Assembly: GCA_032622095.1 (NCBI GenBank)
Contig: CP136061.1
Span: 255,451,582 to 255,515,581, forward strand
Direction: 5' to 3'
Origin: Siphonodentalium dalli
Taxonomy: Eukaryota > Mollusca > Scaphopoda > Gadilida > Siphonodentaliidae
Length of the DNA: 64,000 bases
Shown in pieces: positions 1 to 64,000 of this stretch (its first letter is position 1; every line of letters begins with the position of its first letter). The notes under the pieces are model-generated. The model saw only the letters and a list, made by a program, of their open reading frames with translations, did not search any database and had not been told where the DNA came from. A program made the position numbers and the translations under genes.

Positions 1-976
1 ACGAATCGGGCGGCTGGTTAAGTTTACTACGAATCCGACGGCTGTTTAAGGTTATTACGAATCGGGCGGCTGATTAAGGTTACTATGAATCGGGCGGCTG
101 GTTAAGGTTACTACGAATCAGGCGGCTGGTTCCGGTTACTACGAATCGGGCGGCTGGTTCACGTTACAACGAATCAGGCGGCTGGTTCCGGTTACTACGA
201 ATCGGGCGGCTGGTTCACGTTACTACGAATCTGGCGGCTGGTTCAGGTTACTACGAATCGGGTGGCTGGTTCAGGTTACTACGAATCAGGCGGCTGGTTC
301 CGGTTACTACGAATCGGGCGGCTGGTTCACGTTACTACGAATCGGGCGGCTGGTTCAGGTTACTACGAATTGGGCGGCTGGTTCAGGCTATTACGAATCG
401 GGCGGTTGGTTAAGGTTACAATGAATCGGGTGGCTGGTTCCGGTTACTACGAATCGGGCGGCTGGTTCACGTTACTACGAATCGGGCGGCTGGTTCAGGT
501 TACTACGAATCGGTGGCTGGTTCAGGTTACTACAAATTGGGCGGCTGGTTCAGGCTATTACGAATCGGGCGGTCGGTTAAGGTTACAATGAATCGGGCGG
601 CTGGTTCAGGTTACTACGAATCTGGTGGCTGGTTAAGGTTACTACGAATCGGGCGGCTGGTTCGGGTTTTTGCGAATCGGGCGGCTGGTTAAGGTTACTA
701 CGAATCGGATGGCTTGTTACTACGAATCGGGTGGCTGGTTAAGGTTACTACGAATCGGGCGGCTGGTTCAGGTTATTACGAATCGGGCGGCTGGTTCAGT
801 TTACTACGAATCGGGCGGCTGGTTCAGGTTACTACGAATCTGGCGGCTGGTTCAGTTTACTACGAATCGGGCGGCTCGTTAAGGTTACTACGAATCGGGC
901 GGTTGGTTCAGGTTACTACGAATCGGGCGGGTGGTTCAGGTTATTACGAATCGGGCGGCTGATTCAGGTTACTACG
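1..976. repeat. 28-bp minisatellite, about 35 copies
   Basis: A head-to-tail array whose unit reads GGTTACTACGAATCGGGCGG followed by CTGGTTCA. It runs off the left edge of the window. Units differ by single substitutions and a few short deletions, and ends degrade near 976. The period is not a multiple of three, and the open frames of 60-110 codons seen here arise only because the unit lacks stops in several frames, so I do not call a gene. Confidence 0.95.
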
Positions 977-1797
977 ATCGGGGTCTGGTTCGGTTGGGGC
1001 AGGGACCAGTCTACTGCGCGAAATTCTGACTAAAGCCGACCGCGCAAGATGCATCAATGTTGCGAAACCAATTTCTGCATCGTGTGCGGTGGCATGTTTC
1101 TTGTTGCGCGCAAATTTTGTTGCGCAACATTGTTGCATCGTATGTGAGCGGCTTCAGTTTCTAGTTCATACAAGTAAAAGTACGGTACATTTTAATAACA
1201 TATTTTCGTCTCTAAGTTGATATTATTGGTTATATTACACTAAATACAAATTAATAGAGTGATTTCCCCTGGCACACCCCAAGCTAGAATCAGCATAAAA
1301 AAATCCTGAAGGTGAATGGTCAATGATAAACATAGAAGAAAAATGTACAAAAAAATGCACAAACCTGTTTCCCGTCGAGAATCATCAAATATAGCCACAA
1401 TCATGTTGAACGGTTACGGTTGTCATATTGACGAATAATTTATGGGAGGGTTGGTGTTTTTTTCGATATAATTTTTTTCTCTATTTTGAGGGTAGTGCAC
1501 ATGGCGTTTATCAAAATTGCAGTGTGACGCATACGTTGACAAGTGCTTTTTGGCACATTTTTATGTATCTAAAAGGACGTTCTTTAATTTTTGATACTCG
1601 TGCAGTGTCAACCCTTTCCAACGGGATTTGTTAACCATGAGTCCTATGCAAATCATATGGTGTATTGTAACCAATTTCTCAGTAAATAAACAATGCTATC
1701 CAGCTGTCATCTGTCATTATTTCTGCGACTCTTATGTCTGGTTATTTGCGTGTTATCTAATGTTTTTGTTGAATGGACTGGTTCCCGATACGCCTTT
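977..1797. other. Non-coding stretch, nothing recognised
   Basis: AT-rich DNA after the minisatellite. The first 150 bases contain short self-complementary GC-rich words such as TTGCGCGCAA and TTGCGCAA. No convincing exon or known element is visible. Confidence 0.6.
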
Positions 1798-2019
1798 CAC
1801 TAACTCGCGGCCATATAGGATCCACCGTGTCCGAATCCGTGGTTTCATAGATTCGTCCAGCTCCGGTTCCGTGGTTTTAGTGCTTCATGTCATAGTTTTG
1901 GAGTAGCATTTCCATATATGGAGCTTTTGAATTATTCATGACTTCCATATATGGAAATTAGCTCAAAATAAAACCACGGAACCGGACCTGGTGTATCCAA
2001 TATGGCCGCGAGTTAGTGA
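1798..2019. mobile_element. Fold-back/MITE-like inverted-repeat element
   Basis: The left end begins CACTAACTCGCGGCCATAT and the right end is its reverse complement. The arms, roughly 1798-1885 and 1966-2019, share the words CCGGTTCCGTGGTTTTA and GCGGCCATAT with a few mismatches. An inner pair of CCATATATGG palindromes flanks the loop. Size and absence of an ORF fit a non-autonomous element. The family is not identified. Confidence 0.75.
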
Positions 2020-2293
2020 CAGTGCATATTATAAACTTCCAAAAATCTGAAAACGTAGTAACCTGACCCCTCGAGCATTATTATAGTCCTTCCTGAATTT
2101 ATCGAGCGATTTTGATCACAAAAACGCGAACAGGTGATTAGATTTGAACGGAGACTTATAGAATCACGAGTCATTATGTATTCAATGGTTCAGTTTGGTC
2201 GGTGAATGTGTCAATAAATGGTGTAAATTAATCTCTACCAGAGCGCACCAGTCATACTTCCTTTCTGACTCTGTCACCGGCTGAGTATAGTCA

Positions 2294-2770
2294 ATGGTTT
2301 CTATATTGAGCGTGAAGTTTTCCAGACAAAATGGCGTAAATCGATCGCCACAAAGTCAAATTTCCTATATGTGGGTTGAGAGCTATTCCCGCAGTAAAAA
2401 CTTAATGACAGAATGGAGAATCAAAACGGTAGTTCTGTTGACGATTTTCGCAAGCTACTCGTCAAAATTGCAGCAAATTAGAAATCTTGTGTTTGACTTG
2501 CCATGCGCGTTGTCGTGACATTGTCGTCCATGTGCGATTAGACATCTGTGTTGATAAAATAATCGGAGAACCAAATCACACCGTTTCGCAATATAGTTCT
2601 GAGGTTCTAGTTGGACTTTCCAAACTTAAGTATACGAAATTACACACATTTTTGTCCGATATTTTGTGTGCTTAATAAGGGATGAATGTTGCTTAGTATA
2701 TATCTTAATATCGCGTAAGTCCACCAAATGTGGGTAAAATGTCGCCGGTAGTACTCAGCGACCCGGTCTT
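2294..2770 (+). repeat. Dispersed repeat R1, copy 1
   Basis: This copy aligns by eye along more than 400 bp with 6005-6470 (opposite strand) and 20640-21070 (same strand). Shared landmarks are GTTGATAAAATAATCGGAGA, TTAGTATATATCTTAAT and TCCACCAAATGTGGG. Short open frames in it are interrupted differently in each copy, so it is treated as a non-coding dispersed element, not a gene. Confidence 0.8.
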
Positions 2771-3163
2771 AGGCCAAAACAAATAATACCTGTGTTTATG
2801 GTTATATGGTCAAAAATAATTAGGGTAGGTAGGTACGAATTTGTTTTGTTTTGTTTTTTTCTAATGTTTTTATTCTAAATTCCATTGGGTCATTGACAAT
2901 TCAATCTAGAAAGCTTCACAATTCAGATTAATTAAAATGTTCAATACTAAATATTGTTAATGTTGAATTAGTCAGAGCACTAGACTAATAAAACTTCTAA
3001 ATCTTTTGAATAGGAGAGGTTTGAAAATGGATACGATACCCTTGGATGCAGGAAACCCTAAACACAGGTATTTTTTTCTTGGTCTTAGCGATTCATCAAA
3101 GTATGGAGTTTGGGTGTAAATATGATATGGTTGTGTGCGTTCTATAGATAGAAAGGATTTTGT
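2771..3163. other. Non-coding stretch, nothing recognised
   Basis: AT-rich sequence with a short GGTA run and T-rich tracts near 2825-2870. No exon signals or repeat matches noticed. Confidence 0.55.
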
Positions 3164-3580
3164 TTTACCCTGTGCCAATGCATTCTCTTATATATGCGAG
3201 TCGACCATAGGTCGCCTCGCATATATAAGAGAATGCATTGGCCTAACAATTTTTATCATGTTTTTTAAATAAATGTTTCTTACAATTTTTAGGACATAAA
3301 ATAAAAAAAACATCCATTACCCTGCAGGGAGCCCCACACATATATAGAAGCATATAGAAGAGTGTCGTCTGCTCATGTTTGTCTGGGGCTCTGTATGGGT
3401 GAAATTATAAAATTGTTAAAGAATACAAGAAAAAATTATTAAAATTGTAAAAAATTGTTAGGCCAATGCATTCTCTTATATATGCGAGGCGACCTATGGT
3501 CGACTCGCATATATAAGAGAATGCATTGGCACAGGGTAAAAAAATCCCGACTTCCGACTGGATTTGATATGGCGGGTCAC
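3164..3580. mobile_element. Double-hairpin element H1, copy 1
   Basis: Two inward-facing copies of one hairpin lie at 3164-3252 and 3450-3541. Each hairpin is itself a palindrome: AATGCATTCTCTTATATATG on one side, its complement on the other, and a short GACCATAGGTC core. The two together form a larger inverted repeat around an AT-rich centre. The right side continues to GGCGGGTCAC at 3580. Related copies are at 15791-16245, 19918-20413 and, as a single hairpin, 14592-14680. Confidence 0.85.
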
Positions 3581-5084
3581 ATATATGCAAGTCGCCCACA
3601 AAGAGCCTCGCATATATAGAAGAATACAATGACCTAACAATTGTTAGGAATGATAGAAAGGCCCAAAGAAAACTCGTGACCAATAAATTAAACCATCGTT
3701 ATGTAATAAATTTCTGTCACATCTTCGGTCATTTATTTTCCAATTATTCGTCTTAGTACTATCACATCTCACATCGTAATTAGCAAGTCTCTGCTACGCT
3801 TTACTTCGTTTTATTCTTTGTCAACATTCTCACGACTATAGTTCAGCGTCGCCTAATTATCACGATTTAAGATGAAGCTTCGTTAATCAGATAATTAGCT
3901 AATTAACATTTCATGAAGTGTCAATACGAATTCCATGCTTCGGCATTTTCGTTGAATATTAATTGGACCTATAAAACTGTAAACAATCGGTCCTTAGTTA
4001 TAAATGCCGATAATAATGTGCAATATACCACATATTAAGTCGGTCAATGTTGTTTTACTGATCAGTACATAATTCTAGTGCGCACTGAATTTAACTGGAT
4101 TAACGTCTTAGGAATTTAGGAATAAATTGATGTATAATCTTGAATTTAAGAGTTTAAACTGTTTGAAACCCAGTGTATACAGACGGCGTCACCAATATGG
4201 TATGTATACATGATCATTAAAAAAATGGAGAATAATTTTCTCCTAAAATATTATTCCCCAACGAATCAATTCGTGTGGTCATTATTTCAGATATTATTAT
4301 AATATATCTCTTTAAAAGTTTGGACTAAAGTGGGTTTGTGTCACATCCGCGGCTCCACCCACGACGTAATATTACAATACCGAAATTCACTACACACCAC
4401 CCAGTTTTATTTTGAAACACCAATAAACACAGGACTCGCAATATGTGTGAACTTGATTTGACGCATGTTGCTAAAATAGGAAGTGACATTTTTGTCACGC
4501 TGTTCCTCCGTACAATCTAACCTCCACATTCTGACCTCCAGTATCGCGTACGGAAATCACCGAGGTTTGCCGATTGCTCCACATTGTTGACAAATTTTTA
4601 ATAGGATGTATTCCCTATTGGGAATGCTCCAGACAAGAACCCTAATAGGGAATGCTGCAGCGGAGACCAGATTGAATTCGTCGTATGGTCGTTATATACT
4701 GAGTCAGCATGTATGTCTGTCAAAACTGCTAGCAGAGTAGAGTATGCTGACAAAATATCAGGTAAGTTAGTCAACTTTCTTCTGCCAAGTTCTGGTTTCA
4801 GATCACACGACATTTCACTGTCTGTCCAGCTAGTTGCACCGATCGGGATTATTTCCCCCTAATAATTAGGCTGTAAGAAGTCGCATATTACGTTTAATGT
4901 TTTCAAACAGTTTTACCAAATATACCTTCACGTACAGACAAACAATGAAAACAAACTTATAGATCAGTAATAGATCATCATACCATACAAAGGGGAGAAA
5001 CTCTATCTTGCATGTTTGAAAGTTGGCACAGTACTATAACTAGTAGTAGTGTGGCAAGATCCTGCTTACAGCAATAATTAGATG
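3581..5084. other. Non-coding stretch, one short shared word
   Basis: No exon or element is recognised across 1.5 kb of AT-rich sequence. A word beginning ACGGAAATCACCGAGGTTTG near 4550 recurs near 25279, suggesting a short fragment of an unidentified repeat. A partial repeat of CCTAATAGGGAATGCT and similar words lies near 4610-4660. Confidence 0.5.
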
Positions 5085-5138
5085 TTCATGATTAATTAGA
5101 TGTTCATGATTAATTAGATGCTCATGATTATCGATGAA
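5085..5138. repeat. 18-bp tandem repeat, three copies
   Basis: Three adjacent copies of AATTAGATGTTCATGATT, the last with one substitution. Confidence 0.9.
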
Positions 5139-5202
5139 GAAAGAAATTCGATCTATTCTGACATGTATTCAGGGACGTAGCTAGAGGGTATCTCTATCTG
5201 TT

Positions 5203-5342
5203 GGGGGGGGGGGGGGGGGGGGGGGGGGTGTCCACCTTGGGGAAATTCCAACTGCACCCCCCCCCCCTGAATCAGAATCAGACAAAACACAAGTTTAGCA
5301 TAATTCCATTTCCACTCCCCCCCCCCCCCTCTTGCACCTCAG
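5203..5342. repeat. C-tract dispersed repeat R2, copy 1 (with poly-G run)
   Basis: A 26-base G run is followed by a segment containing CCACCTTGGGGAAATTCCAA, two long C tracts and AATCAGAATCAGAC. The same order of words occurs at 25720-25845 and 62380-62490. Homopolymer lengths are likely unreliable in the assembly. Confidence 0.8.
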
Positions 5343-5589
5343 TGTTCAGACTAGTCCAAGTCTTCTCGTACTAAAACCGGCTAAGATATTGTGATGGAGG
5401 TGCCGGTCTTTAGTCCGAGTTCCAGGCCCATGCATTCTTATGACACGACTTAAGCGTTAGTGACCCGCTCAAATAAAACCACAATTATATGAAATAAAAT
5501 ATCACAATTGCGACAATAAACGGATATTTTCTGCAGAAGACATGCTATTTGATCTGAAACCCACATCAGTTGTGAATTGAAAGCGGTAA

Positions 5590-5813
5590 TTTAATGCGAA
5601 AAGAGACATTTACCGCAATGTTTACAAATTTTTAAAAGTATGCGAACTCAGTTGACCTCGCGAACTGTGTTCGGCATTTTCCGTTGAAAATATTCCGTAG
5701 ATTTAATGCGAAAAGAGACATTTACCGCAATGTTTACAAATTTTTAAAAGTATGCGAACTCAGTTGACCTCGCGAACTGTGTTCGGCATTTTCCGTGGAA
5801 AATATTCCGTAGA
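5590..5813. repeat. 112-bp direct tandem duplication
   Basis: The segment starting TTTAATGCGAAAAGAGACAT at 5590 recurs at 5702 with only about one visible mismatch, indicating a very recent duplication. Confidence 0.95.
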
Positions 5814-6004
5814 TTTTCGACTGACAACGCAAATTACGATGAATTCTCCATTGTAATCGTAATTATGTGTGTCAATAAATAAAAAATAAATAGATTAATT
5901 AAACATTGAAGATATAAATGTAATACATTAAATAAATTACGGGGAATTACATCCCTCTCAAAGTTTAAAACAGTGTAAACACAACGACCATTAGAATAAA
6001 TAAT

Positions 6005-6470
6005 ATGGTGCTACATTTCCCACATTTGGTGGACTTCAGCGAAATTAAGATATATACTAAGCGAACAGAGCAATATACTGCTCTTGTTAAGCACACAAAA
6101 AATCAAACAAAATTTGTATAAAGTTTTAACCTTAAGTTTGAAAAGTCCCACTAAAACGGAAGAACTATATTTCGAAACTGTGTGATTCGGTTCTCCGATT
6201 ATTTTATCAACACAAAAGTCAAAATGCACATGGATGAAAATCACACGCATGGCAAGTCAGACACAAGAGTTCTAATTTGCTCCAATTTTGACAAGTTGCT
6301 TGCGAAAATTGTCAACAAAACTACCTTTCTGATCCTCCATTATGTCATTAAGTTTTTAGTGCGGGAATTGTTCTCAAAGCACATTGGAAACTGGACTTTG
6401 CGGCGATCGGTTTTCGTTATTTTGTTCGGAAAACCCCGCGCTATATATAGAAACGGAAACTAGAATACTC
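6005..6470 (-). repeat. Dispersed repeat R1, copy 2
   Basis: This is the reverse complement of the R1 family seen at 2294-2770 and 20640-21070. Landmarks in reverse are CCCACATTTGGTGGA, ATTAAGATATATACTAA and TCTCCGATTATTTTATCAAC. The outer part extends to TATATATAGAAACGGAAACT near 6470. Confidence 0.8.
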
Positions 6471-6986
6471 TGAACAAACACCGGACAATGCCGAAGTTCT
6501 TCGGAACCTGAGTTCGGCTTTCAGTTAAGTAAACAAACAGAAAAAACAACGATGTTGGTGATAATCAACCGGAATATTCTATGCGTAATTTACCGGTAAC
6601 ATGAAAGTTAGATTATTATACACCATTATGACCATAAGATGTCTCTCTTTCCGATGTATATAGCATCATGTATTGATTCATTAGGTAAATCGAGTAAAAT
6701 ACACCACAGATTCCCGCCACAGATCGTGGGCGTAACTCGTGTGATAGGATTGGTATAGAAGCGGGCTTGGACTAAAGACCGGCACCTCCATCCCAATATC
6801 TTAGCCGGTTTTAGTACGAGAAGACTTGGACTATGTTCAGACATAACATCCTATATATTCATAAACCATGTTCTATATTCCCGGTATGAGAAAATTAAGA
6901 TATTTTAACCTGAAAAATTGCATAAATCCTAACATCTAGTGGTCTAACTCCAGATATGGGAGGCCAAATTCACATTTAATAATGAA

Positions 6987-7150
6987 TTGCGCTTAAGCGC
7001 AATTGATTGCGCTTAAGTGCAATTGATTGCGCTTAAGCGCAAATACCACATATTGTGCTTAAGCGCAAATAGGGCATTTACGCTTAAGCGTAATTAATTA
7101 CGCTTAAGCGCAATTAATTGCGCTTAAGCGCAATCAATTGCGCTTAAGCA
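6987..7150. repeat. Array of GCGCTTAAGCGC palindromes (left)
   Basis: Successive units of about 20 bp, mostly TTGCGCTTAAGCGCAA joined by ATTGA or ATTAA. Some units carry ACGCTTAAGCGTAA, a compensated change that keeps the palindrome intact. Confidence 0.9.
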
Positions 7151-7441
7151 TAATTGTGACTACTATCTAACCTACCCATAAACTATTAGCATGACCTGGT
7201 GTATCACCTAGCAACACAAGATGAGCATTGGGCTAATTTTGACCTGTACTCAACTGTGAGTATGTGTTCAACAAGGAGAATCCCTAATTACATATTTAAT
7301 ATCAGCATCCCTCTATCCAAAGAATTGATGTCGCCTTCCCGGAACTTATAGTAATTTTTTGTATGATGTTTTTAATGTATTTTTGCACAGATTTTAGCCT
7401 ATACATGCATGCGGTGTCACTGCATGAGGGCTTTCTTATCT

Positions 7442-7659
7442 CATACAGTAATGCTCTAATTAATCGACTTCTTAACCACAGCAGAATTATGGGCACAATT
7501 TCAGGATTTAGTCGGAAATATGGCTTGTTGCCATTCATCGAAAAGCTCTCGAGAGCTTTCCAATGAATGGCAACAAGCCATATTTCCGACTAAATCCTGA
7601 AAAGTTATCCATAATTCTGCTGTGGTTAAGGAGTCGATTAATTAGAGCATTACTGTATG
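7442..7659. repeat. 218-bp near-perfect palindrome
   Basis: The arms of about 109 bp meet at CTCGAG, with the centre between 7550 and 7551 and no loop. The left arm contains TAATGCTCTAATTAATCGAC and the right arm its complement. Only a few mismatches are visible. The open frames on both strands here are mirror images of each other. Confidence 0.93.
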
Positions 7660-8167
7660 GTTTACTTATTGACTTAAATCAGGGGGAAAAAACCCTATTT
7701 TCATATTATCAGCATCCCTGTCCAAAAAATGGTGTGTAATCACTGGAGCTTTGGTGTCTCAGTCCTGGAGCTCTAGTTTTTCTTATTAAATCAGCATCTC
7801 TTGCACAAATCTATAGTATTTCCATGATCATATAGTGTGAATGTGGTGTCACCGAGGGCTTGCTATGGTGTGCCTGTATACTCGAAAATTTTAGAAAATC
7901 AATGTCGCCCCGACTAATACAGAAAGTAATGCTATTGCAAGTAGCCCCAACTAATATATACCGAAGATAATATAATGCTATCACGAGTCGCTCCAACTAA
8001 AACAGAAGGTGATACTATTGCGAGTCAGCCATTTTGATAAAGAAGTTGGGCTAGCTCCCTACCCAATCAAACCAATGAAACCAAGAGGTGACATGTCAAT
8101 AGGAGTTAATGCTAAGTTATGGAGAAACCTATTTATTCACCAGGGGTGTTTTGTTACATATAACCAT

Positions 8168-8227
8168 GAATTGCGCTTAAGCGCAATTAATTGCGCTTAA
8201 GCGCAATTGATTGCGCTTAAGCACAAT
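8168..8227. repeat. Array of GCGCTTAAGCGC palindromes (right)
   Basis: Three units of the same palindrome as at 6987-7150, immediately inside the right terminal repeat of the element. Confidence 0.9.
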
Positions 8228-8283
8228 TAATTATTAAATGTGAATTTGGCCTCCCATATCCAGACAAATACACACGGCTACTA

Positions 8284-9150
8284 GCAAGAGACCAGGACAC
8301 ACCGGGCTGTCCATGGTTGTTCGGCCCGGTGTGAGAAAATTTTGAAAACTATACAAGAACATCGTAAATCCTAGCATCTAGACTGGCCTCAACTGAAGCT
8401 TTCCTAGTGTTGGAAATTTCAAACCTCATACCCCCCCTCAGGTTGGAAAATTCTCCAACTGATGACCATTTCAGTCCACGCGTTTGACCAAATGTAGTAA
8501 AATATTGTTTTGTTAAACTAATTATAGCAGTTTTGTATTGGGTGACGGGGGAGGGACAATGACACACCGGGCCGACCATGGTTCGGCCCAGTGTGGGAAA
8601 ATTTTCAAATCTGAACAAGAAAATCGCAAAATCCATAGCATCTAGAATAGAATCAAGCCTTCCTAGAGTTGGAAATTTCAAACCTGACACTCCACACTTA
8701 GTTTGGAAAATTTCCAACTGATGACAATTCCAATGACAATGTTGACCAAATGCATGACAATATTGTTTTCTTAAATTAACTAGAAGTTTTTGACTGGACA
8801 CGGCCCACGGGTAGGTACCAGGACACAAGCTTTCCAAGTGTTGGAAATTTCCAACCTGTCACCCCCCCTGTAAGGTTGGAAAAATTTCCAACTGATGACC
8901 ATTTCAGTCAAAATTTTTTACAAAAAATAGGAGAATATGCAAATATTGGTCCAAAAAAAATTAATTCCCCCCCCCCCCAAATAAATTGTTTGAAAATCAA
9001 ACTACAAGAACATTTTCAACCTATTGTTGGTGTGAAATTTCCAACTAATGTTTTGGCAGTTATGAAATTTCCAACTGTTCAAAATTTTGACCTAAGTTTG
9101 GGGGGGGGGGGTGGTGAGACACCCCAACCTCCCCCCTGTCGCCTCGTCTC
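8284..9150. repeat. Dispersed repeat R3: about three 270-bp modules with TTGGAAATTTCCAA words
   Basis: The modules start with GACCAGGACACACCGGGC or a variant, near 8284 and 8565 and less clearly near 8820. They carry paired words of the type GTTGGAAATTTCCAAC and GGTTGGAAAATTTCCAACTG. The same modules occur at 63010-63530. A 162-codon reverse open frame covers two modules but follows the repeat structure and has no recognisable domain, so it is not called. Confidence 0.75.
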
Positions 9151-10085
9151 GGCATGTATTTATATATTAGTAGATTCTATGTAATGGGCCTAAATGACAT
9201 TATAGTATTTCACTTATTTATTAACGGAGAAGACACTTCATTCGCGAAGTTGCTTCCTCGTTGAATAGGAAGAGCAACAACTCTAAATTCCACGTTTTAT
9301 CATGGTATTTATATGTGGAAGCCCAGTTGAGGGTTAGAAGGAACTAAACGTTTTTCATAGGGCACAGTGTTAACGTTTGACCACGCCCCAAGCTAAATTC
9401 TTGAGTTCCGAAGTGCACGATGCATGAAGACCAACCCTTAATTCGGCGTCTGTTCACACAGAGGAGTAGCTTTCGAGCCATATATTTTTCAAAAATCAAC
9501 ATACGTTTTCTACACTATCTCACTTTTTGCACAGAATTTGACACAATATCCCACCATTGTTTGGACACGAACGCATTTCAGACTAGGAAATGTTTAACTC
9601 GTATTCGAGATTGGGTGTAAAAATGAAAAGGGACCTAATTCAACTTATTTAGTTCCTTCTAACAACAAATGTTATTATCTTGATGGAAATAAAGGAATAA
9701 AAAACAGCTGCATATAATTATGATGTTAATATACTCGAAAATAGGGTTGGGATGGGTGGGTGAATCGTTTGGCTTTAAGCCATTCAAACTCAAATCACAG
9801 TTGGTCCAGCTCTTGTGAAGTCAAATCAATTAATGACTCAAGAAATCCCTGCGAAATCCAGCCACAGTGAAAGTTTGAAACTAATTAATTACTACTCACA
9901 CGAATAAGACCAATGAAACTACGGCTGAGCATTAATCATCCTGGAGTAATTGTGTGATAATTGATCATGATATAATATTGGATTGCAATGATTACAGAAA
10001 GGATATCGACCTATTGCTAATTATGAATTACATTATTTGTATCCAAATAAGACCCATTATACTATATATATGCCATTTGTTCCAG
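9151..10085. other. 5' flank of the zinc-finger gene cluster
   Basis: Nothing repetitive or coding is recognised. It lies directly upstream of exon A and may contain a promoter or an upstream intron. A pyrimidine-rich acceptor-like site, TTTGTTCCAG, ends at 10085. I cannot locate a promoter from sequence alone. Confidence 0.4.
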
Positions 10086-10168
10086 ATGTCTACAGCAGTC
10101 TTGCTCAATTTCCTAACATGCAGTAATCGGAATTGTCAGTGGTCTTTGAATACAGATTTCTTGTGAGC
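10086..10168 (+). promoter_or_regulatory. Candidate 5' UTR of exon A with a 26-codon upstream ORF
   Basis: An acceptor-like TTTGTTCCAG ends at 10085. The following ATG at 10086 opens a short frame that ends with TGA at 10164-10166, two bases before the main ATG at 10169. Such close spacing could affect translation of the main frame by reinitiation, but this is inference. The exon start ATGTCTACAGC resembles the start of exon B, ATGTCGACAAC. Confidence 0.4.
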
Positions 10169-10388
10169 ATGGAGGGATTCGTTCCCATGGGGAAAGTGGT
10201 TGACCTGTTGCACAGCTGGTCGTGTGACTCACCTGAGTCTAATAGCCTTCATCAACATGCAGTCACCGAAGAAACCACACTAAACACGAACAGTGACTCG
10301 GATGTGACCAATGGGATACCAGCAGAAGGACACAAATCATCTATCGTTGCCAATACACTAGTGGTTGCATCTCCATTGTGTGAAAGAG
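10169..10388 (+). CDS. Exon A: first coding exon of zinc-finger gene (73 residues)
   Basis: The frame from ATG 10169 begins MEGFVPMGKVVDLLHSW and ends SPLCER plus one base of the next codon. It then meets a strong donor, AGAG|GTATGT, at 10389. The phase-1 end fits exactly the phase-1 starts of exons B, C, D and E. Joining to exon B creates a GAT codon and continues VDNDSRSSKHAW without a stop. An in-frame stop at about 10124 lies upstream, supporting this ATG or a nearby start. The peptide is acidic, rich in Ser, Thr and Asn, and has no domain I recognise. The open frame runs past the donor into a 52-bp tandem repeat, which I regard as intronic. Without transcript data the start and the upstream exon structure are provisional. 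Confidence 0.6.
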
Positions 10389-10428
10389 GTATGTGTATAT
10401 ACACACGCTCTAGGATACAACCCCATTT

Positions 10429-10570
10429 TCCGTACCCCGGGTTCCTGGTGTTTTGGGGCCGTACACCAGATTTCACCTTTCCCGTACTCCGGGTTCCTGG
10501 TGTTTTGGGGCTGTACACCGGATTTCACCTGTCCCGTATATCCGGGTTCCGGATGTTTTGGGGTCGTACT
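10429..10570. repeat. 52-bp tandem repeat, three copies
   Basis: Units of the form CCGGGTTCCTGGTGTTTTGG followed by GGCCGTACACCAGATTTCAC, diverging slightly from unit to unit. Confidence 0.85.
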
Positions 10571-10885
10571 CCACCATAAAGATCAACAAAGTGATGATGC
10601 TTTTCGTTTGCACATACATGTAGGCATACGCTAAGTAACCAGTTTGGGGTTATCTTATCTGGGTCACCAGGCGGCTGGATGGCGGTCTGACTGTATATAA
10701 CATTTAACTCCACCACTATTCATCGCCGAATGACCAATGTAGCCGTTACGTGCTATAGATTATAGATATATAGATAGATAGATTATTGCAATACACCAGT
10801 GCAGGCAGTTGCAAATGACATAATGTACAAGTAAATTAAACATAATATTATATATGTGGCAGTGCATATAAATTTCCCATAATTT

Positions 10886-11268
10886 TCATTTCCCCATATT
10901 TATATTTGTTCTCCTTTGGAAGAATAACCGGACCATGTTGCACACGGAATTCATGATTACTTTGTCTTCATTTTTCATTATAAAAATAAATTTATCATCA
11001 TCGTTCATGTTTGTAAAGTGTATGTTACTAGTGTTAGCAACATTAAATAATTCTTTCCCGAAGTCAGTGTACGCACTGCATTCCATTATGAAATGTTTTT
11101 CAATTTCAACTTTTTTCCCATCACACATGAGACAAATTCTGTCTTTTAATAACGTCTTTGATTGTGTGTGTCGGCCCTTTTCTATAGCTAATATATGATT
11201 GCTAACACGCAGTCGGGTGAAAATTTCTCTTGCCGTAGGTGATCGGACGTGTTTGAGGTGTGAATTAC
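10886..11268 (-). pseudogene. C-terminal fragment of a non-LTR retrotransposon polyprotein
   Basis: Read on the minus strand, the frame opens near 11268 and gives a segment containing FTRLRVSNHILAIEKGRH, then RICLMCDGKKVEIEKHFIME, then CSAYTDFGKELF. It stops at 10886. This matches the pattern I know from the extreme C-terminus of many LINE reverse-transcriptase proteins: an R-I/V-S-N/S-H-x-L-x-I-E-x-G-R-x segment, then C-x2-C and an E-K/D-E-x-H-F-x-x-x-C-x-x-Y motif. The reverse transcriptase domain itself is absent, and an in-frame stop lies just upstream of 11268. It is a 5'-truncated insertion in the A-B intron. The exact clade is not determined. Confidence 0.7.
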
Positions 11269-11736
11269 ATTAAATATTGGGAATAAAAATTAAAATATCA
11301 CTGTTATCATTCCTTAATTATTGTTAAATTCTTAAGTACTTAAAGCCAAAGGATATAAATGTGGTACCCTCATTTACAGGGGTTCACAATGCACTTCATA
11401 ATTTCGTGATCGACATTACTATCCGAAATATATGAGTGGTTCTGGTTTTCTAGTGAAATCCTTATGAATAAACTTGTGTCTCTCATTGTCGAAAAATAAC
11501 ATACCCATACATATCTGGTCATGGCTAGATATTTTCGTTTACAGGTGAATATTTTATCCGCACACAAAATGTCTGGCGACTATATATCTGAATAATCTGA
11601 AGCTAATAGGCTATTAGCATCTAAGGTTGAAGGTATAGAAGTTCATGAACCTTAGATATACCCAAGCTATAGGTTGAGTTCTTTCTTGCTTATTATTATA
11701 TATGTTACATACCAACACTTTTCAATTTTTTTTCAG

Positions 11737-14663
11737 ATGTCGACAACGATTCAAGAAGTAGCAAACATGCATGGAATGAAGGTTATATGGTCAACTCGAC
11801 AGCCGATAACACAGAATCCAATGACTATCACAAACACGCTGGTCAAGGTAGAGATGTTGTGGAAACAATGGCGGCTGATGACGTCATCTCAGCTATATCC
11901 GTAACTCGGACTTCTACAACCGAACAGAGCAGCGATGTTCACCAAGCAGAGGTAACGAATGAGTTGGATTTGGTTTACCTAAATGTTGATGACGCTAAAG
12001 ATGATATGTATATACCAGACTTAATTAGGTGCTTGGATACTACTTCTAATAGCGACGCTGTGTTACCTGGATATGAGAGGACGAGTGTTCGCTATAAAAT
12101 GAGTGTTGAGGTTGAGGAATGCAGGGAATTCGGTTCACTGATGTCTACAGATGGTTTACACCCGATTAAGTTTACGGATTCGATTCCTGATGTGTCTCAA
12201 GTTCAAACGAGAGTAGCGTTCGTTTCGCCTTCATGTAAAACACCGACTTCCATACAAGGTCCGCCACGTATCGCACCAAATCACACACAAGGACCGCCAT
12301 ATATCGCATCGACTTCCGTACAAGGACCGCCATATATAGCACAAACTTCCACTCAAGGACCGTCATATATAGCACCTACAACCATACAAGGACCGTCGTA
12401 TATAGCACCAACAACCATACAAGGACCGTCATATATTACACCGTATTCAAGAGAAGGACCACCATATACATCACCGACTTCCATACAAGGACCGCCATAT
12501 ATAGCCCCAACTTCCATACACAGGCCGCCATATACAGCAACGACTTACATACAAAGACCGCCATATATAACACCAACTTCCATCCAAAGACCGCCATATA
12601 CAGCACCAACGTCCATACAAGGGCCGCCATATAGAGCACTGACTTGCATACAAGGGCTGCCATATGCAGCATCAACTTCCATACAAGGGCCGCCATATAA
12701 CGCACCGACTTCCATACAAGGACCGCTATATACAGCACCGACTTCCATACAAGGTCCGCCACCGTATATATCACAGCCTACCATACAAGGACCACCATAT
12801 ACAGCACCGACTTCCACACAAGGACCGGCATATAACGCACCGACTTCCAAACAAGGACCGTCATATATAGCACCGACTTCCACACAAGGACCACCATATA
12901 CAACACAGACTTGCATACAAGGACCGTCATATAACTCACCGTCAGCTTCTATACAAGGACCGCCATATACGGCACAGACTTCCATACAAGGACTGCCACC
13001 AAATATATCACAACCCTCCATACAAGGACTGCGATTTATAGCACCTACTTCCACAAGAGGATCACCATACACAGCACCGACTTCCATACAAGGACAGCCA
13101 CCAAATATATCACAACCTACCGTACAAGGACCACCACAATATATATCACCGACTTCCGTACAAGGACTGGAATTTATCGCACCTACTTTTACACGAGGAC
13201 CATCGCATACATCGCCGACTTACATACAAGGACTGCGATTTATAGCACCTACTTCCACACGTGGATCACCATACACAGCACCGACTTCCATACAAGGTCT
13301 GCCACCGTGTATGTCACAAGCTACCGTACAAGGACCACCACAATATATATCACCGACTTCCATACAAGGACTGGGATTTATAGCACCTACTTCCACACGA
13401 GGACCACCGCATACATCCCTGTCTTACAGACAAGGAATGCGACCTAGTTCCACATGGGTACCGCCATATATCACACCAACTTCGACACAAGGACCAGCAC
13501 CGACCATTCAGCAAGAGACGCGAGTTTGTTCGAGCAAGTCAGACCACATGCAGCCGTCATCAGATATAATCTCGAACGTTTTGCCGGAAGTGAGTCCGTT
13601 TGCTAGGAATATTACGTCGGACACAAGTTACATATCATCTATAAATTGTGCATCGGCATATACACGCAGGCGTGATTGCCCGGCGCCACATGTACATTCA
13701 GATAATATTTCGAGTAATGTTAAAATAACAGAGCTGCTTCAACATGGTGGTTCCAATAGCGAAATAAGCGCTATGCAATATTACATTTCGCCTTCGATTA
13801 AGGAGAAGTTATCAGCACAGTTTAGGGTACCACACAATATCTCGCCATCAGATAATTCAGCCTGTATAACTCCAACCGAAGGTCCACCGCCTACTTTGTT
13901 ACAAGCGCCGACACGATCTGGCACAACCGGACACAATTCACATGGCAGGCGCAGCTGGTTCAAAGAGCCGAATGACCAGTTGCCTCAAAACTACAAACCT
14001 GAGGAAACCACATCCAACGAGATGGAGAATGGTCGCCCTACATATGATTGTTGCACGAACAATGCGTCACCAGCTCGTCACGACGTGGAAACTAAATTCA
14101 ACGAGACGGAAAATGGTCGCCCTATGTATGATGAGTGTTGTACAACCAATGCGTCACCAGCTTGTTATATGGAAACTCATTTCTTGCAGATTAATTCAGA
14201 TCAGCATAGCGTTCGTCCTGAAATTGCGGAAACAGCATCAGAAGTAGCCAGTAAAAGGGACAATGTGTGCTTTTTGTGTGGCGATTGTTACTCTAACAAA
14301 TCTATACTAGCTGTCCACATGCAGGAACATTTCTTGGAAAGGATGCGCGAATCGCCAGAAATAGCATTCGCAAATTTTGGAACGAATCCTCCAACCAGAG
14401 GATCGAGTCTTAGCGAAAGGATGAGAATATCGAACGGAAGCGAAGATACACAGCACACTGGTCACGTGTCCGATGACAGGAGCTCAGATTGTGGCATTCG
14501 GTCCTCTGCATTACATGTGGACAATGACAGAACTCCAGACCCAAGTTCTGAAGAAAACACCAACAGCGATTTCGATGGTGAGAACATTATTTTGCGAAAA
14601 CCCTGTGTCAATGCATTTTCTTATATATACGAGTCGAGAATATGTCGTTTCGCATATGTATGA
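11737..14663 (+). CDS. Exon B: Pro/Tyr/Gln repeat and single C2H2 finger exon
   Basis: The exon starts after a T-rich acceptor ending at 11736 and is open in phase 1 (AT|GTC GAC) to a TGA at 14661-14663. The first ~150 residues are acidic and polar. Then come about 35-38 copies of an 11-residue repeat, consensus PTSIQGPPYTA, then ~240 residues of Ser/Thr-rich disorder. One C2H2 finger follows at 14266-14330 (CFLC, 12 residues, H, 3 residues, H), continuing into FLERMRESPEIA. The tail is acidic. A strong donor, GATG|GTGAGA, lies at 14578 and would end the exon in phase 1 at 14577 (2841 nt, divisible by 3). If that donor is not used, the last ~20 residues and the stop come from a hairpin element. 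Paralogous to exon C. Joined to exon A it would encode about 1048 residues. Confidence 0.65.
12242..13500 (+). repeat. 33-bp coding minisatellite inside exon B
   Basis: The unit is CCGACTTCCATACAAGGACC plus GCCATATACAGCA, exactly 11 codons. Length variants of 30-36 bp insert or remove whole codons, and some units add a residue (PPPYIS). The reading frame is preserved throughout, although the unit is stop-free on the opposite strand too. The encoded segment is low-complexity and rich in Pro, Tyr, Gln and Gly. Confidence 0.9.
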
Positions 14664-14680
14664 GAATGCATTGGCTTAAC
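14592..14680. mobile_element. Single H1 hairpin at the 3' end of exon B
   Basis: GCGAAAACCCTGTGTCAATG opens a hairpin with AATGCATTTTCTTATATATA and its partner CATATGTATGAGAATGCATT. It is a diverged single copy of the H1 hairpin. The last codons of the extended exon B frame (…CVNAFSYIYE…) lie inside it. Confidence 0.75.
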
Positions 14681-15429
14681 ATATTTTATATATTTTTTTA
14701 TAATTGTTAAAAAATATAAGCAAAAATTAAAAAAATGATAACAAATTGTGAAGTATATAATAGCAACCACCAAGGGTGCTTATACCTAAGGCAGGTGAAT
14801 AACGTCATAATTTTTTCTATATCCATCAGTGATTTTTCAAGATTGCGGGTATAGATTTTGGAGAAATTGTCACGTGACTTCCGGTTAGCAACCGTGTGGA
14901 GATTGCAAAAAAACGCGGATAAAAATGAAAGTAACTACTTCACAACTTACAAAGAATTCACATGTGATTTAGGTCTATTAATTTCATTTAGACCAATTTC
15001 GTTGGTTATCTTAATGAAAACGAAAAATGAAGAAGTCATGACGAGAATCCAGACAAGATTTTACAATCCACGGCACGTCTTGTCAAGTTGGCATGTCGTC
15101 TGCGTCGTGACCACTGCATGATGTTGCATAAATTATTCTTAGCGATATATTTCGCCGAAAAAAGGCAAATTTGAGGCACATCATGTTTGGTTGCTCCACT
15201 ACGTGTCACGTACGATTCATATTAAATAATGGTGAAAAATGTTAAATAATGTAAGAAAAAATTATAAACAAATTGATAAAGAATGTAAGAAAAAATGATA
15301 AAAAATGATAAAAAATCATAGCATTATGTAGACTTTCGGTAATAATCCCCGTTTCCTAATGTAATTACACAATCTGAAGGCATCTTATCGAATCACAAAC
15401 TTAAATGGACAAGCGAACTAACCATGTCT
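14681..15429. other. Intronic or intergenic stretch between exons B and C
   Basis: No exon is recognised. A segment at 15045-15225 is shared with 21565-21717 downstream of exon C. Short A/T-rich direct repeats of ATGATAAAAA type lie near 15280-15320. Confidence 0.5.
15045..15225 (+). repeat. Segment shared with the 3' flank of exon C (copy 1)
   Basis: It contains GTCAAG, then CATGTCGTCT, CCACTGCATG, AAATTATTCTTAG, GAGGCACATC and GGTTGCTC in the same order as 21565-21717. Both copies lie downstream of paralogous exons B and C, which suggests that exon and flank were duplicated together. Confidence 0.65.
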
Positions 15430-15600
15430 GTATTAAAGTATCATAGGTGAGTAGTTATCCCATATGAAAAGCTCAAATAATAAGTTTAACCCTTTCTATA
15501 TTAAATAATCATTGACGGGTAGTTATCACATAGGGAATGTTCAGATAATAAGTTCAACAACCGACCGTTGAAATTATTATCTAAACATTTCTCTCAATAC
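15430..15600 (-). repeat. 68-bp satellite, short inverted copy
   Basis: About two and a half units matching the satellite at 55690-57295 in reverse complement. Shared words are TGTTCAGATAATAAGTTCAAC and GAGTAGTTATCCCAT. It ends with the same inverted junction (TTATTATCTAAACATTTCTC) seen at the start of the large array. Confidence 0.8.
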
Positions 15601-15790
15601 ATAGGGCTCCTTCTTCAGGTTTATTTGTCTGTCGTCTGCTTTTATCACTATAACATCCCTCCAAATCAATGATAGACCATACGATTGTTATACTGGCTGG
15701 ATGAAAGGTGTAAACTGTGTAATCATATGGGCCAGCGAATTAAAACAGTTTATAATTCGGCACGATGCCTTGAACCTGTGTAGTTTATAT

Positions 15791-16245
15791 GTGACCCTCC
15801 ATATCAAATCCAGTCGTAAGTCGGATTTTTTTTACCCTGTGCCAATGCATTCTCTTATATATGCGAGTCGACCATAGGTCGCCTCGCATATATAAGAGAA
15901 TGCATTGGCCTAACAATGTTTTATCATTTTTTTAAAATAAATGTTTCTTACAATTTTTAGGACATAAAATAAAAAACATCCATTACCCTGCCGGGAGCCC
16001 CACACATATATAGAAGCATATATAAGAGTGTCGTCTGCTCATGTTTGTTTGGGGCTCTGTATGGTGAAATTATAAAATTGTTAAAGAATACAAGAAAAAA
16101 TTATTAAAATTGTAAAAAATTGTTAGGCCAATGCATTCTCTTATATATGCAAGGCGACCTATGGTCGACTCGCATATATAAGAGAATGCATTGGCACAGG
16201 GTAAAAAAATCCCGACTTAGGACTGGATTTGATATGGCGGGTCAC
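15791..16245. mobile_element. Double-hairpin element H1, copy 2 (most complete)
   Basis: The outer ends GTGACCCTCCATATCAAATC and its complement (ending GGTCAC at 16245) define terminal inverted repeats of about 120 bp. Each contains an internal palindromic hairpin with ATGCATTCTCTTATATATGC. Flanks are TATAT on the left and ATATA on the right. This copy gives the best estimate of the full element, 455 bp. Confidence 0.85.
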
Positions 16246-17258
16246 ATATAAGAAATATATATTGATTTTGTTGCGTTCCATGGAGTATGGATCTAAGTTG
16301 GTCTGGCATTATTTTGTGTTTTTCGCGTTCCACACATAATTTCGCACCTACCGGTACTTGCACCCATATTCTGCATGAGTCGCGCAACAAAATCAACATT
16401 GGTTTTTCCTAAATTGTCGAAAATCAAACAATCCACATACATCTTCATGCACCCGCAGTTGTGTTTTGTTGCCACATCTTAGTGGCTAGTTCAGTTTGTT
16501 ATGTAACAATAAATGATTTCTGTCCATTTTCAATAATTTTAGGTGGTGGGGGGACTATACTACAACCTTCTGCTGTGCCATGGTCATTTATAAATATCAC
16601 ATGAATGCTTGTTCGGAGCATTTATTTGTCTGTACTTTGACCGGATTTTCACATCACAAGTTATCTCCCTTGTATTGTCTATGCAAAATCCTCATTTTAA
16701 AACCATTTTTGGTCGAAATTGGCCGTCTTCGGCCGCATAGCTAACAACGACAAAGCGAATGTCAGTCTATGATCGTCTTATGACCTGATAGATCCTAGAT
16801 AGATGTAACATATGTTAAATGTGTTTTAAAGTTATCGTATAATTTTGAAATTTGGTCTTCTAAGTCCAGACAACTGTTTTTAAGGGAGATAAATCAGGCT
16901 CTTTTCCGGTGGAGTGCCATACAGAGTTGGCCCACGCCAGATACCAAACACATACATAGTATTCAAACATCATCCCATTTTGTAAACTATGGTAACTTAA
17001 TTAAACCACCAAAACAGTACTCCAACGAATAACAGACAAAAACTGAGTCATACATGTAGCCGTTATATGCTTAAATCGTATTTTCAGGCCTCCCACAAAC
17101 CCATGAAATCGTGTATTGCTACCTTAGGAATGTTTCTCCCTCCCCCACCCGGCAATTTCGGGCAGAATTAGTTGCTGTTCTCGGATTTCAATTAACCGTT
17201 CCGCACTAATCTCCAATACTCACGTGAGCCTCACATGCAGGGCACTAAAATATCACAT
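16246..17258. other. Non-coding stretch, nothing recognised
   Basis: About 1 kb between the hairpin element and a large fold-back. No exon with matching phase and splice sites was seen. Probably intronic if exons B and C belong to one gene. Confidence 0.5.
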
Positions 17259-18624
17259 ATTATTACCACTTTATAGGGCGTTCTCTAGGCCATTGATAAT
17301 GTTTTTCGGGGCGTTCCAAATAGCGTATTGTTACCAAAACAGCGGGCCGCGGGCCGATAATGAGAAGCCTAGTTCAATATCGGCCCGCCGCCCGCAAACT
17401 ATAGATCACGTTTTTTATCGCGAGAGTTACGTCCCTTCAACTTCCGATTATTATGGCGTGTTTATTTCAAGAAAATAATGGGAAGATGTATCCGATTTCC
17501 TCGACACAAAAGTGGTTTTATGGTTGGAATTCACGCTATATGATTGAATTATTGTATCAAGCGTAAGTATGCATTGATACTTTTAGCTGTCAACCTCTCA
17601 TTGGTTGTTACTCGTCTCCAATGCTGGGTTTTCCCCTATCTTATTTTCGAGACTCCGTCAGTCCGTGTCAGCTGACAAGTCAAATGATATCAAACTTAAA
17701 TGTTCTTGAAAATATTTCTCTCTTAATCTACTTCATTATTCCACTAAATCCTCAAATGGGTCAAATGTCCAAAACTGTGGTAATAATAGTAATAACATGA
17801 TTTCATCGGGCAATATGGTTTATTAACGGCCCTCTGGAATGATTAACAGCCCTCGGGCCTATTAGCGTCCCTCGACTTCGTCTCGGGCCACTAATAGGCC
17901 CTTGGGCCGTTAATATAACAATAACATGATTTTGGAGGGCGTTATGGTTTATTAACGGCCCGGCTGGAATGATTAACAGCCCAAGGGCCTATTAGCGGCC
18001 CGAGACGAAGTCGAGGGACGCTAATAGGCCCGAGGGCTGTTAATCATTCCAGAGGGCCGTTAATAAACCATAATGCCCGATGAAATCATGTTATTACTAT
18101 TATTACCACAGTTTTGGACATTTGACCCATTTGAGGATTTAGTGGAATAATGAAGTAGATTAAGAGAGAAATATTTTCAAGAACATTTAAATTTGATACC
18201 ATTTGACTTGTCAGCTGACACGGACTGACGGAGTCTCAAAAATAGGACAGGGGAAAACCCACGAGTTGGAGACGAGTAACAACCAATGAGAGGTTGACAG
18301 CTAAAATTATCAATGCATACTTACGCTTGATACAATAATTCAATCATATAGCGTGAATTCCAATCATAAAACCACTATAGTGTCGAGGAAATCGGATACA
18401 TCTTCCCATTATTTTCTTGAAATAAACACGCCACATCAGAAGTTGAAGGGACGTAACTCTCGCGATAATAAACGAGATCTATAGTTTCCGGGCGGCGGGC
18501 CGATATTGAACTAGGCTTCTCGTTATCGGCCCGCGGCCCGCTGTTTTGGTAACAATACGCTATTTGGAACGCCCCCAAAAACATTATCAATGGCCTAGAG
18601 AACGCCCTATAAAGTGGTAATAAT
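17259..18624. mobile_element. 1.37-kb fold-back element with ~650-bp arms
   Basis: The left arm 17259-17922 and right arm 17974-18624 are reverse complements with few mismatches; the loop is about 50 bp. The 70-90 codon frames in the two arms are mirror copies of each other and not genes. Near the centre are repeated words of the type GGGCCTATTAGCGGCCCGAG. The right side continues with CATATTGCCCCGATGAAATC to about 18665, a sequence also present near the inner arm ends. The element therefore reaches to within about 15 bp of the exon C acceptor. Confidence 0.88.
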
Positions 18625-18680
18625 AAACCATATTGCCCCGATGAAATCATGTTATTGTTATATTATCGTGTCTTTTGCAG

Positions 18681-19918
18681 TGACAGAAAAAAGTCTGACT
18701 GCTGTGCGACGCACGAGAAGGTCTATGGCTACAGCTTCTGACCGGAAACTAAGATTGAATGCAGAAAATCGCACAATGCTTGGAACAACTTCACACTCTG
18801 TTGGCGTCACAAGAACTACAAGGAAGATGCCCCAAGCCAAACATACAAAAATGGTGCCAGCGGTGACTTCACAGGCGCGCGTTCAGCTACGAAAGTTCTT
18901 GCAGTCACATATGTCAAACAAAATTGTTGTGCATGTACAACCCGAAACTTCACCAGAAGTAACCATCAATAGGGAGAATGTGTGTTTTGTGTGTAATAAG
19001 TGTTACTATACCGAACACATACTAGCTTGCCACATGCAGGAGCATTTCTTGGAAAGGATGCACGAAACGCCAGAAATTGCGCGCGAAATCAAAATAAAAC
19101 CAGCTACCAGTTCTGCCGGTGGGCACCATGAGGACACATTATTAAATAGTGCAATCTCTCTCGGAATGAGGACTAGTCAGTCAGTTACCAGAACAGCCAG
19201 CCTACGAATGCGCAACACACGAAGCGGTACGTGTGCTGATGTCAGTAACCATGGCGATCTCTCTGACGACGAAATGTCTGATTACGGAAGCTCTGATTGT
19301 GATAGCGACCAAATGAGCACAAGTCAGTCGATTACCAGAAGAGCCAGCCTGCGAATGCGCACCCCACGAAGCAGTAAGGGTGTTAATATCAGTAACCATG
19401 GCGATCTCTCTGACGACGAAATTTCTGACGACGGAAGCTCTGATTGTGATAGCGACCAAATGAGCACGAGTCAGTCGGTTACCAGAAGAGCCAGTCTGCG
19501 AATGCGCACCCCGCGAAGCAGTAATGGTGTTGATATCAGTAACTATGGTGATCTCTCTGACGACGAAATTTCTGACGACGGAAGCTCTGATTGTGATAGC
19601 GACCAAATGAACACGAGTCAGTCGGTTACCAGAAGATCCAGCCTGCGAATGCGCACCCCACGAAGCAGTAAGGGTGTTAATATCAGTAACCATGGCGATC
19701 TCTCTGACGACGAAATTTCTGACGATGAAATGTCGGATTGTAATAGCAACAATAGTTGGGACCCATATGTTGATGATGACGTAATCGGTGGGGAAGATGA
19801 CGTCACCAATGAATCAAGTAATGAAGAAACGGCCAAGCAAACTGAAACTGAGACAGATAGTGATAGTGATTCGGATGGTAAGAATATAATTCATCCTGTC
19901 ATGACTGGAGCTTCCTGA
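18681..19918 (+). CDS. Exon C: single C2H2 finger with 49-residue repeats
   Basis: The acceptor TCTTTTGCAG ends at 18680, and the exon is open in phase 1 (TG|ACA GAA) to a TGA at 19916-19918. A consensus donor, GATG|GTAAGA, at 19878 would end it in phase 1 at 19877 (1197 nt, divisible by 3). The N-terminal ~80 residues are basic. A C2H2 finger follows near 18982-19045 (CFVC, 12 residues, H, 3 residues, H) and runs into FLERMHETPEIA. Next come four copies of a 49-residue unit with SLRMRTPRSS and DLSDDEISDD motifs, then an acidic tail ending DSDSDSDG. The finger and its flanks align with exon B, so the two are paralogous modules. No catalytic domain is visible. The role is presumably nucleic-acid or protein binding in the nucleus, by inference. 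The open frame upstream of 18681 is intron and fold-back sequence. Confidence 0.65.
19165..19750 (+). repeat. 147-bp coding tandem repeat in exon C, four copies
   Basis: Units start near 19165, 19312, 19459 and 19606, exactly 147 bp apart. Each encodes a basic SLRMRTPRSS block followed by an acidic, Ser-rich block. The last unit is modified at its 3' end. Confidence 0.92.
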
Positions 19919-20413
19919 AAATTTGCGAAAACCCTGTGCCAATGCCTTCTCTTATATATGCAAATCGCCCATAAAGAGCCTCGCATATGTGACCGCCATA
20001 TCCAAAAATTTTTTACCCTGTGCCAATGCATTATCTTATATATGCGAGTCGACCATACATAAGAGAATGCATTGGCCTAACAATTTTTTATCATTTTTTT
20101 TAAATAAATGTTTCTTACAATTTTTAGGACATAAAATAAAAAACATCCATTACCCTGCCGGGAGCCCCACACATATATAGAAGCATATAGAAGAGTGTCG
20201 TCTGCTCACGTTTGTCTGGGGCTCTGTATGGGTGAAATTATAAAATTGTTAAAGAATACAAGAACAAATTATTAAAATTGTAAAAAATTGTTAGGCCAAT
20301 GCATTCTCTTATATATGCGAGGCGACCTATGGTCGACTCGCATATATAAGAGAATGCATTAGCACAGGGTAAAACAATCCCGACTTCCGACTGGATTTGA
20401 TATGGCGGGTCAC
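19918..20413. mobile_element. Double-hairpin element H1, copy 3, at the 3' end of exon C
   Basis: A diverged hairpin beginning GCGAAAACCCTGTGCCAATG directly follows the stop of the extended exon C frame. A fuller H1 copy (20013-20373) with a truncated left hairpin comes next, ending GGCGGGTCAC at 20413. The same order, exon end then H1 hairpin, occurs after exon B. Confidence 0.8.
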
Positions 20414-20639
20414 ATATATGTAAGTCGCCCACCTAGAGCCTCGCATATATAGAAGAATACAATGACCAAACAATATTTACCGTGACCGTATAAGCCAGTG
20501 CATTCTCTTATATTTGCGAGGCTCCCTATGAGGGATTCGCACATATTAGAGAATGCACTGAAACAGGATATTTAATGGTGCACCAGCGCAGCTCCTGGCA
20601 TGAAAGGTTTAATGCCTATTCTGCCAAAAATAGAGTGGT

Positions 20640-21070
20640 TTAGCAATATTACAGTTAAACCACGGGTGCTCTCACTTCATCCCATGAATGTTATAGTCAA
20701 TTTATCTTCAAACTTTTCGGTTATAACTCATAACCTTAATCAAAACAAGAGTTTCCCAAGCTACTCGTCAAAATTGCAACAAATCATAACTTTCGTGTTC
20801 GACTTCCATATTTGTTGTCGTGACATTGTCATCCATGTGCGTTTATACTTTTATGTTGATAAAATAATCGAGAACCAAATCACACCGTTTTGCAATATAG
20901 TTCTTTTGTTCTAATGGGACTTTCCAAACTGAAGGTACGAAACTACACAAATTTTGTTTGATATTCTGTGTGCTTAACAAGGGCAGAATGTTGCTCTGCT
21001 CGCTTAGTATATATCTTAATTTCGCGGAAGTCCACCAAATGTGGGTAAAATGTCGCCGGTAGCAGCGGTC
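20640..21070 (+). repeat. Dispersed repeat R1, copy 3
   Basis: It matches 2294-2770 in the same orientation, with landmarks CTACTCGTCAAAATTGCA, GTTGATAAAATAATCG and GTCCACCAAATGTGGGTAAA. It ends with ATGTCGCCGGTAG, as in copy 1. Confidence 0.8.
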
Positions 21071-21564
21071 TTACCGATTGATCAAGGGAGGTAAACCCTG
21101 CATGGAGTTTAGCAACTTGAGTCCGCGACAATAGGTACCATCTCTTGCCCATCGGAAGCTGACATTATACAGTTATCTCATTATTCGAGGTTGTCACGAG
21201 GAATTGCCAACCCCAGGAAGTCAATATTCACCAAGACCGTAGGCCCAGATGAATATTGACTTCCAAGGTCTGACAATTACTCGTGTCAACCAAGAAACAA
21301 TGCGATAACTGTTTTATTATATGAAACGTGCTTTAATTTGACAAGACGTTATGCCGTTGAAAGTCGCTGGGTATATCTGATCTATGTTCAGGTCTGATAA
21401 TAAGTTAAATGTATGTTCACACTTGAAGTATCTGACGTCACTCAAAACTGTTATTAATCTGATGTTTCATTAATGAGGAGAATATCTTTACATATCTAGA
21501 TTTTTTCGTTACGTTTTAGCATAGGAATTTGGGAAAGAAACTTATCATATTATAAAAGATAACG

Positions 21565-21717
21565 GCAGTCAAGTCTTGCTATGTCGTCTCCACCGCGAGG
21601 CCACTGCATGTTATTACATAACTTATTCTTAGTGTTAATTGTGTCGCCGATATTCGAGGCACATCGTTTGTGGTTGCTCAACTAAGTTTCACGACGTAAT
21701 GTACGTTTCATATTGAC
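21565..21717 (+). repeat. Segment shared with the 3' flank of exon B (copy 2)
   Basis: It aligns with 15045-15225 by the ordered words CACTGCATG, TTATTCTTAG, GAGGCACATC and GTGGTTGCTC. It ends where the 42-bp satellite begins. Confidence 0.65.
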
Positions 21718-21720
21718 TTT

Positions 21721-24390
21721 GTATGACCCACACGTGTCACACAGTAATGATGGATACCCGATGTATGACCCACATGTGTCACACAGTAATGATGGATACC
21801 CGATGTATGACCCACACGTGTCACACAGTAATGATGGATACCCGATGTATGACCCACACGTGTCACAGTAATGATGGATACCCGATGTATGACCCACACG
21901 TGTCACACAGTAATTATGGATACCCGATGTATGACCCACACGTGTCACACAGTAATGGTGGATACACGATGTATGACCCACACGTGTCACACAGTAATGA
22001 TGGATACCCGATGTATGACCCACACGTGTCACACAGTAATGGTGGATACCCAATGTATGACCCACACGTGTCACACAGTAATGATGGATACCCGATGTAT
22101 GACCCACACGTGTCACAGTAATGATGGATACCCGATGTATGACCCACACGTGTCACACAGTAATGATGGATACCCGATGTATGACCCACACGTGTCACAC
22201 AGTAATGAGTGATACCCAGTGTATGACCCACATGTGTCACACAGTAATGATGGATACCCGATGTATGACCCACATGTGTCACACAGTAATGATGGATACC
22301 CGATGTATGACCCACACGCGTCACACAGTAATGATGGACACCCGATGTATGACTCACATGTGTCACACAGTAATGATGGATACCCGATGTATGACCCACA
22401 TGTGTCACACAGTAATGATGGATACCCGATGTATGACCCACGTGACTGTGTCACACAGTAATGATGGGTACCCGATGTAATACCCACGTGACTGTGTCAC
22501 ACAGTAATGATGGATACCCGATGTATGACCCACACGTGTCACACAGTAATGATGGATACCCGACGTATGACCCACACGTGTCACAAAGTAATGATGGACA
22601 CCCGATGTATGACCCACACGTGTCACACAGTAATGATGGATACCCGATGTATGACCCACACGTGTCACACAGTAATGATGGATACCCGATGTATGACCCA
22701 CACGTGTCACACAGTAATGATGGATACCCGATGTATGACCCACACGTGTCATACAGTAATGATGGATACCCGATGTATGACCCACATGTGTCACACAGTA
22801 ATGATGGACACCCGATGTATGACCCACACAGTAATGATGGATACCCGATGTATGACCCACACGTGTCACAGTAATGATGGATACCCGATGTATGACCAAC
22901 ACGTGTCACACAGTAATGATGGATACCCGATGTATGACCCACACGTGTCACACAGTAATGATGGATTCCCGATGTATGACCCACACGTGTCACACAGTAA
23001 TGATGGATACCCGATGTATGACCCACAGTGTCACAGCAATGATGGATACCCGATGTATGACCCACATGTGTCACACGGTAATGATGGATTCCCGATGTAT
23101 GACCCACATGTGTCACACAGTAATGATGGATTCCCGATGTATGACACACACGTGTCACACAGTAATGATGGATACCCGATGTATGACCCACACGTGTCAC
23201 AGATTAATGATGGATACCCTATGTATGACCCACATGTGTCACACAGTAATGATGGATACATGATGTATGACCCACATGTGTCACACAGTAATGATGGATA
23301 CCCGATGTATGACCCACATGTGTCACACAGTAATGATGGATACCCGATGTATGACCCACATGTGTCACACAGTAATGATGGACACCCGATGTATGACCCA
23401 CATGTGTCACACAGTAATGATGGACACCCGATGTATGACCCACACGTGTCACACAGTAATGATGGACACCCGATGTATGACCCACATGTGTCACAGTAAT
23501 GATGGATACCCGATGTATGACCCACATGTGTCACACAGTAATGATGGATACCCGATGTATGACTCACATGTGTCACACAGTAATGATGGACACCCGATGT
23601 ATGACCCACATGTGTCACACAGTAATGATGGACACCCGATGTATGACCCACATGTGTCACACAGTAATGATGGACACCCGATGTATGACCCACATGTGTC
23701 ACACAGTAATGATGGATACCCGATGTATGACCCACATGTGTCACACAGTAATGAGGGATACCCGATGTATGACCAACATGTGTCACACAGTAATGATGGC
23801 ACTTGAGTCCACGACATAAGCTATAATCACAGGTAGAGCACTCTACAGTAAAGGCAGTCTCACACGTGTCACAGTAATGATGGATACCCTATGTATGACC
23901 CACATGTGTCACACAGTAATGATGGATACCCGATGTATGACCCACATGTGCCACACAGTAATGATGGATACCCGATGTATGACCCACACGTGTCACACAG
24001 TAATGAGGGATACCCGATGTATGACCCACATGTGTCACACAGTAATGATGGATACCCGATGTATGACCCACATGTGTCACACAGTAATGATGGACACCCG
24101 ATGTATGACCCACATGTGTCACACAGTAATGAGGGATACCCGATGTATGACCCACATGTGTCACACATTAATGATGGACACCCGATGTATGACCCACATG
24201 TGTCACACAGTAATGAGGGATACCCGATGTATGACCCACATGTGTCACACAGTAATGAGGGATACCCGATGTATGACCCACATGTGTCACACAGTAATGA
24301 TGGATACCCGATGTATGACCCACATGTGTCACACAGTAATGAGGGATACCCGATGTATGACCAACATGTGTCACACAGTAATGATGGCAC
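21721..24390. repeat. 42-bp satellite array, about 63 copies
   Basis: The unit is GTATGACCCACACGTGTCAC followed by ACAGTAATGATGGATACCCG and AT. The period equals 14 codons and lacks stops in most frames, so open frames up to 330 codons appear on both strands, for example repeats of SNDGYPMYDPHVSH. The array is broken once by a unique 65-bp segment at 23800-23865. Each unit carries either CACGTG or CATGTG in its palindromic core. The CpG form predominates left of about 22.2 kb and the TpG form right of about 23.2 kb. Confidence 0.97.
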
Positions 24391-24452
24391 TTGAGTCCAC
24401 GACATAAGCTATAATCACAGGTAGAGCACTCTACAGTAAAGGCAGTCTCAAA
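23800..24452. repeat. Higher-order duplication of the satellite tail
   Basis: The non-satellite tail starting GGCACTTGAGTCCACGACAT and ending AAAGGCAGTCTCA occurs at 23798-23863 and again at 24385-24451. The block of satellite units plus tail was therefore duplicated as one segment of about 590 bp. Confidence 0.88.
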
Positions 24453-24479
24453 GTCAAATGTTTTTTTTATTTCAACTTT

Positions 24480-24740
24480 CTGACTGATGATTCATCATCG
24501 TCACGTTCATCATCACTAAAATCGTCATCTTTATTATGATAATCTTCATCACCATAATCATCATCATCAACTATTATAATCATCATCATCATCATCATCA
24601 AATAGCATAATCATCATCATCATCATCATCAAATAGCATAATCATCAACTATTATAACCATCATCATCGTTTTCGTTGGCATCACCACCATCAATCATTA
24701 GAATGCTTATCGTCATCGTCTACCACCATCATCAATATAT
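24480..24740. repeat. (ATC)n microsatellite region
   Basis: Imperfect ATC trinucleotide runs, including a local duplication of CATCATCATCATCAAATAGC. Confidence 0.95.
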
Positions 24741-25719
24741 GAGTGAATCACCCCCCCCCCCCCCTTCGGTACGCTGAATTCAGTGTGTTTTGAAGCCGTA
24801 CGCGGGATTCATACCCCCGAATTAACTGGTATTCGGGTTAAAGCAAAACATCTTGGACGCAGGTTTTGATGGAGCAAAATAATATTTTGTGTTAGTTATC
24901 TGTATGAATGAGTGGGTAGAATAGCTTCTTGTGCATATTCGAACACCATGCCAACATAAAGTATCATTAATCGTATCATGACGGCCCCATAACGCCCATA
25001 ACGCGACCGGTGTCTCTTCAGTCAACCGGAAAGCGTCCGGAAACTATATTTGATTTGTGTTCCAAACTTTTAATTAACCGGTATATTAAAATAGTCAATT
25101 TGTATGTCATTTATCGCATATTATTTCTTAACATGTATTCAGGATTCACCCCCCAAAATTAACTGGTATTCAGGATTCAGGGGGGTGTGATACCCTCATA
25201 TAATCGTTGCCGTCAGCACCCGCCGTCAGTTCATGTTTACGTCACAATCGCAACTTCTCGGATTATCGTTCTTGCGAAATACGGAAATCACCGAGGTTTG
25301 CCGATTGGTTTACGTCACCGTCATCGGAATCAGCGTCATCGGAAATGGTTGAATCGGCGGAGACAAATCGTTGATGACGTAACTATGGAGAAAATGTCAA
25401 CAAAACAATATTTCTGGAATTCGCGTTTCAATAAGAAGCTGGAGGCCGGACAGCATTATCAACGAACTTTCCTTGATTAAACAAACTGAAATTAATTAAA
25501 TATGATTTGTAGAATAAATAAATAAAGTTAATTCACGAATAGCTATGTAATATTACCGTGTACAGAAATATATTAAATCAATCGTAATGACTAATGTTGT
25601 TCATATTGTTGTTAAGGCCCTTACCCACGTCGACGCGGGCGTCGCGATTTCTTCGTCAATGGTGCCAACGTTGGGGTCGATCCTCTGGGACGTGGCTAGA
25701 GCGCATCAGTTGTGGGTGT
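24741..25719. other. Non-coding stretch with short repeat words
   Basis: It begins with a C tract. The words AATTAACTGGTATTC and GGATTCA recur near 24800-24835 and 25140-25185. A short word shared with 4550 lies near 25279. A 97-codon frame at 25187-25480 has no recognisable domain and is not called. Confidence 0.5.
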
Positions 25720-25845
25720 GCGAACCTTGGGAATTCCAACTGCAACCCCCCCCCCCCCATTTGAATAAAACCAAACACATTTTTGCAGAATTCCATTCGC
25801 ACCCCCCTCCCCCCCAACACCCCCTTGCACGTTAGTGCTCAGACC
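25720..25845. repeat. C-tract dispersed repeat R2, copy 2
   Basis: CCTTGGGAATTCCAACTGCA, two C tracts and CTTGCACGTTAGTGCTCAG follow the same order as at 5228-5342 and 62380-62490. Confidence 0.8.
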
Positions 25846-25971
25846 TGGTAACCTTGGATGCACAAATGCTACAAATGCACAAGGCTACGGACGAATACGT
25901 GTGAATACATCAGTCGCCGTCTGAATGGCCATTTACTCATTATGAAATCCGGCGTGGATCAGCCTCAGACC

Positions 25972-26115
25972 TCAACTGACCCGGTAACCTCTACCAATTA
26001 ACATGGTACCTGCGTCAATATGACCCAATGACCTCTAGCAATTAGCATGGTTCCTGCGTCAATATGACCCGATGACCTCTGCCATGGGTATGGTACCTGC
26101 GTCAATATGACCGAT
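25972..26115. repeat. 44-bp tandem repeat, three copies
   Basis: Units contain ACCTCTAGCAATTAGCATGG followed by TTCCTGCGTCAATATGACCC, repeating at 43-44 bp. Confidence 0.85.
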
Positions 26116-26346
26116 TTCGCTTCTTGCTGCCTGCGATGAGTGAGTGAGTGTATTCGGCATCGGATGGCACAATAAAGGCTTATACAAGTGCCTTGCTAGA
26201 AGAAGGATACGCAAGAATGAACTAATATTAGTAACTTTCTGCCCCATTTAGATTTTGAAAATAAATAAGTAGGCCTATATACAAAAAAATTATTAATTAC
26301 TTTCTCAGATACAAGAGTAACACAAGTAGTAATAGTATAAAACTAT

Positions 26347-26347
26347 A

Positions 26348-26420
<73 letters not shown>
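26347..26420. repeat. (TA)n microsatellite
   Basis: About 37 uninterrupted TA dinucleotides directly before a dispersed element beginning ACTAGCAGGTGGACCC. Confidence 0.98.
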
Positions 26421-26421
<1 letters not shown>

Positions 26422-27110
26422 TAGCAGGTGGACCCGACTTCGTCCGGGCTGTTTCCCCTCTGCTTTTCGGCGATTTGACCTTGAATTGTCCATTGTGAAG
26501 GTCAAGGTCAGGTGGGGTCACGATTTGACCCGTCCAAAACACTGCCCGGACAAAAGTACCAGAAAAAAGTACCCGACGAAATCCATCCGGTTTTACCCGA
26601 TTTGACCTTGAATTGATCATTTTGAAGGTCAAGGTGAGGTCGGGGTCACGATTTGACCCGTCCAAAACACTCAGTGGACAAAAGTAACCATATGTATCAA
26701 TTGACATTGAATTGACCCGATTTCAAGGTCACGTCGCACGGGCAAATGAATAGGCTTATGACACTCCCCATACGAAAGTATCCCTAGACACTAATTTTCA
26801 TCGAAATTCCGTGATATTTGGGCGTTTGACCTTGAAATGAACCGATTTCAAGGTCAAGGTCACGTCGCATGGGCAAATTAATAGCTCCATGCCACTCCCC
26901 GGCCAAAAGTATCCCCACATATCAAGTTTCATCGAAATCGGCTGATACTCGGGCGTTTGACCTTGAAATGACCCGATTTCAAGGTCAAGGTCACGTCGCA
27001 CGGGCAAATTAACAGGCTCATGCCACTCCCCGGCCGAAAGCCCCCCACATACCAAGTTTCATCGAAATCGGCTCGGCCGTTTTCGAGTCCATCGCGAACA
27101 CACATACACA
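26421..27110 (+). mobile_element. LINE/SINE-like dispersed element, copy 1
   Basis: It starts CTAGCAGGTGGACCCGACTT and carries repeated modules such as TTGACCTTGAATTGACCCGA and TTCAAGGTCAAGGTCACGTC. It ends with AAGTTTCATCGAAATCGGCT, GTTTTCGAGTCCATCGCGAA and a CACACA tail. This layout is typical of non-autonomous or 3' parts of non-LTR elements in invertebrates, from general knowledge; the family is not identified. Confidence 0.65.
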
Positions 27111-27325
27111 CACCCTCACACCACAGGAGCTTGGAATTTGGTCAAAACCCCTCTTTTATTGGCGGAACCACCACCCGGGACCAAAGGTCACGGAAGGAAC
27201 GAAACAGAAAATTGTTGCCAATTATTTTGAACTCAACTGTATTCCTACAAAAAATATATTTTCACTAAAAACTTTTGGTACCTCTTACACCTTAGATGCA
27301 TATCTACAACATTCCATAGGTACAA
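27111..27325 (+). repeat. Inverted repeat pair, left member
   Basis: It starts AGGAGCTTGGAATTTGGTCA and ends TACAACATTCCATAGGTA. It is the reverse complement of 27845-28050, apart from an extra ~20 bp beginning ATTATTTTGAACTCA. Confidence 0.9.
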
Positions 27326-27844
27326 TGATGCAATTTTGAAATCCAAGATGGCTGTTGGCGGCCATTTTTTTCATGCAAATAAGCCCAAAATGACTCGGTG
27401 TCGTCTATATATCAATGTCATGATCGATGGACAATTTCGTGATGATATAGGAGCATCGACACAGGCTCTAGGCTGTGTTATTGATTAAGATTTATCTAGT
27501 ATTATCACTTAAATCCACGATGACTGCCAGTGGCCATGTTTTTATGCAAATGAGCCCAAAATAAATCGTTCCCATCTAGACGCCAATGTTATCATCCATA
27601 AAAAGTTCATGATGATCAGTGCATCGGTACGGTCATGTAATAAACATGTAATCAGCAGCTATGTTCGAAATTATAAACGGTACTTTCATGCTATCCGTCT
27701 CCGGATCATAGTTTTAAAGTTTCCGCATATTTCGGTACCATTTCCGCTACTCAGATTCTAGAACGGGTGATGTAGGTGTAGCAGATTTGTATTCGTTGGT
27801 GAATTTACAATACATTACCGAAATAAAGTGAGGTTTTCGAAGAA

Positions 27845-28050
27845 CTGGAAAAATATACCTATGGAATGTTGTAGATTGGCATCTAAGGTGTAAGAGGTAC
27901 CAAAAGTTTTTAGTGAAAATATATTTTTTGTAGGAATACAGTTGGCAACAATTTTCTGTTTCGTTCCTTCCGTGACCTTTGGTCCCGGGTGGTGGTTCGC
28001 CAATAAAAGAGGGGTTTTGACCAAATTCCAAGCTCCTGTGCTCACACACA
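27845..28050 (-). repeat. Inverted repeat pair, right member
   Basis: Mirror copy of 27111-27325; the two are separated by about 520 bp with no recognised gene. The LINE/SINE-like element restarts immediately outside it at 28075, so the whole 26421-28590 block is roughly symmetrical in composition. Confidence 0.9.
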
Positions 28051-28074
28051 CAGATCTTCCAAAAATATATAATA

Positions 28075-28585
28075 GACTAGCAGGTGGACCCGACTTCGTC
28101 CGGGCTGTTTCCCCTCTGCTTTTCGGCGAATTGCGCGATTTGACCTTGAATTGTCCAGTTTGAAGGTCAAGGTGAGGTGGGGTCACGTTTTGACCCGTCG
28201 AAAACACTGCCCGGACAAAAGTACCCGACAAAAGTACCCATCGAAATCCATCCGGTTTTATCCGATTTGACCTCGAATTGATCATTTTGAAGGTCAAGGT
28301 CAGGTCTGGGTCACGATTTGACCCGTCCAAAACACTCAGTGTACCATACCTATCAAATTTCGTCGAAATCCCATAAAAATTCGCGTTTTGACCTTGAATT
28401 GACCCGATTTCAAGGTCAAGACCACGTCGCACGGGCAAATTAACAGGCCCATGCCACTCCTGGACCGAAAGTACCTCCACATACCAAGTTTCATCGAAAT
28501 CGGCTCGGCCGTTTTTGAGTCCATCGCGAACACACAGACAGACAGACACACACACACACACCCACCCCGATTTCCCAAAATATAC
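28075..28585 (+). mobile_element. LINE/SINE-like dispersed element, copy 2
   Basis: It again starts CTAGCAGGTGGACCCGACTT and ends AGTCCATCGCGAACACACAG followed by a CAGA/CACA microsatellite. It is shorter than copy 1 by about one internal module. A 248-codon reverse frame over this region follows the repeat modules and is not called as a gene. Confidence 0.65.
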
Positions 28586-29240
28586 AATAGACTAGCCGAT
28601 GAGTCCGACGTTGTCCGGGCTATTCAAAAACCAAATTTCATGTCGATAGCTCCACCAGTTTCCGATATCTGGTCTGCGCATGTGCGAAGCTTGCATCGCA
28701 CGGTCTCGGCGAGCCGATAAAATTCGTATCCGGGGCAAGATACATTCACATAGCAAATTTCAAGTCGATAGCTCCACCCGTTTCCGATATCTCGTCTGCG
28801 CATGCGCGAAGCGGGCGTCGCACGGGCTCGCCAATACGACAACGACGACCGCCTGGTCAAACTACACACACGTACCAAGTTTCGTCCAGATCGGTCGAGA
28901 ATCGTAGATTTGTATAAATGACATACATACAGACAAACATACAGACAGACAGACAAACAGAGGTCTTCAAAGTATATATGAGACCAGCCGATGAGCCCGA
29001 CGTTGTCCGGGCTATTAAAAAACAAAATTTCAAGTCGATAGCTCTACCCAGCCCGACGTTGTCCGGGCTATTCAAAAACCAAATTTCAAGTCGATAGCTC
29101 TACCCGTTTCCGAGATCTGGTCTGCTACCCGATAAAATTCGTATCCGGGGCAAGATACATTCACATACCAAATTTCAAGTCGATAGCTCCACCCGTTCCC
29201 AGACAGACAGACAGACAGAGGTCTTCAAAATATATATGAG
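28586..29240 (+). mobile_element. Second LINE/SINE-like family, two to three partial copies
   Basis: Copies begin AGACTAGCCGATGAGTCCGA or a close variant near 28590 and 28982. They contain CAAGTCGATAGCTCCACCCG and GATAAAATTCGTATCCGGGG, and end in CAGACAGACAGACA runs followed by GAGGTCTTCAAAGTATATAT. The last copy is truncated and partly duplicated near 29030-29100. Confidence 0.65.
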
Positions 29241-29356
29241 ATAGAGAGACTATACTATAATAGTATAGAGACTGTTAGAGTAATTCGGCTGTAATCTGTA
29301 AACTATTTTATGATTATTTAATAATTCATTACTATATGGTGTACTGCATGGCATGA

Positions 29357-29452
29357 TGTCTCCCAGAGGATCAATTTAGTGATGCTAGCCCGCTATGCGG
29401 GATAGTATATATCACTAAATTCACCATATGTGGACCTCATTCTGCAAATGAC
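29357..29452. mobile_element. Hairpin MITE H2, copy 1
   Basis: A ~95-bp hairpin whose arms contain AATTTAGTGATGCTAGC and CACTAAATTCACCATATGTG, ending GGACCTCATTCTG. The left end is degraded. Family members are at 31618, 31913, 32411 and a half copy at 50110. Confidence 0.75.
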
Positions 29453-30305
29453 AGGCACACTAAATTCAGGATTGGTACCCACATTCAAAGAGGTATTGTT
29501 AATTTCCGACTGGTCATAAGGACACCAGAATTGAAGAAATGGATTGTAATGATTTCTCTTAAAGATGCATAATCCGATTATGCGCCCCTCAATTACTATT
29601 TATTTGTATTCGGGGAGGGGGTATTTGTGTTCAGTCGGAACCCACCTATCAAAGCACAGAGTTATTCGATAATCGATATCGATTTTTGAAATATATTATT
29701 TTTCACCGTCGAGAATTATTAGTGGTCCAGTAAACAGTCGACGAGCCGATTGCGGATGAAGATTGGTAACTCTAAAATCAAGAGGCTTTCTGTTGATAAT
29801 AAGCTACATTTCTTCGAACAACATGTTCATAAATAACACGTTTCGGGCAATTTTATACCATAGTTGACAATGGTTAACATTATTTTTGGGCAATCGATTA
29901 TGATAAGTGAAGCGGCATTTCTAAAAAATGTTGTGGTTGTTGTTGGAATCTGATTATATGAGGACCATCGAATCGGATTGAGTACCTTTAACATAGTACT
30001 CATACAGAATACCAGATTGTGTTATCAACTGCTCTCTTGTTGTATAGTAGTTTTTGCACATGTCACAACATTTAGTTAACTCGTTCGGCTATAAAGGAAT
30101 AACAATATTATTTGTAAATATGCCGTGCTCGATAATCACCAAAGAGCGCACTAAATTACCTTGTCACCTGGACCACATGTAGCATGATTTGTACAAATAG
30201 CTAGTGTGCATCATTACCATGTCAGTGTCCATCCGCATCTGGCATACCTGTGGTTACTAGCCTATAGATATGAAGTAAAAAAAACATTTAATTCTTTTAT
30301 TTGTG
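29453..30305. other. Non-coding stretch with a fragment of a MITE end
   Basis: A fragment GAATCGGATTGAGTACCTTT at about 29970 matches the terminal repeat of the small element at 48556-48830. Nothing else is recognised. Confidence 0.5.
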
Positions 30306-31147
30306 ACTAGCTGGGGTACCCGCCTTTGCTCGGGTGAAGAATGCGTTATTATTAGTGGCCATTCAAGTCATTTAAACTAATTATTATTCAATATCTATTG
30401 AATGACTCTCTGGGTAAAGTTACATCTATCTTTAAGTTGATAAATAAACGCTCTTTATTGCTAACTATTAGTTCCCCATTGAATCATTTGAGGTCAAAAC
30501 ACATATTCCGTGACATTCAGTTTATTTTTGTGCAACAATTTCCCCGCATATCACCTGGTCTGATAATAAATGCTCTTCGTTGATCACAAAATATATTAGC
30601 CCCCATTAAGTCATCTAATTTCAAAAGTGCATATCCCATGACATTCCCCTGGTCAGGTGACCCATATGTAACAATTTTCCTACATATTTTCTAAGCTGAT
30701 AAGGGACACGCCACTCGATCTTTATTGCTCATTCTGAGGTCAACGACATATATCTCATGACATTCTAAGGGTCAATTTATCCCCGTGTTTCAATTTTCAC
30801 CGAGCAGATTGTGCATATACTGGGTATATAATTAAATAATTATTTAGCTAAATTAATTATTAGTGCCCTATTAAGACATCTGAGGTCGACATAACCTATC
30901 GTATCAGATTACCCGAGTCAAATTACCCATATGTACAAATATTTTCAGCTCCGATGTTCCATCCTTTTGTCCGCTTCTAGCGAAAAAATATATATAATTA
31001 TTAGTGCCCTTTTACGCCATTTGAGATGAACGGGGCCTATCTAATAACGCTCCCTGGTTCAAATTACCCATATGGTCCAACCATTTGGTCGCCTATTAGC
31101 AGACAAAACCGAACAAACAAACACAATTGTGCTGTGTTAGTATAGAT
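30306..31147 (+). mobile_element. Dispersed element with internal ~120-bp modules
   Basis: It starts GACTAGCTGGGGTACCCGCC and ends AACAAACAAACACAATTGTG, then TAGTATAGAT. The inside is a series of diverged modules with ATTATTAGTGCCC, CATCTGAGGTC, ATGACATT and AATTACCCATATG words. The opening and closing sequences look like those of short LINE-derived elements; the assignment is tentative. Confidence 0.55.
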
Positions 31148-31617
31148 TGTGGACCCAACCTGGTCTGAAGACAGTTACTGAGCGAGGTCTTAGACAATCA
31201 TATATCTGATTCTGATTCTCAGTCATGATTCGTCCATTTCCAACACTAAAATATCATATAAAATGGTGTTTATTTTAATGTACATGTATGTCCAATAACC
31301 GATCTGTGAACAAACAGAAGTTGAATTGTTAAACCGTGAATTGTCAATATAATATTGTTATATTGTCATAATTCCGTTTAAATAGGCGCGTCTATCCAAC
31401 TTTGATTGTTCGGGGGAGTTCGAACTAACTACTGTATTTCCCTCTTGTTATAATTACATAGGTCGTGTTCGAACTCCAGCTGTGCGCTTACCAAACATAA
31501 CACTATATCCGATGTGAGGGTCCGTATATAGAGACGGCGCCGTTTTTTTGTAAAACAACTATCATTTACAAGTACATGAAACAATAGATTGACTGCAAAT
31601 AGCGTGTCTGTCATTGG

Positions 31618-31715
31618 CAGAATGAGGTCACCAGATGGTGAATTTAGTGAAGCTACCCGCATAGCGGGCTAGCATCACTAAATTCACCCTGTGGGGACCT
31701 CATTCTGCTCAGGCC
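31618..31715. mobile_element. Hairpin MITE H2, copy 2
   Basis: CAGAATGAGGTCACCAGATG to its complement ending GGGACCTCATTCTG, arms of about 45 bp, small loop. It lies in the part of copy 1 missing from copy 2. Confidence 0.85.
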
Positions 31716-31912
31716 CTCAACTGCTATGGCAGACCTAGGATCATATTGAAGTTCCCCAGTTGAAGCTGGTGATGTTCACCATTGGGTGCCTCGATTATGG
31801 ATTTTATCTTCTGCAAATTAGGGGATATAGAAACTTCCCAGATGGGAAAACGTAACTAAAAACAATGTTAATTTGATACCATAGATACTTCCCAGAAAAT
31901 GAGGCCTAACCA

Positions 31913-32005
31913 GAATGAGGTCCCCAGAGGGTGAATTTAGTTATGCTAGCCAGCTATGCGGGATAGCGTAACTAAATTCACCCTCTGTGGACCTCATTCA
32001 CAAAC
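31913..32005. mobile_element. Hairpin MITE H2, copy 3
   Basis: CAGAATGAGGTCCCCAGAGG to TGTGGACCTCATTC. The preceding 70 bp (AACTAAAAACAATG…GAGGCCTAAC) also precede the half copy at 50110. Confidence 0.85.
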
Positions 32006-32410
32006 CATTGTTATGTAAACATTACTTAACTTGACGGTAAACATTGGAACATATTCAAAAAATCATATTCAGTCTAAAATAATTTAACTACACGAATTGT
32101 TTGTTGTAACGGTTTTGTTTACATTACAATGATATCAAGACGCGAATTTTCGTAATTGGAGAACTATAAATATTGAATACAAGAAAAGTTGTATATATTT
32201 CTCCATATTCTTCTTAGTGGTGGTGTGTTACATTATTTTATACTTCTCCGGTCTATGTGGGGCTCTCTATGGGTTAGACATACTATATCCATGATTGAGC
32301 TTTATAGATGTGTTTAATGTTTAGCCCACAGGGAGCCTCACACAGATGGAAGCATGTACTACAGAGTCTCGTCTGCTCACTATGGATTAGACACACATGA
32401 GGCCTAAGAA

Positions 32411-32505
32411 AGAATGAGGTCCCTAGTGGGTGAATTTGGTGATGCTAGCCTGGTGCGTGGGATAGCATCATTAAAATCACCATCTGAGGACCTCATTCTG
32501 CAAAT
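32411..32505. mobile_element. Hairpin MITE H2, copy 4
   Basis: AGAATGAGGTCCCTAGTGGG to GAGGACCTCATTCTG. It is embedded in a ~360-bp block (about 32240-32600) absent from the duplicate locus, where TTATACTT joins directly to GCGTATTTACATAC. Confidence 0.85.
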
Positions 32506-32771
32506 AAAAGAAACATTATATCCAGTCTTGGACCTACTCCGATGAGTGAAATTCATGAATGTTTTATGGGTAACCCACAGAGAGCCTCCTTATTGTATGC
32601 ATATTTACACACTGCGATTGCATTGTGTCTCTAGAAAACAAATCGATCTTTTTAATACTTCAAAGAAAAATATTTTATAACAGTTCTATATATAAAAAAA
32701 ATCAGTTGTATGTCTTGTCTGCATGGGAGAGACACCACATCTTTAAACGTTAAAACATGTTCATGTTATAG

Positions 32772-34843
32772 TTACAGAGGAAACACGGGCTGGTGGGCGA
32801 CACACAAGGACACTTATGAGCACGACTTCCGTAGTAACAAGAGCGGAGCCAGCGATACACTCACTTCCGGAGTTGACGTCACATCGACTTCCACAGATGA
32901 CGTCATGGTCCACTGTTGTCCCGAACACATCCCAGACAACAAAACAAGTGATACGATTCGACTCATCAAAAGTGACAACACAAGAGACACCACAGTTATT
33001 TCTGTTGACATGCGTCCCTCTCGTTCCTGCCAAAGAAACAGGTCAGCTTTCGCAGATATCCGCCCGACCCGAGATTAGGCCACACTCTCCGAACGTAGCA
33101 ACGCCATTGGTGAAGAACACTCCAAGAGCACATACTTCGTCATGGCGTCCCAACATATTGCGCAAAGTGTTTAGAAGAAATTCTTCAAATGATCCCGAGA
33201 CCCAACCTGTGGTAGAAGGGACCCCTCCAACAGTGAACGTTTCGTTGCCAAATTTCGATATTCTTACAAACCATTCAAGTTGTATCCAAGTACAGCCATG
33301 TGACGTCACTCAATCTGGGCTTGCCTGTGCAGTAGCGGGAAGTTGTATCCAAGGAAAGACGAGTGACTCCACTCAATCGGGGCTCAACCACGCAGTGGCG
33401 GGAGTTTATATCCAAGGACAGACTGGCGACGTCACTCAATCGGGGCTCACCCATGCATTGGCGGGAAGTTGTATCCAAGAAATTATAGATGACGTCACTC
33501 AACCGGAGCTCACACAGGCAAAAGCGGGCAGTGTAGACAATCGGGCTGCCGAGCCAACTGTTCCGCGCATATACAACAGCACTGAAACTTTAGCTATTTT
33601 CAGTGGAACGAATTGTTCAGTGCAATACCCAACATCCACCTCTAAAGAACAAGTCTCGTCAGATGGAGCAGCCAGTCGGAATACCCTGGGGTCTCAGAAC
33701 CCAAGTGAGCTATCTGAATTGCAGACGATGAGTTGCGTTGCTGGTGACAACAATCAAACTGGTGCCGTCGCAACGATGCATGTTGCTAATGACAACAAAC
33801 AAACAGGTGCCATCGCAACGATACCCGTTGCTAGTGACAACAATCAAACTGGTGCCGTCGCAACGATGCATGTTGCTAATGACAACAAACAAACTGGTGC
33901 CATCGCAACGATACCCGTTGCTAGTGACAGCAAGCAAACTGGTGCCGCCGCAATGATACCCGTTGCTAAAGACAAACAAACTGGTGCCATCGCAATTATA
34001 CCCGTTGCTAGTGACAACAAGCAAACTGGTGCCATCGCAACGATACCCGTTGCTAAAGACAAACAAACTGGTGCCATCGCAATTATACCCGTTGCTAGTG
34101 ACAACAAACAAACTGGTGTCGTCACAACGATACTCGTCGCTAATGACAACAAACAAACTGATCTCATCGTGATACCACGACAAATGCTCGCCAGACAATC
34201 GGCAGTAAAGAACAATAGGATTAGGAATAGGAAGAGTAGGTCACATGGTGTTCATCACATAGGCTTCGATGCATTCCGCAACACGGATGGAGAGTATGTG
34301 TGTTGTGTGTGCTCGGATATCTTCATGTCTGCCCGGCAATTGTCTATCCATCTGTTAAACAAGCACGCAGGTGTTCAGAAACCCTGTGTTTTGTGTTCTA
34401 AAAGTTACCGAGTCAGGCAGAGTTTCCTTCGACACGTGGCGAGTTGTGGTAAAACATTCCTGTGTGACGTGTGTGGAACGACGTTCATATCACGGTATAG
34501 TTTGTACTTCCATCGCTACTCGGTACATGGTGAGAAGAAATTCGCTTGCGACAAATGCTCTTATAAGACAACTAAAAAACAAAACTTACGAGTCCACATG
34601 GTATCTCACTCGGATATTCGAAATCACTTATGTGATATATGCGGTAAAGGTTTTGGCAAGAAATTAGTTTTAAACCGTCACATTAAGTCCCACACAGGAG
34701 AAAAGAAGTTTTCTTGTGACTTGTGCGGTTTGGAATTCATACAGAAATGTACTCTCGACAGACATCTTAAGACTCCATCTCATCAGATGAGAATCCCTCA
34801 GAAACGAAAGTCAAGAATTCGTAGTAAAACTTTAGTGTCTTAA
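32772..34843 (+). CDS. Exon D: terminal exon with six C2H2-type zinc fingers
   Basis: The frame is open in phase 1 from an acceptor at 32771 (or 32777, six bases later) to TAA at 34841-34843. If translation starts in this exon, the first ATG is 32816 (675 residues). The order is: Ser/Thr-rich disorder; four ~21-residue repeats (SCIQGKTSDSTQSGL type); ten 14-15-residue repeats (VASDNKQTGAIATIP type); a basic stretch; then six fingers in the last ~165 residues. Finger 2 is C2HC (its last ligand is Cys) and finger 6 has five residues between its histidines. The HTGEKK linker lies between fingers 5 and 6. A basic tail, PQKRKSRIRSKT, could be a nuclear signal. The likely role is sequence-specific DNA binding. 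The polypyrimidine tract is weak, so a separate single-exon gene remains possible. Confidence 0.8.
33733..34170 (+). repeat. 45/42-bp coding tandem repeat in exon D, ten units
   Basis: Units encode V-A-x-D-N-K-Q-T-G-A-I-A-T-I-P or a 14-residue variant, VAKDKQTGAIAIIP. All length changes are whole codons. Exon E has eight units. Confidence 0.9.
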
Positions 34844-34908
34844 CCTCTTCATTGCCGCACGACGTCATGTGCGGGACCGTTGACGTTCTGGCCACGTTTG
34901 CAGTGGAA

Positions 34909-34914
34909 AATAAA
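34909..34914 (+). terminator. Candidate polyadenylation signal after exon D
   Basis: An AATAAA hexamer lies 66 bases after the stop codon. At the equivalent place after exon E the sequence is AATATA (39682-39687), a weaker variant. Confidence 0.5.
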
Positions 34915-35010
34915 ATGGGGAATGTCACGAATGTCTTCATGCAAAGGCTGTTATCATACCTTACTCGTATTTAAATTTGCGCAGTGCTATTTTTAAAACT
35001 GAGCGAAAAA

Positions 35011-37032
35011 TAATAAGTTTATACCAATTAAAAATAGGAAAATAAGAGGGCTATTTTAAATAATATGATCATGTACGTACACGTAATTTGCGCCCGCTTG
35101 TTACTGTTCATGTGATTATCGGATGAATTGTTATCTTTATGGAAGGATTTGATGATAAACCCTAATTAGGGTGGATACACACATGCATACATGTAATCCC
35201 TGTAATTACCGTGTATTTGGCGTTTTACATGGATCATACAGACGATGTGATATGTGCCCACTGACAACCCAATCATTGCCTACGTGTTGAACGCACTGAG
35301 TTCTAGTTCCAATTAAGTCGGAATGTAGATAAGCCGTTTTCTTGGACCGAGTCGCCAGGCCACTTAAAATAATCGTTCGTGAGATAACCCATATGGTAGA
35401 CTTTCTATTTAAATAATTACCAGTCCTCTCTTATTTATAGCAGTGGTGGATCAGGATTTCCCCGACGCATGCAGGGGCTATATATGACCCGAAAGCTACC
35501 AGGCGGGGGTGGCAAACTCTGAGCTATTTAAGTAAAACATATCATATTGTACCTTCTTGCCCAGATTATTCCGACCGATACATTCAACTAAGTCCCTTAG
35601 CGATTTGAACCTTTCGAGACCCCACCCAAACAAGCGTCTGTATCTGTATGTGTTTCAGCGCTGGAGCCTCTCGACTGTGTTTGCGCTGTGGGAGGACTAT
35701 GCTGTTTTATCCGTTGTTTCCTTGCATGTGCTATCCTCCAGGCTGTCCCACTCCTCGATAGCTCGAACAAAGAACGAGTGTTGAAAATGTTCTACATCAA
35801 GCCTGTATATGCCAGACGTATGGCTTCTGGTGGTCGTGCATTAATATAATGCCAGATATCACACAGACTTGACTAATTTCCGCATCCTTGAGAGAAGACA
35901 TGTTTTTGGACTGGCATTAAATGTACTGATAGAAGACAATTTGATTTCGCTTAGCACTGCTCACTTGTCTGGCCTGTTAACAATGAACCGCTCGCGCGCA
36001 GGTGATTAATGTTGTCAATTATTGGTGTGGCCATGAAAAATACATGTATTTACATACAGAAATTACACGCATGTGTGTATCCACCTTAATTATAATGGGA
36101 CACAAGAAAATGATATATACAATGTATGTAAATAATCACATATAACGTAAATGTGGATATTTAGCCTGCCATGCAATACGAGTCTCAGCTGTCTGGCCAT
36201 CGACGCAGTCCTGTCTGGAATTTTGCGCGCCGGCGTAGGTAGTGACGTCATGATGTACGTCTTGATGTCATGACGCCTTTACTGGTTTCCCAAGAAGCAA
36301 TCTTAAAATGACTCTGCGATCTTTCAATCGGAACTAAAGTTTCCGTTTGTCGGCCTTGAACTTTGAGAATATTTCATCAATTTTTTAGGCGGAAATACCG
36401 TTAGAAAATTGAAGATAAAATGTAAACGGCCAGCAAGGTCGCTAGACTCCTCTTTCCGGGTAAATATTTTTAATAATTTTATGAAATATGTAAACAAAAC
36501 TTTTTCATGCAATTTAACTTTTTTGTTGACCAGAGCTTTTGTTCAATTTACATTCACATTTTGAAAATATATTTGGCCTTAGGAGCATGATGTTCCTACA
36601 TATGATGAAGTATAGCTAACAGAAACTGTTGCTAGATCAAAGTTTTTTATTTTTGCCCTGGAGCATTTTGCCCAATTACACATTTCGAGGTGGCATTAAT
36701 CAATACAAAATGGCGACCGTTGCCAACAATAGAATTTTGGACTCCGCTGACCCTGGTTGACCCTTCAGTTATGAATAAATTATCCTATTTTAGGTGATTT
36801 CAATTTATTTTTAGATTGGGCCGAAAAAGTCGATTAGTATATATCTCATATTCGCATACGTATACCCTGGTCGCTTCGCTTCCGCGGCTTCGCCGCGGGA
36901 AAGCGGGCGCTATAAAATAGACAATTATATTTACGTTCGGCCAAACGAATCTCAACATGTAAAGCGTTCAATCATACTATCATAGTTAGATATAAATAGA
37001 CAATTATATTTACATGCGGGGACACGAATCTC
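35011..37032. other. Spacer between duplication copies, nothing recognised
   Basis: Two kilobases of mostly unique DNA. A compact GC-rich hairpin (GCTTCCGCGGCTTCGCCGCG) lies near 36880. A word, TAGACAATTATATTTAC, occurs twice near 36917 and 36997. No exon was seen. Confidence 0.5.
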
Positions 37033-37631
37033 AACTACTGTATTTCGTGTTCGAACTCCAGCTGTGCGCTTACCAAAAATAACACTATATCCTGTGTGAA
37101 GGTCCGTATATAGAGACGTCGCCGTTTTTTGTAAAACAACTATCATTTACAAGTAAATGAAACACTAGATTGACTGTCAACTCTCCAATAATAATTATGT
37201 CACAAACCATTGTTATGCAAACATTACTAAACTTGATGGTAAACATTGGTAAAAGGTCAAATCATTGAAACATATTCCACAAATCATATTGAGACTAAAA
37301 TATTTTAACTACACGAATTGTTTGTTGACGGTTTTGTTAGAATGATATCAAGACGAGAAATTTCGTAATTGGGGAACTATAAATATTGAATACAAGAAAG
37401 TTGCATCTATTTCTCCATATTGTTCTTAGTGGTGGTGTGTTACATTATTTTATACTTTTGCGTATTTACATACTACGATTGCATTGTGTCTCTAGAAAAC
37501 AAATCGATTTATTTACTACTTCAAAGTCAAATATTTTATAACAGTTCTATATAAAAAAAACAAATCAGTTGTATGTCTTGTCTGGGGAGAGACACCACAT
37601 CTTTAAACGTTAAAACATGTACATGTTATAG

Positions 37632-39616
37632 TTACAGAGGAAACACAGACTGGTGGGCGACACACAAGGACACTTATGAGCACGACTTCCGTAGTAACAA
37701 GAGCGGAGCCAGCGATACACTCACTTCCGGGGTTGACGTCACGTCGACTTCCGCAGATGCCGTCATGGTCCATTGCTGTCACGAACACATCCCAGACAAC
37801 AAAACAGGTGATACGATTCGACTCATCAAAAGTGACAACACAAGAGACACCACAGTTATTCCCGTTGACATGTGCCCCTCTCGTTCCTACCAAAGAAACA
37901 GGTCAGCTTTCGCAGATATCCGCCCAACCCGAGATTATGCCACGCCCTCCGAACGTAGCAACGACATTGATGAAGAACACTCCAAGAGCACATACTTCAT
38001 CATGGCGTCCCAACATATTGCGCAAAGTGTTTAGAAGAAATTCTTCAAATGATCCCGAGACCCAACCTGTGGTAGAAGGGACCCCTCCAACAGTGAACGT
38101 TTCGTTGCCAAATTTCGATATTCTTACAAACCATTCAAGTTGTATCCAAGTACAGCCATGTGGCGTCACTCAATCTGGGCTCACCCACGCAGTAGCGGGG
38201 AGTCGTATCCAAGGAAAGACGAGTGACGACACTCAATCGGGGCTCAACCACACAGTGGCGGGAGTTTATATCCAAGGACAGACTGGCGACGTCACTCAAT
38301 CGGGGCTCACCCATGCATTGACGGGAAGTTGTATGCAAGAAATTATAGATGACGTCACTCAACCGGAGCTCACACAGGCAAAAGCGGGCAGTGTAGACAA
38401 TCGGGCTGCCGAGCCAACTGTTCCGCGCATATACAACAGCACGGAAACTTTGGCTATTTTCAGTGGAACGAATTGTTCAGTGCAATACCCAACATCCACC
38501 TCTAAAGAACAAGTCTCGTCAGATGGAGCAGCCAGTCGGAATACCCTGTGGTCTCATAACCGAAGTGAGATATCTGAATTGCAGACGATGAGTTGCGTTG
38601 CTAGTGACAACAATCGAATTGGTGCCGTCGCAACGATGCATGTTGCTAATGACAACAAACAAACTGGTACCATCACAACGATACCCGTTGCTAGTGACAG
38701 CAATGAAACTGGTGCCGTTGCAACGATGCATGTTGCTAATGACAACAAACAAACTGGTACCATCGCAACGATACCCGTTGCTAGTGACAGCAATGAAACT
38801 GGTGCCGTTGCAACGATACCCGTTGCTAAAGACAAACAAACTGGTGCCATCGCAATTATACCCGTTGCTAGTGACAACAAACAAACTGGTGTCGTCACAG
38901 CGATACTCGTCGCTAATGACAACAAACAAACTGATCTCATCGTGATACCACGACAAATGCTCGCCAGAGAACAAGCAGTAAAGAAAAATAGGATTAGGAA
39001 TAAGAAGGGTAAGTCACAGGGCGTTCATCACGTAGGCTTCGACGCATTCCGCAACACGGATGGGGAGTATGTGTGTTGTGTGTGCTCGGATGTTTTCATG
39101 ATTGCCCGGCACTTATCTATCCATCTGTTAAACAAGCACACAGGTGTTCAGAAACCCTGTGTTCTGTGTTCTAAGAGTTACCGAAGCAGGCAGGGTTTCC
39201 TTCGACACGTGGCGAGTTGTGGTAGAACTTTCCTGTGTGACGTGTGTGGAACGACGTTCATATCTCAGAAAAGTTTGTACGGCCATCGCTACTCGGCACA
39301 TGGTGAGAAGAAATTCGCTTGCGATAAATGCTCTTATAAGACCGCTACAAAACCAAAATTACTAGCCCACGTGGTATCTCACTCGGATAATCGAAATCAC
39401 TTATGTGATATATGCGGAAAAGGTTTTAGCAAGAATGTAGTTTTAGACCGTCACATGAAGTCACACTCAGGAGAGAAGAAGTTTTCTTGTGATGTGTGCG
39501 GTTTGGAATTCATACAGAAATGTACTCTAGACAGACATCTTAAGACTCCATCTCATCAGATGAGAATCCCTCAGAAACGAAAGTCAAGAATTTGTAGTAA
39601 GACTTTAGTGTCTTAA
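37632..39616 (+). CDS. Exon E: terminal exon with six C2H2-type zinc fingers, paralogue of D
   Basis: It is open in phase 1 from the same acceptor position as exon D (37631, or 37637) to TAA at 39614-39616. From ATG 37676 it has 646 residues. It is colinear with exon D. The 29-residue length difference equals exactly two repeat units (one of 15, one of 14 residues), so no other net indel is needed. All zinc ligands are conserved, including the C2HC second finger. Many differences fall on the helices of fingers 1-5, while finger 6 differs by one residue near its first cysteines. Intact ligands and frame argue that it is functional. The start, and whether it splices to exon A or has its own promoter, are unresolved. 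Confidence 0.8.
38598..38945 (+). repeat. 45/42-bp coding tandem repeat in exon E, eight units
   Basis: It is equivalent to the array in exon D but lacks two internal units. Some units read VASDSNETGAVATIP, a variant not seen in D. Confidence 0.9.
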
Positions 39617-39717
39617 CCTCTTCATTGCCGAATGACGTCATATGCGGGACCGTCGACGTTCTGGTCACGTTTGTAGTGGAAAATATAATAATACAAATGA
39701 CTTCATGCAAAGACTAT

Positions 39718-40195
39718 TATCATACCTAACTCGTATTTAAATTTGCGCAGTATTATTTTTCGCGCACCTATCGGTGAGCGAATATAAAACTGAGCGAAAA
39801 ATAATTCGACTCACAAGGTTATGCATTTAAAACACGCAACCAAGAGTTGATTCTTTCTGAAGTCAGCAAGTCAAGTCAAGTTCATAAATATTTATTAAAT
39901 ACCAGAATGATAAACTGTACCATGCATGTTTTTTAGCACGCATCTTCACAATGAAATGATGATGCAGTTGTTATAGTCGATGTACATTTTCGTCGAGACT
40001 GCCTTTTATATATACACATGTATCATTAGGGATAATAAACAACTGAAAATGTCATCAGATACAAGACATTTACGAAACAATTCTGTCAGTCTTGAATTCG
40101 CGCACCAGGGTGCGCGAATTCAAAGTGCGCGAATTCAAAATTGAGCGAAACATAGTACTGCGCGAATTCAAATACGAGTAAGGTACATAATTCTA
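39718..40195. repeat. Inverted pair of GCGCGAATTC/TTTGCGCAG words
   Basis: ACTCGTATTTAAATTTGCGC at 39729 is repeated in reverse complement near 40165-40190. A compact palindrome, GAATTCGCGCAC/GTGCGCGAATTC, lies near 40095-40122. Between them is a CAAGT repeat followed by AAATATTTATT (near 39863-39900), resembling the reversed tail of a LINE. Element borders are uncertain. Confidence 0.5.
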
Positions 40196-40239
40196 GAATA
40201 GCATAGATTGTTAGACACGTCGATATACAAGCAGCGTGC

Positions 40240-40650
40240 ATTCCGTTACTTATTCCTTATTCATTATTCGAAAAATTGGGGGAAATGTGGCAAATGACTA
40301 TGGCAACGTCTTTAGTAAGGTGAGACGAAATGTTGGGTGAAAAAAAATCAGAAACAAAAGTCCGAAAATATGCAAAGGCCGAAAATAAACGGAAATTGTT
40401 CGAAACAATTTCAAGTTCATAAATGGCAACCTCGGCCAAACTTTTTCGGCCGAAAACAATTTGGGTCGAGTGCAAAAAAGTGGGTTGAATTTCGGTTTTC
40501 GTTCTGCTCGTTCCTGAAAATTTATGAAAATGTGGCAAGTTATCTCATGTTCATAAATAGCAACTTGTGCCAAACTTTTTTGGGCTGAAAACATTTTGGG
40601 TCGAGTCCGAAAAAAAATTCGAATAAGGAGTAAGGAATAAGTAATGGAAT
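40240..40650. mobile_element. 411-bp TIR element (MITE-like)
   Basis: Terminal repeats of about 30 bp: ATTCCGTTACTTATTCCTTA at the left and its near complement at the right, ending at 40650. Inside is a ~136-bp direct duplication with GTTCATAAATGGCAAC and TTTGGGTCGAGT words. No ORF. Confidence 0.8.
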
Positions 40651-40825
40651 TGACGCCGCTGAGATACACTTGTTCCGTTGCATTAAGTTCTGAGTTCCCA
40701 TTCTGAATGATGACTTCTTGTTGGTGCGCTGAAGTCGGTCCGTACTCACTGCTTACCTATAGCGACCAATAGAACACAGAAACAAAAGTAAAGAATTCTT
40801 AATTCATAAGAATTCTAGTTTATTA

Positions 40826-40880
40826 ACCATGTCTATGCTAAAGTATCATTGACGAGTAGTTATCCCATAGGTGACACTAC
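40826..40880 (-). repeat. 68-bp satellite, single partial unit
   Basis: TATGCTAAAGTATCATTGAC followed by GAGTAGTTATCCCATAGG matches the reverse complement of the 55.7-57.3 kb array. Confidence 0.7.
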
Positions 40881-41382
40881 ACAGTTTATGTGGATGCAGA
40901 AATAAGGGGGCATCAATTATAATGTGTCTTATTTATTATGCTTACGATTTCAAGAAACAATTATCAGAGGTACAATGTTGATAACCCTTCCCTTAATTAT
41001 GTAACTTATTTTAAGGAAAATAAACTCAATTCAACTTCTATAATATACAATTTGAATTCACTAAATCAATGTATCTCATTTATTGGAATTTACATTTGGT
41101 TCCAAATCGGGCAGAGAGAGGAGGTTTAACACCCCCATACCCACCCTTTAACACCCCCATACCCACCCTATCTATGCATTCATGTTTGGTACTTGTATAT
41201 AGATTCCTATATTACATGTAATAATTTGGATATATACCGGTATTATGAGTAGGGTTTTGAAATATTTCCAAAAGTTGGAGATCTTGAAGTACCAGTTGTA
41301 ATTTAGTTTGGTCCAGTTGAGGTAATGGGAATTTATCTATTGGGGAGGAGTGTGCAGACATTTCAAAGAGGATACCCCATAT
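40881..41382. other. Non-coding stretch
   Basis: Contains a short direct duplication of TTAACACCCCCATACCCACC near 41126-41170. Nothing else is recognised. Confidence 0.5.
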
Positions 41383-44300
41383 TAGAGGAGCGGCCAAACG
41401 CCAAAAGTGGTCGGATACCCCTACCCTCGGTAGAACAAGTTGAAACCAACCTTTTATGGAAGGTAAATATATATCATTTATGAAAATGATTCTTGGCCTT
41501 GCCGGAATTGGTGGCAGCTATGTATGGTAAGACTATTTGTGGAGGTACCCTACCGAAAAATTAGCCTGTTTTCAGCGGTTGGCCAGATATACACAATTGG
41601 TTAAAAGTTAAGCATATCACCAAAAAACAGAACGTTTTATTTGTTATTATGTGGTACATGGTGATACTAGATTGGAACGTTCTTATTTTTTCTGGTTTGT
41701 TTGAGATTTCACGACGTCATGGTAGAGAATGTAACGTTATGCGTCAAAAAATCATGACGATTCAGAGAAACTGTCGCCCGTCAACTCTGTACAAAACTAG
41801 CACGCTGGATTGAGCTTATCTTGTCATATATGTTTGGAAAGAATGGAGTATTTTCTACCCGGAGGTATTAATTTTATTACCCTATCCCTACAAATATTGT
41901 AATTAATTGGAGAAAACTTACCCCTCCCCCAATGTCATAAAATGCTGAGTATAGCCATCGCCTGGTATTGGATCCCAGAATGATTGAATAGTGCGTAGTA
42001 TTTCCTTTTATTTCGTGTAGAACACATATAACAAATGTAAAATGCAAATTTCCAACCATATTCACCATTAGAAGAGTATTAAAATCCAAGATGGCGTCCA
42101 ATATGGCATTCGGTTTTTATTTTAAGACTCTGTGGAGCGACATACGAAAAATCCCGAAAAGGAACGTCCCCAGTGGTAAAATCTATATTATTGTAGTGAC
42201 TACATAGAATAACATTTCATATCAAACATTAATTTGACCATTAATATATCTTTCAATTGGTAAGCTAATAGGTAGAACTGTATCCCTCCATCCAATGTCA
42301 TAAAATTCGAAATAAAGTTATCGACTGGGATTGGAACCACGAGTGATAGCATTATGCGCAGTATGTTGTTTTATTTAATGTACAACACACATACGAAGTG
42401 ACAGGTATGAATTTCCATCCATATTCACTATTAGAAGAGTTTGATACAACAAAATGGCGTCCAATATGGCGTCCAATTTTAATTGTACCACTTAGCGAAC
42501 GCACATACGAACGAACTAAAAGGGAACGTCCCCTGTGTCATATTGTATATCATTGAAGTGACTAGATAGACGATATCTCATAGGGTACAGTAGTTTCACC
42601 GTTAGTCTATCTTATCAGTTGGAGAATTAGTAAACAAAAACTTAATCAACACCCAGTCACAAACGTCCACATAATGGCGGCACTTGTGACTATAGTCCAG
42701 AATGCAAAGAATTAAGCAAATCGTTCGGAATTACTTTGTGTTGAATACAACGAAGAAACTTAAAATGTAAAATTTGCATCCACATCTGGTCTTAGTAGAC
42801 CACCAAAATCCAAGATGACGCCCAATATGACGGCTAATTTTAATGCCAACACGCTGCGAACAATGAATACGAAAGTCGGTCAAAATGTATCATACGGCAG
42901 TTTGAAGCGATATATTGTTTAGATTGTGTGTTTATATTAGACGTCGATATGTTCTGTTTGAGTGATGGTGGTAAGACAACATTTTTTTCAGATAAAGCTT
43001 TGACGTGATTGTCTCAAATTAACTTCCATAAACTGTCGATCAGCTCCGTAAGGGCGGGTAAGCCGTGTCTTTCCATTGGTTTGGTGGTATCCTACATCAG
43101 GTTCCAAATGTCACACCCTTAGCTATGACACAGGTGTGACGCCAGTATTAATACGGGATGGAATTTTGAATTTGTTGAATGTTTAGGTTGTTTTGTTTAA
43201 CAATTATCAGGAACTTTATATAAAATATTTGGAGAAAGAAAAACGTACCAAAAAAAAAAAACACTTAGTGCAATTCCGAGAATGACTTAAATAGTTTAAT
43301 TTGCCTAATCGTGTATCGTGTATTGATCTCCAATGCACATTTGACTATTGTTTGACACATTTGATGTCATTTTGGGACGTTAAGTAAGTAAAGAATTAAC
43401 AATATGTAGACAACTGGTAATAATAGAGGATGGTCATTGGCCGTTACAAATAACCATGCACTCGATGCGGTACGAAGTGATGTTGTAATGTTCAATACTA
43501 ACATATTGATATCATTAATATATCGTGATAGTCTTGAATGTGCAGTGCTCCTTAACATGTCCTTTTGAATTTTCACCAACATTTTCAGAGAGCCTTGCAA
43601 CAGTTTTGGCCACATGAAACATTAAATAACAGAATCACCATCTGTTGTTTTGTGCAGTAACGCAAAAAACAAAACAAAAATGGCATACATTTTGAAATCC
43701 AGTAAATAAGATATCTTATCGATCTCTGGTTTTGCCAAAGTTGGATATGAGTCCACGAGCAATCAAAGTTCACACATCATAGTAACTACATATTAACGAT
43801 ACACGAAATTCATCATCGCACACACAACATTATCTTTAATGACATAATATGGGACCACAATGTCCATATAATGCAATCAGCGTACAATGGTTTATAAATA
43901 GGCGTTATAGTGAGCGAGAGGTTGCTGCTTTGTATAATCGTTCGAGTTTCGGCTCAGCGTCAAACAAGAAAGCAACACCGCATACCTATGAATATAAGTT
44001 GTTCTCGCCATATGTTGCTTGATGTGCATGTTTTTCCGTACATTGATATTTTTAGTCCCGACTAATTTGTGAGTTAAATGGTTGTGAATGTCAATCGGAT
44101 TCATATATGTTACAAACAGAAGATATTGAGTTTCCGGGCAAGACTAATTAAAATTCAATCTTCTATATCTCCGGCGGATATCATATCTGTATTAGTTCCT
44201 AGGGACGTGGGTCCTGACTATACATGTATAGCAATCTCTCATGCTAATACATCTTATTGATACATAGGTCATAGTGCGATAATCTCCATTGAACATGCAC

Positions 44301-47300
44301 ATTGGTGTTGCATTTATGATTGCCGTTAGATTCTAATCATAATCACGCAACTCACAAGCAAACCAGAATGTCACTAAAACGTTTGTTTTATCCACGGTTC
44401 TTTTGAGTATGGTGGCATTTGAAATGGATAAAATGGTAAGTAATGAAAATCTTTAGGCTATTAACACAATTGAAATGGCGACAGGCATAATGTAATTCAC
44501 AATAGACACTAGTCATTAGTATTTATATATAGATATCCAAATTGTGTTTACGGTTTGGTCTATGGCGACTAGGCCATATCACAACATACATTTTATTCTT
44601 ATGGGTGGCGGAAAGACAGCGCCGATCTTACCGCGGAAGCAATATTCTCAGTCCATACATAAGCCACCTACAGGTACCCCCAAACTGGCAGATATTCGAA
44701 AGTTATTTTCACTTAACATGGACCTCATATCAGTGTTACTGATCGGGATTTATAACACCTTCGTCGTCGATCTGGTGTTTTATGGGGATACAAGTAACTG
44801 AGTGTTAGTCGGTGTGATGTACATGTAATCGACTAAAAATCACTGGTGTATAGTGTTGTGTTGTTGTTCACCCAGAATAGTCATTTTTGTTCTCAAGAAA
44901 ACCTGGACATGCCATGCTCAAGTGCCCATTGCTGTGAATACATAGAATCACATTGTATGACTCATATTCAATGAACATATGGCAATAATAATTGTATTTC
45001 TCAGATCCATCTGTCTCTATAAACATGTCGTCACTGGAGTCATGTTTAACCTTCAGTCACTGAACGTTAATTGAATGGTAAGCCATCAGAGCCATGTAAT
45101 TTTTGTGATTGATAAAAGCAAATGTTGCTCATCTTTATGAAGATAACATATATGTTAATGTTATTCTATTCCAAAATAGTATTATTGAAAAGTTAACTTA
45201 TCGACTATCGGCACCAGAGCAAACAAACCATTTGAACGGTTGTTGAAAACAACTGGCACTTCAACAACAAATCCAGCGCAAAGCATCACAAAAGGAAGTC
45301 TTTTTTCTGGCTGTTGTACTTCTTCGCAAAATTGAAATGACATCTATATTATGGGATGCCATCTTGTATTTTGAGATCCATCTTTTAGCGAGTGTGGTTC
45401 TAACATAATTATGTGCACTAAACGATACGATACGATTTATTTGCATAAACACCAATATGCTAACAATACAATTCATAATAAAACAATAAACAATTAATAA
45501 TAAAAAAATACATGTGAACACTAAATGACATATACAACTGCGCATTTGTTGTTTTATTCTTGGTTAGGATTCTCAGAGATACCTTTGTGTGCATTGTTTT
45601 AACTTTCGATATGAGGAATGTTGAGTTTTGTGTTTATTATTTCGCAAATTAAAAGATATGTTGATAACAGAACTACTACTTCATATGACTATTGTAATGA
45701 AATGAATGTGATTAATCGACACAATATATATACAACTGGAGACGTCATTTGTCCTGATTTCCCGTATTTGTTTTCACGAAGTGTTATAAATTCGAGACAC
45801 GACAAAGCTCATCTGATTTTTTGTTTCTATAGTTGACCACCACATTTTGGTCTCCGTCATCACGCAAACAATAAATTGCCATGTAATAATGAAAACATAC
45901 ACATAAGTAATACCATATGAGACGTTTATTTGCCCGCATATCGTACTAGTTGTTTACAAAGTGTTGACATTAAACTTAAATGCCATATTGGCCGCATTGT
46001 GGCGCAATAGTGGGTGTGACTTCAAACTTTTTGTTTCTTTATCGTATTCAGCACAAATGAAATCCAAAATGTATGCGCATTTCTTTCTTTTTGGCCTTTA
46101 CTACAATCCACACTGGCCCATTTGTGTGGAAGTTTGTGACTGTAGGGGTGATCCAGTTTTTGTCTAATTATTTCATCAATTGATAATAAAGATCAATGCT
46201 GAATCTAATGTTTGATATGAAATATTCTATGTAGTCAGTACAATTATATATAATATACCACGGGGGACATTCCTTTTCTGAATTTGTCGTATGTCCATTC
46301 ACTAAATCTTGAATTTAAAATTGGCCGCCATATTGAAAGCCATCTTCGATTATGATACTATTTTAATAACAAATTTGGATGGCAATTTCTCTGGCCAATT
46401 TGCATGTGTATTCTACATTTAATAAAACAAAATACTGCGCATTATGCGATCATTCGTGGTTCCAATCCCAAGCGACAACTTTAGTTCGAATGTTATGACA
46501 TTGAACGGCGGAATAAATTTTTTACTTTTATTTTTCTAATTGATAAGATGTATTATTGGTGAAACTAATGTTCATATGAAATACTATTCTATATGGTCAT
46601 TAAAATAATATACATTTTACCACTTGGGACGTTCCTTTTCAGGATTTTTCGTATGTCGCTTCACTAAGTCTTAAAATAAAAACTGAATGCCATATTGGAC
46701 GCCATCTTGGAGTTTGATACTTATCTAATAGTGAATATGGTTGGAAATTTGCATTTTACACTTGTTATGTGTGTTTTACACTAAGTAAAAGGAAATACTA
46801 CGCACTATTCTATCATTCTGGAATCCAATCCCCGGCGATGGCTATACTTAGCATATTATGACATTGGGGGAGGGTTAAGTTTTTGCCTATTATTGCTAAA
46901 TTTGTAGGGTCAGGAAAATAAACTTAATACCTCCGGGTAGAAAATACTCCATTCTTTCCAAACATATATGATAAGATAAGCTCAATCCAGCGTGCTAGTT
47001 TTGTACAGAGTTGACGGGCGACAGTTTCTCTGAATCGTCATGATGTTTTGACGCATAACGTTACATTCTCCATCATGACGTCGTGAAATCTCAAACAAAC
47101 CAGAACAAATAACAACGTTCCGATCTAGTATCACCATGTACCCCATAATAACAAATAGAACATTCTGTTTTTGGTGATGTGCTTAACTTTTAACCAATTG
47201 TGTATAGCTGGCCAACCGCTGAAAACAGGCTTATTTTTCGGTAGGTACCTTCACAAATAGTCTTACCATACATAGCTGCCACCAATTCCGGCAAGGCCAA

Positions 47301-47419
47301 GAATAATTTTCATAAATGATATATATTTACCTTTCAGAAAAAGTTGGTTTCAACTTGTTCTACCGAGGGTAGGGGTATCTCGAAAACTAAGGCCCTTTTT
47401 GGATTTGGCCGCTCCTCTA
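41383..47419. mobile_element. 6-kb element with ~1.2-kb terminal inverted repeats
   Basis: The left arm begins TAGAGGAGCGGCCAAA and the right arm ends with its complement at 47419. The arms align over roughly 41383-42620 and 46160-47419, with shared words such as GGCCTTGCCGGAATTGGTGG and GTTGACGGGCGACAGTTTCT. Each arm contains two or more ~370-bp modules bearing CCAAGATGGCGTCCAATATG and GGAACGTCCC. The 3.5-kb interior has only short open frames and no recognisable transposase. It may be a defunct or non-autonomous long-TIR transposon. Confidence 0.85.
45420..45550 (-). mobile_element. Truncated non-LTR retrotransposon 3' end
   Basis: Read on the minus strand, this ends GTTTATGCAAATAAA followed by a TCGTA pentamer run. 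That is a common 3' tail form of LINE elements. Only about 130 bp can be suggested. Confidence 0.4.
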
Positions 47420-47694
47420 TATCCCCTCCCACCGTCAACGAAGACCATCTACCTGTGTCCCTGTTTAGAACTACTTGTTTTATAGTGATTGAAAAGTATT
47501 GACTTTATATTGTTGTCTTCAGTGTCAGTCTTCTCCGTCTTTACATTCTGTTGAGCGACCCACAGTCATTGACTGCCTTGTTCGTGAATTTCACCAATGT
47601 TATCACCTATCGGGGGGGGGGGGGGGGGTGGTGATAACTGCTTTAAGTGCTTTGTTTCTAGTCAACAGAGAAGACAGGAACACATACAAGCTAT

Positions 47695-47830
47695 GTTAAA
47701 GACATATTATGGACTTGTTCGGATGCGTGAAACTGATAAGTTATTAACCGGGTGACATGCCAACTGTGGGAATGTACCATTCTACTAACATCGCTGAAAA
47801 TCTCAAAGAAATCCACCATGCCACTCCATA
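47695..47830 (+). repeat. Dispersed repeat R4, copy 1
   Basis: TTAAAGACATATTATGGACT, GAAACTGATAAGTTA, TTCTACTAACATCGCTGAAA and ATGCCACTCC match the tandem copies at 60580-61620. Confidence 0.7.
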
Positions 47831-48555
47831 TATACCCCACCAACCCGGGGTGACAATCGCACTTTTACCCCCCCCCCCCCAGTCTAGACTCAGATTTAAG
47901 TTCCAGATGGTGCATATTGGGATATGTATGGAATCCTATTAGGGCCACTTGCTAATGGCGCTTTCGGCGCACTATTTGTCGCTTTCGGCGCGCGCGCCGA
48001 AAGCGACAAAATGTGCGCCATTAGCGTTGTTTCGGCGCGCGCCGAAAGCGACAAAATATGCGCCGTTAGTAACGCGCCGAAAGCGACAAAATATGCGCCG
48101 ATACGACGCACTTTATGTCGCTTTCGGCGCGATGCATTAGTGCATTCTATGGAATCCTATTACGGCCACTTGCTAATGGCGCTTTCGGCGCATCGCGCCG
48201 AAAGCGACAAAAAGTGCGCCATTAGTAACGCGCCGAAAGCGACAAAAAGTGCGCCGTAACGGCGCACTATTTGTCGCTTTCGGCGCGGTGCGACAAAATG
48301 TGCGCCATTAGCGTTGTTTCGGCGCGCGCCGAAAGCGACAAAATATGCGCCATTAGTGCAATCGGCGCGGAGATCACCTTGGAATGTCCAAATGGACCCC
48401 ACTTAAACCAGGACAAAAATCGCAAATTCACGTAAAACCAATTGCCAAACTTTATTTTCAGAACTGTCACATCGGGGTACAGCCCTAATAAATTGTTTGT
48501 CAATTTCACTCCAGGCAAATCCAGGCCTAGATTTAAAAATAAATGATCAGCTTTC

Positions 48556-48830
48556 AAATGTACTTAATCCGATCAGACGGTCCCCATACCACCAAGATAC
48601 AACAATATTTCTTCAAAATACACGTAAATTATCACAATCGATGCATTTCTACAAAATAATGATAACCACTACCATCTACATGTATGGTATCAATTTTCTC
48701 AAAACTTTTTATTTGTTCAACAAAATATGTCCGTATTATTACTAAAGTACCATTAGATTTTAGAGTTATCCATCTTCATCCGCAAATTGTCCAGTAACTT
48801 AGGACCGTCTGATCGGATTGAGTACCTTTA
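48556..48830. mobile_element. 275-bp MITE with 30-bp TIRs
   Basis: GTACTTAATCCGATCAGACG at the left and GTCTGATCGGATTGAGTACC at the right. A loose end of the same family lies near 29970. Confidence 0.8.
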
Positions 48831-49019
48831 ACTGTCCACAAAGGATGGACCAGGACCACACGGCCACAATAATTTTAAATCTGAATAATGACAAATTATA
48901 GCATTTAGAGGTCTATCTACAGCAAAATTCAGCCCCTCTCTTTTAAAATTGATACATAGGCCTATACATTGTACATATGGCCATGTCCGATCTGCACTGG
49001 GTGCAGGAGCGCCGGAAGA

Positions 49020-49330
49020 TGGCCGCTGGCAGCCATGTTTTTTTGGCCGAATGACCTCAAAATGACTCATTCCTATTTACATGTCCATGTTAACATCCAT
49101 GATAAATAGTATGCACAGAAATTCATATACAGCTGTTTACAGTGAATTTCCCCCCGAAAATCTATGTTTTAGTGTTAAAAGGGGGGTGGGTGTCAAAAAA
49201 TGGTCGGAAAAAACTGCCGAAAACGGAAAAAAATTTGGCGGTGGGGGTGGGTGGGTACAAAAAATGATCGAAATGGAAAAAATGCCATACGTGCCTGAAA
49301 TTGTTTTCCGACCCCCCCCCCCCCCCCCCC
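49020..49330. repeat. Dispersed repeat R5, copy 1
   Basis: Contains GGCAGCCATGTTTTTTTGGC, GTGAATTTCCCCCCGAAAAT, GGTGGGGGTGGGTGGGTACA and a long C tract. The same segments appear in reverse complement at 62560-62860. Confidence 0.8.
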
Positions 49331-50039
49331 GGCAAACTCGGAAAAATAACCATAAATTCATTGTGGCAAAAATCCCTATTTTAAAGGTATTTGTCGGTTT
49401 TTATGGCCGTTTTGTGATAAAATTGACAACAAATTAATATTCCTTGTGAAATTGGTGGTATTTGGACCAAAAAAGTCACATTTTGCTATAAAAACACGAG
49501 ATTAAAGACACAAAAAGCATTTTCTGTCTCCAGAAAAAGGGCAAGTCCTGTGCCCGCTCGCCCCCTTGGTCAAGGGCAGAGGGTCAGCTGCCCCCTCTGC
49601 CCCCCTCTTCCGGCACCCCTGCACCATACTTAATTGTACATGCGCTAATGGCGCATATTTTGTCGCTTTCGGCGCTAATGGCGCACCGCGCCGAATGCGC
49701 TAATGGCGCACCGCGCCGAATGCACTAATGGCGCATATTTTGTCGCTTTCGGCGCGTTACTAACGGCGCATATTTTGTCGCTTTCGGCGCGCGCCGAAAT
49801 AACGCTAATGGCGCACATTTTGTCACTTTCGGCGCGCGCGCCGAAAGCGACAAAAAGTGCGGCGTTACGGCGCACTTTTTGTCGCTGCGCGCCGAAAGTG
49901 CATATAGCAAGTGACCCTAATAGGATTCCATAGAGATGCACCCATTTGGGTACCTAGATTGTGCAATGTGTCAACTGTCAATTTTGGTATATAGAGAAAC
50001 TAATCTAAAACAAAAAAATAATCTTAGTGATGACGTTTC

Positions 50040-50140
50040 TAAAGAAACTAAAAACAATGGTTAATTTGATAATAAAGATAGTTTCCAAAGAAGGGGAGGC
50101 CTAACCAGAATGAGGTCCACAGATGGTGAATTTAAAGATA
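50040..50140 (+). repeat. Half copy of hairpin H2 with its left flank
   Basis: AACTAAAAACAATGGTTAAT to AGAATGAGGTCCACAGATGG matches 31855-31935 but stops before the hairpin's second arm. Confidence 0.7.
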
Positions 50141-51887
50141 CGGGTGGCGTTGGCGGTGGGTATGCTGTTAAAATATTCACCTCCGTCAAAAACCGCCACA
50201 AACAGCTATGAAATAACGCAATGCTCACCCAGCATCAAGAAAAGAACAGCTACCCTCATATATATGAGTTGTTTTGCTTTGGTTCGTTAATTACGCTAGT
50301 GTATGATCATATTAATCTAGTATTACTTTGACCTTTCAACATTCGCATTCCTAATCGCTCCATTGACTGTAACATATGAAATCATCCCCTTTCCAAGTTG
50401 AGCTACAGTGTCGTTGACACTTTCATTTTAATTATAATTCATCCAAGATATGGTGACTTAAATATTTTTCATCCGATCAGCACCATATTTGGTACATGTG
50501 GTCCTCACCCCGAAATACAGATCAAGTTCGAATTTGGGTTTTTGATCCGGTATATTTTAAAAGAGTTATGTCCATTTAAAATTTAAGTAACTGATATTGT
50601 AATTAATAGCTGTACCTGTTTGCCACTGTGAACTTGGAAGAGAACTTCTCATCACACACAGATTGTATTATTGACATTGAGTTATGTTTAGCTGGACACT
50701 AGATAGCGTGGCTAGCAGAGTCTGTTGATAACATCTGTCAAATATAATTCATGGATGGCTCTCTATTAGTTTTCTGTACAATATTAAGTTAACCCCTTTG
50801 TTGAAACATGTTCATTAATGTACACTCAATAAGACACCTATTCTAAAATATTAAATTGGAATGGTCCATTGTTTATTTGTAGGGATGTTTTACAGACATT
50901 GTTGTTTATAGACATTGTTGTTTACAGACACTGTATCTTATAAATAAATTAACCCACCCATTCCGTAGTTCCAGCATATGATGTCATTGAACATGATTAA
51001 CCCTCTCCACACTTCATATGGTCTTGTGATGTTTTTCATCTGATCATTCTCCTATTCTGTGCCCAGGTTGATGGTGATCCACTTTTCACTTACATGGCTT
51101 TTGGGATTAAAATTAACCCATCCCATAGGCAGATATTAAATTATCTCTCTCACCTTGAGCCAGGTTCAGTAAGGATTTATATAAACCACCAATTGAATAT
51201 CCATCATTAGAGGAAATAACTTATTTTAAAATTCCCTCAATTGCATTTGGGCTGCAGGATAATAATAATGGTGCTGGTATTCTTGAGACTGACTTAATGG
51301 TCAAATATTTTTCTACCCAATCACTTTTATAACCTCATTCAGGTTAATCATTGACACATTCTTCACCTGTGTAGATTTTGGTATTGATTTAATGGTTTTG
51401 AAAATATTAACCCTACATTTAATAATATTTCTGCTGTCTTTCCAATGATCAGCTTAGAATAAAATTAACCATTGATATACTGTATGGGATCCAATGTTAT
51501 GACTCTTAATATTTTCAATTTGACCATTCTCATAACTCACCTTTAGTTATCTGATAATTCTGCATTAAAATATTTTATATCCAGGTCTATACACCCCTCA
51601 CTTGTATAGATGTTTAGGTATTGATTGGTCTCTGATCTCAATGATCCCATAACTTTTTAATATGCAGCTAACACAACAACCTAATATGTTATGACTCTGG
51701 TTCCAATGTAAGAAGTAGATAAAGAGAGTTATTATGATGTTATTTACTTTATCACTCTATAAGACTATAACCCATACATGTGTCTGTGTTGGAGTGACCT
51801 AATAGGTAGAAATCGAATGCCATATCCATGTTTGTATTGTGTTTATGTGAGCAAGTTGTCCAATAAATCTGATTTCACTTCGGAAGT
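50141..51887. other. Non-coding AT-rich stretch
   Basis: No exon or clear element. Loosely repetitive wording (TTAACCC, CATATGATGTC, GATTTAGGTATTGAT) hints at an old degraded modular repeat, but I cannot define units. Confidence 0.45.
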
Positions 51888-52036
51888 ATTATATAAATAA
51901 TGAATGGCTTGGAGTTGACTATGCCAAAATAGTGGTCCGAGAGGAGGAATAGTCCACGAGCCTCAGGCGAGTGGACTATTCCTCCTCGAGGACCATTATT
52001 TTGGCATAGTCCACGGCAAGACATTCATTATTTATT
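51888..52036. repeat. ~150-bp near-perfect palindrome
   Basis: The arms contain CATTCATTATTTA-type AT blocks, then ACTATGCCAAAATA and GAGGAGGAATAGTCCAC, meeting near 51962 at CCTCAGG. A stable hairpin or cruciform is expected. No ORF. Confidence 0.9.
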
Positions 52037-54346
52037 ATATTATATCGAACATTCCTGCCAATTCTCACACAATTTCTGTCTGATTTGTCACAATTTTATT
52101 TACCGTGAATTGTTTTAATTGGTCTCAGTTTTTACAATTTACGGCAAACTTTTGACGATGGCAGGGGAGCATAACTATGTTAATATGATCATACGCTGGC
52201 GTAATTAACTAACTAAAGCAAAACAACTCACACGAGATTTGCTGCGGCTTTTTTTTTCTTTTCTTTTTTTTCTATCAAAATCAGTTTATAGATTCCCCGG
52301 TATTCCCTCCAAATAAGATTCACATAAGGCTATATTTCCTGGGTCCGTCGAATGAATGGACCCCAATCGTAATTTCGAGTATAAATTAGGCAGATCGTAC
52401 TTCCGGGTACTCTTGATCGACAGCTTGACTATTCATGGTTATAAACTACTAGTACCAACATCAAAGTGAAAAATAGTTATACCTTGTCGAGAGGGGAACG
52501 GGAACATCTTTAATGAATTTAACCAATTTATTTCTTTTCTTGACGCTATATGTGAGCACTGCGGCGGAGATACTATACAGAGAAGCGTGTCCATTTCATA
52601 GCTGTTCATTTCATTCAAAGGTGTCATCGTGTCGATTTCAACGAAAATCGACAAACAACGTCATCGTGTAACTTTCCTCATTGACCGAGTTCGCATGAAC
52701 CTGCACGAATGTATCTTCTGCTTTGTTCATAATTATGTGTTTCATTTTTATTCCAGAAAATAGTATATTTATGGATTATCACATGCATGTATGCACTATA
52801 TAGTCTTATGATAACAATTAACTCCTTATTAAATATATGTTATTTCGTTTCGCACAGTACTGCACCGTACCAAGTGCTGTACATTAATTGCCCAGTAGAA
52901 CGGTGAATTATTGATGACATTCTATTTTTGTTTCACATCAGGAATGCCGATCACTTTTCACTGTAGTCACAATAGTGTCGTTATTTATTGTGTCTTCTTT
53001 TCTCAAAAAAAGTTAAACTATCGCAACGAATGAACTTATATTGTAATTCAATATTCATAATTCTCATTTGCAATACCAGTAATCGAAAGACACAGTAACA
53101 AGATTTTCCGATTACGACATTAACGCTTTAAGCCCACCGATCTACTGTGCGACAAAGGTGCTCGCAGAATTCAAAACACCAGCTTCGTATTAGATAATAA
53201 TTGGTGACGTCACAAAATCAGATATAGTCTATATACGACCCAAAGCGTCCGGCTATGGTTCGTTATTATATATAGTTACAACTAACAGCAACTCTTCATG
53301 ATTCATGCATTTATTTCTATAAATACGTCATTAGCAAAGACATTTTGGCGAAATTTTATAAGTTAACTTGCTTAACTTCGATTAAAACGGAAATAACGTC
53401 CACTGGTATAACACAATTAGGACTGACTGCTTGCCAACTAAACGGACAAACTATTACATACACTGTCCAGATAGCTATGATTTGACATTTGTAAGATCAT
53501 TACAATTCACCAATAAATCTAATGATATACTGATATTGCAAAAAGTATCGCACAAGGTATAGTTTAAGATTGGCCGTATCTTCAGGCGCCAACCCGATTT
53601 CGCGAAATTAGTTTGTTACTATAAATAGAAAAAGAATAGTAGACATGTTGGAATCCTACTGGGGTACTGTCATAAAATAGTATAGCAGTGTGCAGCCAAT
53701 CAGCTGTGAATTGTTGAAAGTCTTGCACTCAAGAAAAGGTTGGTGTAAAGATTTAAGAAAATAGCTACCGTAACCAATATCGCCAAGGTATGGGTTAAAC
53801 ATCTGCCGATCGTGATCGGCCTCTCGTCTTGTATATTCTGATAACACGAGAAAGGTCATTGACGCTCTGAGAGCTGCATGGGTTGAGTGCATGTATCTCG
53901 CCGGAATTACTCTCGCCGAAATACGCCCGCTCGTCTACCACAGTATAGCCGACATTTCTCTCGCTTTGATATTCCATACAATCCGACCGAATGCTATGTT
54001 TGCACTAATGATTCCAGTTATTTCTGTCTGTCAATTTGACGGCGTTACAGAATGTCGCATATGGTACATATTATACTGTCGTCTGGTTATCGTCGATGCA
54101 GCAACCGGGAACCACGTGATTACAATGAGGTTATTATATTTATATATATATTGTTCACAAATCTGGTAAGCTGCATGTTACGCTATCAATTCCCTTATTA
54201 TAGCTCAACTTGACGAACAATTTCCGTTAGCATACCCTACATGTAACATCTCTCACCCGATCGTCACCAAACTTCATATGGAACTTCGGGGTGACCTCTG
54301 TATACACGTATAGTCATCTGGTGATCACAACAATGAGTAAGGGTTA
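52037..54346. other. Non-coding stretch, nothing recognised
   Basis: 2.3 kb without a supported exon. Short open frames at 53.7-54.2 kb have no domain and no matching splice context. A word, CACGTGATTACAATGAGGTT, at about 54112 recurs at 55540 and, altered, at 55090, marking a large direct module. Confidence 0.5.
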
Positions 54347-55047
54347 AGCGCGCGTTTTTTACGGCCGTTTTCTGTCGTCCGTTGTCGTTCAAAGCGCGCG
54401 ATTTTTATATTCACACCGTTTGAGTGCACCATTTACAGGCAGGTCACAAATACAATGTATATAATAAGAATTTGCTAAACTTGCACATGTAAGAGTTTTT
54501 CAAACTCATTTAATTGTCAAATGTGATCAAATTTAGAATAACAAGTGGAATGCTGCACCGGCTTCCTAAATTCTCATAGCAATTGCGTTTAATTGAATTT
54601 CATTCTATAATTCCAGTTTGTGAGTTTTATTTTATTGGGGGAGCAAATTGTGGGCAAAGTGACCTCGCAAGCTTGGAATGGATTGGGACCAAAAATGAAC
54701 CAGACGATCCTGTTATAACGTCGAGCTCTTGCCAGGCATTTTCTCATTTCATTTATCCTTGAACTTCAGTTATCAGCATCTCGCTAAAGTCCTCCACCAC
54801 CTTTGTTATCGCGATGACGAATGAATATGTCGCTTTCAAATAGGAGAAATACGCGCATATAAATATCCCATTTGACAGCGACCCAATTATCCCGATGGTT
54901 TGCCACAATGCGAGAAATTGACGAAGCATAAAAACACTGCTGTGATCGCCTCGTGGTCAGCGATTCAGTCGCTTGCGGTGTGAATATAAAAATCACGCGC
55001 TTTGAACTGCTACGGACGATAGAAAACGGCCGTTATAATCGCGCGCT
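54347..55047. mobile_element. 701-bp TIR element
   Basis: The left end AGCGCGCGTTTTTTACGGCC and the right end CGTTATAATCGCGCGCT are inverted repeats of about 70 bp, including AAAGCGCG and TTTTTATATTCACACC. Interior AT-rich, no transposase. Confidence 0.8.
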
Positions 55048-55084
55048 CGCGTCCGGTGTGGATTGACATTAAATCTCAGTCGGG

Positions 55085-55530
55085 ATTCGCGTGATTATAA
55101 TGATGTTATAGTGTGCATGCTGCATGCGTCGGGTAAGCTGTATGTTATTCTATATTTATGTGTAACCATATAAGGTAAGTGGATGTCTGACCAGGTATAC
55201 CAGAACTGTCAAGTTAATTGAACCCACACATAGAACACCTGAATGACAGAGATAAAGTCAGAGCGATGCACTTGCAGGTGAACCCGAGGCCTTTTAGAAA
55301 GTCAACTGAGGAGAAAAGCAAAACGGCTAAGAACATATTACCATGGTACGTTCATGGAATGTTTTATGTGTAACCATATAAGGTAAGTGGACCAGATAGC
55401 AGGACTGCCATTGTAAATGACCCCACACCTAGCACATCAGAATGACATATCAAGTGATGCACTGGCAGGTAGACCCGAAGGCCTTTTTAGAAAGTCAACT
55501 TATGTTATGGTATATATTAATTCCTTTAAT
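55085..55530. repeat. Direct duplication around ACCATATAAGGTAAGTGGA
   Basis: About 150 bp at 55155-55310 and 55370-55505 share GTGTAACCATATAAGGTAAG, ATGCACTTGCAGGT or ATGCACTGGCAGGT, and CTTTTTAGAAAGTCAACT. Confidence 0.75.
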
Positions 55531-55689
55531 CGGGAGCCCCGTGATTACAATGAGGTTATATAGTTCATACATCGAATAAGCTACATAACGTGTACATCGG
55601 AATGGTATATTATTCATTTGAAGGAATATTAAGGTGGTAACAGATGACATACAAATAAAAGTGCAGAATGAACCCAATGTATTGAGGGA

Positions 55690-57295
55690 AATGTTTAGAT
55701 AATAAGTTCAACAAACGACCTAAAAGGGTTAAACTTATTATCTGAACATTTTCAATGGGATAACTACTCACTAGTGATGTTACGGTATAGAAAGGGTCAA
55801 ACTTATTATCTGAATATTTGCTATGTGATAACTACTCATCAGTGATGCTCTAGTATAGAAAGGGTTAAACTTATTATCTGAACATTTCCTATGGGATAAC
55901 TACTCAACAATGATGCGTTAGTATAGAAAGGGCTACACTTATTATCTGAACATTTCCTATGTTATAACTACTCACCAATGATGTTTTAGTATAGAAAGGG
56001 TTAGACTTATTATCTGAACATTTCCTATGTTATAACTACTCACCAATGATGTTTTAGTACATAAAGGGTTAGACTTATTATCTGAACATTTCCTATGAGA
56101 TAACTACTCAACAATGATGCTTTAGTATAGGAAGGCTAAACTTATCTGAACATTTGCTATGTGATAACTACTCAACAATGATGCGTTAGTATAGAAAGGG
56201 CTACACTTATTATCTGAACATTTCTTATGTTATAACTACTCACCAATGATGTTTTAGTATAGAAAGGGTTAGACTTATTATCTGAACATTTCCTATGTTA
56301 TAACTACTCACCAATGATGTTTTAGTACATAAAGGGTTAGACTTATTATCTGAACATTTCCTATGAGATAACTACTCAACAATGATGCTTTAGTATAGGA
56401 AGGCTAAACTTATCTGAACATTTGCTATGTGATAACTACTCACCAATGACGTTTAGGAGATAAACATACCCTGTTGAGTTGTACATTCTGGGATTCGAGC
56501 ATGAACACAGTTTGTGAACGAGCCGGCTTGCCGGCGAGTTCACAAACTGTTTCATGCTCGAATCCCAGAATGTACAACGAAACAGGGTACGTTTATCTCC
56601 ATTGTAATTCAATCTAGCAAGGAATTTGCAAAAAAACTGTATGAAAAGTGTCATTTTCATGACACGAATCGAGACTTTTATTTCGCCGTTGTCACCGTGC
56701 ACAAATCATTGTGTTTGTTCATTGCGTTACTCGGAACACTGCTCCGTAACCATTTCCTGTGGGGCGGGTTGGCTCGTTTCATTACTCCGTTCTGCGCCGA
56801 TGAAATTGTACCGTGTCACATTCAGATTTGATGCACGCTGAAGCGGCCGATGAACGGTATCTATAGACAACAACGCGCGGGTGTGCTCGTTTCGCTACTC
56901 GTTCTGCGCCGATGAAATTTGACCGTGCTACATTCAGATTTGATGCACGCTGAAGCGGCCGATGTCGGTGAATCGAAAACGAAAGTTCGCCGCTCTCGGC
57001 CAATCAGAATGCTTGTTTTTAGTGACAAATACTCAATTGAATTACAATTTAGTATAGAAAGGGTTAGACTTATTATCTGAACATTTCCTATATGGCATAA
57101 CTGCTCACCAATGATGCTTTAGTATTGAAAGGGTTAAACTTATTAGCTGAACATTTACAATGTGATAACTACTCACCAATGATGTTTTAGTACAGAACGG
57201 GTTAGACTTATTATCTGAACATTTCCTATGGGATAACTACTCACCAATGATGCTTTAGTATAGATATTGTTAAACTTATTATCTGAATATTAAAT
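55690..57295 (+). repeat. 68-bp satellite array with 268-bp higher-order repeat
   Basis: Unit: GATGTTTTAGTATAGAAAGG, GTTAGACTTATTATCTGAAC, then ATTTCCTATGTTATAACTAC and TCACCAAT. About 11 units lie left and 3-4 right of an inserted element (56456-57047). A block of four units starting near 55911 repeats at 56179, a 268-bp higher-order period. The left edge carries an inverted junction shared with the small array at 15.5 kb. Confidence 0.93.
56456..57047. mobile_element. 592-bp insertion in the satellite, with a 145-bp palindrome
   Basis: The satellite unit is interrupted after GTTTA and resumes at TTTAGTATAG, giving a candidate TTTA target duplication. The insertion opens with a palindrome, GGAGATAAAC to GTTTATCTCC (56456-56600), centred near 56528. 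It contains a ~112-bp direct duplication (56769-56966) with TTCAGATTTGATGCACGCTG. Open frames here are interrupted and unrecognised. Confidence 0.75.
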
Positions 57296-58024
57296 TAGTA
57301 AAATTACGACATGCATGTTTCCCCAAATATCTTTCCACATTCTTAAGTTACCATAAGTACTAGATCATTTCATAGATATATATGCTGGCTACGCCCGAAG
57401 AGTCTTACTTCGCTAGTCCAAACCCTGCACTCTTAAGTTCCAGGGCCTGATATTATAATTAAATTATTTATGTTTACTAATTATTTGTTTTGTCCCCCCC
57501 CCCCAATTTTTTTCTTTTCGTTAGTACTGTTTTCTTTTTACTTTTTAAAGTTCCGTGAATGTTGCGGATAAGCTAATTAACCAAACACTGATTCCAATTA
57601 AACTGTCAATGTAAGTTTGCTAATCCCCTCTAATGTGAAACAGATTAGTGATCTAAATTGTCCCACTATTTACCCTTTAACTCTTTGTCCCACGAGTCCA
57701 ATGTTATAATGGATCAGCTGCCAATTGCTTCCACTGCCAATTTAATGCATTAAGGGGGGGGGGGGTCAAGTGACCAATTTTGAATGGGGATTTTCATGCA
57801 AATCTGCGGAGCAAATGTTACAGAGTTGCACGTACTTCTGAGTGTGAGAATATAGTTATTGCAAAACTGTATAATTTACCTGGCGCGCTAGCTCCCAGTT
57901 AAATATTATGAGTGTTCAATCCTCTTTGGTTTCCCGACATAACTTTTTCTCCGGAGATATATCTGGAAATCGAAATCTGAAATCCCCATTTAAAATTGTT
58001 CACTGCATGCATGGACCCTATAGG
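57296..58024. other. Non-coding stretch
   Basis: C and G homopolymer tracts near 57495 and 57755; nothing else recognised. Confidence 0.5.
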
Positions 58025-58274
58025 GGCAAGCCAAACCGCTATTTAATATTAATTTTACTTTTGTAAAATAAAATGATACTTTATTTCACTTAAGTGGAAT
58101 AAAATGACGTTTTATTTTACTTAAGTAAAATAAAGTGTCATTTTATTTTACTTAAGTGAAATAAAGCGCCATCTACATGGTTTTATTTTACTTAAGTAAA
58201 ATAAAATCACACTTTATTTTACTTAAGTAAAATAAAATGCTTAAAATTAATATTAAATAGCGGTTTGGCTTGCC
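58025..58274. mobile_element. 250-bp TIR element filled with TTTTACTTAAGTAAAA palindromes
   Basis: Ends GGCAAGCCAAACCGCTATTT and its complement. The whole interior is five to six tandem palindromes of the type TTATTTTACTTAAGTAAAAT. The centre CTTAAG is the same as in the GC-rich palindromes at 6987-7150, but the flanks differ completely. Confidence 0.88.
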
Positions 58275-60579
58275 ATATGACCCACCCCTTAACATAACAT
58301 GTTTTGGCCGATGCTGTACGGTGGACCCAGTCTGAGTTATTAAATATAGTGAAGAATGCCAACAAAAATAATGATTCCACACGACTCATGCTCAATCGTT
58401 TTCAGTCAAAATCAGAAGACACAGATTAGCAGAGTTTCATTGATGTACCACAAGTAAGGTCGTTATGTTTACGTTGTTTTGTTTGACTTATTTATGTTTA
58501 AACGAATATGTTTAGATGTGTAACATGTGTTCCGTAGTTCCATGGCTTACATACTCATTTCAGCCAAACATTGGCTGTTTATTTCACACCTGTTTCTGGG
58601 ATAACCTGTGTGTCGACTGAGAACCTGTGTGTCAATTGAGGAGAACACACGGAGGATTGTGTAAATGTTAGCCCAAACGACATTTCGAAGTAACGACGGG
58701 TTTGTTGTTTATTTCGAGGAATAATACCGCATCATATGAATTCAGTCCAAATATATTGACAGGTGTCAAGGGTCTTAACTCTATACTGAGCAATAAAAAA
58801 CTAATATTAATAAATACCGAGTATATTTAATTTAACGCCAATGGGTCGTGTATGTGCGTTTAAGAGTGTATTTATGCCTAAAGCAAAGTGAAATAACGAT
58901 CTTAAAATGAATTGGCCGGTATATTTTATTAGTTATCAGGGTTACCAGGGTCGTAGTTGCATAAATTACAATATATTTTATGTTTATGCTAAGATAACTT
59001 GATCGGTATTGAGGTTAACACAAATCCCATATATGGAAATTCCAAATATGGAAAGTGACGTGCGCAAAACAGATACAATGGTCTTACTTAAAACGAAGCA
59101 ATAATGATAACAACAAACACCGACCCAGTTAAATAATGACATTAAATGGCGCTGTATTGCGTCTTTACGAGTGTGTTGATGTCTCTATCATGTGATTAAC
59201 TAATTAAAAATTATTTCGCCTACATATTTCGATAATTATCAGGTCCGCAGTTCGATTATGAAACGTTAAGATTATTGCTTGGTATTTGTTTCAAATCAGA
59301 TAGCTGCATCTCGGTTATCTGGATCAGATATATTTATAGCGTCGAAGCGAAGAAATGTTGTCAAATTCCACGTCTGAATACGCGTCTTATTCTCACTTAT
59401 ACCGTGTTTATATCAGTTTTATTCTATGTGTTGTTGTGTATTGTATTACTTTGATCAAGGTTGCGCTTTTGTTATTCTCACAAAAGGTAAATTTGATGCG
59501 TGTTTGATGCGTGTTTACATTTCAAAATTTCGTCTGCCGTGTACAGTAACACTAAGAGTGCGACGGAATTCCACATGTCCGAGCGCCATTGATTCCTTAA
59601 TTACGAGACTAATTTATCGAATGAGGTCAAATTTTCGCATATAACAAGACTCGTATGTTATTCTGCACCATTCTGCCGACTTTCATTTCGCATTATTTTC
59701 GTTTTTATCGAAAAATAATCGTTCTCTATGCCTATGGACTGGAGATTCCCATGTAAATTTTTTCAACCAAAAACAATTCATTGTTTTGCCAATTTCAAGC
59801 TAGTTTATAGCATGGTCATGGCATAATTTGGCCTAGCGAGTGTCGGTAGACGTTTCTTGAGTGTGCACAACAAATTTTGGTCCCAACGAAGCAGGCTAAA
59901 ATCCTGAAATTTGTCAATTTTACTTTGCGTGTGAAGAAAATATTCATTTAAACTTCCAAAATTGGTTGAAATATGCTCAACAACATTCAGTTGAATGGTG
60001 GCATTATTTATAGTCACCGACTAACTTCCACGATGAATCAAATTTGTTTTTATTGGTGACAATTATGTCGCGAGAGATAAAAATGTAAAAAAATTTAAGA
60101 AAATGTTAAATTTTAGCTCATTTTAAGACTTTAATTGCTTGTAGATCGGTGTTAATTATCTTCGTCAATGATGTCATGTCACGCTTGTTAATAATTCATT
60201 TGTTCGGAAATACTTATTGGGGGTCGAAATGTATAAAATTTAACTACCACCACTTCCAAAAACAACACCGATAAACAATAACGCTCTTTGTTCCATGCAA
60301 TGGAAATGGCTATTTATTGTCCTGATATCAGTGATATAAATGAATGCCTAAAATTAGTATTATCCTGAAATAAATTTATGCCACTTTGGCGAACATGGGA
60401 ACCACGGTACAATTTATGCCATTTAGACACACTTCAGAGTGAAATCAGGGCTTATATTTCGGCGAGAATCCAAATCTAGATTCTCGTAAATATTCTTGCA
60501 AATTACCCTGGATTCTCGTGAAAAAGTATATATGGATTCTCGCAAAATCAGATGAAATATATGCCCTGGAAATATAGCA
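58275..60579. other. Non-coding stretch, nothing recognised
   Basis: 2.3 kb of AT-rich DNA with only short open frames. No repeat match noticed apart from a TAGATTCTCG/GGATTCTCG cluster near 60470-60545. Confidence 0.5.
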
Positions 60580-61620
60580 AATCGTTTAATGCTTTAGAAG
60601 TTTTGTTTTCGGAGATTTATATATATGCTTAAAGACGTATTATGGACTTGTTATGGACTTTTTTCGGGTGCGAGAAATTGATAAGTTAGTGATCAGGCAC
60701 TTTTCCAACCTGGGGAATGTTATCATTCTACTAACATCACTGAAAATTTCCAAAAATATCTACCACACCACTTCATAGAGAACATCGTCTGAACTACTCC
60801 AAATTGTAAATATTTACATCTCGATTCGGGGCGCAACTATAGGCTATAATTAAACAAAAATGATTTCGCCATTGAGAGTCATTGCATTTAACTAATATAT
60901 AAGAATGACGTTGTGTATCATCCATTTGGATGAATATTCGTAACGAATAACTACTTTGAGAAAGATTATTCTTAATTTCTATTTGATCACTCTGCCCGGT
61001 GTCTGCCGGAGTGTTTCACATCACTTTAATCAAGGAAGACTGTTCAGAAAAACTGCATTTCAAGAAATCGTTTAATGCTTTAGAATTTTGGTTTTCGGAG
61101 ATTTATATATATGCTTAAAGACATATTATGGACTTGTTATGGACTTTTTCGGGTGCGAGAAATTGATAAGTTAGTGCTCAGGCACTTTGCCAACCTGGGG
61201 AATGTTATCATTCTACTAACATCACTGAAAATTTCCAAAAAAATCTACCACACCACTTCATAGAGAACATCGTCTGAACTACTCCAAATTGTAAATATTT
61301 ACATCTCGATTCGGGGCGCAACTATCAGCTATAATTAAACAAAAATGATTTCGCCATCGAGAGTCATTGTATTTAACTAATATATAAGAATGACGTTGTG
61401 TATCATCCATTTAGATTAATATTGTATATATTTAACTGTTATTATCTCCATACCTATGTATGTATAGGTTTATGAGAAATAAACTGATTGATTGATAACA
61501 AATAACTACTTTGAGAAAGATTATTCTTAATTTCTATTTGATCACTCTGCCCGTTGTCTGTCGGAGTGTTTCACATCACTTTAATCAAGGAAGACTGTTC
61601 AGAAAAACTGCATTTCAAGA
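60580..61620 (+). repeat. 486-bp tandem duplication of dispersed repeat R4
   Basis: The copies start AATCGTTTAATGCTTTAGAA at 60580 and 61066. They are nearly identical up to AACTGCATTTCAAGA. The second copy carries about 70 extra bases at 61425-61500 ending AAATAAACTGATTGATTGAT, which look like the tail of a truncated LINE. Confidence 0.92.
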
Positions 61621-61689
61621 TCACCAAACAACTTTCCTTTTTAGGGCCACCACATCTTTCCAAAGATCATTCTTCCATTTTGCTATCAA

Positions 61690-61865
61690 AGACCGAAAAA
61701 TGTCGTTAAACTAGAGATCCAAATACCCACTAAGGGCCCCTATATCTTGAAATATTAAAGACCGAGAATGTCGTTAAACTATAAAGACCGAAAAATGTCG
61801 TTAAACTAGAGATCCAAATACCCCCTATATCTTGAGATATTATAAAGACCGAAAAATGTCATTAA
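61690..61865. repeat. Short tandem words AAAGACCGAAAAATGTCGTT
   Basis: Three to four irregular copies of AAAGACCGAAAAATGTCGTT plus AAACTAGAGATCCAAATACC; the array continues after the element at 63854-63925. Confidence 0.85.
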
Positions 61866-62379
61866 GGGCGCGTACACATGAAGCTGCAAGAAAATATCTG
61901 CAAGAAAATATCAGGTACAATTGTACTCTGATATTTTCTTGCTGTAAAGATTACGCCCGTGAGAAAGCGGCGGGTTAGTTGACGTTGATTGAGCTCAATG
62001 TGACTAGTGTTAGTCGTGTTTGTTGAAGTGAATTAGTGCGGACAAACAACCTATAGTCCATATCGAATATTCATAGAGTTATAAAGTGTTATGGAAAATT
62101 TAAAAGGCCACCTATTTTAACGAGAAAGGAACGTGTCCTCGTCGTTGGAGTAGGGATGTGTGTTCAGGGACGCGATGAGCTCTGATGTATGTTCTCATTA
62201 CTTGATATTCCAACCAGTGTAACTAGTTGCACATCTTCCTACTTTTGGTAAAAATTTTGGTTTGGTTCATCTATGCATCCCCTCTATGCATACAGTCCAA
62301 ATTAAAGTAACACAACTAAATCAAGGCATGTGAGGTACCAAATTATAAAGCATCCCCATACACACAGAGGGTTTCCGTT

Positions 62380-62490
62380 CGGGGTGTCCACCTTGGGAAT
62401 TTCTAACTGCACCCCCCCCCCCCTTGAATCAGAATCATACCAAACACAAGTTTTCCATAATTCCATTTGCACCCTCCTTGCACCGTAGTG
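62380..62490. repeat. C-tract dispersed repeat R2, copy 3
   Basis: GTGTCCACCTTGGGAATTTC, a C tract, GAATCAGAATCATACCAAAC and TTGCACCGTAGTGCTC match the other two R2 copies. Confidence 0.8.
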
Positions 62491-62559
62491 CTCTTAGGCA
62501 TAATATTAGACCATGGTTCGGCCCGGTGTGCGAAAATTTTGTAATCTGAACAGGGGGGG

Positions 62560-62860
62560 GGGGGGGGTCGGAAAAAAATTTCAGGCACGTATGGCATTTT
62601 TTCCCTTACGATCATTTTTTGTACCCACCCACCCCCACCGCCAATTTTTTTTTCCGTTTTCGGCAGTTTTTTCCGACCATTTTTTGACACTAAAACAGAG
62701 ATTTTCGGGGGGAAATTCACTGTAAACAGCTGTATATGAATTTCAGTGCATATTATTTATCATGGATGTTAACATGGACATGTAAATAGGAATGAGTCAT
62801 TTTGAGGTCATTCGGCCAAAAAAACATGGCTGCCAGCGGCCATCTTGGATTTCAAAATTT
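62560..62860. repeat. Dispersed repeat R5, copy 2 (inverted relative to 49 kb)
   Basis: TACCCACCCACCCCCACCGC, AGATTTTCGGGGGGAAATTC and GCCAAAAAAACATGGCTGCC are the reverse complement of words at 49020-49260. Confidence 0.8.
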
Positions 62861-63009
62861 GCAACAAAATACAACACGATAACTGCCTGCAGTCAATTTA
62901 CAGTTAGAATTACATTATTTCTCTCATTCAAAGTGGTTTTCAAGCCCAACTCATTGCCAAAACATTGCCGGAATTTTTTTGTTCACCCCCCCCCCCCCCC
63001 CTGATCTGA

Positions 63010-63530
63010 ACAAGAAAATCGCAAAATCCTACCATCTAGACTAGCCTCAATCATTTCTAGAGTTGGAAATTTCAAACCTGACACCCCACTTAGGTTGGAA
63101 AATTTACATCTGATGACAATTCCAATGACAATGTTGACCAAATATATGACAATATTGTTTTCTTAAATTAACTAGCAGTTTTTGACTTTTGACTGGCCAC
63201 GGGGGAGGGACCAGGACACAAGCTTTCAAAGTGTTGGAAATTTCCAACCTGTCACCCCCCTGAGGTTGGAAAGTTTACAACTGATGACCATTTCAGACCA
63301 AAATTTTTACCAAAAATAGGAAAATATGCAAATATTGGTTCAAAAACAATTAATTCCCCAAAGAAATTTTTTGAAAATCAAACTACAAGAACATTTTCAA
63401 CCTATTGTTGGTGTGAACTTTCCAACTAATGTTTTGGCAGGTATGGAATGTCCAACTGTTGAAAATATTGACCAAAGTTGGGGGGTGAGACACACCCCAA
63501 GCCCCCCCCCCCCCATGTCGCGACGTCTCT
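63010..63530. repeat. Dispersed repeat R3, copy 2
   Basis: CAAGAAAATCGCAAAATCC, GAGTTGGAAATTTCAAACCT, GACCAGGACACAAGCTTTC and ACATTTTCAACCTATTGTTG follow the same order as at 8600-9110. Confidence 0.85.
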
Positions 63531-64000
63531 GTACACACGTATATACATGTATATATAATACATCAGCGGTTCTGACAACCAATATAAAATGGAAATACGT
63601 AGTATGTTGAAACAGACGATACTATTGATGGATCATAACTCGAGTGCTTGAATTGTTACGATCATATCCCTGCGAGATTAGTTAACGGATACCGATGGCC
63701 ACCTATCAAGGTGAACACATATCACCAATTGTCGATAAAATATCAGCGCGCTGCCTTCGTCGGATATTTTCCGGTATTATTTATTTCATTGGTCAAGTAA
63801 GTCACATGGGGCATATCTGATATTTTCTTGCTGGCCATGTGTACGCGCCCTAAACTATTAAAGACCGAAAAATGTCGTTAAACTACAAAGACCGAAAAAT
63901 GTCGTTAAACTAGAGATCCAAACATCCCCATCCCCTATTTTTTTTTTTTTTTAGACAATTAAGAACGAAATATGTCGTTACACCATTAATACATAATTTG

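Follow-up and report, generated by a model that had tools for sequence, protein, structure and literature searches.

Two probable alternative last exons of a C2H2 zinc-finger gene that differ mainly at predicted DNA contacts

The window, the whole 64,000-nucleotide stretch of DNA analysed here, probably holds one multi-exon C2H2 zinc-finger gene with two tandem-duplicated, mutually exclusive last exons (D and E), whose predicted DNA contacts in fingers 1-4 appear to have changed under positive selection. Judged from their sequence, D and E are most likely not two genes but a pair of interchangeable endings belonging to one animal gene. The transcript would begin upstream with the start exon and exons X and Y, and would be spliced in phase 1 to either D or E (Table 1), giving proteins of ~2,100 residues with a common front and differing six-finger arrays.

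The junctions of the start exon, X, Y, D and E are all in phase 1. The order of start exon, X, Y and finger array recurs at three loci on contig C6 (c1, c2 and c3), each bearing a single array exon, and two array exons occur only at the window locus. The start exon occurs four times genome-wide, once at each locus, and shares 75% amino acid identity with those of c2 and c3 in the search (pS 0.25-0.28, pN 0.13-0.14). Exon X encodes proline-rich 11-residue repeats and one C2H2 finger (at 14268), and exon Y one C2H2 finger (at 18983), four 49-residue repeats and an acidic end; the exons compared (X in the window, c2 and c3; Y in the window and all three C6 loci) are multiples of three without stops. 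In c1, the donor of X is present, and its exon start was sought by matching but was not matched. A query with the finger of Y returned 14 matches, only two of which lie inside the window (X and Y themselves) and none between D and E. The acceptor region of D and E is identical over 25 bases, and its pyrimidine tract is poor; in D, use of another AG six bases upstream would place the exon start at 32772 with the phase unchanged. The AG before AGG is retained in all five array exons (D, E, c1, c2 and c3), and more distant loci, one on C5 and two on C1, carry CTTCGTCTTTTGTAG/CG in phase 1 at the corresponding position; at both C1 loci, stops lie a short way upstream of it. No acceptor was identified for the arrays at C1:254192665 and C1:255539892, the latter having a TGA immediately before finger 1, and a search downstream of the arrays turned up no poly(A) signal in common. 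Each of D and E has its own acceptor and stop, which makes alternative last exons, arisen by tandem duplication and both presumably used by splicing, the best reading of the pair.

Table 1. Predicted exons, finger arrays and duplicated segments in the window (a slash marks a splice junction)
Feature	Position	Strand	Basis or remark
End of probable 5' untranslated exon, donor TATCAG/GTAAGT	4742..4761	+	Donor-like junction kept in c2 and c3 of C6, in a block without conserved frame
Start exon, ATG at 10169 (MEGFVPMGKVVDLLHSWSCD...), 73 codons + 1 base, donor AGAG/GTATGT, phase 1	10086..10388	+	Frame, start and donor conserved in c2 and c3
Exon X, 946 codons, acceptor TTTTCAG/AT, donor ATG/GTGAGA, phase 1-1	11737..14577	+	Splice sites, comparison with C6
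Exon Y, 398 codons, acceptor GCAG/TG, donor ATG/GTAAGA, phase 1-1	18681..19877	+	Splice sites, comparison with C6
Putative last exon D, acceptor ATAGTTACAG/AGG at 32777, N-terminal repeats, six fingers, stop	32778..34843	+	Open frame, acceptor
Putative last exon E, same acceptor as D at 37637 (or start 37632), six fingers, stop	37638..39616	+	Open frame, acceptor
Six-finger array of D	34301..34783	+	Finger positions, Pfam, residue comparison
Six-finger array of E	39074..39556	+	Finger positions, Pfam, residue comparison
Duplicated block, D copy, with two inserts near 31600-32035 and 32246-32597	31463..34994	+	blastn against E copy
Duplicated block, E copy	37045..39760	+	blastn
In-frame 45-base minisatellite in D	33737..34160	+	E counterpart at 38597-38933, 87 bases shorter

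Both arrays consist of repeated C2H2 fingers scoring above the curated Pfam cut-offs, with 55.8 (D) and 56.6 bits (E) for PF13894 (cut-off 27) and 40.3 and 41.5 bits for PF00096 (cut-off 25.2), and the nearest solved chains are those of ZNF568 and CTCF. The fingers start at 34301, 34385, 34463, 34547, 34631 and 34715 in D and at 39074, 39158, 39236, 39320, 39404 and 39488 in E, the second of the six being of the C2HC type. Helix positions -1, 2, 3 and 6 of each finger were taken as the predicted DNA contacts, 24 per array; in fingers 1-6 they read SRQI VQSR SYSF KQNV KLVR QCTR in D and IRHI SQGR SKSG TPKA KVVR QCTR in E. An earlier note had estimated that about 11 of these 24 residues differ, divided 2, 2, 2, 4, 1 and 0 among fingers 1-6, together with about 15 of 139 remaining residues of the finger region, all zinc ligands being kept. 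The recount gives exactly 11, the identical division and identical ligands, with 15 of 137 residues differing elsewhere, an excess at contacts (Fisher one-sided p=1.6e-4) that persists when each finger is compared without three of its ligands and two of its core residues (11/24 versus 15/107, p=1.2e-3). A wrong helix register was dismissed: when the four-position template was slid over 17 registers, the true one ranked highest with 11 differences and the runners-up had 9 and 9. Differences occur at helix positions 1 and 5 as well, in two of six fingers each, so the excess spans the helix face beyond the four canonical positions; the core position 4 has no differences. Diversification is located in fingers 1-4, fingers 5-6 being nearly fixed, and the finger 6 contacts are QCTR in 5/5 full arrays.

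Rates of codon change in the D/E pair follow the same division. By Nei-Gojobori counts, contact codons carry 15 nonsynonymous changes over 54.5 sites and 1 synonymous change over 17.5, as against 15 over 320.3 and 12 over 90.7 at the other finger codons. The low synonymous change at contacts rules out a mutation hot spot there. A codon likelihood fit to the pair gives an omega of 2.80 at contacts (p=0.013 against 1) and 0.34 outside them (p=2.2e-7 for equality of the two classes), and a five-array tree with separate classes returns 2.87 for the D/E contacts (p=0.0083 against 1). The comparison of contact and scaffold codons proposed in the earlier note thus bears out its expectation for this pair, with contact dN/dS above that of other codons and above 1; with relatives added, contact omega is 1.38 for five arrays (p=0.14 against 1) and 1.31 for seven (p=0.19), neither significant, and for the C6 trio alone it is 1.23 (p=0.57). 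Confining the class to the contacts of fingers 1-4, a choice made post hoc, yields omega values of 4.68 for the pair (p=5e-4), 2.29 for five arrays (p=6e-4) and 2.0 for C6 (p=0.07). The nonsynonymous contact rate (15/54.5) also lies above the local neutral rate of 0.117, derived from finger-region synonymous sites and the 3' flank (ratio 2.3, p=0.004), and contact change in the pair lies above three neutral estimates (p=0.008, 0.004 and 4e-5). Outside contacts, omega is 0.11 on the D branch (p=0.012) and 0.49 on the E branch (p=0.14); for E by itself, constraint does not reach significance.

The block containing D aligns with the E copy by blastn in three pieces (31463-31598, 32036-32245 and 32598-34994). 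A single in-frame gap of 87 bases interrupts 2,072 coding columns versus seven gaps in ~540 noncoding columns, a contrast indicating that the reading frames of both D and E have been kept. The finger-region synonymous difference of about 0.12 marks a young copy, in which the early steps are therefore still readable. Synonymous divergence is uneven, with 13/320 in the 5' part versus 18/154 in the finger part (p=0.003), as is neutral divergence including the flanks (p=5e-4 for all 5' versus all 3'). As the raised rate runs on past the fingers, with 0.118 in the 3' flank, it is simpler to suppose that homogenisation between D and E affected the 5' part.

This unevenness, with which the flanks agree, is also what speaks for gene conversion from another finger locus as the source of the diverged fingers in D or E, the refuting explanation named in the earlier note. 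Such an origin is very improbable, and a third-locus donor was rejected: in a DNA search with fingers 1-5 of E, D matches at 90% and the next loci, on C6, at 77%, 76%, 74% and 73%, so that no locus in the assembly is nearer to the fingers of E than D. A donor tract would, moreover, have brought scaffold and synonymous changes with it, and the contacts show only one of the latter; the higher divergence also persists beyond the fingers. Scarcely more credible is the proposal that E is a recent dead duplicate with a decaying array. In neutral changes per codon the E branch is longer than that of D (0.227 versus 0.145), and outside the contacts its omega cannot be told apart from 1, but E has no stop or frameshift, its acceptor region and zinc ligands are intact, and decay would not focus changes on contact positions. 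A stronger competitor, although still doubtful, is that the contacts were merely freed from constraint (omega ~1) with the scaffold kept for folding. The wider-family contact estimates of 1.2-1.4, not significantly above 1, are compatible with this, and the D/E pair test depends on 15 nonsynonymous changes; both D/E fits place the contact class above 1, however, and contact change in the pair outruns those three neutral estimates. Fingers 5 and 6 retain their contacts, which indicates that freedom does not extend to the whole class of contacts.

It is likewise unlikely, if somewhat less so than decay of E, that D and E are two genes with their own promoters in the duplicated block, X and Y belonging to another gene. 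Both D and E carry a long open frame, with an in-frame ATG close to its beginning, and the duplicated block covers several hundred bases upstream that are partly alignable to C6. About 400 bases preceding the array exons align between E and c2 (71%) and contain TATA-like stretches, making a separate promoter possible, but a similar alignable stretch before X (68%) renders this hint unspecific. In the C6 copies, the in-frame Met close to the start sits elsewhere (RTLMSTTS versus RTSVDMASN or TSVGMASK), X and Y close with conserved donors and no stop of their own where homology ends, and the order of start exon, X, Y and array is repeated at all three C6 loci. The phase-1 acceptor is retained in all five arrays and, as stronger evidence, at the three distant loci. 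Of the earlier reading, then, diversifying change at predicted contacts is supported, and the description of D and E as paralogous genes is better replaced by alternative last exons of one gene.

As predicted from its exons, the gene has one 5' exon set and several phase-compatible 3' exons with their own acceptor and stop, the layout typified by Drosophila lola. The same arrangement of alternative zinc-finger 3' exons occurs in broad, fruitless, mod(mdg4) and tramtrack. In lola, common 5' exons are described as being spliced to alternative zinc-finger 3' exons, giving 20 isoforms that share a BTB front and for the most part carry one or two dissimilar fingers (PMC1947980). The window gene, in which the likeness is read from DNA, differs in its two near-identical six-finger exons arising from recent tandem duplication and in the lack of BTB in X and Y, neither of which reaches the curated cut-off for any Pfam family. 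Recent paralogues of vertebrate poly-zinc-finger genes of the KRAB type are reported to have dN/dS >1 concentrated at positions -1, 3 and 6, the same contact test being reported as negative for fly and mosquito sets (PMC2604467). The D/E pair resembles these expansions in its contact-centred dN/dS >1, but they are described as duplicating whole genes (PMC2604467), whereas the window locus duplicates an exon. KRAB was absent from Pfam scans of X, Y, D and E, and a genome search for it gave no match, nor did control genomes. Insect ZAD-ZNF genes are described as young, dynamic C2H2 genes, some positively selected, with the linker region implicated in several (PMC7655104). Unlike that linker, the window gene shows change at finger contacts, and zf-AD (ZAD) was absent from the scans of X, Y, D and E; elsewhere in the genome it has one match (E 4.7e-4). 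Genome searches for the molluscan haemocyanin domain (PF14830) and for MHC class I gave no match either; in three of this set of searches, KRAB and zf-AD included, the control genomes were equally blank, so the negatives do not establish absence, and the source is probably an invertebrate animal.

After the duplication, positive selection would have altered fingers 1-4 mainly at their DNA contacts and the scaffold, together with fingers 5 and 6, would have been preserved, so that the two isoforms probably have part of a binding site in common and differ in the rest. The contact changes would alter DNA binding, and selection may have acted for new specificity; because the predicted contacts changed faster than neutral sequence, one gene may make two proteins for different DNA sites. 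Selection on contacts is already known where whole genes have been duplicated, and insects are known to have alternative finger exons; were both combined at one locus, a single gene could retain its previous DNA specificity and let a copied exon explore another, under the same promoter and with the same protein front. More tentatively, the gene could be a regulator with exchangeable cassettes, in which a fixed front and fingers 5-6 provide the anchor, duplicated last exons supply recurrently selected fingers 1-4, and splicing keeps old and new specificity together; in relatives, arrays would be duplicated inside the exon, and the targets might be, for example, mobile elements. The D and E arrays constitute a direct, testable pair.

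A contact bias unique to D and E was rejected, as it is also found among other finger clusters of the genome. Twenty picked loci gave 21 pairs above 60% identity, seven of them near-identical and uninformative; in the remaining 14, which are not independent, the contact excess has p<0.05 in eight and p of 0.059-0.099 in six, so that contact-biased divergence appears to be common in this genome.

The open frames D and E, each ending in a six-finger C2H2 array, were treated in the earlier note as paralogous genes, a view now replaced by one in which they are probable alternative last exons of a single predicted gene, with good anatomical support. When the single finger of the window's exon Y served as query, 14 matches were obtained: two in the window, in X and Y, and between one and three at each related locus, all of them preceding the array in the direction of the gene. 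The start exon has four copies in the genome, one in the window and one for each of three related loci on contig C6 (c1, c2 and c3), with pS of 0.25-0.28 and pN of 0.13-0.14 between window and C6. X and Y are a multiple of three in length and stop-free in every copy tested (three of X, four of Y), and all junctions of the window gene model and its relatives are phase 1. In the window a single start exon, a single X and a single Y are therefore followed by two array exons, against one array exon at each C6 locus. Because both D and E end in stops, only one of them can be a transcript's coding end; the start exon, X, Y and D would together encode about 2,100 residues. An alternative AG of identical phase, six bases upstream of the array acceptor, is no longer present in c1, and distant arrays on contigs C5 and C1 read CTTCGTCTTTTGTAG/CG at the matching place. 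A shared poly(A) signal was looked for after the two arrays and not found.

Features of the window and of related loci (a slash marks a splice junction)
Feature	Position	Acceptor or start	Donor	Remark
Start exon	10086-10388	ATG at 10169, MEGFVPMGKVVDLLHSWSCD	10388	phase 1; from comparison with c2 and c3
X	11737-14577	TTTCAG/AT	ATG/GTGAGA	open frame ends in alignable donor
Y	18681-19877	GCAG or ACAG/TG	ATG/GTAAGA	open frame ends in alignable donor
D	32747-34843 (open frame)	...ACAG/AGG		six zinc fingers at end; acceptor kept in 5/5 array exons
E	37607-39616 (open frame)	...ACAG/AGG		six zinc fingers at end
C5 and C1 loci			ATG/GTAAGA	
Two 55% loci			CTG/GTAAGAC	
Minisatellites in X and Y	12228-13442; 19165-19747			in frame, units ~33 and ~147 bases respectively; X and Y lengths vary between gene copies by multiples of three
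Duplicated 5' part	32598-34068 (D); 37459-38927 (E)			neutral divergence ~3x lower than in the next row
Finger part and 3' flank	34148-34994 (D); 38921-39760 (E)			
Stretch before start exon	9153-9330			~180 bases, 77-80% conserved with c2 and c3, no open frame shared with them; possibly regulatory or untranslated
Long tandem repeat	21720-24430			42-base unit, intron between Y and D; rejected as fingers, C-H motifs being mimicked by its six-frame translation
Three repeats	3155-3641; 15785-16250; 20009-20474			94-97% identical, inverted parts; probably short mobile elements
Satellites	1-995; 55723-57291			tandem, short period, window edges

By the usual helix numbering, residues -1, 2, 3 and 6 of C2H2 fingers make the DNA contacts; those of D and E are predicted, and fingers 1-3 have non-canonical linkers. 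Alignment of D with E bears out the earlier hand count of 11 differing contacts among 24, gives 15 of 137 for the other finger-region residues (about 15 of roughly 139 by hand; Fisher p=1.6e-4) and agrees that the zinc ligands are all kept. The excess persists without fixed ligand and core positions (p=1.2e-3), at positions -1, 1, 2, 3, 5 and 6 (15/36 versus 11/125 elsewhere, p=1.7e-5) and at -1, 3 and 6 alone (8/18 versus 18/143 elsewhere, p=0.0024). Two control position sets in the D/E fingers display no excess (p=0.33 and 0.79), and when the template was slid over 17 registers the true one collected the most differences. Across the five full arrays (D, E, c1, c2 and c3), finger 6 contacts are invariably QCTR, those of finger 5 are KLVR, KVVR and, three times, KIIR, and those of fingers 1-4 are variable.

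Nei-Gojobori estimates for D against E are pN 0.275 and pS 0.057 at contacts, and pN 0.047 and pS 0.132 at other finger codons. A custom script for codon likelihood of the GY94 type, with a shared synonymous rate and codon classes preset from the earlier claim, yields for this pair an omega of 2.80 at contacts and 0.34 at the rest (p=2.2e-7 versus equal omegas; p=0.013 versus a contact omega of 1), the scaffold codons being the slower, as anticipated. As a separate sample, the three complete arrays of C6 give 1.23 and 0.33 (difference p=5.4e-4; p=0.57 versus 1), all five arrays 1.38 and 0.32 (p=6.4e-11; p=0.14 versus 1), and the five with two partial arrays a contact omega of 1.31 (p=0.19 versus 1; best of four topologies tried). 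Contacts are therefore faster in every sample, and stand above 1 by these tests only in D/E or where fingers 1-4 are taken alone, a split chosen post hoc (4.68 in the pair, p=5e-4; 2.29 in five arrays, p=6e-4; 2.0 in C6, p=0.07). Helix positions 1 and 5 have an omega of 0.95. For the D/E pair the data support positive selection at the predicted contacts, the power of the test being moderate. The diversifying change proposed earlier is thus supported insofar as contact omega exceeds 1 in D/E; in the samples with relatives added, contact omega is not significantly above 1.

The D/E coding alignment (2,072 columns) has a single gap, of 87 bases and in frame, and some 540 noncoding columns have seven, mostly non-multiples of three. 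At non-contact codons the D branch has an omega of 0.11 (p=0.012 versus 1) and the E branch one of 0.49 (p=0.14 versus 1); judged from its sequence, E is intact, with constraint on E alone below significance.

Gene conversion from a third locus would be another source of the contact differences. The best genomic match to E finger DNA is D (90%), followed only by C6 copies (73-77%); a conversion donor is therefore absent from the searched assembly, and this explanation was rejected. Neutral divergence between D and E is itself uneven. Synonymous divergence is 0.041 before and 0.038 inside the minisatellite, and 0.123-0.132 at non-contact codons of the fingers and of the stretch directly before them; for noncoding sequence the values are 0.052-0.070 upstream and 0.118 downstream. 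The 5' and 3' parts of the duplicated exons differ (p=5e-4). The lower 5' divergence is most simply read as a sign of partial homogenisation, the 5' part having been homogenised between D and E after duplication and the finger part reflecting how old the copies really are. Measured by the stricter local rate (0.117), contacts show a 2.3-fold excess (p=0.004 when the flank is included, p=0.008 when it is not), and by the whole-exon rate (0.071) a 3.9-fold one (p=4e-5).

Other finger clusters of the genome display a contact excess (p<0.05) in 8 of 14 informative, overlapping pairs, and contact-biased divergence is therefore common in this genome; contact pN exceeds the pS of other codons in 6 of the 14, at large and uncorrected distances. 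Particular to the locus, under the predicted gene model, is that the two sequences diverging in this way are last exons of the same gene. The papers cited here report that young poly-finger paralogues of vertebrates are under positive selection at -1, 3 and 6, with fly and mosquito sets lacking such a signal (PMC2604467), selection in ZAD-ZNF genes (PMC7655104), and, for lola, alternative 3' exons bearing fingers with a common 5' part (PMC1947980). No report combining contact selection with alternative finger last exons was found in the open-licence literature.

A protein search with the D array (150 of 11,909 candidates scored) ranked E first at 85%, then the three C6 loci (71-72%), two C1 loci at 55%, with one stop within each match, and below these, at 40-41%, one locus on C5 and two on C1. 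An extra partial array lies within the same open frame in c1 and c2, and a partial array precedes the full one in the C1 loci at 223.6 and 223.9 Mb; array duplication is therefore recurrent in the family, in two forms. At C6:192393263 and 192346488 (L003, L004) the second, truncated array shares the last exon and is joined via the finger 4 region. The near-identical members at C1:223626294 (-) and C1:223942867 (+) (L011, L012) are on opposite strands with about 316 kb between them, and the partial array of the 223.6 Mb copy has lost zinc ligands.
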